Source of the DNA: a filamentous cyanobacterium CCP3
GTDB lineage: Bacteria; Cyanobacteriota; Cyanobacteriia; Phormidesmidales; Phormidesmidaceae
DNA: 45,110 nucleotides
Assembly: GCA_003022385.1 (NCBI GenBank)
Contig: PYGV01000012.1
Span: 1-45,110, forward strand
Reading direction: 5' to 3'
The notes beneath the pieces were generated by a model. It saw nothing but the letters and a program-made list of their open reading frames with translations. It searched no databases and had not been told where the DNA came from. Positions 1 through 45,110 of the stretch are shown piece by piece. The position numbers and the translations under genes were made by a program. Every line of letters starts with the position of its first letter. Position 1 is the first letter of the stretch.

Positions 1-3000
1 CATCTCCAGATGCTCGATCAATGGCCGAGCGCCCTCAAAGAACGCCTCATAGAACCGCTGATCTGGCGACTGCACCAGCACGATCGCATCGGGATACTGC
101 TCTTTCACTTCCAAGTATTGCCGCATATCACTCGGCATCTGCGATCGCTCATCCTTCGGTTCCTGCTCCACTTCGGGTGCTGCCTGGGCCTGAAGCTGAG
201 CCTTAGCCGCCTCAGCAAACCCCTGCTGCACGATGTTTTTAGAGAAAATCTGAGCGAAGGCGCGATCGGGTAGCCGCGACTCCCCACCCCGCAAACTCTG
301 CACCGCCGTCTCCTTAAACTCGATGTGCCCCTCGCTCCGCACCCGAAACACCATCTCCGAGTCGATGAACATATCGCCGTTCTGAGTCAGGTAGTGGGTC
401 AGGTACAGCTCATTCCCCTGCCGCTCTACCACCAGCGGAATGAAGGGCTCATTCTCGATCCGCAGGTGAAACTCCTGGGAGGTCATCACCTCCTGCTCAA
501 TCCCGGCATTCCTCAAAAACCGCAAAATCCGCTTCTCCAGTTGGCCCATCGGGGGCAGATTGGGGACAACTGGGGACGCCAGATTTTCTGCTGGCTCTAT
601 GGGTTCTGGGCTGGGTTGACTGGTGATCGCAGGCACAACCGGCTGAGAAACAACTGGTGGCTTCACCTCCTGGATCTCCACCTTCTCCAACGTCGGCAGC
701 GAAACCCCCATTAACTGCCGCGCCACCTCCTTAAACTCAAACGCCGCCAGCGTGTAGTTCCGCTGGTGCATCACCACCCCCAGCACTCGCTCCAGCCGTT
801 CTGGCGGGATAACGACTTCCATGCGATCGGCCACCGAATAGAAATCCGAACCCGCCGCCGCAATTAGATCCTCATCCAGGTAATAGCGCCCACCCGACTC
901 CTTTGATTTCGGTGCTTGCAAAATGACCCCCTCCCCTGCCTGCTGTGGCTTCAGCAGCAACAACTCATCGAGGGTCTTCACCGTCCCCTGCCTATTGGTT
1001 AACTCCGTCAGGAACCGAAACACCTGCTGCGGCTCCTTCAAGGCCACTGGCTCCTTGGTCAGCTCCGACTCAATATCAAAGCCCTTGGGCATAATCAGCC
1101 CCTGGCAGACCTCGCCCCGGTAGTCGGTGTAGTTCACCAACTTGCCGTTGGAGTACTTCTCAAACGCCTTGATCAGGTTGCCGGTGAAGATTTGCCGATT
1201 GACCCGCCCCGCTTCCTGCTGCATGTCGAACAGCGAGTACACACTGTTGCCAAACCAGTCTTCGGCTTGAACCGTGGCATCGAGCGAGCCGCTCCGCCCC
1301 GTGTTGAACTTCGACAACGGCACCGTAATTTGCCGAGCGGAATCCGCGACAAGAATTCTGAGCTTCCAGCGATTGGGTGCCGCTGGACTGCCGGATCGCT
1401 TCTTGGCATCAGCCCCTGCCACCACCCCATAGAGAATCGTCTTGCTGGCCGGGGTTACCAACCGCAGTGGTGTCCCAGGCACAAAGGTTTCTAGGACGCC
1501 AGAGACATGAGTGAACTGCTGCTCAATGCGGTCGTTAAGTTTCTCAATTGCCTTGCTGTCTTCTTTTTGGGCCACTGCCGCCTGCCGGTAGCGATTGGTC
1601 TCCGCTTCCAACTCAGTAATGGTCGTCGCCACCTGTTGCCTGGCCAGCAGGGACAGGGCATCTGGGTCATGGGCATCCACCGCTGATACTTCAGCTAATC
1701 CCACCGACTCGCGAACCGCATTGATCGCCTGAAGCTGAGTCAGCGGCTTACTCTCACTCTTGGCCTCCACCAGTTCCAGATACACCGGCCCCGTGAACTC
1801 GCTGGCGGTCTCGCTATCATCGGCCATCACCTCCATCCGAGCCAGCGGCCTGGCCTCCAAATCCAGCTGATCCGCCTCCAGAATGTTCTCCCCCATCGCC
1901 CGCGCCTGATCCACCAGGTCGCAGTACTCCGACTCAATCAGGCTGTAGACCGCTTCTTGTTCAGCAATGGGCAACAGCGGAATCCGACCCGTCACCCTCT
2001 TGATTAGGGCAATATCGGAGGCATCGTTTTCGGCCTTGGCAGCAGGAAAATCTAGCTTGACATTGAGTTCTGGGTCATCGGCCAGCAACTCCGTAACCAC
2101 CTGCTCCCCGTAGGGATTCATAAAATCCACTACCGTGTTCAGCGAGATATCGGTTTCCCGCGCCGCCGTGGTGTTGGCATTCAGACTGGCCATCTTGCGA
2201 CAGAGGATCGCCCCCGGTCGCTTTTCTGCTGGAAGGTCACCCATCAATAAGGTGTAGGCAGGCAACGCTACCTGCCCAGTACGATGCACCCGGCCCAGCA
2301 TCTGCATGAACACGTTGATGTCCCGCTCCGCCTGGGCCACAATCATGTGGCGAGGCCGCTGATCAGCAAACTTCTCCGAGGCGTGCAGCGAGATGCCGGT
2401 CGAGCCCGAGCAGTTGAGCAGAATGACGTCTGCATCCCCGGCGTTGAAGCGGGCCACGGCATCGATCCTGCCCTTGGCTGTGGTTTCCTCCCCCAGCCGC
2501 ACCTTGTAGGCCATGGATCCATCGGCCCCATACTCAATGCCCGCCGTCCGCCCAGTGACTTCGGTAACCTGGTAGCCTGCCTGCTCTAGCTGCTGCTCAA
2601 TGTAGTCAATCGGGCTAATGGGAATGCTGCTAAAGTCGGACTCGCGAATACAGTCCAAGGCTTCCTCGTAGGCCAGAACGGCATCGGCTCCGAGTTGATC
2701 ATCGCTGAGGCGTAGCCGAGTGGAGTGGCCCCGGTAGTCTGTCACCACCACGTCCCTGGATCGCTCCAAATACCGTTCCAGTAGATCCCCAAAGGAGAGG
2801 CTCATGGCATCCCCAGGACTCAAATCTTGGGACTCCGCGTACTCCTCGATGAAGCTGCCCATGGTGTTGGCCACGGTAATTACCGGCTTTTCGCCCCTTT
2901 GGAGCGCTGCAATCGCCTCCTGCACCGTAGCGTCCGCCTTCTGGGCCAGCAATCCCTGCTCAATGCAGTTGTGCATCAGCGAGGTGAAGTTGGTACTCCT

Positions 3001-5685
3001 GGCTCCCACCTCGCCAATCGCCCCATCCTGCTTCAGGGCCTTCGCTTCCGCCTTGGCCTCATTACTGATCGCTTTTACCGCCTTCTGTTTGGCCCGGTCA
3101 AAGTCCTTAATCGCTCGCATCGCCGCCGAGAAGTCGTCCGCTACCTCCCGATCTACCGGGACGGTCTTGGCCTGAAACGAGATGCCCTCATAGGAGCGCT
3201 CCCGGCGCAGCATCTGCCCCGAAGCCACAAACTTACTGGCGACAATCTGCTGAAGCGGCACACCCCCACGGGTCAGGATGTTCTCCAGTGCCGTCATGCT
3301 GCTGACGCCCAGCCGCAAATCGGTGCGCCGGGCATAGAGATCCATCACATCGGCCCGTTTGGCGTAGGTGGCTGATGAGTAGAACACTCCCGATGACAGG
3401 TCGATGAGTTCCCGCACAAAGTCCGCCCGATCCGGTGGCCCCGCTTCCTTCCATCCGCCCTTGCTGCCCCCCGCCTGGTGGGCCTCATCCAGAATCAAAA
3501 TGGCATTGGGAGCCATCTTGCGCAAAAAGTTTCGCCGCAGCGGTTCCTTCTTCCCCACGGTCTGAATCTGGCTGTAGGTCGTAAACACCGCACTGTAGCG
3601 CCCCAGGTTCCCCCGCTGAATCATCGCCTGCATTTCCGCCTGCTGTTTGACGGCTCCTGCGGTCTTCAGCGCCGCGCCATTGGCCAGCGGAATTTCGGTA
3701 CCGCTATCGGTAATGAAGGGCGTAAACCGCCGCATCCCAATGTCGCCCACATCACGCATCATATCGGCGTAGAGGGGTTTGTCCTTGGTGATGAATAGGG
3801 CAATCATGCCCTGCTGCTGGGCGTAACGCATGATGCTGGCACAGATGCGGCCCTTGCCGATGCCGGTCTGGTCGCCCGTGATGAACCCCGCCCCCCGCTC
3901 AATGTTGCTGATCGCCAGGGCCGAAGCGTCCACCTGTTCAGCGCTGAAGTATCCGTGCAGTTCAGAAACAGACCCATAGCCCAGTCGAGTGGCCAAGTAT
4001 TCGTCAATATCGCCCTGCTGCTGCTCGAATCGCTCCAGCGCCTGCTGAGCCGCGCTAGCCATGTTGAAGGGAATCAGAGTCTGAGTTGAAAAGCCCTTGC
4101 TCTTGGGCACATAGGCCACCTGCCGGGGCTGGACATCGTAAGTGTCTGCCAGCGGAGCCACAGCTTCGCCAGTTGAAAGAGGAGTATTCATGGTGATTTC
4201 CGAGTGAGGTTCTATAGGCTCAGTTCGGCCAGCCACGTCTCTAGCGTGGTCTCGTCGTGCAGGCTGATCCAATCCAGATAGTCCGGATAGCTGGGGGTTA
4301 CGGGCGTTACCGGAAAGATCCCCCCGTAATAGCCGAGTCGTTCCTGAAACCGCCAGTTGCTCCGAATCAAGGTCTCCGCCCACTGCTGACGCCAATACTC
4401 TAGAGCGAAGTCTGGGTCGTCGTCCGGCTCCAGTATCGGAATCTCCTGAGCCCAGTCCAATTCGCTGAGAGTGGTGGCCAGCCCTTGTTGCGTCTCGATT
4501 TGGGAGGTTTCCGAGACCGAGTTCTGAATCATTCTGTCCAGCCGGGTTTGCATCAGCTGCAGGTAAGTCGATTTGCTTAGCTGCTCTAGAGCTGGTGGCA
4601 CTTTGACGATGAATAGCGTTCCCAGGCCCTCCAGTGTCCAGAGGTTGGGAAAGCTGGGGTACTGGCTGGTCATGAACGGGTACGTCCAGGGAGATACGGG
4701 CGTGGTGGATAGGTTCATGGGGAATCAACTCCTTAAGTTCAGCAAACGACTTGTAGATAATCGGTACATCAGCGGCAGGTAACGGGCGTTCCGACCGGCC
4801 TCGACCCTCAATCACAATCAAATCAATCGGAAAACCCGCGCCCTGTTTGCGGTACAGGTCACCCCAAATGGAAATGTGCTGGGTAACGGCGTACTGCTGG
4901 TACAGGGCATAGAAAAAACCTCGACTTTCCAGGGAGTTGTAGCGCTCAGACCGCAGCTCTTCATCCACCCCCAGCTTGCCGCCCAGGATTAGAACGGCGC
5001 GACCATCGTCCTTCATCGCTCCTAGAGCTTGAAACGCGATCGCCTGATCAATTTGGGTCGTCCCCCGCAGGTTGCCCGGCAACCTGAACCGCTTACGCTG
5101 CCCCTGCGCGTCTCGCACCGCGCCAAAGGGAGGATTGGCGATCACCACGTCATGCAGGCGTTCCGGCTGGTACTCCGCTGCGTCATGCTCCGTGACGGTG
5201 TAGCCTTGAACCCGCAAATCAGCGGCGCGATCTGGATTGAGTTCATTGACGCTCACCTGGGCAGGGTCAGTTCCCACCAGCAATGCGCCATGTCCGGCAG
5301 AGGGTTCGTAGACGGTGGTTTCGGGAGTAATGCCCGCCAGTGTAGAGGCCAAAAACGCGATAGGAATCGGCGTACTGTAAGCTTGCTGCAACACACTGGT
5401 TGAGGAGCGGACGTTTAGGGCTGGCTGGCGATCGTGCAACTCGATCAGCCGATCATAGGTGTCGTGAGTTGTCGCCGAGGTTAGAAGGATCCCATGGGCC
5501 GCTCGCACCACTGCCCCCTCCACCGCTTCATCCACCTGCTTCGCCAGCGCCGTGCCAGGATTGACCGGTGTGCCCAACACCAGCGCCGCCTGTTGTCGGG
5601 CGACGGTGATCGTCGTAAACCCTTCACCCCCCAGAAAGTGGGCGGTGAAATGGTTCACCATCTGCTGTTGGGCGTCTTCTATCAT
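1..5685 (-). CDS. Giant N6-adenine methyltransferase / strawberry-notch-type helicase reading frame, C-terminus off window
   Basis: One minus-strand frame is open from ATG 5685 to the window edge (1895 codons). The first ~320 residues form a DNA methyltransferase domain, with a SAM site YEPSAGHGALL near 126 and catalytic NPPF at 184-187. From ATG 4191 the frame encodes a strawberry-notch type helicase: Walker A-like GDQTGIGKGR, DEAH at residues 235-238 of that part, and a C-terminal helicase motif GRVHRTGQ near 633. Its last visible residues (1358-1397 from ATG 4191) resemble MutS domain I (QYLEVKEQYPD, then FYEAFFEGA). Between about 4719 and 4191 the frame has the composition of a non-coding shadow and a better ORF lies in another frame, so this may really be two genes, roughly 4719-5685 and 1-4191. 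ATG 5685 follows the preceding stop by 2 nt. Such proteins are typical of phages and conjugative elements. Confidence 0.7.
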   Translation of the reverse strand, partial: MIEDAQQQMVNHFTAHFLGGEGFTTITVARQQAALVLGTPVNPGTALAKQVDEAVEGAVVRAAHGILLTSATTHDTYDRLIELHDRQPALNVRSSTSVLQQAYSTPIPIAFLASTLAGITPETTVYEPSAGHGALLVGTDPAQVSVNELNPDRAADLRVQGYTVTEHDAAEYQPERLHDVVIANPPFGAVRDAQGQRKRFRLPGNLRGTTQIDQAIAFQALGAMKDDGRAVLILGGKLGVDEELRSERYNSLESRGFFYALYQQYAVTQHISIWGDLYRKQGAGFPIDLIVIEGRGRSERPLPAADVPIIYKSFAELKELIPHEPIHHARISLDVPVHDQPVPQLSQPLDTGGPGNAIHRQSATSSRAAKQIDLPAADANPAGQNDSELGLGNLPNRDATRAGHHSQRIGLGSGDSDTGAGRRPRLRSRVLASAVGGDLDSEQLAVSGTTRLLRGDLSGNARNPQLSGLSGLDQPARRDHARDVAGRTEPIEPHSEITMNTPLSTGEAVAPLADTYDVQPRQVAYVPKSKGFSTQTLIPFNMASAAQQALERFEQQQGDIDEYLATRLGYGSVSELHGYFSAEQVDASALAISNIERGAGFITGDQTGIGKGRICASIMRYAQQQGMIALFITKDKPLYADMMRDVGDIGMRRFTPFITDSGTEIPLANGAALKTAGAVKQQAEMQAMIQRGNLGRYSAVFTTYSQIQTVGKKEPLRRNFLRKMAPNAILILDEAHQAGGSKGGWKEAGPPDRADFVRELIDLSSGVFYSSATYAKRADVMDLYARRTDLRLGVSSMTALENILTRGGVPLQQIVASKFVASGQMLRRERSYEGISFQAKTVPVDREVADDFSAAMRAIKDFDRAKQKAVKAISNEAKAEAKALKQDGAIGEVGARSTNFTSLMHNCIEQGLLAQKADATVQEAIAALQRGEKPVITVANTMGSFIEEYAESQDLSPGDAMSLSFGDLLERYLERSRDVVVTDYRGHSTRLRLSDDQLGADAVLAYEEALDCIRESDFSSIPISPIDYIEQQLEQAGYQVTEVTGRTAGIEYGADGSMAYKVRLGEETTAKGRIDAVARFNAGDADVILLNCSGSTGISLHASEKFADQRPRHMIVAQAERDINVFMQMLGRVHRTGQVALPAYTLLMGDLPAEKRPGAILCRKMASLNANTTAARETDISLNTVVDFMNPYGEQVVTELLADDPELNVKLDFPAAKAENDASDIALIKRVTGRIPLLPIAEQEAVYSLIESEYCDLVDQARAMGENILEADQLDLEARPLARMEVMADDSETASEFTGPVYLELVEAKSESKPLTQLQAINAVRESVGLAEVSAVDAHDPDALSLLARQQVATTITELEAETNRYRQAAVAQKEDSKAIEKLNDRIEQQFTHVSGVLETFVPGTPLRLVTPASKTILYGVVAGADAKKRSGSPAAPNRWKLRILVADSARQITVPLSKFNTGRSGSLDATVQAEDWFGNSVYSLFDMQQEAGRVNRQIFTGNLIKAFEKYSNGKLVNYTDYRGEVCQGLIMPKGFDIESELTKEPVALKEPQQVFRFLTELTNRQGTVKTLDELLLLKPQQAGEGVILQAPKSKESGGRYYLDEDLIAAAGSDFYSVADRMEVVIPPERLERVLGVVMHQRNYTLAAFEFKEVARQLMGVSLPTLEKVEIQEVKPPVVSQPVVPAITSQPSPEPIEPAENLASPVVPNLPPMGQLEKRILRFLRNAGIEQEVMTSQEFHLRIENEPFIPLVVERQGNELYLTHYLTQNGDMFIDSEMVFRVRSEGHIEFKETAVQSLRGGESRLPDRAFAQIFSKNIVQQGFAEAAKAQLQAQAAPEVEQEPKDERSQMPSDMRQYLEVKEQYPDAIVLVQSPDQRFYEAFFEGARPLIEHLEM
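4212..4718 (-). CDS. Unknown 168-residue acidic, Trp-rich protein between the methyltransferase and helicase
   Basis: The 168-residue frame starts at ATG 4718, about 10 nt after a strong ribosome site AAGGAG, and ends 20 nt before the helicase ATG at 4191. Its composition is that of a folded soluble protein: many Trp, Tyr, Leu, Asp and Glu, with motifs such as EYWRQQWAETLIRSNWRFQ. The competing frame here is Gly/Arg/Ser/Ala rich, as expected for a shadow. I recognise no family. The gene is nested completely within the open frame that links the methyltransferase to the helicase. Automatic annotation would probably hide it behind the giant ORF. Its position suggests a role in DNA processing or anti-restriction during transfer, but this is inference only. 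Confidence 0.55.
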   Translation of the reverse strand: MNLSTTPVSPWTYPFMTSQYPSFPNLWTLEGLGTLFIVKVPPALEQLSKSTYLQLMQTRLDRMIQNSVSETSQIETQQGLATTLSELDWAQEIPILEPDDDPDFALEYWRQQWAETLIRSNWRFQERLGYYGGIFPVTPVTPSYPDYLDWISLHDETTLETWLAELSL

Positions 5686-5687
5686 CC

Positions 5688-7262
5688 CTACTCACCCATA
5701 GCCATACCCACGGCGCGGCTGCGTTGTCGGCTGTTAAGGGGCGTCACTGTCGCCGGTTGGTGCCGCTGCAAATCCTGGCTGAGTTCCCGGTCAATAAAGC
5801 GGAAGTAGGCCACATCCTTGGAGGTCAAAGCAGACCTGATTTTGCCGTTGTCAATGCTGAGAATCTGACCTCGCTCTCCCGCCTGAATTTTCAGGCTGTT
5901 GGGGGTCTCCTCAATCCGGTACTGGCTGCCCCCTTGGAAAACCCGCTTGCCCTGCACGTTGGGGCGACTGCCGGTGACATCGAGCAGTTTGCGGGCGGTT
6001 TTTGCTAGGGCCAGGGCAGTGAGATCACGGGTGATTCCCATGTCGCCCGCTGGCGCAAGGTTGCCCAATTGCCGTACCCGCATGGGGGGCTCGGGGGACA
6101 GACCATCAATCCCCTGAATCTGAATTTGCTGGCGGGCTTTCATGAAGTCGGCCTCTTGGGAGGCCACCATGTCGTTTTTGAGGATGTCTAACCCCCAGCG
6201 AGTTTTGCGAGCCGTCATCAACTCGATGCCTTCGCGATCTGAGACAGTGACCATGCGGCCCTTGGAGCTGACCACGTAGTTCTCCGCCACGTAGAAGCCT
6301 CGACCAGGGCTGTAGGCGGTGCCGTATTTCTGGAGCAAATCCACCGCTGTAGAGGCGACCTGCCGACTGCGGATATTAGCCGCCAGGGCCACCACCCGTT
6401 CGGTCAACTGCTGAGACGAGCGCCGCATCACCCGAGTGGTCTGCTGCATCCATTTCTGGGTAGCTTTTTCGACCACCTGCTGGTTCTGGCGCTCCATCAC
6501 ATTGAGGATAGAGACCACCTTGGGGGAGGCCATAGCCAGGGGCTGAGCCGCGACTCGGGTAGGCGCAGGCTGGCTAGCGGGTGATAAATTTTCTGGCTCT
6601 ACCAAAGACAGGGCAGGCTCGACCTTCTGGAGTAGGGGCACCTCGGATTCCGCTGCTGCTTTGATCGGAGACACGGGCATAGGAGTGGGAGACACAGCAT
6701 CCCCGACTCCAGGCGGAACGGCTGCTATTGGCTCCTCATGGGAGGCTTCCGCCTGAGGCACTTCCGCCTGAACAAGTGGATCGGGCTCTAGTCGGTTGGT
6801 CTCAACTGACCCCTTGCTCATCCGATAAACCAGTTCATCTCCGGCCTTGATGTTGATCGTCCCTTTGGCTCCAGTGGTCGCTTCAGCGCCCGCCTGCGGA
6901 GGCGCATCTACCGCCGCCTGGAGCAGCTTCAGCGTATTGGCATTGAGCTTGTTGACGGGGTCTTTATCGGCATAGCCTTCGCGGTAAACAATCTCGCGGC
7001 CCATCTTGATCTCGATGGGCTCAGCGACGGCTTGAGGCAGATCTAAAGCATCCTCGGCTTGCGCATCCGGGGTATTACTCTCAGAGTCCTGTTCCTTTTG
7101 TCGAGCGGCCTGGAGCCGCTCGCGCAGCATCTGGATAAATGCCTGTACAGCCTCGGCGGTCAATTGAGCCGTGGCCGCTGCCATTTCGCTAGAGGCCAGG
7201 GTAGTGTGAGCATAGTCCTGCTCGATTTGTTTCGCTTCTCCGGGATTCACTACGGCTTGCAT
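5688..7262 (-). CDS. Unknown 524-residue element protein with repeated IxIKxGxExVYR motif
   Basis: No family is recognised with confidence. The N-terminal ~70 residues are Ala/Gln/Glu rich and probably helical. Two copies of a short motif follow, EIKMGREIVYREG and NIKAGDELVYRMSKG. Then comes a long Pro/Ala/Val-rich linker (about 160-270) and a C-terminal part with basic and helical stretches (METs, Arg and Gln around 285-340). The C-terminus contains a segment around AVDLLQKYGTAYSPGRGF and TVSDREGIEL that looks like a small folded domain. It lies between the coupling protein and the methyltransferase/helicase and overlaps the preceding gene by 13 nt, so it belongs to the same operon. A DNA-processing or relaxosome accessory role is possible, but no catalytic His cluster of a relaxase is visible. 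Confidence 0.7.
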   Translation of the reverse strand: MQAVVNPGEAKQIEQDYAHTTLASSEMAAATAQLTAEAVQAFIQMLRERLQAARQKEQDSESNTPDAQAEDALDLPQAVAEPIEIKMGREIVYREGYADKDPVNKLNANTLKLLQAAVDAPPQAGAEATTGAKGTINIKAGDELVYRMSKGSVETNRLEPDPLVQAEVPQAEASHEEPIAAVPPGVGDAVSPTPMPVSPIKAAAESEVPLLQKVEPALSLVEPENLSPASQPAPTRVAAQPLAMASPKVVSILNVMERQNQQVVEKATQKWMQQTTRVMRRSSQQLTERVVALAANIRSRQVASTAVDLLQKYGTAYSPGRGFYVAENYVVSSKGRMVTVSDREGIELMTARKTRWGLDILKNDMVASQEADFMKARQQIQIQGIDGLSPEPPMRVRQLGNLAPAGDMGITRDLTALALAKTARKLLDVTGSRPNVQGKRVFQGGSQYRIEETPNSLKIQAGERGQILSIDNGKIRSALTSKDVAYFRFIDRELSQDLQRHQPATVTPLNSRQRSRAVGMAMGE

Positions 7263-7648
7263 GGTTCCTCCTTTAGGGGGTCTAGTCCTTCTAACTCCAT
7301 CAGGGGCATGATTGTGATGCGGTTAATCACCTCCAGCCCTTGAACCGAAAAGTAGGCGGTGTCGCCATCGATCAGCCACTCCACCAGGGTTGGCGTATAG
7401 TCAATATCCACATCGGCGCACTGGGCATGAATCCGCCCATCCCGCCAGTGAAACACCGTCACATCGTCGTACAGCAACTCAATCTCGCGAGGCACATAGT
7501 CAGCACCTAGAGGCGGCTGATCTAACACCAACGCCAGATCAGCAGCGATATTGGAGTAAGCCAGCAGGGCGGTGACCGTATCCACCGGCAGCTTCGCCCG
7601 CAGGGTCTGCGCCAGCATGAGATCGGGGGATTGAATCGTTGTTGTCAT
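7250..7648 (-). CDS. Unknown 132-residue soluble protein, T4SS operon
   Basis: This is a short soluble protein with no signal peptide or membrane segment. It is rich in Asp and hydrophobic residues (for example VDIDYTPTLVEWLIDGD), suggesting a small alpha/beta fold. It begins 10 nt downstream of the coupling-protein stop and overlaps the next gene by 13 nt, so it is translationally coupled in the transfer operon. I do not recognise a family. An accessory role with the coupling protein is only suggested by position. Confidence 0.65.
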   Translation of the reverse strand: MTTTIQSPDLMLAQTLRAKLPVDTVTALLAYSNIAADLALVLDQPPLGADYVPREIELLYDDVTVFHWRDGRIHAQCADVDIDYTPTLVEWLIDGDTAYFSVQGLEVINRITIMPLMELEGLDPLKEEPCKP

Positions 7649-7658
7649 GGGTTTTCTC

Positions 7659-9389
7659 CTAGAGCAAACTGCTGTATTTATCGATCAGGCCAGCGGGGTC
7701 GGGGTAGGCCGAGTTGACCGGGGCTTGGGGCTCCGGTAGCATCGCTTCCACCATCTGTCGCCGCTTTTCTAAATCAGCGGCAGTAGGCATCCGCTGGGGG
7801 CTGCGGCGCACCAAGCGAGCGTGGATCTTGGACCACAGAGCTTCGCTCCCCTCACTGGCCTGAATATCAGCCTTGGGAATTTTGATCGCCTGCTGGATGG
7901 GAATCGCGGCTTCCCCTCGGGAAGTAAAACCGGGGTTGATTAAAATGCATTTGCCCGGCGGCAGGCGGAGAAACTGGCTGGGTTCAAATAGTTTGCGGGT
8001 GCGCTCTTGATCAGAGATGGTGGTGCTGGACTTACCGCCACCACGATTGCGCGACTTTTGCTTGTGCTGGATTTCTTCGTCCCCCAGAAAGTCGGAGAAC
8101 ATGCGGGCCGCTTCGTATTCTTGGGGGTTGAAGACCGCTTTGGTGGCACAGGCTCCCAAGATGGCGCGAGCCAGTTCGCGACCGTAGGTTTTCTCTAACT
8201 GCACCAGGTTTTGGAAGCCGAGGATGACCGCCAGCCCATCCTCTCGGTTCTCGTTCAGCCACTGCACCAAGGTGGGCAGGTAGAGGGTGGGCAACTCGTC
8301 GATGGCGACAACTAGCGGATCTTGCCGACGTTGGGCCACATTGCGGGTGACCAGCATGTGCAGCACGGTGGCCACCAATGGCCCCACCACGTCCCGCCGT
8401 TCCCGATCCATCCCCAGAATGAGCAGCTGCTTGCCGGTCAAATCAAGGGGAATAGAGGTTTGACCACAGAAGGCCCCCAGTACCCCCTCTTTCATAAAAC
8501 GGGTGAAGGTCTCGCTGGCGCTGCCGACAATGCCGCTGGCCGTTTTCTCGGCATCCTTGACCCCGATGAGTTGATTAAAGGAAACTCGAATCCAGCTGTT
8601 CATGCCTTGAGCTGCCGCCACCCGGTTGCCCAGGTTGGTCAGCCCGAGCACCGCCTGGGCGGTGATGATGTCGGGATACTGAGTGGACTTGGCCAGCATC
8701 AGCAGGGCTTCTGTCAGCTGATCGCCAGCGGCGGCGAAGAAGCCATCCTCGGTGCTCTGGGTCATCAGCCGAAAGTTTTTGTTCAGCACCGTGGCAATTT
8801 GCCGCGCCATCTCGGCATCGGACTCGCTGCGCAGAAAGTCGATGGGGTTGCACACCTCGGATTCAGGAAAGCCAGGGGCTAGCACTCGCACGTCGTAGCC
8901 CAGTTTGGCGGCGTAGGCGGCATGGCGAGCACTTTGGGTCGGGTACTTAAAGTCGTACATTGCTACCGGTAGACCCTGGTCAAGGGCGGAGCGGATCAGC
9001 GGATCGATGACGCTGAAGGTTTTGCCGGAGCCTGGCCCACCACAAACGGCGATGCCCCGCTGGAGGTCGGGCAGGTATAGAGACCGGGCATCTTGCTTGC
9101 GGGTAGGCTTGCCAATGTAGAGGGAAACCGCGTTGCGCTTGCGCTCTTGAATTTGCCGCACCGCACGCTTGCGGGCGGCGGATTTTTCTTTGCTGCCACC
9201 AAAGCGGCTGGTGGCAAGCTTACCTTTCTTGCCTTGGCTCATCAGCGAGAAGGCGGCAATCAGAACGACACAGCCGAGCAGGGTGAGCCCTTGGCGGGAC
9301 TGGAGTGAGGTCACCAGCTGAGAAATGGATTGAGTAGAGGTGGAATCCACCTGACCCAGAATTGAGGGGTGTTCGGTGTAGTAACGCAT
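7659..9389 (-). CDS. virD4: Type IV coupling protein, VirD4/TraD/TraG family ATPase
   Basis: The 576-residue protein couples the relaxosome to the secretion channel at the inner membrane and pumps DNA with ATP. It has one clear membrane segment (about 36-50), shorter than the two usual in VirD4. Walker A GGPGSGKT lies at 117-124 and Walker B VVAIDELPTL near 350. Conserved family features follow, including AMFDFKYP-like text (residues around YDFKYPTQS) and QEYEAARMFSDFLG. The length is normal. The start overlaps the stop of the 9389-9907 gene by one base, which indicates coupling. The C-terminal ~70 residues are charged and variable, as in other members, where this region recognises the relaxosome. 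Confidence 0.93.
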   Translation of the reverse strand: MRYYTEHPSILGQVDSTSTQSISQLVTSLQSRQGLTLLGCVVLIAAFSLMSQGKKGKLATSRFGGSKEKSAARKRAVRQIQERKRNAVSLYIGKPTRKQDARSLYLPDLQRGIAVCGGPGSGKTFSVIDPLIRSALDQGLPVAMYDFKYPTQSARHAAYAAKLGYDVRVLAPGFPESEVCNPIDFLRSESDAEMARQIATVLNKNFRLMTQSTEDGFFAAAGDQLTEALLMLAKSTQYPDIITAQAVLGLTNLGNRVAAAQGMNSWIRVSFNQLIGVKDAEKTASGIVGSASETFTRFMKEGVLGAFCGQTSIPLDLTGKQLLILGMDRERRDVVGPLVATVLHMLVTRNVAQRRQDPLVVAIDELPTLYLPTLVQWLNENREDGLAVILGFQNLVQLEKTYGRELARAILGACATKAVFNPQEYEAARMFSDFLGDEEIQHKQKSRNRGGGKSSTTISDQERTRKLFEPSQFLRLPPGKCILINPGFTSRGEAAIPIQQAIKIPKADIQASEGSEALWSKIHARLVRRSPQRMPTAADLEKRRQMVEAMLPEPQAPVNSAYPDPAGLIDKYSSLL

Positions 9390-9907
9390 CAGCGCAGCAC
9401 CTCATAGCTATTGGGTGGTAGCTCAATGCCCAGTTGCTCCAGTGCCCAGAGGTATTCCTCAGGAAACTGGCTGCGGGTGCCCTCGGGTGCCGCCGTTAGA
9501 TACTCGGTCAACTGCTGCTGGTAGGCGTCGCGTCCGCCCTGTTCTTGCAGCACTTGGGTGTAGCGCTGAAGGGCTAACTCGCGAGCAAGGTTCAGCGGGA
9601 TATAGTGACTAAGCACCGGGTCATCCTCCGGCAGCAGCGACCGGCAGGCAGCTTGGGTGTCCAGGTGAATCAGCACTTCCTGGTAGGTCTCGCCTTCACC
9701 GGCCCCGATTAGGAAGTAGCTGCCGGAGGCTGTTTCAACTAAGCCCCATAGTTTGGTGGCCTGAGTCTGGGGGGGCAGGCAGTCGTAGACCGCTTCGGGA
9801 ATGGGGTCTGATGCCCGAGCCAGATTGAGGCCCACAACAGAAATTAGACCGACCAGCAGGAGACAGAGGCCTGCAAGACCAGCAAATACAGCGCGGTTAA
9901 GTCTCAT
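9389..9907 (-). CDS. Exported or membrane-anchored 172-residue T4SS operon protein
   Basis: A typical signal or anchor segment covers residues 5-32 (AVFAGLAGLCLLLVGLISVV), with an Ala-rich end LARASDP that could be a signal peptidase site. The rest is soluble and contains two Cys (near 43 and 88) that could form a periplasmic disulfide. No family is recognised. It sits between the M23 peptidase and the coupling protein with 1-nt overlap to the latter and 11 nt from the former. Its position and export signal fit an accessory envelope component of the transfer machine, for instance in the role of VirB7 or a TraF/TraW-like factor, but no sequence motif proves this. Confidence 0.7.
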   Translation of the reverse strand: MRLNRAVFAGLAGLCLLLVGLISVVGLNLARASDPIPEAVYDCLPPQTQATKLWGLVETASGSYFLIGAGEGETYQEVLIHLDTQAACRSLLPEDDPVLSHYIPLNLARELALQRYTQVLQEQGGRDAYQQQLTEYLTAAPEGTRSQFPEEYLWALEQLGIELPPNSYEVLR

Positions 9908-9918
9908 CGCTAAACTCC

Positions 9919-11628
9919 TTAACTGAGATAGTTCATGGGGTTTTGGGGCTGGCCGTTCTGGCGCATCTCAAAGTGCAAATGCGGCCCTGTTGACCAGCCG
10001 GTGCTGTTGGCACGACCGACCGGATCGCCTTGGGCGATGATGTCGCCCGCTTGGACAAAAAAGCCTTGTAGATGGGCGTAGTAGCTCTCTAAGCCATTGC
10101 CGTGATTGACGATAACGAGCCTGCCGTAGCCGCTGGTAAGGGAACCGCTGATGCCAGCGAAGGTGACTTGTCCGCCGTCAGCCGCTCGAATGACGGTGCC
10201 GGTGGGAGTGCCAAAATCGGTGCCGCTGTGGAGACGGCGATCGCCATGAATTGGGTGAGTGCGATAGCCAAAACTACTGGTGATGCCATAGCCCGGTGCG
10301 GGGTGAATAAACCGTCCAGTAGCAGTACCTGGAGAGCCTGAAGCTCTTACGACAGGTGCTGGGTTGGGTTTAGGTTCGCCGGTCTGCGGGTCAATCCCTT
10401 TCGCCGTAGCGGCGTCGGCTGAATCGGTGGTCGAAAGGCCTTCCTTGATTTGTCCCAAGAAGACCATGCCCTCTTCCTGCACCGGTAGCCAGGGAATGGG
10501 GCCGATGAAGTAGGGAGTGCAGCCCAAGTCCACAAACAGGTTGCGAACGCACATGCGAAAGTACAGCCCGGTTTCAGCGGTGCCGGAGGCCTCATCGGTC
10601 TCTAATACCGCCACCTTGAACGCATTGCCAAAGGGATGGCGACCGGTAGGTTCAACCCCACCGTTGGCGGCGGCCAAGGCCCCGCGTCCGCCGCGCACCT
10701 GCTGGTACTTGCCAGAGACCCACTGGGTGCCTTCCACCAGCGTGGGCTGACCAATTTCCAGGTGGGCGCAGTCAGCCTCACAGGGGACATTGAACCCCTC
10801 CACATAACTGCCGCTGATCGTGTTGGTGCGGTTGCCTTCCGCCGCGCCAAACACCACATCCACTTGGCCTACCACCACACCCTGCTCCACGATGGGGTTG
10901 GGGAAGTCGGCGAAGGGGACATCGGCGAGACCTGGCACCTGGTCGATAACGGACTGCTGCCAGTCGCGGAAGCTCTCCAGCGGAGCCTCTATCAACCCTG
11001 GAATATCCCCTAGTCCGTACTGCTCCAGGTCGAGGTCTCCCAGGCTGAGCCCAGCCAAGGCTTCATCTTGGAGCACCTCGGCGATCGTAGTTTGCGGGTC
11101 TACTTCCCCCTTGAGCAGGTCAGCGATCGGGGCCACCGACTCTACCGGGAGGTTGGCTAAATCCGGCACAGCTTGCACCAAGTCCCCCAGGGTTTGCCAG
11201 GCCACCAGGGCAAAATCTGCCAGTCGTAGGGCAGGCCAATCCAGCCCCACCAGGGCGGCGATTTCATACAGCGAGAACTGCTGGAGCTGGAAGCTCTCCT
11301 GAAAATCACCCAGCTGCATGTACTGGTCAGCTGTTTGACCAGCCTGCCAGACCCGCGATGGGTCGTAGCCCAGCAGACGGATTAGATCTGCCGGAGCCTC
11401 GAAGGAGCCCGACTCTAGCACCGCAGGTAGGGTGCGTAGGGTAATCTGCGCCCAATTAGGTTTGGTGCCTAGAATTTGATCCTGAATCATGGGCACAGGT
11501 GTTCCCGGTTGGAGGCTGGAGTGGGCCGGTTGCACCCGCCAGCTATGGAGCGCGATCGCCAAAATTAGAACAAGAATTCCGATCACAGGCCGCCATGGCG
11601 GCCTGCGCCTGAAAGAATATGAGGTCAT
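9919..11628 (-). CDS. M23-family peptidase, T4SS cell-wall hydrolase
   Basis: The 569-residue protein has an N-terminal membrane or signal segment (about 12-28, VIGILVLILAIALHSW) and a C-terminal M23 zinc metallopeptidase domain. Zinc and catalytic residues are visible: H of RLHSGTDFGTP (HxxxD), H of ESYYAHLQ, and HLHFEM (HxH). These enzymes cut peptide cross-links in peptidoglycan. Here it takes the place of a VirB1-type lytic transglycosylase, making room for the channel. The middle part (about 70-390) is specific to the element: Leu/Gly/Asp-rich helical repeats, then a Cys-containing region (CEADCAHLEIG, RMCVRNLFVDLGC). The start is preceded by the virB9-like gene, 22 nt away. Confidence 0.88.
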   Translation of the reverse strand: MTSYSFRRRPPWRPVIGILVLILAIALHSWRVQPAHSSLQPGTPVPMIQDQILGTKPNWAQITLRTLPAVLESGSFEAPADLIRLLGYDPSRVWQAGQTADQYMQLGDFQESFQLQQFSLYEIAALVGLDWPALRLADFALVAWQTLGDLVQAVPDLANLPVESVAPIADLLKGEVDPQTTIAEVLQDEALAGLSLGDLDLEQYGLGDIPGLIEAPLESFRDWQQSVIDQVPGLADVPFADFPNPIVEQGVVVGQVDVVFGAAEGNRTNTISGSYVEGFNVPCEADCAHLEIGQPTLVEGTQWVSGKYQQVRGGRGALAAANGGVEPTGRHPFGNAFKVAVLETDEASGTAETGLYFRMCVRNLFVDLGCTPYFIGPIPWLPVQEEGMVFLGQIKEGLSTTDSADAATAKGIDPQTGEPKPNPAPVVRASGSPGTATGRFIHPAPGYGITSSFGYRTHPIHGDRRLHSGTDFGTPTGTVIRAADGGQVTFAGISGSLTSGYGRLVIVNHGNGLESYYAHLQGFFVQAGDIIAQGDPVGRANSTGWSTGPHLHFEMRQNGQPQNPMNYLS

Positions 11629-11650
11629 GGCTTTAACCTGAGTAGAGAAC

Positions 11651-12379
11651 CTAGAGAGCGGTAAAGTTCAAAGGCGGATCGTCACGGGCATTAGCCCCCC
11701 ACTCCGCCAGGCGGGTAATCACCTCAGGGGAGACTCCGGCTTGCTCGGCGGCAGCAGGTACGGCTAGGCCACCTTGGGCCAACCGCAGAAAGTTTTGTAG
11801 TCGGTTCCACAAATCCTGGTTTTGCGCGATCAGTCCTCTGGATTCAGCCACCTGAAGCCCTCGGCGCACATCCCCTGGCCCCAGCAATGGGTGAATGGGA
11901 GAAGCAGAGTTCACGACGACGGTGTGATAGTCGGGCTCGCCGGTACCGAAAGCGATGCGAAATTTGTAGAGGCGGCGATTGCCCCCAGCCGTCTCGGTGA
12001 TTACCGTCAGCAGGGTGCCACTGGCCCTGGGCAGATTCTCAAAAGCCAGCCCCTGAATCCGTCTCAGATGAACCACCGAGGGACGACCCGAGACACAGCC
12101 TGAGCCCGCAGCGGTAGAGCAGAGCGGTTGATCAAAATCGAGGACTACTCGGGACGGATCATCGATCCATACCCGCACAATGCTTTCGTTCGTCGGGATA
12201 AAGCTCAAGTTGGTACCATAACCGGGCCACAGGTGAATGACGGGGGCCTGACTGCCGGTTAACCCTTGGGCATGGCTGGCAGAAACGGAATAGGCTGACT
12301 GAGCTTGAGCAGGGTGGGATGAGATACTTGCAAGAGAAAGTGCCCCGGCCACAATCCAGGGAGTCCAAGGTGTTTTCAT
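11651..12379 (-). CDS. virB9: VirB9/TraK-like outer-membrane-complex protein
   Basis: The 242-residue protein has a cleavable signal peptide ending SSHPAQAQS near residue 27. The next ~120 residues are beta-rich with the VirB9/TraK hallmark text IHLWPGYGTNLSFIPTNESI and VWIDDPSRVVLDFD, which in that family is the secretin-like beta domain that binds membranes or VirB10. Four residues overlap the upstream VirB10 gene (ATGA), so translation is coupled. The assignment rests on weak but coherent similarity and on operon position. The order VirB10 then VirB9 is reversed from most vir operons. Confidence 0.65.
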   Translation of the reverse strand: MKTPWTPWIVAGALSLASISSHPAQAQSAYSVSASHAQGLTGSQAPVIHLWPGYGTNLSFIPTNESIVRVWIDDPSRVVLDFDQPLCSTAAGSGCVSGRPSVVHLRRIQGLAFENLPRASGTLLTVITETAGGNRRLYKFRIAFGTGEPDYHTVVVNSASPIHPLLGPGDVRRGLQVAESRGLIAQNQDLWNRLQNFLRLAQGGLAVPAAAEQAGVSPEVITRLAEWGANARDDPPLNFTAL

Positions 12380-13851
12380 AGCGCCACCGTTTGATTCACG
12401 TACACGTCGACCTCAGTGCCTGGTGGCAAATACCAGACGATGGGGCGATTCAAAATTTCATCCAGGGCCGCCTGATTTCGCGACTCCATCTGCCCCGACA
12501 GCTGCTCAAACGCGCCTTCGAGAATCCCGGCTAGAAGATTGGGCTCTCCGGTGTCCTGGGTGATCGCGCTACCTCCAACAGAGGTGATAACCGAGGATGT
12601 TTTGGGTCGATTCACCAACCCTGCCGCCCGAGATAACCCGGCCATGGCCGCCATCGTGGCATCCATGCGAGCGATATCCATCCCTGGGTCGTCGTACTTC
12701 TGAGCGATCAGGGGAGTGCCCTCTACCCCTCGCAGTTGAACGGCTCCAGCGGACAGCGGGATCTCTTGACCGGCCTGAATGAACGAGACCACCGCGAGCT
12801 GCACCAGGCCGCTGTCCGCTACCGATGTCACCTGTACCACTAGCGGTGTTTCTGCTGGTAAGCCGATCTCTCCACTGGCGCTCAGCAGAGGCTCGGTCAG
12901 CTGCACCACGAACTGAGGGCTGTCTGTTTCTGCAGCCCCTGCTGACCAGATCAAAGGTGTTTCCAACACAGCGGGGGCTTGGGTGCCGGTCAGCAGCAGG
13001 GGCGATGTCGGGGGCAAGGCCACCGGCTGGCCCTGGAGAATGGCTGCCTCTTCGGCATGGTTAATGTCACGGGGTGAGGGTAGGGTGCTAACTTGAGCCA
13101 CTGGCGCTGGAGCCTCCGTGACTAGCGGTGCAGAGGTTTCCTGCGGTAAGGGACTGCCCTGTCCGTAGCTCCCCAAATGGGACAGTGCTAGCCATCGTTC
13201 CGTTGGATCGACGGCGGGTTGATCCGCAGATTGGGAAACGACGGGACGGGCTGAAACCGCAGGGGAGACGGGGGCTGGTCGAGGCAGTGTTGGTGCTGGC
13301 GTGGGTCGCGCCGCTACAGGTTGGGGAGGCCGTGCCGGGGGTGGAGGTGTGGGAGAAAACTCTGGGCCTTCTCTGGCGGTTGGCGCTTCCGGTTGAGCCG
13401 TAGGCTCTTCATCGGCTAGAGCTTCCAGTTCAGCCTGCTGACGCCCCATCGCTAAATCGGTGAGCAGCTGGCCCCGGTCATCAGTAGCACTCAGCTCAGT
13501 TTCCTCAACCATAGGCTCTGGAAAATCGGCTTGCACCTCTTCAGCCGGTGGAGAGTCGTTCTTCATTACCCCGCTAGTGAAGACGGCTAAGACGCCAATC
13601 ACCAGACCGGTTCCAGCTGCGACAACGCCCAGCTTGGTAAAGGGGTTAGCCGCCAGGGATAGCTTGGGCTTTGGATCGCTTAAGGCCTGCCCATCAATAT
13701 CCTCAGCATCCAGAAGGGGTTCTGGGTCCAGAGGGGTGGCGGGTGAAACTGGATAAGCATCCTGTGCTTCGGTGGCGACAGGTTCTGGTAGGTGGAGACC
13801 GACCAGGTCGGCCATCTCTTGGTCATCCCACAGATTATTGGGTGTTGTCAC
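12376..13851 (-). CDS. virB10: VirB10/TrbI-like channel scaffold protein
   Basis: The layout matches VirB10: a cytoplasmic acidic N-terminus, one membrane segment at about 74-92, a long Pro/Ala-rich periplasmic linker (about 155-275), and a C-terminal beta-barrel domain of roughly 190 residues. The domain contains GTQAPAVLETPLI near its start and ends WYLPPGTEVDVYVNQTVAL, both recognisable family signatures. VirB10 spans both membranes and senses ATP use by VirB4 and VirD4. The length of 491 is normal. It abuts the VirB8-like gene with a 1-base overlap and overlaps the VirB9-like gene by 4. Confidence 0.85.
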   Translation of the reverse strand: MTTPNNLWDDQEMADLVGLHLPEPVATEAQDAYPVSPATPLDPEPLLDAEDIDGQALSDPKPKLSLAANPFTKLGVVAAGTGLVIGVLAVFTSGVMKNDSPPAEEVQADFPEPMVEETELSATDDRGQLLTDLAMGRQQAELEALADEEPTAQPEAPTAREGPEFSPTPPPPARPPQPVAARPTPAPTLPRPAPVSPAVSARPVVSQSADQPAVDPTERWLALSHLGSYGQGSPLPQETSAPLVTEAPAPVAQVSTLPSPRDINHAEEAAILQGQPVALPPTSPLLLTGTQAPAVLETPLIWSAGAAETDSPQFVVQLTEPLLSASGEIGLPAETPLVVQVTSVADSGLVQLAVVSFIQAGQEIPLSAGAVQLRGVEGTPLIAQKYDDPGMDIARMDATMAAMAGLSRAAGLVNRPKTSSVITSVGGSAITQDTGEPNLLAGILEGAFEQLSGQMESRNQAALDEILNRPIVWYLPPGTEVDVYVNQTVAL

Positions 13852-14585
13852 TACAAGTCCTCCCGTTCAAGTTCACGGATGGCGTAGATTTGCAGGCCAG
13901 TTTGGCGAATGCTGTAGATAGCCTGCTCCAGCGGAGTTTCGCCATCGGGCACGGCTGGCGCGGTGACGGCCTCGACAAACACCTCCCGATTAAAGGGAAT
14001 CGCCTGGCCCAGGGCATTGGCATCGTTAAAGACATAGAGATGAGCCACCACCGCCACCTTCCAGCGGCCCTCCCCAACCACCTCAGGGCTGCCGACATGG
14101 TTGATTACCATCACCACCTGACTCGTGCCGGTGAAGACTCCCGGTGGGGTCAGTTCGGCTACCCGCTTCAAAAAGTCCTGGCGGAAGTCTTCAGAAAAAG
14201 CAAAGCTGGCTTGCCAACTGGCGGTGGCAATATTGCGTCTGCCGCGTTCCACCTCAATCGGTAGGCCAGGGTCGGCCCTGGGCTGGCTGGCCTCTTCTGC
14301 CGTGGTGGCAGGCAGGCTGCCGCTCCAGTTGAACATCAGCACCAGAGTGTCATTGACGAAGCGCCGAATGGTTTCTGGAGTGCGCTCCCGAGAGCCCATA
14401 GTGCCGACTCGAATCGCCTGCCCGTCCTGCATTTGCACCAGGGTGGGGGCATCCTGGCGGCTGATGCGGCTCAGGGCACCGGCCTGAAGAAACAAAACCA
14501 CCAGCATTACCAGCTGCAACCCCACGCTGCCCAAGACAAACAGGGGTAGGTAGTTTGTGTTGCGTTTCTCAATCAACTGCACCAT
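13851..14585 (-). CDS. virB8: VirB8/TraE-like inner-membrane protein
   Basis: The 244-residue protein has a short cytoplasmic N-terminus (MVQLIEKRNTN), one membrane helix (about 12-37) and a periplasmic domain. That is the VirB8/TraE plan, in which an NTF2-like domain nucleates channel assembly. Text such as TIRRFVNDTLVLMFNWSG and VVMVINHVG fits the alternating helix and strand pattern. Assignment is by architecture and position between the VirB6-like and VirB10-like genes. No invariant motif is decisive. Confidence 0.65.
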   Translation of the reverse strand: MVQLIEKRNTNYLPLFVLGSVGLQLVMLVVLFLQAGALSRISRQDAPTLVQMQDGQAIRVGTMGSRERTPETIRRFVNDTLVLMFNWSGSLPATTAEEASQPRADPGLPIEVERGRRNIATASWQASFAFSEDFRQDFLKRVAELTPPGVFTGTSQVVMVINHVGSPEVVGEGRWKVAVVAHLYVFNDANALGQAIPFNREVFVEAVTAPAVPDGETPLEQAIYSIRQTGLQIYAIRELEREDL

Positions 14586-14608
14586 GGGACATGTCCTTGT
14601 GAGTGAGG

Positions 14609-15709
14609 TCAGCGACGGACGCGGTAGGCCCGACGTCGGGCCGAGTAGCCAGGGGCACGGGCAATGCCACCCATGGCCCCCGTCCCTGCGATCACCCCAG
14701 CGGTACTGGTGAGGGCTCCAAAAACCGTCATGCCACCGCCCGACGCCAGGGCCAGAGAGAGAATGGGAGCCAGCAGACCGAGAAAGAAGGGGGCAATCAG
14801 GGGATGGGAATCCCCGGCATTGAGTACCGCCAGGGAGACCAGGCCCGAAAGGATGTTGAAGCTGAGTTTGGCGATCGCCAAAGAGAAGAACCCCGTCAGC
14901 CAGGCGAATAGTGGTTTGGCCCCCACCGGCAGCAACGATCCGCCCACGGCGAGCGGCCCCAGGGTGGCGGTCAGCAACAAGGAAGCTTCAATCAGCCACT
15001 GAAAGGCAATATGCAGCGCCATCAACAGACCTCGGGTCACGGTCTGAAAGCCCGAACCCATTAGCGCTCCTCCAAACCGCAGGCCCGAGTCGAGGGGATT
15101 GTCCCCGGCCTGAGCCGCCTCCAATGCACGGGATAGGGCATTGGGATTGCCGGTTCTAGCGCGGTAGTCTTCGATAAACTCGTGGGCTTCAATCGCCGCC
15201 AGCTCAATGCAATTCGCCCGTTCTTCGGGGTTTTGCAACTCATAGCACTGGTTGCGGCGCTGAATGATGGTCTGCTCCACCGAGCCTTCTAGAACCGCCG
15301 CCTGATAGGCCTCTTGCAGGCGGATATCAGCAGCCGTGTAGGACAAGACATCCTGGTTGACTTGGTTAATGTAGTTGCGGATGTCCAGGGTGATGGCCGC
15401 CAGGCGATCGCCGTTGTTAGAGAGCAGCACAATCACCAGCAGCGGCCAGATGAAGTCGGCGTAGGCGCGGCTGCTTTCCCCTTCCACCATCTGCCGCGTC
15501 CACTGGGTCATAAAGAGGAGCAAAGTCGCGACAGCGAACAAGACCCCGACCCGAGCCAGGGCAAAGTAAAGGCCCCCCTGAAGCACGCTCTCCCAGAGCT
15601 GGTTCCAGCTTTCAGCCACCGCTTCAGACGCGACAGCGCCGCCCTCAATGATGTCGGCGGTATCGCGGGGTAATTGGGCGATCGGTGAGATGGGCCAATC
15701 CAGCAGCAT
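14609..15709 (-). CDS. virB6: VirB6/TrbL-like polytopic membrane protein
   Basis: The 366-residue protein has an N-terminal segment near 47-68, a second near 88-102, and a cluster of four or five membrane helices between about 225 and 345 (such as GLLMALHIAFQWLIEASLLL and ATLGPLAVGGSLL). A soluble loop of about 110 residues lies between them, probably periplasmic. The C-terminus ends in a basic tail RRRAYRVRR. This matches VirB6/TrbL, which lines the inner-membrane part of the channel. It follows the VirB5-like gene by 40 nt and precedes the VirB8-like gene by 23 nt. Confidence 0.72.
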   Translation of the reverse strand: MLLDWPISPIAQLPRDTADIIEGGAVASEAVAESWNQLWESVLQGGLYFALARVGVLFAVATLLLFMTQWTRQMVEGESSRAYADFIWPLLVIVLLSNNGDRLAAITLDIRNYINQVNQDVLSYTAADIRLQEAYQAAVLEGSVEQTIIQRRNQCYELQNPEERANCIELAAIEAHEFIEDYRARTGNPNALSRALEAAQAGDNPLDSGLRFGGALMGSGFQTVTRGLLMALHIAFQWLIEASLLLTATLGPLAVGGSLLPVGAKPLFAWLTGFFSLAIAKLSFNILSGLVSLAVLNAGDSHPLIAPFFLGLLAPILSLALASGGGMTVFGALTSTAGVIAGTGAMGGIARAPGYSARRRAYRVRR

Positions 15710-15726
15710 GGGGGTTCACATCTAAA

Positions 15727-15752
15727 TTGACGTCATGACAAACAGACGTCTA
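15727..15752. repeat. Paired GACGTC motifs between the virB5-like and virB6-like genes
   Basis: TTGACGTCA (15727-15735) and AGACGTCT (15745-15751 region) flank a 9-base AT-rich spacer in the 40-bp gap. The same TTGACGTCA nonamer occurs at 20730 in the parA promoter and at 21781 inside the parA partner gene. It may be a protein-binding site. Chance is possible for one copy but less so for three in 6 kb. Confidence 0.35.
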
Positions 15753-16472
15753 GAACAAACGGGCCTGGGCGCTAATTTGCAGGGTGTCGAGGGCATTGCC
15801 CAGCTCTTGCAGGCGGCGGGCACGGGCCTCTTGATCCAGGTTCTGAGACATGTTGGCCAGGTTGAGGTTGGTCAACTGGGCATCCTGGCGAGATTGCAGC
15901 AGTTCTGACTGCACGGCCCCGAGAATTTCTGACTGACGCGCATTTTGCTGGGCCATCTGCTTGATCGCCGCCTGGGTGGACACAGCGGTCTGAGCCGAGT
16001 CGGCGTGCTGCTGCACCTGGCCGATGGTGTCCTCAATCCAGGTGATTTTGTCGCGGGTGGCGGCTTGCCCGCTCTGGCCCAGCACCGCATCGACTTGGGC
16101 GCGAGTGAGCTGCCGGTCAACTTCATTGGCGGTTTCAAGCCCCGCATAGATGCTGTCGGACTGGGCTAAATCGCCCTCCAAGATGGTCGCCAGTTCCGTC
16201 GAGATTTCGGAACGTACCCGGTTGGGGTCAACCAGGCCCAGATCGCCCAGGACGTTTTGAATCACACCCTCCAGATCGCCGGGCAGCGGCGTGAGCAGGC
16301 CAGAGAGGGTTTGCTCGATATAGGTTTTGCTGGTCTCGAAGGCCTGGCGGAAAATGCTGAAGATATCAGTAAAGGCGGTATCGACCTGGGAGGCGGCGGC
16401 AGGTTTGATGGGTGCCACCAGCAGGGTAGTGGCCAGGATGGGAAGTAGGGCAACGCGAAGGCGCGGGTTCAT
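15750..16472 (-). CDS. virB5: VirB5/TrbJ-like secreted pilus-associated protein
   Basis: A signal peptide covers residues 1-27 (ending KPAAASQ). The mature protein is almost entirely helical, with Gln- and Ala-rich coiled-coil segments (for example IKQMAQQNARQSEILGAVQS) that are typical of VirB5/TrbJ, a minor pilus-tip protein. It lies directly downstream of virB4 with a 4-base ATGA overlap, in the usual place. The length of 240 is normal. Confidence 0.72.
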   Translation of the reverse strand: MNPRLRVALLPILATTLLVAPIKPAAASQVDTAFTDIFSIFRQAFETSKTYIEQTLSGLLTPLPGDLEGVIQNVLGDLGLVDPNRVRSEISTELATILEGDLAQSDSIYAGLETANEVDRQLTRAQVDAVLGQSGQAATRDKITWIEDTIGQVQQHADSAQTAVSTQAAIKQMAQQNARQSEILGAVQSELLQSRQDAQLTNLNLANMSQNLDQEARARRLQELGNALDTLQISAQARLF

Positions 16473-19282
16473 GAATGACCTCCAGTGGGTAGGGAGTTGA
16501 AAGAAGACAGGGGAACTTCAGGATGGGGATTGCGCTCGGCAAACCAGCGCTCTGTAATCACGGAGAGGGGTTCACCGGATTGAATCGAGAGCACCAGTAG
16601 CCGGGCGAATTCTGCCAGGCCGGTGAAGGTATCGGGGGCATGGCGCAGCACTAAGTCTCGGGTCGTCTGCTCATCGGGGTTATTGGCCACGGCGGCCAAC
16701 TGGGCGAAGGCGGGATAGTAGCGGCAGTAGGTATAGAGGCCGTTGTTGTCCAATAACCACTGGCTGTAGATGCCCTCCCGTTTAGGAAAGAAGCTCTCGC
16801 TGGCATTGCGGCTGATGACAGACTTGGGATATTTGAGAATGCGCTCAAAGCTGTCTACCGCCATGGGCTGAATGCGACCAATCAGGCGAGTGGTCAGGTT
16901 TTGAAAGATCTTGGCGCTGGCGGGCGATTTATGGACGGTATCGGGATCTTGAGCCGAGATAATCACCCGAATCCCGGCCTTGGCTCCGTTGGCGCAGAGT
17001 CGGCCAATCAGGGCTCCAATTTCGTCAAACTCAAACAGGATGGGGGCTTCATCGATGAAGAAGATAGACGCTGGGGCTTCTAGGGCTCGCCGCAGGGCAG
17101 CGGCATAGGCAGAAAGGGCAAGCACAGCGGCATCTTCTTCGTTGGATAGATTGCGCAGGGCAAATACCAGCAGTTGAGCATCGGTCGGAAAGCTGGAGGG
17201 AGCCGAGATCGCCCGCCCCACCCGGCTGGAGAGCCAAAACCTGAGCCGTAGATCGATCATGTCCAGAGCCTTCGCGATGTTGCCGCCCACCTGGTTCAGA
17301 TCCAGCTTTTCTGGGGTGCAGAAGTCGAGAAAGTCAGCTAGGGTCGGCATACTGCTCCAGGCCGCTGAGCCTAAGCGACCTTCCATCGCTTCCAGATAGC
17401 GCCGCTGAATCGGGGCATCGGCGAAGAAAGCATTGAGGGCCAGCACTAGAATCGAGCGAATGGTCTGGGTCATCACCGAGCTATTCGCTCCCGAACCCAC
17501 AATCATGGTCAGCAGCGCCGACTCCAGGAATGACTGAAAGTCGTCGAGGCGTTCTTTGCGCTCGTCACCCGGCAGGTGACGCAGGTCAGGCAGCTCGAAC
17601 AGGTTGTTAGACTCGCGGGAGATGTCGAAGTAGGCCCCCCCCACCAGTTGGGTGTAATCGGTGAAGGTCGAGGAGCCATCGGGCTTGGGAAAGTCGAGCG
17701 CGACTACTGGGAAGCGGTGGGCCAGCGCCTGGGTGAGGATGCCAGAGACCAGGACAGATTTCCCGGCTCGGGTGGTGGCAAACAGGCCCAGATTCTGGTG
17801 CTGGTTGAACAAATCCAGATGGATGGGTTGCCCCCCTTCTTCAGCAATCAGCTCAAAGCCACTCCTATCGCAGGGCTGGGTCACCACCAGCGGCATTAGC
17901 CCCGGTGCTTCGCCAGTCAGGTAGAGCTGCCGCCGTCCAAAGGGGGTCGCCATCAGCGCTTCCCAAACAATCGGCAGCGTCTGAAGCCACACTTTCCAGG
18001 CGTAGTCTTGCTCGCGCTCTACCCAGGCCGGGCGGCGAAAGCAGCTTTGGATATAGCGACAAGCTTCATCTAGCTGCTCCAGATCCGGTCGATGCACCAG
18101 AAATACAACAGCCGTGTGAATGGGTAGGGCACCCTCGAAGAGTTCCTCCTGGGCCTCAATCGAGCGCTTCATCTTCAACTCAGCGGCCACATCTACCGAG
18201 TGACTGTCTTCAGCCAAAGTGGCCGTCAGGTTTGACTGCTTCAGCATCCGCTGCACGGTGGTTTTCACCAGGGTTTCGTTGGCCCGCGTCAGCTGGCAGA
18301 AGATTTCGGTATCGGCCACCGTCTCGCGGGAGAGGATCTCCCACAGGTAGCGGAGCTGGGCCGATTCACTGGCCCAACCCCCAGGCTTTTCGAGGAACGT
18401 TAGCGGGGCTGCATACTGGCCCTTGACCTTGACCCAGGTTTTCCCGGCGGTGGGCACCCCGGCTCGCGTCAGCAGTGTGGTGCTGTGAATGTCGGAGTTG
18501 ACCTGCTCGTGTAGGCCATCAGAATCCAGGATGATTAGTTGGGGAATGTTGATGGGGTTACTGGCGTTAAAGCGGTTCCACAGCAGTGCCCACAGATCCG
18601 ATTCGCCAAGAGGTTTGACCGAGAGACCCATCTTGGTTGAGAGCACCTGCTCCCAGAGCAAAAAGCCGTCGGTAAAGGCCTTGGTGATCACCGTTTGCAG
18701 GCGCTGGTTTTTGGCCTGGCGCAGCTCACCTGTGAACGACTTCCACAAGGTTTCGCCTCTGCTGATCACCTTCTCGATGATGTCCTGGGCTCCTTCGGTA
18801 CCGCTCTGGACGGTGTAGGTGACGTACAGCCGCAGGAACTTGGGTTTGCGCAGGCCCTGCTGAGTGAGTTGTTGGACTCGGGCGCGTTCAGCGGTGAGCA
18901 GGAACTTTAGAGCTTGGTTGGAGGCGATCTGGGTGAGTTGGGCTAAGGCCTGTTGGCGATCGCAGTCTGCCGAAAACGACCCCAGATGAATCGTCAGCCG
19001 CTCGCCGTTGGGCAAATCCTTCAGCCCCGATTCCAGCTGGTCAAAGACCGTCTTGACCTGATCGTCGGTCAATGTATTGTGGATGCCCCGGCAGTCGAAG
19101 CCAAACACAAAGCAGAGGTGCTCCCGGTTCTTGCCCTTCGTGAGAACGTAGGCTCCAACCTGCCGCCCCCGCAGTTCAATTCGCAGCATAGCGGCGAGGT
19201 TGAGCGCATCTTCAAAGGGCGTCAACGTGCTGACGAACTGGTTGCCGAGCTTGAGTCGGTGTTTGCCGATGGTCTGTTTCAT
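16469..19282 (-). CDS. virB4: VirB4/TraC-like T4SS ATPase
   Basis: The 937-residue ATPase energises pilus biogenesis and substrate transfer at the inner membrane. Walker A FATTRAGKSVL lies near residue 500 and Walker B SIFFIDEAPILFEFDE near 739. The RecA-like domain includes text such as SAQDPDTVHKSP and LTTRLIGRIQPM. The N-terminal ~480 residues form the variable domain expected of VirB4. ATG 19282 has a TGAGGT ribosome site, although it makes the gene overlap the virB3-like ORF by 71 nt; the next Met at 19189 would remove the overlap. A degenerate copy of residues around ESNNLFELPDLRHLPG occurs at 25755-25838. Confidence 0.92.
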   Translation of the reverse strand: MKQTIGKHRLKLGNQFVSTLTPFEDALNLAAMLRIELRGRQVGAYVLTKGKNREHLCFVFGFDCRGIHNTLTDDQVKTVFDQLESGLKDLPNGERLTIHLGSFSADCDRQQALAQLTQIASNQALKFLLTAERARVQQLTQQGLRKPKFLRLYVTYTVQSGTEGAQDIIEKVISRGETLWKSFTGELRQAKNQRLQTVITKAFTDGFLLWEQVLSTKMGLSVKPLGESDLWALLWNRFNASNPINIPQLIILDSDGLHEQVNSDIHSTTLLTRAGVPTAGKTWVKVKGQYAAPLTFLEKPGGWASESAQLRYLWEILSRETVADTEIFCQLTRANETLVKTTVQRMLKQSNLTATLAEDSHSVDVAAELKMKRSIEAQEELFEGALPIHTAVVFLVHRPDLEQLDEACRYIQSCFRRPAWVEREQDYAWKVWLQTLPIVWEALMATPFGRRQLYLTGEAPGLMPLVVTQPCDRSGFELIAEEGGQPIHLDLFNQHQNLGLFATTRAGKSVLVSGILTQALAHRFPVVALDFPKPDGSSTFTDYTQLVGGAYFDISRESNNLFELPDLRHLPGDERKERLDDFQSFLESALLTMIVGSGANSSVMTQTIRSILVLALNAFFADAPIQRRYLEAMEGRLGSAAWSSMPTLADFLDFCTPEKLDLNQVGGNIAKALDMIDLRLRFWLSSRVGRAISAPSSFPTDAQLLVFALRNLSNEEDAAVLALSAYAAALRRALEAPASIFFIDEAPILFEFDEIGALIGRLCANGAKAGIRVIISAQDPDTVHKSPASAKIFQNLTTRLIGRIQPMAVDSFERILKYPKSVISRNASESFFPKREGIYSQWLLDNNGLYTYCRYYPAFAQLAAVANNPDEQTTRDLVLRHAPDTFTGLAEFARLLVLSIQSGEPLSVITERWFAERNPHPEVPLSSFNSLPTGGHS

Positions 19283-19565
19283 CGTGAATAAACCTCAGAT
19301 ATCGGGCATAGCCGCGACTCCAGGTGGGAGTCGGCACAAATTTTGCGGTGAACTTCCAGCTCTGCCCCCCGGTGAGAATCCACCAGGTAGACATGCCCCA
19401 GGCGGCAATGAATCCAATCGAAATCCAGCTGAGGCTGAACCCTCGGCCTAACAGATAGGAGGCCCCCGTGATGCAGAACCAGGGAATGATCTGGTCGGCT
19501 GGAATGGGGCCTAACCGGGGTTGCGCTCCCAGGATGGTGTTAACGGGACGAAATTGAGATGCCAT
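19212..19565 (-). CDS. virB3: VirB3/TraL-like small membrane protein
   Basis: The 117-residue protein has two close membrane segments (about 27-40 and 44-65, WFCITGASYLLGRGF and ISIGFIAAWGMSTWWIL) and a hydrophilic C-terminus, the plan of VirB3/TraL. It lies between the pilin-like gene and virB4, its normal place. The last ~24 residues (DETDHRQTPTQARQPV) are encoded in the overlap with virB4, so the tail may be a by-product of a lost stop. Assignment is by architecture and position. Confidence 0.6.
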   Translation of the reverse strand: MASQFRPVNTILGAQPRLGPIPADQIIPWFCITGASYLLGRGFSLSWISIGFIAAWGMSTWWILTGGQSWKFTAKFVPTPTWSRGYARYLRFIHDETDHRQTPTQARQPVRQHVDAL

Positions 19566-19634
19566 AAGCCGCTACTGGTGCTGAAAGGACGGTGTAGAGC
19601 TGCACCCTCGATCTGAATGGCCGCACAGCGACAA

Positions 19635-20186
19635 CTAGCCGGTGATCAGCGTCGTTAGAACATCGCCAGCGGTGACGGCAATGATGATAATTAGCGGTGT
19701 GCGGGCAATAGTTTGCCAATCCTCGTCGTTGCGAGCGCTGTTGATCACCCGCACCAGCGAGATGCCGACATAGAGCAGAAACAGGCCCCGCAGCACGTTG
19801 AAGACCAGGGGAATGGCGTCGCCCGCAGCGGTGCCAAAGTTGGTAGTCATCCAGGTTTCAGCCCCACCAAAGAATTGGGCTTGGGCGGGATAGGCCAGCA
19901 GGGTGATCAGCCAGAGCAGCCCTAAACCCAGGAGCCGCCCAGCCTTTCGCCTAAAGCCCTGGGCCTTAGATGCCCGTCTGGATAGGGAACGGGAGGGTAT
20001 TATGTCCCACCTCCAGGCAAGGCCTGTCAACCCTGCCATTACCAGCACCACGAGTAAGGCGGGGCCATGGATGAGGACATCTAGAGCGAGACATAGGAAC
20101 GCTACGGCGAGTAGCGGCAGGTCTGGAAGCGGATTCATTCGACCTACCAGTCGTTCCACCAACGGAAAAATGTAGAGAGTTTTCAT
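19635..20186 (-). CDS. virB2: VirB2-like pilin precursor with long N-terminal extension
   Basis: The last ~85 residues match a VirB2-type pilin: a hydrophobic leader LGLGLLWLITLLAYPAQAQF with a likely cut after AQA near 103, then two membrane helices separated by a short polar loop (SARNDEDWQTIAR). About 85 residues precede this, with two further hydrophobic segments and a basic loop (SLSRRASKAQGFRRKAGR). That is longer than usual. An internal start at Met17 (20138) or later is possible. This is the first gene of the minus-strand transfer operon. Confidence 0.65.
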   Translation of the reverse strand: MKTLYIFPLVERLVGRMNPLPDLPLLAVAFLCLALDVLIHGPALLVVLVMAGLTGLAWRWDIIPSRSLSRRASKAQGFRRKAGRLLGLGLLWLITLLAYPAQAQFFGGAETWMTTNFGTAAGDAIPLVFNVLRGLFLLYVGISLVRVINSARNDEDWQTIARTPLIIIIAVTAGDVLTTLITG

Positions 20187-20203
20187 GGCTCAAATGAATT
20201 GAG

Positions 20204-20240
20204 TCTGACTGATGATTGAAGTCTCCTGAAATCAGTCAGA
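20204..20240. repeat. Perfect 10-bp inverted repeat upstream of the T4SS operon
   Basis: TCTGACTGAT (20204-20213) is perfectly repeated in inverse as ATCAGTCAGA (20231-20240) with 17 bases between. It begins 18 bases upstream of the virB2-like start, so it lies in the leader or promoter of the transfer operon. It could be a repressor operator or an mRNA hairpin. Confidence 0.5.
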
Positions 20241-20729
20241 TGACATGACTCGCGTGCTCACCAATGAGTGACCTATGTCACTTGAATTGCGTAATTTTTC
20301 GATCAATATAGCAATATTTTCTGGTGGTGGGGAAATGTCAATCTAAATTGTGGACTTAGACTCAGATAGCCCATAGTCACGCCTAAAGCCTATACAAGAT
20401 GGTAGATATCGTGGCTGATTCTGTAATCTTGCGTCATGTTAATCAAGCTATTGAGCAATCTCTACTGATACTTAAGCAAGAAGATATTTTTTATACTTAG
20501 GTTATACATAATTCCCATTTGCCGGAATTTCTGCCGTCAATTATTAACGCAATTTACGGCGCACAAGAACTCTATGGTTACAGTCGAAATTGATCTATAA
20601 AAAATTTTTGAAAGCGACGCAACGGCATGTTATTAGGTTCCCTTTTGCCACAGATGTTTTCAACTCAATAGTTAAGGTTTAACTGACAAAATGACACAAC
20701 AACTGATTTACAGACACAAAACAAGCTTA

Positions 20730-20759
20730 TTGACGTCAATACGTCTTGATGTCTCTAAA
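20730..20759 (+). promoter_or_regulatory. Candidate parA promoter with embedded palindromic operator
   Basis: A -35-like TTGACG (20730-20735) and a weak -10 TCTAAA (20754-20759) are 18 bases apart. Between and over them lies an imperfect palindrome: GACGTCAA (20732-20739), six bases, TTGATGTC (20746-20753), one mismatch. ParA systems with a ribbon-helix-helix partner usually repress their own promoter through such a site. The assignment is inference from position and symmetry. Confidence 0.4.
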
Positions 20760-20851
20760 TTCACCATCTTAAATGCGGCAGGGGTTTGGGTAAGGCGAGC
20801 CTTGTAGAGGTGATCAGGAGCTGGGCGTTATACGAGGAGTGAAACACAGCT

Positions 20852-21628
20852 ATGAAGACGGTAAGTTGTTTGTCGCTCTCTGGGGGGCAAGGGAAAACGT
20901 CGGTCTCGCTGCTGCTGGGACGGCTCCTGGCGAACCGGGGCCAGAAGGTGCTGATGGTGGATGCTGACCCGCAAGCGAATCTCACCTTTTATCTAGGCCA
21001 TGATGTTCAGGCAAATGAACCCACCCTGCTGGAGGTGCTGAAGGGCCAGGTGGAAACAGCCGATGGGATCTATCCGCTGGCAGCGGCCAATCTGTTTTTG
21101 ATCCCAGCTGATGAGGGGCTGCATAAGGCCCAGGAATACTTGGCCACCATCGGGATGGGAGCCATGGCTTTGCGCCATGCCCTGGAAGCAGTGGGGGATC
21201 TGTTTGATGTTTGCATCATTGACTCGCCGCCCCAGCGCACCCAGATTTGCTTATCGGTGGTGGGGGCCTCGGAATGGGTGCTTATTCCAGCGGAGGCCTC
21301 GACCAAGGGAGTAAATTCGCTGCTGTGTAGCCTGGAACTGCTGGAGGAATTGGGGCGCATACGGGCGTTTAAGGGCCAGGTGCTGGGGGTGCTGCCGTTT
21401 CGCGACAAATGGTTTGGTCGATCTCAGGCGACGGATAGTCGAGAGGCCATAGCGGCTATGCAGCAGGTGGCAGGCTCAATCCCGGTGCTGCCGTCAATTG
21501 TGGAGAGTGAGCGCTATAAGCAAGCGATTCGGCAGGGACAGCGGCTGTCAGAGATTGGGTACGGGGAGTTGGAATATCCGTTATGCAGGGTGATTGAGGC
21601 GTTAGAGCAGGGGCAAGGGAATGGCTGA
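20852..21628 (+). CDS. parA: ParA-family partition ATPase
   Basis: The 258-residue protein is a ParA/Soj type ATPase that positions plasmid copies on the nucleoid. The Walker A-like text is LSGGQGKTS at about 9-17, followed by VDADPQANLTFYLG and a Walker B-type CIIDSPPQ near 124-131. Unusually, the signature lysine of the deviant Walker A (KGGxGKT) appears to be Ser. The size fits a small plasmid ParA without a DNA-binding N-terminal extension. A GAGGAG ribosome site lies at 20833-20838, somewhat far (13 nt) from ATG 20852. It overlaps the next gene by 8 nt. Confidence 0.9.
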   Translation: MKTVSCLSLSGGQGKTSVSLLLGRLLANRGQKVLMVDADPQANLTFYLGHDVQANEPTLLEVLKGQVETADGIYPLAAANLFLIPADEGLHKAQEYLATIGMGAMALRHALEAVGDLFDVCIIDSPPQRTQICLSVVGASEWVLIPAEASTKGVNSLLCSLELLEELGRIRAFKGQVLGVLPFRDKWFGRSQATDSREAIAAMQQVAGSIPVLPSIVESERYKQAIRQGQRLSEIGYGELEYPLCRVIEALEQGQGNG

Positions 21629-22064
21629 GGATGCGCTGGAACGGTTGATGCAGCGGCAGCGCCCGAGTGTACCGCCCCGTGCCGATGGGTTGGGGGCAGA
21701 GTTACCTGTGAAGTCTCCTCAACAGGTGACAGTTGAGGGCAATGGGTCGGGATATAGTGACTCTAGCGAGTCTACGAGTGTTGACGTCAGTATGTCTGTT
21801 AGCCAAGATGATGAGGCGGAGTTACCGCAGCTAGTGCGGACAACGACCCGGTTGGAGGAAGAGATTGATAAGGCCCTGCGCCACCTCTGTATGGATGAGA
21901 AGATCACCAAAGAGGTGTGGTTTGAGGCGGCGTACCTCTACCTGGCGGAGCACCCAAAGGCGATGCAGGCGGTGAATGGGGTGGCAAAGGAGCGCTACCA
22001 GCGCCGGAAGCGGGCAGCGGATTTGAGGAAGCTGGAGACAATGCAGAAGCGATTGAGGGGTTAG
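21621..22064 (+). CDS. ParA partner, probable ribbon-helix-helix centromere-binding protein
   Basis: The 147-residue protein overlaps parA by 8 nt, so it is the expected partition partner. Its N-terminal ~75 residues are disordered, rich in Ser, Gln, Asp and Glu. The C-terminal part (about 73-125) reads VRTTTRLEEEIDKALRHLC, a beta-strand then helices that fit a ribbon-helix-helix DNA-binding unit, followed by a basic tail (KERYQRRKRAADLRKL). No ParB nuclease-like or HTH domain is present. The TTGACGTCA motif of the parA promoter recurs inside this gene at 21781. Confidence 0.6.
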   Translation: MAEDALERLMQRQRPSVPPRADGLGAELPVKSPQQVTVEGNGSGYSDSSESTSVDVSMSVSQDDEAELPQLVRTTTRLEEEIDKALRHLCMDEKITKEVWFEAAYLYLAEHPKAMQAVNGVAKERYQRRKRAADLRKLETMQKRLRG

Positions 22065-22215
22065 ACGATTGCGTCGGAGCTTGTTAAGCGAACGAATTGG
22101 GGCCAACCAATCGTGGTGACTTTAGAGTTTGGGGTTTTAATTACCCCAGGGCAGGGGGAGGTGATGAGCGTTCTAATGCGCTGGTGACAGGCAATTTAGG
22201 CAGCATTGAATCTCG

Positions 22216-22252
22216 TTGTTAGGTATGTTCGTTCCAACAACATGCCTAACAA
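22216..22252. repeat. 14-bp inverted repeat (hairpin) at the edge of the cargo island
   Basis: TTGTTAGGTATGTT (22216-22229) pairs with AACATGCCTAACAA (22239-22252) with one mismatch and a 9-base loop. No T-run follows, so it is not a plain terminator. It could be a boundary left by insertion or a binding site. Confidence 0.5.
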
Positions 22253-22288
22253 AGCATAGATACTCAGTCTCACTAGAACGATTATCAG

Positions 22289-22310
22289 TCAAGCCATTGA
22301 AATGGCTTGA
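22289..22310. promoter_or_regulatory. Perfect 10-bp-arm palindrome upstream of the GHKL/methyltransferase pair
   Basis: TCAAGCCATT (22289-22298), two bases, AATGGCTTGA (22301-22310): a perfect inverted repeat. It is 107 bases before ATG 22417, the distance expected for an operator or activator site. Restriction-modification operons often use such sites, but no controller gene is seen next to this one. Confidence 0.45.
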
Positions 22311-22416
22311 ACCTGTAAAGTTGTCAAAAAGCCTGCAATTCTTGGATTTTGGAAAGCTAAGAGCTTGTAGAATATTGGGTATTTTATTACAGTAAAAGCT
22401 CTAAAGACTAATCCTT

Positions 22417-24543
22417 ATGGCTCAGCAACAGCAAGATAGTGTTAACGAACCAGCGAAATATACTATGACGATTTCGCGCCTGACAGTAGATAAGTTAGGC
22501 GTGAAACTTTACGATAGAGTCTCTGCGGTGATTGCTGAGCTAGTATCCAATAGCTATGACGCAGACGCAACCGAAGTTGAAATCACTGCACCAATGGGAG
22601 AATTTCTTGCGACAAAACCTAACAATCAGTTAATAGATAAAGGCTATACAATTGAGATCTATGATAACGGAATCGGGATGACACCGGAGGAAGTAAATAA
22701 CTTTTATCTCTGCGTTGGAGCAGATAGACGAACTGACAGCAAAAGAGGAGATGAATCCAGAGAATTTAAGCGAAAAGTTATGGGAAGAAAGGGGGTAGGG
22801 AAATTAGCGCCTTTCGGAATTTGTGAAAGAATAGAAATCTTAACCTCTGGCGGAGAAATGGTGAAGGGTGAGGATGAGAATGGACAAGAAGTTCAAGGAT
22901 ATTTGACTGCTCACCTAATTCTTGATCGAAGTGAAATCTTGCAAGAGACCGATTCCAATTACGAGCCAGAAGTTGGTGAACTAGATGGGACTGTAAGCTT
23001 AAAAACTGGAACATTAATAAAATTGAGTAAATTTTATAAAAGAGAAGTTCCTGACATAAACATACTCGAAAGACAACTGTCTCAAAGATTCGGAATTTCT
23101 TCACAAGACTGGAAAATTATACTTTTTGATTCAACTAAAACTGAAGACGATGCCGATTACTGTAGAGAGGTAGGAGCGTTTGATATCATTACAATGCCAG
23201 ATACAAAGATAACGTTTAGTGAAGATAGAAATGCTTATAGGTTTGATGGAAATATTTTTTCAGATCTTAAGGCAGGATTTGAGCTTAACGGAGAGTTTTA
23301 TCCCATTACTGGTTGGGCAGCATATTCTAAGGATCCATACAAAGATGATTTAATGGCAGGTATCCGCATATATTGCCGTGGGAAAATCGCAGCACAAACC
23401 ACTGTATTTAATAGAGGCGCAAGTTTCTCAGGTGAGTATAGTATTCGTTCTTATTTGGTAGGTGAGATTCATGCAGATTGGCTAGATGAACAAGAAGAAG
23501 ATCTAATTCAAACTGACCGAAGAGATATTCTTTGGTCTCATGAGTTAGGTCAAGAATTTGAGCAGTGGGGGCTGGCATTACTCAAAAAAGTTGGCAATAT
23601 GTCTCGTAACCCAGTCAAGAAAAAGACATGGGAATTATTTAAGGAGAATTCAAACATTGAAGAGAGAATTCAGCAAGCATTTCCCAGAGAAGAGCAAAAT
23701 AAAATACGTGAAGAAGCAATGGATTTTGCTCAACTAATTGGCCAAAAAATGCGTGAGGATGAAGTTTCTGATCCTGCTAGGACAGAAGAAATTGTTCAAC
23801 TTAGTTTAACCTTCGGCCCTCATGTAACTTTGGATCGCAAGCTACGTGAAGCTGCGGATGATACTGAGGGAACCCCTATCGCTGTCGTCGCAGAAATCTT
23901 AAAAATTGCTCGAATTGCTGAGCTTTCATCTTTTGGTCGAATTGCTGATGACCGGGTCAGAGTTATTAATAGAGTAGAGACTCTAAAGGATGATAAGCAA
24001 ACGCTTGAAGCCGCCTTTCAAGATCTTATTGAGCAAGCTCCTTGGCTTATAGATCCTCAGTGGTCTCCAATTACGCAGAATCAATCTTTTACAACATTAA
24101 AACAAGAGTTCCAGAAGTATTATGTAGAAAATACAGGCGAGGATATTCAACTTAAGGATTTTACAGATCCTAACAAAAGGGCAGACTTTGTGCTTTCAAA
24201 TGAAGAGAACGTTATTCAAATCATAGAAATAAAACGCCCAAAACATAAATTTGAAAATCCTGAAATGGAGAGATTGAATAAATATGTAGAGCAGATGACA
24301 AGCTTTTTGGCTGAAGAAAGTCATAAGGACTTTACTAAGGTATTTAAGGGCTTTCACGTTACACTTGTGTGTGATGATGAGAAGTTGACAGGTGTTTATA
24401 AGACAGCATTTGAAGGCTTGAGAAAAGATGGGACTTTAACATATATTAGCTGGACATCCTTCCTCAACAGAACTAGAAAGATGCATCAGGATTTCTTAAA
24501 TGAAGCTGAAAGACAAAAGAGATATGCAGCACAGGGTTCGTAG
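22417..24543 (+). CDS. GHKL (HSP90/MORC-like) ATPase fused to PD-(D/E)XK-type nuclease domain
   Basis: The 708-residue protein has an N-terminal GHKL ATPase: motif ELVSNSYDADA at 41-51 (E41, N45, D48), DNGIGM at 83-88 and glycine motif GRKGVGK at 123-129. This is the MutL/MORC/HSP90 ATP site. A transducer-like middle and a long helical region follow. The C-terminus has RADF (D590) then IEIKRP (E604, K606), the D...ExK spacing of restriction-type nucleases. The next gene is a cytosine-5 methyltransferase overlapping by 44 nt, so the pair probably acts as an unusual restriction or defence system. Base composition is clearly AT-rich against neighbours, and I saw no HIP1 octamer in it, both signs of recent transfer. 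An alternative is a nucleotide-dependent structural ATPase without nuclease activity. Confidence 0.85.
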   Translation: MAQQQQDSVNEPAKYTMTISRLTVDKLGVKLYDRVSAVIAELVSNSYDADATEVEITAPMGEFLATKPNNQLIDKGYTIEIYDNGIGMTPEEVNNFYLCVGADRRTDSKRGDESREFKRKVMGRKGVGKLAPFGICERIEILTSGGEMVKGEDENGQEVQGYLTAHLILDRSEILQETDSNYEPEVGELDGTVSLKTGTLIKLSKFYKREVPDINILERQLSQRFGISSQDWKIILFDSTKTEDDADYCREVGAFDIITMPDTKITFSEDRNAYRFDGNIFSDLKAGFELNGEFYPITGWAAYSKDPYKDDLMAGIRIYCRGKIAAQTTVFNRGASFSGEYSIRSYLVGEIHADWLDEQEEDLIQTDRRDILWSHELGQEFEQWGLALLKKVGNMSRNPVKKKTWELFKENSNIEERIQQAFPREEQNKIREEAMDFAQLIGQKMREDEVSDPARTEEIVQLSLTFGPHVTLDRKLREAADDTEGTPIAVVAEILKIARIAELSSFGRIADDRVRVINRVETLKDDKQTLEAAFQDLIEQAPWLIDPQWSPITQNQSFTTLKQEFQKYYVENTGEDIQLKDFTDPNKRADFVLSNEENVIQIIEIKRPKHKFENPEMERLNKYVEQMTSFLAEESHKDFTKVFKGFHVTLVCDDEKLTGVYKTAFEGLRKDGTLTYISWTSFLNRTRKMHQDFLNEAERQKRYAAQGS

Positions 24544-25627
24544 CCTACCTCAGCCAACAGCAATAGATATTTTCGCTGGGGGCGGCGGATTAACAGTAGG
24601 ATTAAAAAAAGCAGGTTTTAGGGTAGTCGCTGCTGTTGAGATTGAGCCGCATGCATTCTCAACCTATAAAGCCAATCACCCAGAAGTACGTGCATTTAAA
24701 CAAGATGTACGTACAGTTAAAGGTAAAAGTCTGTTGAAATTTTCACCTACTGGAAAAGTTGATCTTCTTTCTGGATGTCCTCCATGTCAGGGCTTTTCCG
24801 CTTTAACTTCCAAGAAAAAAGTTGATGCTGATCCACGGAACCAACTTGTTCTAGAAATGAGTCGCCTCGTAGAAGAAGTCAAGCCTAGGATTGTTATGAT
24901 GGAAAACGTCCCAGGTTTGCCAAAGAAAGGTAAAGTGCTGTTTGATGAACTGCTACAAAAACTAGATTCTTTAGGCTATGTAATTAATTATGATGTCCTT
25001 CAAGTTGCAGATTATGGAATCCCTCAAAGTCGTCAAAGACTTGTCCTCTTAGCTGGAAAAGGGTTTTCAGTAGAGTTTCCAGAAAAGACTCATGCTAAAG
25101 CGGGAGAAGGCGATCTTCTGCCCTGGAAAACTTTGCGCGAAACAATTGGTTCAATGCCAGAGCCAGTGGTTTTATCTGACATCAAGGATAATAGCAGCCC
25201 ACAACAGTACAACTGGCATGTTGTTCGTTCCATATCTCCAGAAACTTTGGCAATACTTAAGGCAGCTCAACCTGGCGAAAGTAGATTAAAACTTCCAATG
25301 GAATTACGACCTCCATGTCATAAAAATAGAAAGGATGGATTTAATAATGTGTACGGTCGTTTGTCTTGGGAGCAAGTCTCATCAACAATAACCGGCGGCT
25401 GTACAACTGTTAGCAAAGGTCGATTTGGCCATCCAGAGAGAGATAGAGCAATTTCTGTTCGAGAAGCCGCATTGATACAGACATTTCCGAAAGACTATAT
25501 TTTTGATACACCATTCATCGACCATGTCTGTGAAATAATCGGAAATGCGCTGCCATGTGATTTCGCTGAAGTTCTTGCTCATCAGTGCTTTAAAGCGTTA
25601 TCTCAGATAGATGAGAACCTGTCATAA
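24500..25627 (+). CDS. DNA cytosine-5 methyltransferase
   Basis: The 375-residue protein has the C5-methyltransferase motifs in order: I IDIFAGGGGLTVGL near 22-35, IV SGCPPCQGFS with catalytic C96, VI MMENVPG near 133-139, VIII QSRQRLVLLAG, and C-terminal motifs IX-X including REAALIQTFP and IGNALP. The length is normal. It modifies cytosine at carbon 5 in a target set by the variable region before motif IX (roughly 240-310), which cannot be predicted. ATG 24500 overlaps the GHKL gene by 44 nt; ATG 24524 is an alternative and still precedes motif I. It shares the AT-rich composition of the GHKL gene. Confidence 0.93.
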   Translation: MKLKDKRDMQHRVRSLPQPTAIDIFAGGGGLTVGLKKAGFRVVAAVEIEPHAFSTYKANHPEVRAFKQDVRTVKGKSLLKFSPTGKVDLLSGCPPCQGFSALTSKKKVDADPRNQLVLEMSRLVEEVKPRIVMMENVPGLPKKGKVLFDELLQKLDSLGYVINYDVLQVADYGIPQSRQRLVLLAGKGFSVEFPEKTHAKAGEGDLLPWKTLRETIGSMPEPVVLSDIKDNSSPQQYNWHVVRSISPETLAILKAAQPGESRLKLPMELRPPCHKNRKDGFNNVYGRLSWEQVSSTITGGCTTVSKGRFGHPERDRAISVREAALIQTFPKDYIFDTPFIDHVCEIIGNALPCDFAEVLAHQCFKALSQIDENLS

Positions 25628-25754
25628 GTAGGTAGACCTAAGTAATCAGCATACCGATCATGACACAGCAAGGCTTCTAGCAATTCAGGGCTACGTTTAA
25701 TTAGCCTCACCTACTTAACTTGTTTAGACAGTGTTGCGATTAAGACAACCAGAC

Positions 25755-25838
25755 TAGACGACCCTTGAACCAATCTACCGGCAAGTAACGCAAGTCTAGC
25801 TGCTCGAACAGGTTGTTTGACTCGTGGGGGATCTCAAC
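25755..25838 (-). pseudogene. Relic of a virB4 gene
   Basis: The minus-strand translation reads EIPHESNNLFEQLDLRYLPV, matching DISRESNNLFELPDLRHLPG of the intact virB4 near 17570-17630. DNA agreement is also plain: 25799-25835 matches 17590-17626 at 32 of 37 positions, and similarity continues for some 25 bases on one side. No other part of virB4 is visible here. The fragment is cut off within the gap between the methyltransferase and the antitoxin. It marks a past recombination between related conjugative elements. Confidence 0.7.
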
Positions 25839-25896
25839 GTGATCATTTCCTATCGTTAGAATTGAAGTCAAAAGTAGTTGCTTTCTTTCATCTTTC

Positions 25897-26163
25897 ATGC
25901 AAATTGTCCTTCCTCCTGAACTAGAACAACTCATCCAACGCCAGCTCGCTGCTGGCAAATACCAATCTGCCCTAGAGGTCATCACAGCAGGCATACACCT
26001 ACTCGACCAGCAAGACGATATCTATCAAGGGCGACTCCCCGAACTCCAGCAAGACGCCCAGATCGGCTGGGAAGCAGCCCAGCGCGGCGAACTCGTTAAA
26101 GGCCCCACCGCCATGGCCCAGATTCGAGAAAACCTGCGGTCTCGCCACGCCTCCGCTGAATAA
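25897..26163 (+). CDS. ParD-family antitoxin
   Basis: The 88-residue protein starts QIVLPPELEQLIQRQLAAGKY, the ribbon-helix-helix strand and helix of ParD-type antitoxins, followed by SALEVITAGIHLLDQQD. Its C-terminal half, acidic with some basic residues, would wrap the toxin. The stop overlaps the toxin ATG by 1 base, which is typical of the pair. Antitoxins of this type repress their own promoter. It would help keep the element in the population. Confidence 0.85.
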   Translation: MQIVLPPELEQLIQRQLAAGKYQSALEVITAGIHLLDQQDDIYQGRLPELQQDAQIGWEAAQRGELVKGPTAMAQIRENLRSRHASAE

Positions 26164-26471
26164 TGGCACCTCAGTTTTACCTAACCCAACCTGCCATTCA
26201 AGACATCGAGGCCATTGCAGACTACATCGCCGGTCAAACAGGGCTCCAGCAGGCCGAGCGTTTCCTTTCAAAGCTCGATGCCAAATTCGCCAGAATCACC
26301 CAATTCCCTAATCTGGGGCGGCCACGCGACGAAATCCTCCCTGAACTGCGCAGCCTCTCAATGGAGAGCTACCTCATTCTCTACACCGCAACCGAATCTA
26401 AAGTAGACATCTTGCGGGTCGTCAGTGGTTACCGCGACCTGACGAGCTTGTTCACAGACGACGAAGAGTAA
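26163..26471 (+). CDS. ParE/RelE-family toxin
   Basis: The 102-residue protein shows the family pattern QPAIQDIEAIADYIAGQTG, a central FPNLGRPRDEI and near the end ILRVVSGYRDL. ParE toxins poison DNA gyrase, while RelE members cut mRNA; the LRVVSGYRDL ending and partner fit ParE better. The gene is intact and couples with the antitoxin by a 1-base overlap. It ends 10 bases before the first origin repeat. Confidence 0.85.
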   Translation: MAPQFYLTQPAIQDIEAIADYIAGQTGLQQAERFLSKLDAKFARITQFPNLGRPRDEILPELRSLSMESYLILYTATESKVDILRVVSGYRDLTSLFTDDEE

Positions 26472-26480
26472 TCGATTTTT

Positions 26481-26703
26481 GGTAGACACGGTAGACGCCC
26501 GGTAGACACTCTGTCTACCGGGCAAAAACCTTTATCCACAGGCTATTCAGCCATTTCGGTAGACAGTAGACACTTTCCTCGCAATTCCCCATTGGCAAAC
26601 CCTGTCTACTTGTCTACCGTTTCGCTATAACCCTTACCCATCAGCACTCTCAGCGGTAGACAGGGTGTCTACCGTTTCCTCAAATCTGTCTACCGCGTCT
26701 ACC
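26481..26703. repeat. GGTAGAC iteron cluster with DnaA box: candidate vegetative origin
   Basis: Twelve copies of GGTAGAC or its inverse occur in 223 bases (10 exact, 2 with one mismatch). Forward starts are 26481, 26490, 26501, 26558, 26565 and 26655. Inverse starts are 26604, 26612, 26513, 26667, 26688 and 26697. Two pairs make perfect hairpins: 11-bp arms 26497-26507/26513-26523 and 9-bp arms 26654-26662/26666-26674. A consensus DnaA box TTATCCACA lies at 26532-26540. The last four repeats are within the coding end of the primase gene. Repeats plus a DnaA box next to a replication gene are the classical design of an iteron origin. Confidence 0.65.
26532..26540 (+). promoter_or_regulatory. 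Consensus DnaA box
   Basis: TTATCCACA matches the DnaA-binding consensus TTATNCACA exactly and sits in the AT-richer gap between iterons 4 and 5. Confidence 0.6.
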
Positions 26704-29030
26704 GTTGCCCGCCACCGCAGCCGATTCCCCATCCCCTGGGTTTCCCCATACCCCATCGCCTCCAGCTCTAAAAAATGAGCCCGAATCACCTCCACCCCCG
26801 CCTTCCGTAAACTGCGCTCATAATTCCGCACATCCTTCGCCCGCAGCCAGCCCCGCACCCGCGATAGCTGAATCAGCTTCGTATAGACCGGCTCCAGCGC
26901 TCCATCCACCGTATTCCCGTCCGCGTAGAGTAGCTTCACCTGGCCAATGAACCAGCGCCCCAGCTTAATTGCCGCCTGCATCTGGCCCGTATCCACCGCC
27001 TGGGTCGGCAAATGCCCCTCCACCGCCGCATTGAGGCAGTGCAGAATCAGCGCCAGCCGCCCCGTGTAGCCCTGCATCTTGGAATACACCGCCTGCAACC
27101 CTGGGTGGGTCTCCGTCACCCGCAACTGATCCAACTGGTCATACCAATCCGCAAACAATGCCTTGGCCTCAGGGCTGAGCCGATAGCACTGAGCCGTCAA
27201 CCCCTCCAGCTGCTGATAAAGGCCATAGAGCCGCTCCGATATGTCATGGCGCACCGTCCGCCGAGGAAACGGCGCAGGCTTCAGCGGCAGCAGACACCAC
27301 AAAAACCGCGCCCACTGGCCACTGGCATCCGAGCAATCCCCCATCATCTCCCGCAGAATATCGGGCTGAATCGTCCCCGTCAGGCTCAGGCTGGTGCGCG
27401 GCAAACTGATGCGCAAACCGCTGGCCCGATCCACCTTTAGCCCCGAGCCATCAAAGGCCGTCAGCAGCGACTCCTTATCGTTACCCCGGCCATTGCGGTA
27501 CTGGTTCTGCCCCTTGAACAGACCCGCCAGCTCATCCGGCGTCACCAAAATGCCCCGCTCCGGCTGTTGGGCCTGGATGCGGGCGATCGCCTCCCGTGTC
27601 GCATCCGAGGTGTGATACTCCCGTGGCATCGGTTTTCTGGGTCGAATGCCCCTATCCTCCGCTCGGGTCTGCTCCCAATCCCGTAGATCAACTTCATACT
27701 CTGAGGCGGCATACTCATACTCCTGATCCGCCTCCGCCTGGAGTAACGAGAGCGGCCCCAAAATCTGTCGCTGAATCGGGCTCTTCTTGCTACCTGAGGG
27801 GGCTACCAGTCCTGTAAACACAATTGGCGGCACCGAGAACCCCATCCCCGTATCAATCTCCAGCTCCGTACCCACCCGCAGCAATGACGCCGCCACCGGC
27901 AGCAGCGTCACCAGCATCGCCGCTGGCGTCGCTCCAATCCAGGCAGCAATTTGCTCTAAGGGTTCTGCCAGGTCGGCGTGAAGATACTCCCTCAGACACA
28001 GCTGGTAATCGCCAATTTTGAGCAGCTGGTGAATCTCGGCCCGGCGATCATCCCGTTCCTCGGTTTGCTCCAGCTCCGCCTGCACCAGGGTAACCAGGTT
28101 ACCGATATCCCTAGCCGATAGCCCCGTCTCCTGGTGCCATTGAACCACCTGCGCCGCCAGGGCTAGTTCGGTGGGGCTGATGCCCAGGTAGGTGCGAATC
28201 TGGTCTTGTAAGGCCTGCACCGACAGTCGCTCGGGGCCTTGAGTAGGGCTGGCCTCCAGCTGCCGCCGGTCTTGCACCGCCGCTCGAATCTGCTCCGCTG
28301 TGGCCCCGTCATGAATCCAATCCGCCACATCCAGCCCGCCATGCTTCGGCAGGTTATGCCAGCGCAGGCTATCCGGGTAGGGGTAGCACCACTGCGCCGA
28401 GGGGAAGTCCTGGGCGACTTCCTCCATATGGGCAATGCCGACCTGGTCGCGATCTGGACACAGCACGAGTTGGGCCGATTGCAAATCCTGACGGTAATCA
28501 CCATAGCTGCGATACTTCTTCGAGCCCCCCAGGGTCGTGGTAGCGGGAATGCCGATCGCCCACAGAGCATCAGCGCAGCCTTCCCCCTCCACCATCCAGA
28601 TGGGTTGACCGATGGCGATCGCATTCTGGACATCCCGGTAGCGGTAGATCGGCACCTGGGCTCTAATCTCAGGGGTCAGCCCCTTGACCCACTGCTGCCC
28701 ATTCCAGTGGTACTGGACAAAAAACTTTGCACCGTTGCCCCGATCTACCCGAGTCACCTTCACCAGGGGCTGCCCAGTTCGGCTGGGATAAAAGTAATCC
28801 TGCCGCTGCTGGGGGCGAACTGGCTTCTCGGGTGCGGCGGTGGCTGCAAAGTATTGCCCCCACATGCCATCGGCTGTTGCGCCCCGATAAACGAAGCCGT
28901 CTACCGCCCCATCCTGGTCTACGTGGGTGTGACAGAACACCACCTCCTCATTCCAGCGGCAGTCTTGGTCTTTGATGCGTCCACAAATCGGACAGGGGAG
29001 CGATCGCCCTGAGTAAGTGTACTGTGCCAT
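26634..29030 (-). CDS. Primase/TOPRIM-DUF3987-type replication protein
   Basis: The 798-residue protein begins with a zinc-binding motif (C13, C16, C24, C33; CPICGRIKDQDC). A TOPRIM-like region follows near 150-215, with WMVEGEGCADALWAIG, TTTLGGSKKYR and LVLCPDRDQVG. The C-terminal half is a DUF3987-like ATPase/helicase-associated region with a Walker A-like APSGSKKSP, LVTPDELAGLF and SLTGTIQPDIL. Such proteins in plasmids prime or unwind DNA at the origin. The C-terminal codons contain origin repeats (encoding VDAVD and TVDTLS). The start is ATG 29030 with AGGAG at 29037-29041, which is locked in a small hairpin. The DUF name is from memory and the exact family should be checked. Confidence 0.8.
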   Translation of the reverse strand: MAQYTYSGRSLPCPICGRIKDQDCRWNEEVVFCHTHVDQDGAVDGFVYRGATADGMWGQYFAATAAPEKPVRPQQRQDYFYPSRTGQPLVKVTRVDRGNGAKFFVQYHWNGQQWVKGLTPEIRAQVPIYRYRDVQNAIAIGQPIWMVEGEGCADALWAIGIPATTTLGGSKKYRSYGDYRQDLQSAQLVLCPDRDQVGIAHMEEVAQDFPSAQWCYPYPDSLRWHNLPKHGGLDVADWIHDGATAEQIRAAVQDRRQLEASPTQGPERLSVQALQDQIRTYLGISPTELALAAQVVQWHQETGLSARDIGNLVTLVQAELEQTEERDDRRAEIHQLLKIGDYQLCLREYLHADLAEPLEQIAAWIGATPAAMLVTLLPVAASLLRVGTELEIDTGMGFSVPPIVFTGLVAPSGSKKSPIQRQILGPLSLLQAEADQEYEYAASEYEVDLRDWEQTRAEDRGIRPRKPMPREYHTSDATREAIARIQAQQPERGILVTPDELAGLFKGQNQYRNGRGNDKESLLTAFDGSGLKVDRASGLRISLPRTSLSLTGTIQPDILREMMGDCSDASGQWARFLWCLLPLKPAPFPRRTVRHDISERLYGLYQQLEGLTAQCYRLSPEAKALFADWYDQLDQLRVTETHPGLQAVYSKMQGYTGRLALILHCLNAAVEGHLPTQAVDTGQMQAAIKLGRWFIGQVKLLYADGNTVDGALEPVYTKLIQLSRVRGWLRAKDVRNYERSLRKAGVEVIRAHFLELEAMGYGETQGMGNRLRWRATVDAVDRFEETVDTLSTAESADG

Positions 29031-29035
29031 GGTTA

Positions 29036-29053
29036 GCTCCTGGTTTTAGGAGC
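29036..29053 (-). promoter_or_regulatory. Hairpin hiding the primase ribosome-binding site
   Basis: In the primase mRNA, GCTCCT (29053-29048) and AGGAGC (29041-29036) are perfect complements with 6 bases between. The second arm contains the AGGAG ribosome site 5 bases before the ATG. Translation could thus be restrained until the hairpin opens. Confidence 0.5.
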
Positions 29054-29102
29054 CAGGCCACCACAATCAACCGGCTTTTTTAACCCTTAGCGGTGCTCAG
29101 TG

Positions 29103-29130
29103 TGGACATTTTCAATGTCTTTGCTATAGT
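29103..29130 (+). promoter_or_regulatory. Plus-strand promoter with palindromic operator
   Basis: TGGACA (29103-29108), 16 bases, TATAGT (29125-29130) form a good sigma-70-type promoter pointing away from the primase gene. The palindrome GACATT-TTC-AATGTC (29105-29119) lies over the -35 box, so a dimeric repressor could control it. Confidence 0.5.
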
Positions 29131-29136
29131 GAGAAG

Positions 29137-29268
29137 ACACCACTTCTAGCAGCAGATTAATGCCCTGGCTGGTTCGGCAAAAACCACATCAGGATGTTGA
29201 TTGGCCTGGCTTAGAAAACAAACGAAAAGATTCAGCACCCTCGCCAATCAATGGCTGGGGTGTTTTTT
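29137..29268 (+). ncRNA. Candidate small RNA antisense to the primase leader
   Basis: A promoter at 29103-29130 and an intrinsic terminator at 29236-29268 define a transcript of about 130 bases with no ORF. It runs opposite to the leader expected for the primase mRNA, like copy-number antisense RNAs of plasmids. It contains TTGATTGGC (29197-29205), which is perfectly complementary to GCCAATCAA (29243-29251), part of the terminator stem and loop. Two alternative folds, one breaking the terminator, are therefore possible. This is a prediction from sequence only. Confidence 0.4.
29236..29268 (+). terminator. Intrinsic terminator
   Basis: CACCCTCGCCA (29236-29246), loop ATCAA, TGGCTGGGGTG (29252-29262) form an 11-position stem with one mismatch and one G-T pair, followed by six T. 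It fits a plus-strand transcript. Confidence 0.7.
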
Positions 29269-29344
29269 CATAGGTTTTAGAGCTGAGATTTTAAGCCAGA
29301 TTCTTAATCACAGACTTGATTGAGCTTGAAGCCCTCGACTTGGT

Positions 29345-29626
29345 TCAACGATCTTTTAATCGATGTCCAGATCGTTTATGAATCTTGCGCTGGTTGCTCA
29401 ACAAACTGGCCTGGTAGATCTCAATGGCCCGTTGGTGAGCTACTGGGTCATGGCGGTTGTGGAGCCAGTCCTTGATCAGCTCTAAGTTGTAGCGAATGCA
29501 GCGACTATTCACTCGAACCCAGTGAACACCCTCGATCAACAGCCCCTGCACTCGATAGCGTCTCAAGGTGGTACCGCTGAGCTTCAGCGACTGGGTAGCT
29601 TCCTGCTTGCTGACAAATTGAACCAT
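29345..29626 (-). CDS. Excisionase-like (Xis) small DNA-binding protein
   Basis: The 93-residue protein reads VSKQEATQSLKLSGTTLRRYR and then GLLIEGVHWVRVNSRCIRYNLELIKDWL, the winged-helix pattern of excisionase/MerR-like proteins (helix-turn-helix, wing, then Trp at the end). The C-terminal third is basic (SNQRKIHKRSGHRLKDR). It has a good ribosome site GAGGAAGGA about 8 bases before ATG 29626. It lies in the same operon as the Ner-like gene and overlaps it by 122 nt in another frame. A role in directing excision by the integrase, or in controlling replication of the primase region, is likely. Confidence 0.65.
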   Translation of the reverse strand: MVQFVSKQEATQSLKLSGTTLRRYRVQGLLIEGVHWVRVNSRCIRYNLELIKDWLHNRHDPVAHQRAIEIYQASLLSNQRKIHKRSGHRLKDR

Positions 29627-29834
29627 GGTTCATCCTTCCTCGCTTATACCGTTGAGGCCAAATCTCATGGGGAGGCAGGCCAAGTTTGCCCGCCACGACC
29701 TGCTCGATACGCCGAGATCGCTGTCGAGTCAAGGCATGGGAGACTGCCGAGGTGCCAATATTCAGTTCTTTTGCGATGCTGGTTAAAGTCCAACCCTGCT
29801 TGCGTAGAGCTGCTTTAATGTCTTCTACATGCAT
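29505..29834 (-). CDS. Ner/Nlp-like helix-turn-helix protein
   Basis: The first ~65 residues match the Ner/Nlp family of phage Mu: DIKAALRKQGWTLTSIAKEL, NIGTSAVSHAL and GKLGLPPHEIWPQRY. These are small HTH regulators. The last ~40 residues overlap the Xis-like gene in another frame and look unselected. Its promoter TTGACA/TAACTT overlaps the promoter of the opposite-facing S24 repressor, giving a phage-like switch. It may repress the S24 repressor gene in the early stage of transfer. Confidence 0.75.
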   Translation of the reverse strand: MHVEDIKAALRKQGWTLTSIAKELNIGTSAVSHALTRQRSRRIEQVVAGKLGLPPHEIWPQRYKRGRMNHGSICQQAGSYPVAEAQRYHLETLSSAGAVDRGCSLGSSE

Positions 29835-29850
29835 AGAATTGTCTTAGCTC

Positions 29851-29895
29851 CATCAATATATCGATGAAGTTAGCAATAAATAAATTGCATGTCAA
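29851..29895 (-). promoter_or_regulatory. Promoter of the ner-xis operon with palindromic operator
   Basis: Read on the minus strand: TTGACA (29895-29890), 17 bases, TAACTT (29872-29867). A near-palindrome CATCAATATATCGATG (29851-29866, two mismatched positions) follows the -10 box and is probably an operator. The -35 box overlaps the extended -10 of the opposite promoter. Confidence 0.6.
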
Positions 29896-29896
29896 G

Positions 29897-29905
29897 TGTT
29901 ATAAT
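29897..29905 (+). promoter_or_regulatory. Extended -10 promoter for the S24 repressor
   Basis: TGTTATAAT is an extended -10 (TGnTATAAT) 25 bases before ATG 29931. No -35 match is seen, which extended -10 promoters tolerate. Direct repeats AAATTGCAT (29882-29890) and AATTTGCAT (29903-29911), 21 bases apart, could be repressor sites. Confidence 0.5.
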
Positions 29906-29930
29906 TTGCATCTGCGATTAATGTAACTCT

Positions 29931-30572
29931 ATGACTAATCCATTACCTGATGAGGCGCAGGCGGATGCCAAGGAAGTTGACCAGTTTCCAGTCCGCTTGA
30001 AGCAGGCGGTTGGCGACAAGAGCATTCGAGGCTTTGCCCGAGCCTGCGGCTTTTCTGACACCGTGCTCCGCCAATATCTCAATGGCCAGAGCGAACCCAC
30101 CCGACCAGCGCTGCTCGCTATAGCCCGCACAGCACAGGTCAGCGTCGAGTGGCTGGCGACCGGCCAGCCTGTAGCGGGGGCTAAGGATTCGTCTAAAGCG
30201 TCAGCCGAAGATTATGTTTACAAGGATCCGCTGGCCTTTGAGACGGGCTGGCTCCGAGCAGAGTTCCCCAGTGCCTCTGAAAATTTGCTGCTCACCCAAG
30301 TGGTCGATGAAAGCATGGAACCGACCCTTCACCAGGGGGATTTAGCATTGGTGGACACCAACGATCGTGACTTAGAAACCGTGAGTCACGGTATCTACCT
30401 GATCAAGCTCAATGATCGACTGTTGATCAAACGCTTGCAGTACATAGCCGATAACACGCTGAAAGTGCTCAGTGACCATCCAGCCTACGAAGCCTTCTCA
30501 ATTCAAATATCTGGGTCACCCAGTGGTCTAAGTCTGATGGGGAAAGTGGTTTGGTTCGGGCGCAAACTATGA
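29931..30572 (+). CDS. CI/LexA-like repressor with S24 peptidase domain
   Basis: The 213-residue protein has an N-terminal helix-turn-helix (about 29-78: SIRGFARACGFSDTVLRQYL, then EWLATG) and a C-terminal S24 domain. The catalytic serine is S128 in DESMEPT and the lysine is K167 in LLIKRLQ. An Ala-Gly pair at 82-83 is a possible self-cleavage site. Such repressors keep an integrated element silent and are cut when RecA is activated by DNA damage. It is transcribed divergently from the Ner-like gene, with overlapping promoters. The leader is short and no ribosome site is seen. Confidence 0.87.
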   Translation: MTNPLPDEAQADAKEVDQFPVRLKQAVGDKSIRGFARACGFSDTVLRQYLNGQSEPTRPALLAIARTAQVSVEWLATGQPVAGAKDSSKASAEDYVYKDPLAFETGWLRAEFPSASENLLLTQVVDESMEPTLHQGDLALVDTNDRDLETVSHGIYLIKLNDRLLIKRLQYIADNTLKVLSDHPAYEAFSIQISGSPSGLSLMGKVVWFGRKL

Positions 30573-30626
30573 AAGCAAGGTTATTAACCCAAACCTTAGC
30601 CTGCAACTATTCCCCCACGCAGTTAA

Positions 30627-31817
30627 TCAAAATTCTGGCACTTCGAGTTTGCGCTTTTTGCCTGCATAGTATTTATAAATAACTTCAGGAGAATTGCCGA
30701 CTAGCCTAGCAACATCCTTTGCATCCAGTTTGCCCGTTTCAAGGGCATGGGTAATGAATGTATGGCGGGTTTGGTAAAGTTTTCGATACTCAATTCCCAG
30801 TCCTTTGAGAACAGTGCTCCAGGTACGGTTCCTGAAGTTATTAAGGTCTATAAATTTATTTTGAGGAGAGGGAAACACTAATGTTTCTGATTTCGCCTCT
30901 TCAGGTTTAATTGATTTCAGCAGCGCTCTCAAGGATTCATTGCATGGGAAGCTGCGCTTTTCCTGTGTTTTAAGGCCTTTACGGATACGTCTTCCCGTTT
31001 CGGTCAAGATAACAGCCTGAGAAAAGTCGATCTGCTTGTAATCACGAGAAATGTTTTCCCAATAGAGCGCTGCTGCCTCTGACGGACGACAACCTGTCGC
31101 GAATAGGAATTTAACCAGCGGTGTATAACGACTGTGCTTATAGGCTGAACGAGCTGGGCAAAACTGATCCGTCTCGATAGCTTGAATAATGGCATCTCGC
31201 TCCTGTAGCGAAAACGGATTGATATCATTCAGTCCATCTGTCGCTACTGACTTAGGCTTTTTGATCTTGCCAGCCATACCAAGAAACGGATTACGATCAA
31301 TCATATCCGCTTCGATGGCCCAATCGCAGCAGGCAGACAAACGGGTAATAAAACGCTTACCGGCATCTAGCGGAATATTGACCAGCACATAATCTCTAAT
31401 TTCTGTGGCACGAGATAAATCATAGGTCGGTAATCGATCAACATAGCTCGAAAACGGCCCATCATAGGTAGAGCGCATGGTGTTCGGCGAACATTGGGGC
31501 CGCTTGTACTCCACAAATTGCTCCCAGATGTTCGCGAGAGGAGCATCTGTTTGCGCCAAGGGAGCTTGATCCTTCCGAGATTGAGGCCTGTACTTATCCA
31601 AGGACGGATCTAGCCTATCGAAAGCCATATCAGCTTCTATAAGCTTGGCCTTGGCCTCGGCAATCCTTCGATTAACGACCGTGTCAGGCAGCTCAAGGCT
31701 TAGGTAGTGACGCTGCCCACCATAGGAGAAAACCAGTTGCAAGCGGTTATTTGACGACTTGACCTGAACGGTTCCCTTGGATGCTTTGCGTTTCTTAGGG
31801 GAGCTAGTCATGGGCAT
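30627..31817 (-). CDS. int: Tyrosine recombinase (integrase)
   Basis: The 396-residue protein has an N-terminal arm-binding domain (about 15-75: TVQVKSSNNRLQLVFSYGGQ), a core-binding region (ANIWEQFVEYKRPQCSPNTM) and a C-terminal catalytic domain. Catalytic residues: R in ATGCRPSEAAAL, K near RRIRKGLKTQEKRSFP, R of YQTRHTF and tyrosine in VIYKYYAG. The usual H before RH is replaced (YQTRH) and the later H is Asn (VGNSPE), a variation seen in some families. It would integrate and excise the element at the neighbouring tRNA-Gly gene. Two early Met codons exist; the first is used here. Confidence 0.9.
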   Translation of the reverse strand: MPMTSSPKKRKASKGTVQVKSSNNRLQLVFSYGGQRHYLSLELPDTVVNRRIAEAKAKLIEADMAFDRLDPSLDKYRPQSRKDQAPLAQTDAPLANIWEQFVEYKRPQCSPNTMRSTYDGPFSSYVDRLPTYDLSRATEIRDYVLVNIPLDAGKRFITRLSACCDWAIEADMIDRNPFLGMAGKIKKPKSVATDGLNDINPFSLQERDAIIQAIETDQFCPARSAYKHSRYTPLVKFLFATGCRPSEAAALYWENISRDYKQIDFSQAVILTETGRRIRKGLKTQEKRSFPCNESLRALLKSIKPEEAKSETLVFPSPQNKFIDLNNFRNRTWSTVLKGLGIEYRKLYQTRHTFITHALETGKLDAKDVARLVGNSPEVIYKYYAGKKRKLEVPEF

Positions 31818-31863
31818 CTCCGCAAAATCAATGCATGTGTACTACTTTTGGCCATCTCAACTC

Positions 31864-31926
31864 TACCCCAAACTTACCCCAATAATGGGCTTAAAGTGGT
31901 GCAAAATGACCTAACGCCTACCCCAA
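31864..31926. repeat. Three TACCCCAA direct repeats upstream of the integrase gene
   Basis: Exact TACCCCAA octamers begin at 31864, 31875 and 31919. Spacings of 11 and 44 bases put them on the same face of the helix. They lie between the integrase start and the tRNA, where arm-type recombinase sites are expected. Confidence 0.5.
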
Positions 31927-31968
31927 TTTTCGACGATTTTGAGGGTTGGCGAGTTCCATCAAGAACTT

Positions 31969-32004
31969 GAAGAGCCCTCAAAACAACCGTTTTCAGGGCT
32001 CTTC
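31969..32004. terminator. Long hairpin at the tRNA 3' end / right attachment region
   Basis: GAAGAGCCCT, a C, AAAAC (31969-31984) pairs with GTTTT, C, AGGGCTCTTC (31989-32004), a 15-bp stem with one C-C mismatch and a 4-base loop. It begins 8 bases from the tRNA 3' end. It may end the tRNA transcript, though no T-run follows on the minus strand, or belong to the recombination site. Confidence 0.45.
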
Positions 32005-32011
32005 AGATTAA

Positions 32012-32083
32012 AGCGGGTGATCGGACTCGAACCGACGACATTCAGCTTGGGAAGCTGACGTTCTACCACTGAACTACACCCGC
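32012..32083 (-). tRNA. trnG: tRNA-Gly (anticodon CCC)
   Basis: The minus strand folds into a 72-base cloverleaf. The acceptor arms are GCGGGTG and CACCCGC. The D arm is GTTC/GAAC with an AGTGGTA loop. The anticodon stem is TCAGC/GCTGA with loop TTCCCAA (anticodon CCC). The T arm is GTCGG/CCGAT with TTCGAGT. No CCA is encoded. Its 3' end faces the integrase and the mobile element, so it is the probable integration target. Confidence 0.92.
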
Positions 32084-32130
32084 AGGTTGCCGTCGAGCAA
32101 TTACCTTATCGACGGACTCCTATTATACGG

Positions 32131-35100
32131 TCATTTGCTCAAGGTATATTCCTTTGGCGAAGTTTCTGAATTTTGAGGCGGTTTGGGACCGCGATCGCCC
32201 CCGCCCCGCCCAGTTAGCTTTGCGATCGCCCCATTCAGCCCAGCAATATAGGTAAACAGCACTGGTACCACTACCAGAGTCAGCAGGGTAGAGGTGGTAA
32301 AGCCGCCCAGCACCGCGATCGCCATGGGGCTGCGGGTTTCGCCCCCGGCTCCTAGCTCCAGGGCAATCGGCACCATCCCTGCCATCGTCGAAATCGACGT
32401 CATTAGAATGGGCCGCAGTCGGGTTGTTCCCGCCTCTATCACCGCCGCTTTCGACGACTTGCCTTGCTGCTGGGCCATCAGGGCGTAATCTACCAGCAGA
32501 ATGGCGTTTTTGGTCACCAGGCCCATCAGCAGCACAATGCCAATTAGAGCAAACAGGCCCAGGGGCTTTTGGGTAACCAGCAGCCCCAGCAGCGCCCCCC
32601 CGACCGAGAGGGGCAGGGCCGCCATTACCGCCACCGGGTAAATAAAGCTGTTGTAGAGCAGCACCAGCACCGCAAAAATCATCAGCACCGCCGTCGCCAG
32701 GGCGAGGGCAAAGCGGCTAAACACGTCACGCATAATTTCGGCGTCGCCTGCGGGCTGCTGAGTTACGCCAGTGGGCAAGTTTTGCATGGTGGGCAGTTCA
32801 TCGACCAGGGCCAGCCCCTGCCCCAGGGTAAGGCCCTGGAGGTTGGCCCCAATAGTGACCTGGCGAGCGCGATCGAAGCGATCGATCTGGGCTGGGCCGC
32901 TGCCAAAGCGCAGGTCGGCAACGGCAGCCAGGGGCACCAAGCCATCGCCCTGGCTGGGGACGCGCAGGGTTTGCAGAATCTCTGGATCATCGCGAAAGGC
33001 GGGGTCGATCTGCACGCGGATGGGAATCTGACGGTCGCCCAGGTTAAAGTCGGCCAAATTTGCGTCGGTATCGCCCAGGGTGGCGAGGGAGGCGGTGGAT
33101 GCGATCGCCTGTACCGTCACCCCCAGGTCGGCGGCGCGAGCAATATCGGGAATAATCTGCACCTCAGGCCGCACCAGGCTAGCGCTAGAGTTGACATCTA
33201 CAAACCCTGTAACTTCCCGCATTTCACGCGTTAGCGCATCCGAAGCCTCGCGCAGCGCCACCGGGTCTTCACTCTTGAGCACCACGGTCAGGTCTTTGCC
33301 CTCGCCAGAGGCCCCCTGGCTCTGCACGCTAACGCGCGCCCCCGGCACCTGCTGAAAGACATCGCGAGCCTGTTGCTCAAACTCAGATTGGGAAAGATCG
33401 CGATCACCCTTGGGCAGCAGCCGAGCGTAGAGCGTCGCCGTATTCACGCCGTTGTCACCGCCTTCTGTCGCTAAAACAGCATCCACCGCCGGGTTGGCCA
33501 GCAGGCCCTCGGTCACCTGGGTTGTAGCCCGCTCGGTATCGGCCAGGGTAGCCCCCGGCGGTAGCTCCACTGAAATCGTCGACAGACCCGAGTCGCTGCT
33601 GTCGAACAGGTTGGTCGGAATGTAGGGCACCAGCCGCAGGCTGCCCACAAAGAAAATCAGCGCCAGGGCCATCGTCAGCCCTCGGTGCCGCATCGCCCAG
33701 CCTAGCAGAGAGCGGTAGGGGCCACGCCGAGGCCGTTGGCCGAGGCCATTCAAAGGCTCGTCGGCAGCCGCCCTAATCGGCTTGAGCAGGTAGGCCGCCA
33801 TCATCGGCGTCACCAGGCGGGCCACAATGGTCGAAAACACCGTTGCTGTGGCCACCGTCACGCCAAAGGGCTGAAAAAACTGACCCGGAATGCCCCCCAT
33901 AAAGGCCACCGGCAAAAACACCGCCACAATCGTTGCCGTTGTGGTCAGCACCGCCAGGCCCACTTCGGCAGTCGAGTCGAGCGCCGCCTGAAACGGGCGC
34001 TTGCCCATGCGCATGTGGCGCTCAACGTTCTCAATTTCGACGATCGCATCGTCGACCAAGTTGCCCACCGCCAGGGTCAGCGCCAGCAGGGTCATGCTGT
34101 TAAGGGTGTAGTCAAACCACTGCAGCACCAAAAAGGTCGGAATAATCGACAGCGGCAGGGCCGTCGCGGTAATCAGCGTTGCCCGCCAGTCGCGCAGAAA
34201 TACGCCCACCACCACGACCGCCAGTATGCAGCCCAAAATTAGCGAGTCAATGGAGGCCTGATACGAGTCGCGAATCTCGTCGGCGCGGGTAAAAATTAGC
34301 TCGATGTCAATGTCGTCAGGCAGAGTTTCCCGCAGCCGGGCCACCGCTTCCCGCACCCCGTTTTCCACCGCAACCAAAACGCTGCCTGTGCTGCGGTAAA
34401 CCGAAAACGCCACTACTGGCTCGTTGTTCAGCTGAGCCGAGCGGCGGGCCTCCTGAAAGCCGCTTTCGACTGTGCCCAGGGTGCTCAGGGGTACCGTGCT
34501 GCCGTTGGGCAGGGTAACGCGGTAGGCCTGCAGCGCCTCTACCGTAGCGGCGCTGCCCAGGGTGCGAAAGCTCTGCTCCTGTCCGCCCAGGGTGGCCCGA
34601 CCGCTGGGCAGGTTGACGTTCAGCGCCCGAATCTGATCGTTCACCTGGGTTGCGGTAATGCCCAGGGCATCGAGCTGGGCCGGGTCGAGATCCACCCGTA
34701 CCTCAGGCTCAACGCCCCCCACCCGGTCAACCCGCGCCACCCCTTCTACCGTGAGAATTTCCTGACTAATGGTGCGATCGACCAGGTCGCTGAGCTCTTC
34801 TACCGATCGCTGCTCAGAGTTGACCGCATAGGTCATAATCACGCCGCCGCTAAAGTCGAGCCGCCGCACCACCGGCTCTTGAATGCTGCCGGGCAGGTCT
34901 TGGCGAATGCGGGTGACGGCATCGCGCACGTCGTTGGTAGCCCGGTCGACGTCGGTACCCAACAAAAAGGTAATCGATGTCGTAGATGCGCCATCCCGCA
35001 CGGTAGAGCGCAGCTCGTCGATATTGCCCAGTCCGGCTACGGCATCCTCAATCTTTTTGGTGACCTGGCTTTCCAGTTCCTCAGGCCCGGCCCCGGTTTG

Positions 35101-35250
35101 GGTCACGGTAACGCTGACCGCCGGTAGGTCAATGTTGGGGTTCTCATCGATACCCAGCTGCCCAAAGGCAAGCAGCCCCCCCAGAGTCAACACCAGGAAG
35201 AGCACGATCACAGGGATGGGGCGACGGATGGACCAGCCGGAAAGGTTCAT
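32131..35250 (-). CDS. RND-family efflux transporter (AcrB/MexB-like)
   Basis: A protein of about 1040 residues, the normal RND size, is counted from Met 35250 (MNLSGWSIRRPIPVIVLFL). This start matches family members. An upstream in-frame ATG at 35355 adds 35 residues that look untranslated and run through a tandem repeat. The family layout is clear: an N-terminal membrane helix, two large periplasmic porter regions, then helices including NLVDDAIVEIENVERHMRMG, the conserved transmembrane proton-relay region. It pumps hydrophobic compounds using the proton gradient, together with the adaptor gene just upstream (35551-36807) and an outer-membrane protein not seen here. Confidence 0.93.
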   Translation of the reverse strand: MNLSGWSIRRPIPVIVLFLVLTLGGLLAFGQLGIDENPNIDLPAVSVTVTQTGAGPEELESQVTKKIEDAVAGLGNIDELRSTVRDGASTTSITFLLGTDVDRATNDVRDAVTRIRQDLPGSIQEPVVRRLDFSGGVIMTYAVNSEQRSVEELSDLVDRTISQEILTVEGVARVDRVGGVEPEVRVDLDPAQLDALGITATQVNDQIRALNVNLPSGRATLGGQEQSFRTLGSAATVEALQAYRVTLPNGSTVPLSTLGTVESGFQEARRSAQLNNEPVVAFSVYRSTGSVLVAVENGVREAVARLRETLPDDIDIELIFTRADEIRDSYQASIDSLILGCILAVVVVGVFLRDWRATLITATALPLSIIPTFLVLQWFDYTLNSMTLLALTLAVGNLVDDAIVEIENVERHMRMGKRPFQAALDSTAEVGLAVLTTTATIVAVFLPVAFMGGIPGQFFQPFGVTVATATVFSTIVARLVTPMMAAYLLKPIRAAADEPLNGLGQRPRRGPYRSLLGWAMRHRGLTMALALIFFVGSLRLVPYIPTNLFDSSDSGLSTISVELPPGATLADTERATTQVTEGLLANPAVDAVLATEGGDNGVNTATLYARLLPKGDRDLSQSEFEQQARDVFQQVPGARVSVQSQGASGEGKDLTVVLKSEDPVALREASDALTREMREVTGFVDVNSSASLVRPEVQIIPDIARAADLGVTVQAIASTASLATLGDTDANLADFNLGDRQIPIRVQIDPAFRDDPEILQTLRVPSQGDGLVPLAAVADLRFGSGPAQIDRFDRARQVTIGANLQGLTLGQGLALVDELPTMQNLPTGVTQQPAGDAEIMRDVFSRFALALATAVLMIFAVLVLLYNSFIYPVAVMAALPLSVGGALLGLLVTQKPLGLFALIGIVLLMGLVTKNAILLVDYALMAQQQGKSSKAAVIEAGTTRLRPILMTSISTMAGMVPIALELGAGGETRSPMAIAVLGGFTTSTLLTLVVVPVLFTYIAGLNGAIAKLTGRGGGDRGPKPPQNSETSPKEYTLSK

Positions 35251-35264
35251 GGGGAGGGGTAGTT

Positions 35265-35288
35265 GGGTGGATGGGTGGATGGGTGGTT
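35265..35288. repeat. Three tandem GGGTGGAT octamers in the RND leader
   Basis: GGGTGGAT at 35265-35272 and 35273-35280 and GGGTGGTT at 35281-35288. They lie 15 bases upstream of the RND start codon on the minus strand, so slippage would change the leader length by 8 bases at a time. Confidence 0.6.
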
Positions 35289-35550
35289 GAGAAATGCCGG
35301 GTTGGGTGTTGCCTACAAGCCAATTTGCAGAATAGGGGTTTAAACCGTTGATCAATCACTCCTTTCCGTTGGGTCCAGGGCGGCGGCACGGTCCTGGTCG
35401 ACGGGGTCTGGGGGCAATCGAAACGCCCCCAGCGGTAGGCCTGGCTTTAACCCCAAGTCCTCGTCCATGACGTTGAAATGAGCCGAAGCAAACAAGGTGC
35501 ATTGCTTCGCATTGGCACAGCCTCGCCTGAGCGTGATGCCGCTTACCGAG

Positions 35551-36807
35551 TTACTCCACGACGCTCACCACGTCTCCGTCCTGTAGGAATCCGACGCCGG
35601 AGGTGACAACCTGTTCCCCAGATTGCAGCCCCTGAAGAATCTCCACCTGGGCCGCCTCGTCGTTGGCGGCAGCGATTCGGTTGCCGATTTCTACCGTGCG
35701 CGCCGTCACCTGATTGCCCTCACCCAGCACAAACACCTGAGTGTTGCCGTCGGGCTGGGGCTGTAGCGCCGTCGCCGGAATGGTCAACCCCTGGCGTGAG
35801 CTGGTGGTAATCGCGCCGCGCAAAAACATGCCGGGCTTGAGCAACTCGCTGCTGGGCAGAGCAATATTCACCGTCGCCACGCGGGTGTTGGCATCGACCA
35901 CCGGGTCGATGGAGGCTACTGTGCCCTGGGGCTGAATGCGGCTGTCGGTGGTGGAGGTAATTGCCACCGGGGCTCCGATCGCGACCTGGTCGAGCTGGGC
36001 CTGGGGCACCTCAGCGGCCAGCTCCAGCTGGTTGTTTTGAATCAGCGTCACAATCGGCGTGCCGGGTGACGAGACATCACCTACAGTAGCCAGGCGCTCG
36101 GCAATCACGCCCGCGAGCGGAGCCCGCACGGTGGTCTGACTGAGCTGGGTTTGCAGGCGCTCGATCGCGGCCTGCTGCGATCGCACCCCCGCCTGGGCGC
36201 TCTCTACCTCGGCTCGCACCAGCGATACCGACTCACGGGCATTGATGGTTTCGGTGCGCTGGCGGGTCAGCTCCTGCTGGCTGACCGCCCCGCGATCGGC
36301 CAGAGACTGAATGCGATCGAGGTTGGCCTGGGCTTCTGCCAGGCTGGCCTGGGCCTGGGCCAGCCTGGCCTGCTGCTGGCTGACCTGGGCCTGCGACACG
36401 GTGAGCTGGGCCTGGGCCTGGCGCAGGTCGGCCTGCAGGGTGGCGTCGTCGAGGGTGGCGATCGCCTGCCCGGCGCTGACGGCATCCCCTTCGCGCACCA
36501 AAATCTGGCGAATCTGCAAACCGCTGGCCTGGGGCGCGATCGAGAGCAGGTCAATCGCTTCAACCGTCCCGTTGACGGCCAGCGTATCGGCGACGGCCGC
36601 CGGGGTGGCAGGGTCTACTGTCACCGTTTGAGTGGCTACCGGGGCCGTCTCAGCCGGTTCTGGCGGCGCTGCCTCTCGCCCGCCCAGCAGGCGAGTTCCG
36701 GCCAGGGTCAGTAGTCCCCCCGCCCCTAAGCCCAGCAGTATCCCCGACCACCGGGCCGACCGTTGCGGTGGGGTGTGGCCCGAAGCGGTCTCGCTATAGT
36801 GAGTCAT
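35551..36807 (-). CDS. RND efflux periplasmic adaptor (HlyD/MexA-like)
   Basis: The adaptor joins the RND pump to an outer-membrane channel. Met 36807 (MTHYSETASG) is preferred over ATG 36891, because the extra 28 residues are Pro/Leu/Glu repeats. A membrane anchor GILLGLGAGGLLTLAG follows at about 20-37, then a biotinyl-lipoyl-like hairpin (APQASGLQIRQILVREGDAVSAGQ), a long coiled coil rich in Gln and Ala (about 115-215) and beta-barrel C-terminal domains. Its stop is about 300 bases upstream of the RND start, so the two form an operon with a long spacer. Confidence 0.9.
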   Translation of the reverse strand: MTHYSETASGHTPPQRSARWSGILLGLGAGGLLTLAGTRLLGGREAAPPEPAETAPVATQTVTVDPATPAAVADTLAVNGTVEAIDLLSIAPQASGLQIRQILVREGDAVSAGQAIATLDDATLQADLRQAQAQLTVSQAQVSQQQARLAQAQASLAEAQANLDRIQSLADRGAVSQQELTRQRTETINARESVSLVRAEVESAQAGVRSQQAAIERLQTQLSQTTVRAPLAGVIAERLATVGDVSSPGTPIVTLIQNNQLELAAEVPQAQLDQVAIGAPVAITSTTDSRIQPQGTVASIDPVVDANTRVATVNIALPSSELLKPGMFLRGAITTSSRQGLTIPATALQPQPDGNTQVFVLGEGNQVTARTVEIGNRIAAANDEAAQVEILQGLQSGEQVVTSGVGFLQDGDVVSVVE

Positions 36808-36891
36808 ATCGTTCTCAGCAGATGAGCTAGTGGTATCCAGGGGCGTCTCCAAAGGGGTTTCCAAAGGGTCAGAGTAGGGGAGTGGCGGCAC

Positions 36892-37237
36892 GAGTACACC
36901 CTCAGGATTAACGCCCGGACAGGTTACGAAATGTTTATTTTTCCATTATGGCTTAAACCCTTCCATCCTTGGGATCGCCTGGTTTATCGAGAAAACCGCC
37001 CTCATTCCCAGGCTCATGCGATTAATCTCATCATTTCTACTGACTCGAATCACACCCCTAAATCGGGAAGGTTTGGTCTAATAGCAAGATGTACCAAGTT
37101 CAGCTCGGGATCTGGATTCTTCCCGTCGGCAAAACGTCACATCTGGACTTGTATCTGGTTTGTCTACCGCGTGAGCCCTGTTTGCCCAGTCGTCACTGCT
37201 CTCTCACGCCATCGGCTCGATTCTAATAAGGCAGGTC
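36892..37237. other. Divergent intergenic region, no gene seen
   Basis: This 346-base gap separates the minus-strand adaptor gene from the plus-strand HD gene. It must hold both promoters, but I see no convincing -35/-10 pair, repeat or RNA. A 106-residue ORF across it has no recognisable features. Confidence 0.5.
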
Positions 37238-38092
37238 ATGGGAATGTTTAACGCTACCGAAATCCTCATCAGTGACTTTGTAGAGAAGCTGCGGGTTGGG
37301 TACCACCGCACCTACGGCGGTCAGAATCCCGACTATGAAGACATCATCGCCTGGGCGGGCAGTATGGCGCTCGAAAATATCGCCAACAGCGACGCTCTTT
37401 ACCACAATGTTGAGCACACCGTTCTGGTAGCCCTGGTAGGGCAAGAAATTCTGCGAGGCAAGCACATCCGCGAGGGCGGCGTCACCTGCAAAGACTGGAT
37501 GCACTTCATTATTTCTCTGGTCTGCCACGACATTGGCTACGTCAAAGGTGTCTGCCGCAGCGACCAAGACCGCAATCTCCTCTACTCCACGGGTAAGGGT
37601 GAGGAAATGGTGCCGCTCAAGCCCGGAGCCTCCGATGCAGCGCTGACGCCGTACCACGTTGACCGGGGCAAGCGGTTTATCGAAGAACGCTTCGGCAACA
37701 ACCCGGTGATCGATGCCAGCATTATTAAGTTCAACATCGAGCTGACTCGCTTTCCGGTACCCAAAGAAGAAGACCACCAAGACACCCAGCACTTCCCAGG
37801 GCTGGTGCGGGCGGCAGACCTGATCGGCCAGCTCAGCGACCCCCGCTACCTGAAGAAAATTGGGGCGCTTTACTACGAATTCGAAGAAACCGGCCAAAAC
37901 AAGTACCTCAACTACCAGCACCCCGGCGATCTGCGGGCCAACTACCCCACGTTCTACTGGAAAGTTGTGCACCCCTACATTCAAGACGGGTTGCGTTATT
38001 TGTCGCTAACCCAAGAAGGCAAGCAAATAATTGCTAATCTCTATTCAAATGTGTTTATGGTGGAGAACGAGCAAACCGTAATTCACACCTAA
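37238..38092 (+). CDS. HD-domain metal-dependent phosphohydrolase-like protein
   Basis: The 284-residue protein has the HD motifs: NVEHTVLVAL with His near 65, LVCHDIGYVKG with the adjacent His-Asp pair near 100, and a later DAS/HxH-type region. HD proteins hydrolyse phosphoester or phosphoric anhydride bonds using metal ions. This form, with its long YHNVEHT start, is one I associate with cyanobacteria; the substrate is unknown. A ribosome site-like AAGGCAGGT precedes ATG 37238. It is separated by 20 bases from the permease gene and may share its transcript. Confidence 0.8.
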   Translation: MGMFNATEILISDFVEKLRVGYHRTYGGQNPDYEDIIAWAGSMALENIANSDALYHNVEHTVLVALVGQEILRGKHIREGGVTCKDWMHFIISLVCHDIGYVKGVCRSDQDRNLLYSTGKGEEMVPLKPGASDAALTPYHVDRGKRFIEERFGNNPVIDASIIKFNIELTRFPVPKEEDHQDTQHFPGLVRAADLIGQLSDPRYLKKIGALYYEFEETGQNKYLNYQHPGDLRANYPTFYWKVVHPYIQDGLRYLSLTQEGKQIIANLYSNVFMVENEQTVIHT

Positions 38093-38112
38093 CCCCCTTC
38101 TGCAATCGGCCT

Positions 38113-39156
38113 ATGACCTGGTGGCGCAAGCTTAAAACCAATCGCCTGGCTCAGCTGGGCGCAATTCTGCTGATCGTGCTCTACGGCGTGGCCCTGGGGG
38201 CCGACTTTTTTGCCCCCTACAGTCCCTACGAATCTCAGCTCAACGGGTCGCTGCTGCCACCCACCCAGGTGTACTGGCGCGATGCTGAAACCGGGCGGTT
38301 CTTTCCCCATGTCTACCCCATCACCCAGGGGCCAGTCGATATAGACACTGGCGAGCGGAACATCATTGTCGATCGCAGCCAGCCTTCACCCCTTCGCATT
38401 TTTCATCGCGGCGACGACGGGCGTCTCACCCTGTTTGATACCGCTGGCCCCGCCCGCATCAATCTGCTCGGCACCGACGAGCAGGCCCGCGACCAGTTCA
38501 GCCGCCTCATCCACGGCAGCCGGGTCAGCCTCAGCGTGGGGCTGATTGGCATTGCCATCTCGTTTCCGCTGGGCATGCTGGTGGGGGGGCTGGCCGGGTA
38601 TTTCGGCGGTGCCGTCGATGCGGTGCTGATGCGCTTTGTCGAAGTGCTGATGACCATTCCCAGCATCTATCTGCTGGTGGCCCTGGCGGCGGTACTGCCA
38701 GCGGGCATCTCCAGTACCCAGCGGTTTATGCTGATTGTGCTGATTACCTCGCTGGTGGGCTGGGCCGGGCTGGCCCGGGTGATTCGGGGTCAGGTGCTGT
38801 CGATTAAAGAGCAGGAGTTTGTACAGGCCAGCCGGGTGATGGGCGGGCGATCGCTGTACATCATCACCCGCCACATCCTGCCGCAGACGGCAACCTACGG
38901 CATTATTGCGGCCACTCTGGCGATTCCCGGCTTTATTCTGGCCGAGGCGGTGCTGAGCTTCATCGGCCTGGGCATTCAGCAGCCCGATGCCTCCTGGGGC
39001 AATATGCTCACCCTGGCCACCAATGCGTCGATTCTGGTGCTCCAGCCCTGGTTGGTGTGGCCCCCGGCGATTTTGATCGTGGTGACGTCGCTGGCCTTTA
39101 ACCTGCTGGGCGACGGCCTGCGCGATGCCCTCGATCCGCGCACGCTGAAGCAGTAG
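38113..39156 (+). CDS. OppC/DppC-type ABC transporter permease
   Basis: The 347-residue protein has an N-terminal membrane helix (about 17-35), a periplasmic loop of roughly 100 residues and five further helices. The EAA-like signature ARVIRGQVLSIKEQEFVQAS lies near 220-240, where the ATPase subunits dock. It is an inner-membrane permease for peptides or similar solutes. Partner permease, ATPase and binding-protein genes are not in the window, which is common in cyanobacteria, where they are scattered. The N-terminal loop is longer than in enteric DppC. Confidence 0.9.
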   Translation: MTWWRKLKTNRLAQLGAILLIVLYGVALGADFFAPYSPYESQLNGSLLPPTQVYWRDAETGRFFPHVYPITQGPVDIDTGERNIIVDRSQPSPLRIFHRGDDGRLTLFDTAGPARINLLGTDEQARDQFSRLIHGSRVSLSVGLIGIAISFPLGMLVGGLAGYFGGAVDAVLMRFVEVLMTIPSIYLLVALAAVLPAGISSTQRFMLIVLITSLVGWAGLARVIRGQVLSIKEQEFVQASRVMGGRSLYIITRHILPQTATYGIIAATLAIPGFILAEAVLSFIGLGIQQPDASWGNMLTLATNASILVLQPWLVWPPAILIVVTSLAFNLLGDGLRDALDPRTLKQ

Positions 39157-39226
39157 CTTGATCTGGCTTTCTTCGCGTCCCCGAAAGCAGTAGCCTGAAG
39201 GTAGGGGCTTGAGCAGGAACCGCCAA

Positions 39227-39691
39227 ATGGCAACCTTAACCTTCAAAAAACTGGGGCGAATTGTCGCGATCGCCGTGCTGTGCCTGTCGCTGGTCAGCTG
39301 TGGCCTGGTCAACCCTCGACCACCCAGGGCCGTAGTCGAAATGGCGATCGCCCAAAAGCTTTCCCAAACCCAGGCCGTGCTCTACCGGCAGTTTGCGTCT
39401 TCCGTTGACCCCGCTGACCGGGCCCAGGTGGGCCGTATTCGCATCAGCGACCACCACTGGACTACCCTGGACAACCAGCCAGCGGTGGAGGTCGCCGGTA
39501 CCTATCATCTTAAAGGGGGGCAACTCACCGCTGCCCAGCGCCGCCAGACCAGAGACTTCGACCTCTACCTGCGGCGAGGCGACAGCAAGGACCAGTGGCT
39601 GCTGCTGGAGCCGGTGCTGGTGCGATCGGAGGAGGTCCTGCGCTGGCAGTCGACGCCGCTGATCAAGCCAGAGGTTACCAGCCCCACCTAG
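39227..39691 (+). CDS. Putative lipoprotein of unknown function
   Basis: Starting at ATG 39227 (SD-like AGGAAC), the protein has a basic-hydrophobic signal and a lipobox-like LSLVSCG with Cys near residue 25. The mature part is about 130 residues, basic and soluble, with SVDPADRAQVGRIRISDH and KGGQLTAAQRRQTRDFDLYL. An in-frame ATG at 39209 adds six residues. I recognise no family. It is followed by a convergent gene. Confidence 0.7.
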   Translation: MATLTFKKLGRIVAIAVLCLSLVSCGLVNPRPPRAVVEMAIAQKLSQTQAVLYRQFASSVDPADRAQVGRIRISDHHWTTLDNQPAVEVAGTYHLKGGQLTAAQRRQTRDFDLYLRRGDSKDQWLLLEPVLVRSEEVLRWQSTPLIKPEVTSPT

Positions 39692-39708
39692 CGATCGCGG
39701 GGATGGCC

Positions 39709-40161
39709 TTAATTAGAGCGATCGCGCTCCAGCACTAAGGTCACGGGTCCGTCGTTGTGGATTTCGACCTGCATTATCGCCCCAAATTTGCCCGTTTCAA
39801 CCCGCAGACCGCTGGCCCGCAGTAGCGCCACAAAGTCTTCGTAGAGCGCCTCGGCCTGAGCCAGTGGCGCCGCCCCATCAAAGGAAGGTCGGCGGCCCTT
39901 GCGGCAGTCGCCGTAGAGGGTAAACTGGCTGATCACCAGCAGTTCGCCGCCAATGTCTTGAACAGAGCAGTCCCAGCGACTGCTGCCCGGCGATGGAAAT
40001 AGCCGCAGATCCAAGCATTTGCGGGCCATCCAGGCCAGTTCAGCGCCGGTGTCGGTGGGGGCTAAGCCCACCAGCAGGTTGAGCCCCCGGCCAATCTGCC
40101 CTACCATCTGCCCATTGACGATGACGCGAGAGGCAGTCACTCGCTGTACTACGACTCGCAC
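39709..40161 (-). CDS. dtd: D-aminoacyl-tRNA deacylase
   Basis: The 150-residue protein has the Dtd motifs [14 protein letters not shown] at the start, [17 protein letters not shown] in the middle and the C-terminal NDGPVTL. It hydrolyses D-amino acids (and Gly from tRNA-Ala) off tRNA in the cytoplasm. GTG 40161 starts exactly at the conserved RVVVQRV; ATG 40191 would add ten unneeded residues. It overlaps the HIT-like gene upstream by 13 nt, so the two are cotranscribed. Confidence 0.93.
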
Positions 40162-40652
40162 GGCAGTTGGGATGCAAACTTTTGCTGCCACACCGCTCGA
40201 ATCTGCTCGGCGGCCTTAGCCATTTCGGCCTGGGATGGAGGCCTGCCCAGGGTGCGAAACACCTGTAACTCTAGCCCCTTTAGACCTAGCTCCTCGGGGT
40301 GGTGGCCATCCGGATAGCGGGGCTGTAGCACAAAGTGGACGTGGTAGGGCGGTTGGTCGACCCAGAGGCCAACGTAGACGCGCTCGGCCCCCATCGCCAG
40401 GGCGATCGCCGCCGACATCTGCTGCAAAAAAGGCCCCATCGAGGCCGACTCCGCCGCCGTTAGCTCCCACAGGTTTTCGCGGTGGGTGCGGGTCTTGATC
40501 ACCACTGACCCCAAGCCGTAGGGGCCAACGCAGTGGTCGGCTACCCACCAGGGGTTTTCGGCGATGGTGCCGCCGGGCACCGTCTGCGCCCCGGCCAAAA
40601 TTTGGCAGGCCAGGCAGTCGGGGTATGGCTGGGGAGTGCCATTGTCAGTCAT
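40149..40652 (-). CDS. HIT-like protein
   Basis: The 168-residue protein, started at ATG 40652 ([19 protein letters not shown]), has a Cys pair CLAC near its start, a central [14 protein letters not shown] and the histidine-triad-like [15 protein letters not shown] proteins bind or cleave nucleoside phosphates. The triad is incomplete (HVHF with no third His nearby), so this is a divergent member of the HIT/GalT superfamily. An earlier ATG at 40697 is less likely. Confidence 0.7.
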
Positions 40653-40719
40653 AGGGCAACTATCCAATGTGGTGACAGCCAGTGCGGTGACAGCCAATGG
40701 GGTGACAGCAGGTCCAGGT

Positions 40720-41145
40720 TTAAACCTTGACCATGACCTGATCGCCCTCGACCTTGGCCTCGAAGGTGGCTAAGGGTTTAGGTGGAGGGCCGCCGACTAC
40801 CGTACCGTCTGGGCTGTAGCGTCCCCCGTGGCAGGGGCAGATGAACAGTTCTTCGGCCCGGTCCCAGTCCACGGTGCAGCCCGCATGGGTGCAAACCGGG
40901 CTCACCGCCAGCACCGCGTCCGGATTGGTGGCGTCGCGCACTACCACGAGGTCTTGCCCCTTGACGGTGGTGCTGACGCTGCCCTGGGCCACCAGATCGG
41001 CCATGCTGCCGACGGTCGTAAACTCGCCACTGCCTTGCCCCTCAGCCTCAGAGGTTGAGTCAGACTGGCAGGCAGCGATCGCGACGGGCAGCGATGTGGC
41101 TAGCAGCCCCAGACCCAGCAAGTTTGTAAACTCTCGCCGTTTCAT
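40720..41145 (-). CDS. Rieske [2Fe-2S] protein, possible lipoprotein
   Basis: The 141-residue protein has both cluster-binding boxes: CTHAGC and CPCHGG (two Cys and two His). It lacks the membrane helix of the cytochrome b6f Rieske subunit. The start MKRREFTNLLGLGLLAT suggests a Tat-like or Sec signal, and AACQSDS provides a lipobox-like Cys. It may carry electrons at the thylakoid or plasma membrane outer face. ATG 41145 is preferred over 41163, which would overlap the CobW gene. It sits 7 bases downstream of the CobW-type gene, so an operon is likely. Confidence 0.88.
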   Translation of the reverse strand: MKRREFTNLLGLGLLATSLPVAIAACQSDSTSEAEGQGSGEFTTVGSMADLVAQGSVSTTVKGQDLVVVRDATNPDAVLAVSPVCTHAGCTVDWDRAEELFICPCHGGRYSPDGTVVGGPPPKPLATFEAKVEGDQVMVKV

Positions 41146-41152
41146 ACCCCTA

Positions 41153-42325
41153 CTATTTGCCAAATCCCTGGCCTCGTTTGACGGTGGGCATGCCCAGGCA
41201 GGCGTTGAGCTGCGATCGCAACTCGTCGTGGTTCAGGTTTTGGCCAATCAGCACCAGCTGGTTTTTGGGTGCGCCCTTCCACTCGTCATCGTCCAGCGAA
41301 AAGCGCTTGCCGCTAAGGTGAAAGATGTGGCGCTTGGGGCTTTCGTCAAACCAGAGAATGCCCTTGGCTCGAAACACCGACTCCGGCAGCTGGTTGTCTA
41401 AAAAGTGCTGGAACTTGCGAATGGCAAAGGGGCGATCGCTAGCAAACGACAGCGACGTAAAGCCATCAATCGCCAGGTGATCAGAATGGCGGAGATCGTG
41501 ATGATCGTGGTCATGGTCGTGCTCACAGTGGCCATGGTCGTGGTCGCAATTGCTGTGGTCGTGAGCCTCGTGGTCATGCCCGTGCCCATGATCGTGATGG
41601 TCGTGGTCATGAGCCTCATGATCATGGTGGTTGTGGGCGTCGGTGCTATCGCCACCAAAGTACTTATCCGACTCAAACAGACCCACGCTGAGAATCAGCG
41701 GCAGGGGCACCTCAGATTTGGTGGTGCGCAGAATCCGCGCTCCCTCCTTCACATCGCGAATTTTGACTTCCAGCAAGTCCAGGTCGGCATCGTCAACTAG
41801 ATCGGCCTTGTTAAGCAGAATAATGTCGCCGTAGGCAATCTGGTTGTGGGCGGCCTGGCTATTGAAAAGGTCCAGGCTGTAGTTCTCGGCGTCTACCACC
41901 GTCACAATCGAGTCAAGCCGGGTCAGATCGCGCAGCTCGGTGCCCAAAAAGGTGAGGGCAATGGGCAGCGGGTCGGCCAGGCCGGTGGTTTCAACCACTA
42001 GATAGTCAATTTTGTCCTGGCGCTCCAGCACCTTGTACACCGCCTCCATTAGGTCGTTGTTGATGGTGCAGCAGATGCAGCCGTTGCTGAGTTCGACCAT
42101 GGTGTCGTCGCTGTTGTCGGTGGCGATCAGCAGGTCGTTGTCGATGCCAATTTCGCCAAACTCATTCACCAGCACCGCGGTCTTTAGCCCCTCCTGGTTG
42201 GCCAGAATGTGGTTGAGCAGGGTGGTTTTGCCGCTGCCCAAAAAGCCGGTAATGATCGTAACGGGCAGACCGTGTTTGATGTCATCCATAGCCTGGGGCT
42301 GGATGGGGGGAGCAGCGGTAGACAT
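41153..42325 (-). CDS. CobW/COG0523-family GTPase with His-rich metal-binding insert
   Basis: The 390-residue GTPase has GFLGSGKTTLLNHI (P-loop) near 27-40, the metal-binding NGCICCTIN (CxCC), and a C-terminal CobW domain. An insert of about 55 residues near 225-280 is made almost only of His, Asp, Gly and Cys (for example HDHGHGHDHEAHDHSNCDHD). Such proteins move zinc or another metal to target enzymes. The His-rich insert would store or sense metal. Its neighbour is the Rieske gene. The upstream gap of 218 bases to the divergent tag gene must hold its promoter; I could not read a clear Zur box there. Confidence 0.9.
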   Translation of the reverse strand: MSTAAPPIQPQAMDDIKHGLPVTIITGFLGSGKTTLLNHILANQEGLKTAVLVNEFGEIGIDNDLLIATDNSDDTMVELSNGCICCTINNDLMEAVYKVLERQDKIDYLVVETTGLADPLPIALTFLGTELRDLTRLDSIVTVVDAENYSLDLFNSQAAHNQIAYGDIILLNKADLVDDADLDLLEVKIRDVKEGARILRTTKSEVPLPLILSVGLFESDKYFGGDSTDAHNHHDHEAHDHDHHDHGHGHDHEAHDHSNCDHDHGHCEHDHDHDHHDLRHSDHLAIDGFTSLSFASDRPFAIRKFQHFLDNQLPESVFRAKGILWFDESPKRHIFHLSGKRFSLDDDEWKGAPKNQLVLIGQNLNHDELRSQLNACLGMPTVKRGQGFGK

Positions 42326-42543
42326 AGGTGCTCTTTGAACGCAGGGACATTTTCCATACTAGCGATCAATTGCAGTCGTGGCGGTCAGGGTTGGGATTGT
42401 TTAAGGAAGCAGCTACGGGAAGTGGCCAGCGCACGTTCCCATAGGACCCGCCCAGAGCAATCCATGAGTCGCCCGCGCTTGACGCTAATACGTATGACGC
42501 ACAAACCAGTACAATTGCATTGATTTCGCCTTTGGAAGCAGCC

Positions 42544-43125
42544 ATGTCCCTAAACCCCGACGATCTGCCCCGCTGCGGCTGGGTTAACGCCGACCCGCTC
42601 GAAATCGCCTACCACGACACTGAATGGGGCGTGCCGCTGCACGATGACCGCAAGCATTTTGAGTTCATCATTCTCGATGGCTTTCAGGCCGGGCTGAGCT
42701 GGATCACTATTCTGCGCAAGCGCGACAACTTTCGCGCGGCCTTTGATGGCTTTGACCCCGAGGCGATCGCCCGCTACGACGAGGCCAAGCACCACGAACT
42801 CCTGCAAAACGCAGGCATTGTCCGCAACCGGCTCAAAATTGCCGCCGCCACCCGCAACGCCCAGGCCTTTCTCCAGGTGCAGGAAACCTTCGGCAGCTTC
42901 GATCGCTACATCTGGCAGTTTGTCGATGGCGAAACCGTGCAGAATGCTTGGCCAACCCTAGCTGATGCCCCGACTCGCACCGCCGCCTCAGATGCGATGA
43001 GCAAAGACCTCAAGCAGCGCGGCTTCAAGTTTGTTGGCACCACCATTTGCTACGCCTACATGCAGGCGGCAGGCCTGGTCAACGACCACACCATCGACTG
43101 CTTTCGCCATCAAGAACTGGCCTAA
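42544..43125 (+). CDS. tag: DNA-3-methyladenine glycosylase I
   Basis: The 194-residue enzyme removes 3-methyladenine from alkylated DNA. Motifs: RCGWVNADPLEIAYHDTEWGVP at the start, FEFIILDGFQAGLSWITILRKR, and a C-terminal Cys/His pair (FVGTTICYAYMQAAGLVNDH). These, with the first Cys, form the zinc snap of Tag. ATG 42544 with a GGAAG upstream is chosen; ATG 42520 adds eight residues. The length is normal. Confidence 0.93.
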   Translation: MSLNPDDLPRCGWVNADPLEIAYHDTEWGVPLHDDRKHFEFIILDGFQAGLSWITILRKRDNFRAAFDGFDPEAIARYDEAKHHELLQNAGIVRNRLKIAAATRNAQAFLQVQETFGSFDRYIWQFVDGETVQNAWPTLADAPTRTAASDAMSKDLKQRGFKFVGTTICYAYMQAAGLVNDHTIDCFRHQELA

Positions 43126-43242
43126 CGCCAGGAACTAGCGGTGATAGGAAGGTTAGAGACAATGCACAGAAGCCCTGCTTGCCGCTTCGTCGCAGTGTCA
43201 GATCCCATCTCAGCGCCAGCTAACAGCATTTAGAGATCAGTC

Positions 43243-43282
43243 TTGACCATTTATAGTAAACTAGTTTATATTAAATGAGGAG
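43243..43282 (+). promoter_or_regulatory. Promoter, self-operator and ribosome site of the MarR gene
   Basis: TTGACC (43243-43248), 18 bases, TATATT (43267-43272) make a good promoter. The perfect palindrome TAAACTAGTTTA (43257-43268) lies between and over them and is a likely MarR operator. GAGGAG (43277-43282) is six bases from a GTG start at 43289. Confidence 0.65.
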
Positions 43283-43288
43283 ATAATC

Positions 43289-43738
43289 GTGAGCACCGAT
43301 CAGCTATTCGTAAACGCGCCCAACCCAGAGGATTTTGCCGGGTTTCTGATTTGGCAGTTGTCGAACAAATGGGAAAAGTACGTCAATCAACAGCTCAAGG
43401 AGTTTAATACCAGTCAGGGAGAGTGCTTCCATCTGATCTCAATCTTGCAATTATCCGCGAGGCTACGTGAAGTCACTCAAGTGGATATAGCTCGGGTGAC
43501 AGGAGGGTCAATGATGAACACCTCCAAGATCCTAAAAAGTCTAGAGAAGAAGCAGTGGGTAACACGAAAAACGGCTTCTGACCCACGGGCCAAGAAAGTT
43601 GAGATAACCGAGGCAGGCATAGCTATCGCAAAAGATACGGCTATGGTGCTCGGAAAAGCGAATGAGGCTTTCTTTGGTGAAAATCACACCAAAGAACTGA
43701 TTGCCGTGCTTCAAGAAATCAACCAGAATCATTCATGA
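43289..43738 (+). CDS. MarR-family transcriptional regulator
   Basis: The 149-residue protein begins at GTG 43289 behind a strong GAGGAG. It shows the winged-helix pattern of MarR: LREVTQVDIARVTGGSMMNTSKILKSLEKKQWVTRKTASDPRAKKVEITEAG is the recognition helix and wing region (residues about 63-113). It binds DNA as a dimer and responds to a small ligand. The operator is probably the palindrome at 43257-43268. It is 9 bases upstream of the hydroxylase gene and probably controls it. Confidence 0.88.
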   Translation: MSTDQLFVNAPNPEDFAGFLIWQLSNKWEKYVNQQLKEFNTSQGECFHLISILQLSARLREVTQVDIARVTGGSMMNTSKILKSLEKKQWVTRKTASDPRAKKVEITEAGIAIAKDTAMVLGKANEAFFGENHTKELIAVLQEINQNHS

Positions 43739-43747
43739 GAAACTAGC

Positions 43748-45079
43748 ATGAGCTCACAGCAGATTCACCAATTTATTGCCTCGATTATCCAGGGATTTAT
43801 TCAGTCATTTGTATCTCAAATGCTGGTCATAACGATTGTTCACTTCTTTGTCTGGAGGATTTTTGCCCCTAAACTCCAGCGTTTCCGTATTCAACCTGTT
43901 AAGCGTGCTGGCTCGGTGCAAATTCGGCAAGAAATCAAAAACAGCATAATTGTAATATTAGCAGGTTTGATCACAACCCCCATCGTGCTTATCTTGCAGC
44001 AAATGGGTTACACCAAAATCTATGTCGATCCCAATCAATACGGGCTTGGATATCTAATTTTTAACGTTGTAATACTGTGGCTTATCGGCGACGCCTGGTT
44101 TTATTTTGCCCACAGATGGCTTCATCAACCGACACTTTATAGGTATATTCACGCAGTCCATCATCAAAGCTTAGATACCACTCCCTACACCACCTTGTCA
44201 TTTCACTACCTGGAGCCTTTAATTCTTTCAGGCTGGATTTATATTGCGATTTTCTTGTTTCCGGTCAGTATCGTAGCCATTGGCATCAATCAGGTCATAG
44301 GGTTGCTAAATAACATCAAATCCCATCTTGGGTACGAGTTTTATCCAAAGTTTTTTGACAAGACATCTCTTAAATATTTAGTGAATAGCACCCATCACAA
44401 TCAGCACCATACCAGATACAACGGCAACTACGGGCTGTCTATAAGGTTTTGGGATCTTGTTTTCGGCACAGAGTTCGACGACTATGATCGGGCCGTAAGC
44501 CAGGTCAAGAACCGCAAAAAGCCAATGAAAATTATTGACAATTCAGTATACAGAACAATCAAAATTTCTAAGATTGTGCCTGAGACACACGAAGCCACCT
44601 CAATTTATTTTGAGCCTGAAGACGAAAACTTTTACAACTATCTGCCAGGACAGCATATTAATCTCCGTATCAAAGTTCAAGGCAAGGTGTATAAGCGCGT
44701 TTTCTCTCTCAGCAGTTCTCCAGTGGTAGATAGATTTTTGCGTATTACGGTGAAGCAGCATGGGGTGGTGACTGCTTATCTGAGGAATGAAGCCCAAGTT
44801 GGCGATGAAATTCAGGCTCTATATCCCTGGGGGCAATTTAACGTCTGGCTCAACCCAAATGGAGATAAAGATTATTTGATGATTGCCGGAGGCAGCGGCA
44901 TTACCCCTATTCATTCAATGGTTAGATCAATCTTGGCAAAGGAGAGAACTAGTCAGGTAGTTCTACTTTATGCCAACAAAAGCACGGAGAGCATAATCTT
45001 TGCTCAAGAAATCAAGGATCTTAGCGACAGATATATAGCGGTTCTCATTCGGATGAGGTACAGTAACAGTCATTTGTGA
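43748..45079 (+). CDS. Fatty acid hydroxylase fused to a ferredoxin-NADP-reductase-like module, C-terminus short
   Basis: The 443-residue protein has membrane segments (about 20-40, 66-85, 100-120, 165-190) and the histidine boxes of the sterol desaturase/fatty acid hydroxylase family: HRWLH near 122-126, HAVHH near 136-140 and STHHNQHH near 216-223. These bind two irons. From about 265 a flavin reductase module follows, with FSLSSSP (FAD) and MIAGGSGITPIHSM (NAD(P)H). Related fusions end with a 2Fe-2S ferredoxin domain, which is missing here: the frame stops at 45079 after the odd end IAVLIRMRYSNSHL. That suggests truncation or a frameshift. It lies in an operon with the MarR gene. Confidence 0.8.
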   Translation: MSSQQIHQFIASIIQGFIQSFVSQMLVITIVHFFVWRIFAPKLQRFRIQPVKRAGSVQIRQEIKNSIIVILAGLITTPIVLILQQMGYTKIYVDPNQYGLGYLIFNVVILWLIGDAWFYFAHRWLHQPTLYRYIHAVHHQSLDTTPYTTLSFHYLEPLILSGWIYIAIFLFPVSIVAIGINQVIGLLNNIKSHLGYEFYPKFFDKTSLKYLVNSTHHNQHHTRYNGNYGLSIRFWDLVFGTEFDDYDRAVSQVKNRKKPMKIIDNSVYRTIKISKIVPETHEATSIYFEPEDENFYNYLPGQHINLRIKVQGKVYKRVFSLSSSPVVDRFLRITVKQHGVVTAYLRNEAQVGDEIQALYPWGQFNVWLNPNGDKDYLMIAGGSGITPIHSMVRSILAKERTSQVVLLYANKSTESIIFAQEIKDLSDRYIAVLIRMRYSNSHL

Positions 45080-45110
45080 ACCAGCTGCGAATATCTTTTA
45101 AAGTGACTTG

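Follow-up and report, generated by a model that had tools for sequence, protein, structure and literature searches.

The window analysed in the current work, a stretch of 45,110 nucleotides from a filamentous cyanobacterium, carries two overlapping genes, here named R and M, which very probably constitute a Type II-like restriction-modification system that is carried as exchangeable defence cargo on a conjugative element of a cyanobacterium, presumably a Nodosilinea-like one. As in Type II systems, an endonuclease gene with a catalytic site is positioned next to a methyltransferase gene, the latter being presumably cognate in view of linkage and co-variation (see below), and PADLOC assigned the two products to REase_II (R, 1.3e-29) and MTase_II (M, 2.4e-92). 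The pair belongs to an already known kind of system, and among the literature matches listed neither a published report of this particular pair nor an ATP study of HgiDII or BbrUII was present.

Table 1 Features of the R/M locus and of the surrounding element (window coordinates).
Feature	Coordinates	Strand	Basis
ParA-type ATPase, left flank of slot	20852..21628	+	PF13614 4.8e-32
Conserved gene downstream of ParA, left border of slot	21621..22064	+	Sibling-element comparison
Variable cargo slot	22065..25896		Between stop of post-ParA gene and start of ParD; sibling homology borders
R gene	22417..24543	+	708 aa: GHKL ATPase, S5-like transducer, helical arm, C-terminal PD-(D/E)XK nuclease
GHKL ATPase and S5 module (MORC/Hsp90/MutL-like)	22468..23616	+	Residues 18-400; VIA-align to Morc3, conservation
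ATPase-nuclease linker, mostly long helices	23617..23985	+	Residues 401-523; DSSP on model
PD-(D/E)XK nuclease domain	23986..24540	+	Residues 524-708; E531, D590, E604, K606, Y623; profile and model
M gene, C5-cytosine DNA methyltransferase	24500..25627	+	375 aa; PF00145 7.6e-62
ParD/ParE toxin-antitoxin pair, right border of slot	25897..26471	+	PF03693, PF05016
DUF3987 protein, element core; marker for sibling elements	26634..29030	-	PF13148 7.2e-53
Tyrosine integrase of element	30627..31817	-	PF00589, PF12167; adjoins tRNA-Gly 32012-32083

Architecture of the R protein

Both open reading frames are intact and both are under purifying selection, the comparison with the copy in Nodosilinea sp. 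LEGE 07298 giving dN/dS values of ~0.07 for R and ~0.04 for M. Judged from sequence profiles and structural models, R is an ATPase-nuclease fusion with an intact GHKL ATP site and a MORC-like ATPase/S5 module, an architecture that is backed by profiles, by two AlphaFold models and by a survey of 100 R proteins. The GHKL domain (Pfam, 4.8e-17) contains the ATP-site residues E41, N45 and D48, followed by DNGIGM (residues 83-88) and GRKGVGK (123-129), and the modelled residues 18-400 gave Morc3 (5ix2_B) as the best VIA-align match (Z 23.4, rmsd 3.1, 292 residues aligned). The S5 motif of MORC proteins, GhXhhpXXRhl, is not matched in R, which has GIRIYCRGKIA from residue 315 (correspondence assigned by eye) with K in place of R.

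A BLAST-type search of solved structures with the R protein retrieved chiefly Hsp90- and MutL-type ATPases, together with a few weak unrelated chains and no nuclease; since the ATPase domain fills such a whole-protein list, the nuclease domain is detectable only by family profile and by a model of the domain alone. At the profile level this domain matched NucS (2.3e-4), SduA (5.4e-4) and EndoMS (1.5e-3), the ExK of the R family being aligned with ELKR of NucS/EndoMS and EIKT of SduA. The domain modelled on its own (pLDDT 91.3) was closest among solved structures to EndoMS (Z 9.8, rmsd 3.1, 110 residues aligned) and NucS (Z 9.2), followed by AF1548, a protein of unknown function (Z 8.3). SduA was found below these (8ti9, Z 6.8, rmsd 5.1; 8ps4, Z 6.6, rmsd 5.5), level with RNA polymerase subunit E (Z 6.0-6.6), and at Z scores under about 6.6 SduA is interspersed with RNA polymerase subunit E and with cap-snatching endonucleases of viruses.

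Residue conservation was counted in 62 cluster representatives of 63 clusters (the fragment L048 being omitted). E41, N45 and D48 are kept in all 59 representatives with letters at these positions, D590 and E531 are invariant wherever letters are present (61 of 61 and 60 of 60, respectively), and E604 and K606 are kept in 59 and 57 of the 62, respectively. The ATP site is conserved across all clades, and the nuclease site across all clades save one, together with single exceptions. The first-pass annotation of this DNA had proposed that one protein combines a GHKL ATP site with a C-terminal D590...E604-x-K606 nuclease signature and overlaps a full C5 methyltransferase gene by 44 nt. The residues are indeed found at these positions and, being conserved across representatives, are not a chance occurrence, with E531, absent from that earlier list, completing the signature E531-D590-E604-x-K606; the fusion is borne out by the Pfam GHKL match and the nuclease fold, which by profile and model is of the NucS/EndoMS kind and not one unrelated to nucleases. 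The overlap measures 44 nt from the first ATG of M and 20 nt from the in-frame ATG at 24524 (codon 9).

Family membership and linkage to the methyltransferase

R matches the NCBIfam model NF050001 (BbrUII/HgiDII restriction enzyme) over nearly its full length, residues 15-701 of 708 being aligned to positions 1-649 of 659 (2.2e-75), at a score of 254.5 bits that stays under half of the curated cut-off of 550, which 26 of 58 records tested passed at 618-830 bits. A tree of R proteins (60 rows; fragments L048, L056 and L058 omitted) separates a window clade of 8 rows (100/100) from the clade of 25 rows over the cut-off (100/100). Since R lies under the cut-off and in a separate clade, the biochemistry of BbrUII/HgiDII is not simply transferable to it. 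The BbrUII-type proteins share with R the domain order over the full length, an adjacent C5 methyltransferase in nearly all cases, and the ATPase and nuclease residues (with one D in place of E604 among 25), whereas their gene order is M-R in 13 and convergent in 11 of the 24 clusters (out of 25) with a linked methyltransferase, compared to R-M in all eight of the window clade.

As early as 2008, fusions of a GHKL ATPase to a nuclease were predicted in restriction contexts and named paraMORC3 (Iyer, Abhiman and Aravind; PMC2292703). As described there, paraMORC3 proteins consist of GHKL, S5 and a C-terminal RE-fold domain with an E-D-ExK signature, are found in a restriction-modification context with extensive lateral mobility suggested, and are prevalent in proteobacteria and Bacteroidetes, whereas the member in the window is cyanobacterial. 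R has the corresponding features, namely intact N-terminal GHKL motifs with S5 and a C-terminal RE-fold carrying E531, D590, E604 and K606; the only link to the name itself is a phage protein deposited under the annotation ParaMORC3, which falls in the related BbrUII-type clade. The MORC operons described in the same work (SF2 helicase, methylase and Vsr) likewise combine a GHKL ATPase and a cytosine methylase in a restriction context, but differ from the window, where the slot holds no helicase or Vsr gene, the nuclease is fused and the MORC-defining motif is not matched. The earlier suggestion that the pair represents a new minimal form does not hold, given the paraMORC3 fusions known since 2008, the coverage of the whole of R by NF050001, and the phage defence described for VcSduA (see below). 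Nor does the lack of Vsr simplify the restriction machinery, because three of the eight window-clade cluster representatives have a Vsr-like gene next to R as well as the fused nuclease; in the R family a neighbouring Vsr gene is optional, such genes being present at 20 surveyed loci.

Linkage to a methyltransferase is widespread among relatives. On viral contigs, where the best 80 of 150 relatives found were surveyed, a C5 methyltransferase was positioned within 400 nt of R in 77 of the 80 loci (two of the 77 being weak matches). The same distance applies to 57 of 63 clusters, and as five clusters have no C5 methyltransferase in the locus DNA examined and one has it 958 nt away, some R relatives may act without one. 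Among plasmids, 12 of 13 records examined (of 17 matched) have a C5-methyltransferase-like ORF beside R, the exception being that of Rubrobacter marinus; in one of the 12, a Neisseria gonorrhoeae plasmid, the R and M genes are both fragmented. The expectation from the first-pass annotation that homologues are linked to a methyltransferase, and that the pair is restriction-modification-like, is thus supported by the neighbour survey and by the family matches. Such linkage also argues against R being of the modification-dependent (Type IV-like) sort, in which methylated DNA of foreign origin is cut and the neighbouring methyltransferase is unrelated; NTPase-coupled nucleases of this sort are known (GrwAB), but self targets would arise if a C5 methyltransferase were expressed constitutively from the same operon, and this reading is considered very improbable.

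Another possibility is that R is a Shedu type I-D-like defence nuclease whose GHKL domain serves to sense phage infection or the structure of DNA, with the methyltransferase being a passenger or only indirectly protective. VcSduA, described as an N-terminal GHKL ATPase with a C-terminal Shedu-like PD-(D/E)xK nuclease, was reported to confer phage defence for which both sites are needed (PMC12137116); it has the same domain order as R and works as a single-gene system without a methyltransferase, whereas R is paired with M. SduA is also among the structural matches, and the SduA_C profile (DUF4263) is found at E <= 0.001 in 14 of 48 family members, although its match to R (residues 530-612) scores 21.9 bits, under the Pfam gathering score of 27. 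In the window clade, moreover, R precedes M on one strand in 8 of 8 cluster representatives, with overlaps of 8-56 nt (longest-ORF starts), an arrangement hard to understand if M were dispensable, and a Shedu-like mode of action is regarded as unlikely.

Within the cyanobacteria the distribution is sporadic. Matches to R were obtained in 28 of 57 genomes of relatives, and most of these matches were weak, covered ~115 residues of the ATPase domain and were dropped as Hsp90/MutL-like in length and range; a near-identical R gene is present in three (G000, G022 and G025, the genome of origin included) and a 29% identical relative in G002. Among 386 genomes of the phylum, NF050001 matched in 15 at 1e-20, none over the cut-off. 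Five of these matches span more than 370 profile positions, namely that of the window itself and those in G184, G086 (with one stop), G318 and G214, and the other ten span approximately 215 positions or fewer.

A cargo slot in the conjugative element

The R/M pair is transferred cargo in a sharply bounded slot of the conjugative element, as the earlier annotation had surmised from its composition. To the left, homology with sibling elements stops at 22056-22064 (L088, L089, L090) or 22163 (L091), and to the right it restarts at 25897 (L088, L089, L090), 25898 (L094), 25891 (L092) or 25789 (L091). R and M are the only non-overlapping ORFs of at least 100 aa within 22065-25896, and their AT-richness was confirmed, the G+C content of the pair being 0.397 as compared to 0.58 to the left (8718-22064) and 0.54 to the right (25897-31817). 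In agreement with the first-pass annotation, no Vsr-like ORF of at least 60 aa was retrieved in the window by three Vsr query proteins (drawn from the 20 loci with Vsr-like genes), and the sole helicase found by a Pfam scan, which covered 19 of the window's 36 non-overlapping ORFs with a length of at least 100 aa, is located at 1-5685, more than 16 kb away and near a coupling-protein gene. Apart from one 11-base chance match, the end of tRNA-Gly did not recur in the window, nor did it recur in 60 kb of G025, which places the left end of the element beyond the DNA read.

In five sibling elements the same slot contains other genes: Avs2 matches in two, Lamassu and HmaC matches in one each, and a TPR-CHAT protein in the fifth. 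Most likely, the slot swaps different antiviral systems between copies of the element. These occupants, mostly defence systems, bear on the idea that R and M are a repair or mismatch-processing pair, MutL/NucS-like and tied to cytosine methylation instead of to defence. The mismatch endonucleases NucS/EndoMS are the top fold matches of the nuclease domain, and some family members may act in repair according to Iyer et al. 2008 (PMC2292703); against this stand the slot occupancy, the sporadic distribution with near-identical copies in only three of 57 genomes, and the separate Vsr-like repair genes beside some members, which make a repair function extremely unlikely.

Pairing of R and M and a proposed mode of action

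For a Type II-like restriction-modification system the following sequence of events is proposed. M would methylate a cytosine of the system's recognition sequence on resident DNA, by which self DNA would be protected. R would be an enzyme of the paraMORC3 type, in which binding of ATP would close the GHKL/S5 modules of two protomers round DNA in the manner of MORC, MutL and Hsp90 dimers; closure of this clamp would position or license the C-terminal NucS/Shedu-like PD-(D/E)XK domains, so that R would cut DNA with an unmethylated site, for example that of an entering phage or plasmid. The invariance of the ATP site argues that ATP matters for R in vivo. As to the recognition sequence, the M.HgiDII site is given as GTCGAC (PMC5867850), but this should not be assumed for M, since the target-recognition region (taken as residues 186-324) is 33-36% identical to those of four BbrUII-type partners. 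GTCGAC occurs once in 8901-32084 as compared to 3.6 expected, a scarcity which is uninformative because 20 of the 64 6-bp palindromes are wholly absent from this interval.

Sequence identities of R vary together with those of M (Mantel r 0.71 over 53 pairs, a value reached in none of 2000 permutations); this test and the M tree were based on 53 of the 63 clusters, after omission of fragments and of rows without a strong linked methyltransferase. The R proteins that accompany one methyltransferase lineage (the window clade and five others) belong to two lineages only ~24% identical, and for one of these two a second, distant lineage of methyltransferases also occurs as partner. In topology tests, performed on 30 chosen rows with groups named after the trees had been seen and with a long-branch warning for the R tree, the R data reject a single clade of the window clade and group C (p-AU 2.2e-5), while M trees unite them (98/96 in the 30-row tree and 100/99 in the 53-cluster tree); conversely, with the M data a single clade of groups C and B was not rejected at 0.05 (p-AU 0.07). 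Since one methyltransferase lineage joins two very different nuclease lineages, partner exchange between R and M is suggested, though a burst of R divergence could also produce this pattern.

A further reading, possible though doubtful, is that R proteins are interchangeable ATP-driven DNA clamps whose choice of site is not fixed as in ordinary Type II enzymes. If R is exchangeable under a kept methyltransferase, it may read the methylation state of topologically trapped DNA, and specificity may be supplied or shared by the methyltransferase; if true, such a mode of action would connect Type II restriction with Shedu nucleases and MORC clamps.

In a family that takes its name from classical restriction enzymes, the ATP site is invariant and the fold is of the MORC type, and a small bacterial system of two genes could therefore serve for work on a MORC-like machine. 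Through the architecture predicted for R, restriction enzymes are connected with the Shedu defence family and with the mismatch nucleases NucS/EndoMS, and a sharply bounded slot that exchanges whole defence systems would be a ready place to seek new ones.

The gene pair and its predicted fold

The two intact ORFs noted in the first-pass annotation of this DNA were confirmed on the forward strand, the gene for the GHKL ATPase-nuclease protein (R) overlapping that of the C5 methyltransferase (M) by 44 nt with the first ATG of M, or by 20 nt with the ATG at 24524. Pfam matches were HATPase_c_3 at R residues 36-144 (4.8e-17), a weak SduA_C at R residues 530-612 (2.1e-4, under the gathering score) and DNA_methylase in M (7.6e-62); the best PADLOC matches were REase_II (R) and MTase_II (M).

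Features of the window and occupants of the corresponding slot in sibling elements
Feature	Sequence	Coordinates	Strand	Remark
R gene	window	22417-24543	+	708 aa, intact ORF
M gene	window	24500-25627	+	375 aa, intact ORF
Slot	window	22065-25896		holds the R-M pair
Coupling protein	window	7659-9389		conjugative element
TrbI	window	12376-13851		conjugative element
Integrase	window	30627-31817		adjoins tRNA-Gly 32012-32083
Avs2	L089			slot occupant
Avs2-like gene	L088	2036-8330		slot occupant, split in two by DUF4277/DDE transposase gene
LmuA/LmuB/LmuC of Lamassu	L090			slot occupant
TPR-CHAT protein	L091	5856-8210		slot occupant, 784 aa
265-aa ORF	L091	9036-9833	-	near the TPR-CHAT protein
HmaC/DUF499 protein	L092			slot occupant, only right border seen

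The full-length AlphaFold model of R, based on a 48-sequence alignment, had a mean pLDDT of 88.9, and its residues 18-400 matched the ATPase module of MORC3 (Z 23.4, rmsd 3.1, 292 aligned) as well as those of MORC4, MORC2, Hsp90 and GyrB. Residues 524-708, modelled separately (pLDDT 91.3), had as their top solved match the PD-(D/E)XK nuclease EndoMS (Z 9.8, rmsd 3.1, 110 aligned), followed by the PD-(D/E)XK nuclease NucS (Z 9.2, rmsd 3.0, 107 aligned) and AF1548, of unknown function (Z 8.3); BspD6I, FokI and BstEII were less distinct (Z 7.3-7.8), and SduA (Z 6.4-6.8) was at the same level as some non-nuclease rows. The top Foldseek ranks were held by NucS, EndoMS and E. coli SduA, and the nuclease-domain profile matched NucS (2.3e-4), SduA (5.4e-4) and EndoMS (1.5e-3) in sequence, with the ExK motif of the R family in register.

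Because NucS and EndoMS were matched by model and profile alike, the outcome named beforehand as refuting the annotation, a C-terminal fold unrelated to nucleases, did not materialise, and this part of the earlier interpretation stands. The part that presented the fused ATPase-nuclease as a new, minimal form does not, since paraMORC3, described as GHKL, S5 and a C-terminal RE-fold domain with E-D-ExK and found in restriction contexts, in some cases alone (Iyer et al. 2008, PMC2292703), precedes it, as do the GHKL-Shedu protein VcSduA, reported in 2025 to block phage in a manner requiring its ATPase glutamate and nuclease lysine (PMC12137116), and a phage record in which a protein named ParaMORC3 adjoins a Dcm gene.

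Family survey and relation to BbrUII/HgiDII

Searching viral contigs with an aligned set of R hits gave 150 relatives, the best 80 of which were taken as loci and combined with plasmid, phage and genome loci into a set of 100 R proteins (63 clusters at 75% identity). Among cluster representatives with letters at these positions, the ATP-site residues E41, N45 and D48 were kept in 59/59, and G123, G126, G128 and K129 in 62/62. As this invariance extends even to the clade named after restriction enzymes, it argues that ATP binding by R matters in vivo; ATP hydrolysis probably matters too. The nuclease residues were kept in 60/60 (E531), 61/61 (D590), 59/62 (E604) and 57/62 (K606) representatives, K606 being absent from L160 and from four members of one clade (L112, L113, L118 and L120). 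In all four of the latter, EFM replaces E-x-K, which suggests that the catalytic lysine of this clade has been lost or moved.

A C5 methyltransferase lies within 400 nt of R in 77 of the best 80 viral loci (weakly matched in L121 and L127) and in 57 of the 63 clusters, with one more at 958 nt; in five clusters none was found in the locus DNA examined. R identity co-varies with M identity (Mantel r 0.71 over 53 pairs, 0/2000 permutations as high). Vsr-like genes, searched for with queries from three of the loci that bear them, were present in 20 of 179 loci, among them L100, L101 and L109 from the window clade, and appear to be optional neighbours of the pairs.

In the most likely mechanism, M would methylate a recognition-site cytosine, and R, acting as a dimer, would close on DNA with ATP and use its two nuclease domains to cut unmethylated DNA; the clamp is suggested by the MORC, MutL and Hsp90 relatives, and catalysis is predicted.

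The NCBIfam family of BbrUII/HgiDII restriction enzymes, NF050001, spans R residues 15-701 at 254.5 bits against a cut-off of 550, which 26 of 58 tested records exceeded (618-830 bits). Scores in the window clade, which comprises the window, L002, L100, L101, L103, L108, L109 and L110, were 235-260 bits, and in a 60-row tree this clade and the over-cut-off clade were separate, each supported at 100/100. Window R is therefore rejected as a BbrUII/HgiDII equivalog, and its sequence places it in a clade apart within that wider family. In its recognition region, window M shares 99% identity with the near-copy L001 and 50-73% with L002 and the clade's six representatives from viral contigs, but only 33-36% with four BbrUII-type partners; GTCGAC, reported for M.HgiDII (PMC5867850), is thus not to be assumed for window M. 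Of 386 genomes of cyanobacteria, 15 gave matches to the NF050001 profile at 1e-20, most in the ATPase part only, and none scored above its cut-off.

Probable partner exchange between R and M lineages

Two further sets of pairs, group B (L044, L122, L139, L141) and group C (L132, L135, L138, L140, L148), were defined only after the trees had been seen. Window M is about as close to group C (identity 0.49-0.52) as to L108 (0.53), which lies outermost in the window clade, whereas window R is 0.53 identical to L108 and 0.23-0.25 to group C; the M recognition regions of three group C members are 47-51% identical to that of the window. M trees unite the window clade and group C (100/99 and 98/96), and the R tree, which carries a long-branch warning, joins group C to group B (100/100), whose methyltransferases are distant. 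The R data reject a clade of window clade and group C (p-AU 2.2e-5); the reverse test on the M data was not significant (p-AU 0.07). These trees probably reflect exchange of the R partner with retention of the methyltransferase, a burst of R divergence being a possible alternative.

Transfer and the defence slot

Between 8718 and 32086 the window differs from G025, a genome of the same genus, at 27 positions, whereas the flanks are 78-94% identical in 500-base steps, which shows recent movement of this tract. In G025, contigs C2 and C4 hold six matches to the DUF3987 gene of the element, four of them partial, so that element copies are multiple or decaying within this one genome. Against contig L055 of genome G022, equal in length and ORF positions to L001 of Nodosilinea sp. 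LEGE 07298, the pair is 98-99% identical per 500-base step and the flanking element 87-94%, so that the pair is also mobile as a unit. Codon differences from L001 (R, 24 synonymous and 7 non-synonymous, dN/dS ~0.07; M, 8 and 1, dN/dS ~0.04) indicate purifying selection on both genes. A second C5 methyltransferase of the window's genome lies on another contig (C140, 1456-2361).

The slot of this Nodosilinea-like conjugative element is sharply bounded by a gene downstream of ParA on the left and by ParD/ParE on the right. Homology to sibling elements ends at 22056-22064 in L088, L089 and L090 and at 22163 in L091, and restarts at 25897 in L088, L089 and L090, within one base of this in L094, at 25789 in L091 and at 25891 in L092. 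Just inside the right border, 25778-25832 repeats, at 84%, 55 bp of the VirB4-like gene (17569-17623), which may be a trace of cargo insertion; near this border, L091 likewise carries an ORF with a match to the VirB4-like protein. The TPR-CHAT protein and the 265-aa ORF of L091 are a candidate uncharacterised defence pair.

The reading of the window pair as defence cargo thus rests on the slot occupants of sibling elements as well as on its domains. The pair is of a known kind, in a distinct clade, and the slot and the probable partner exchange are by-products of greater interest.
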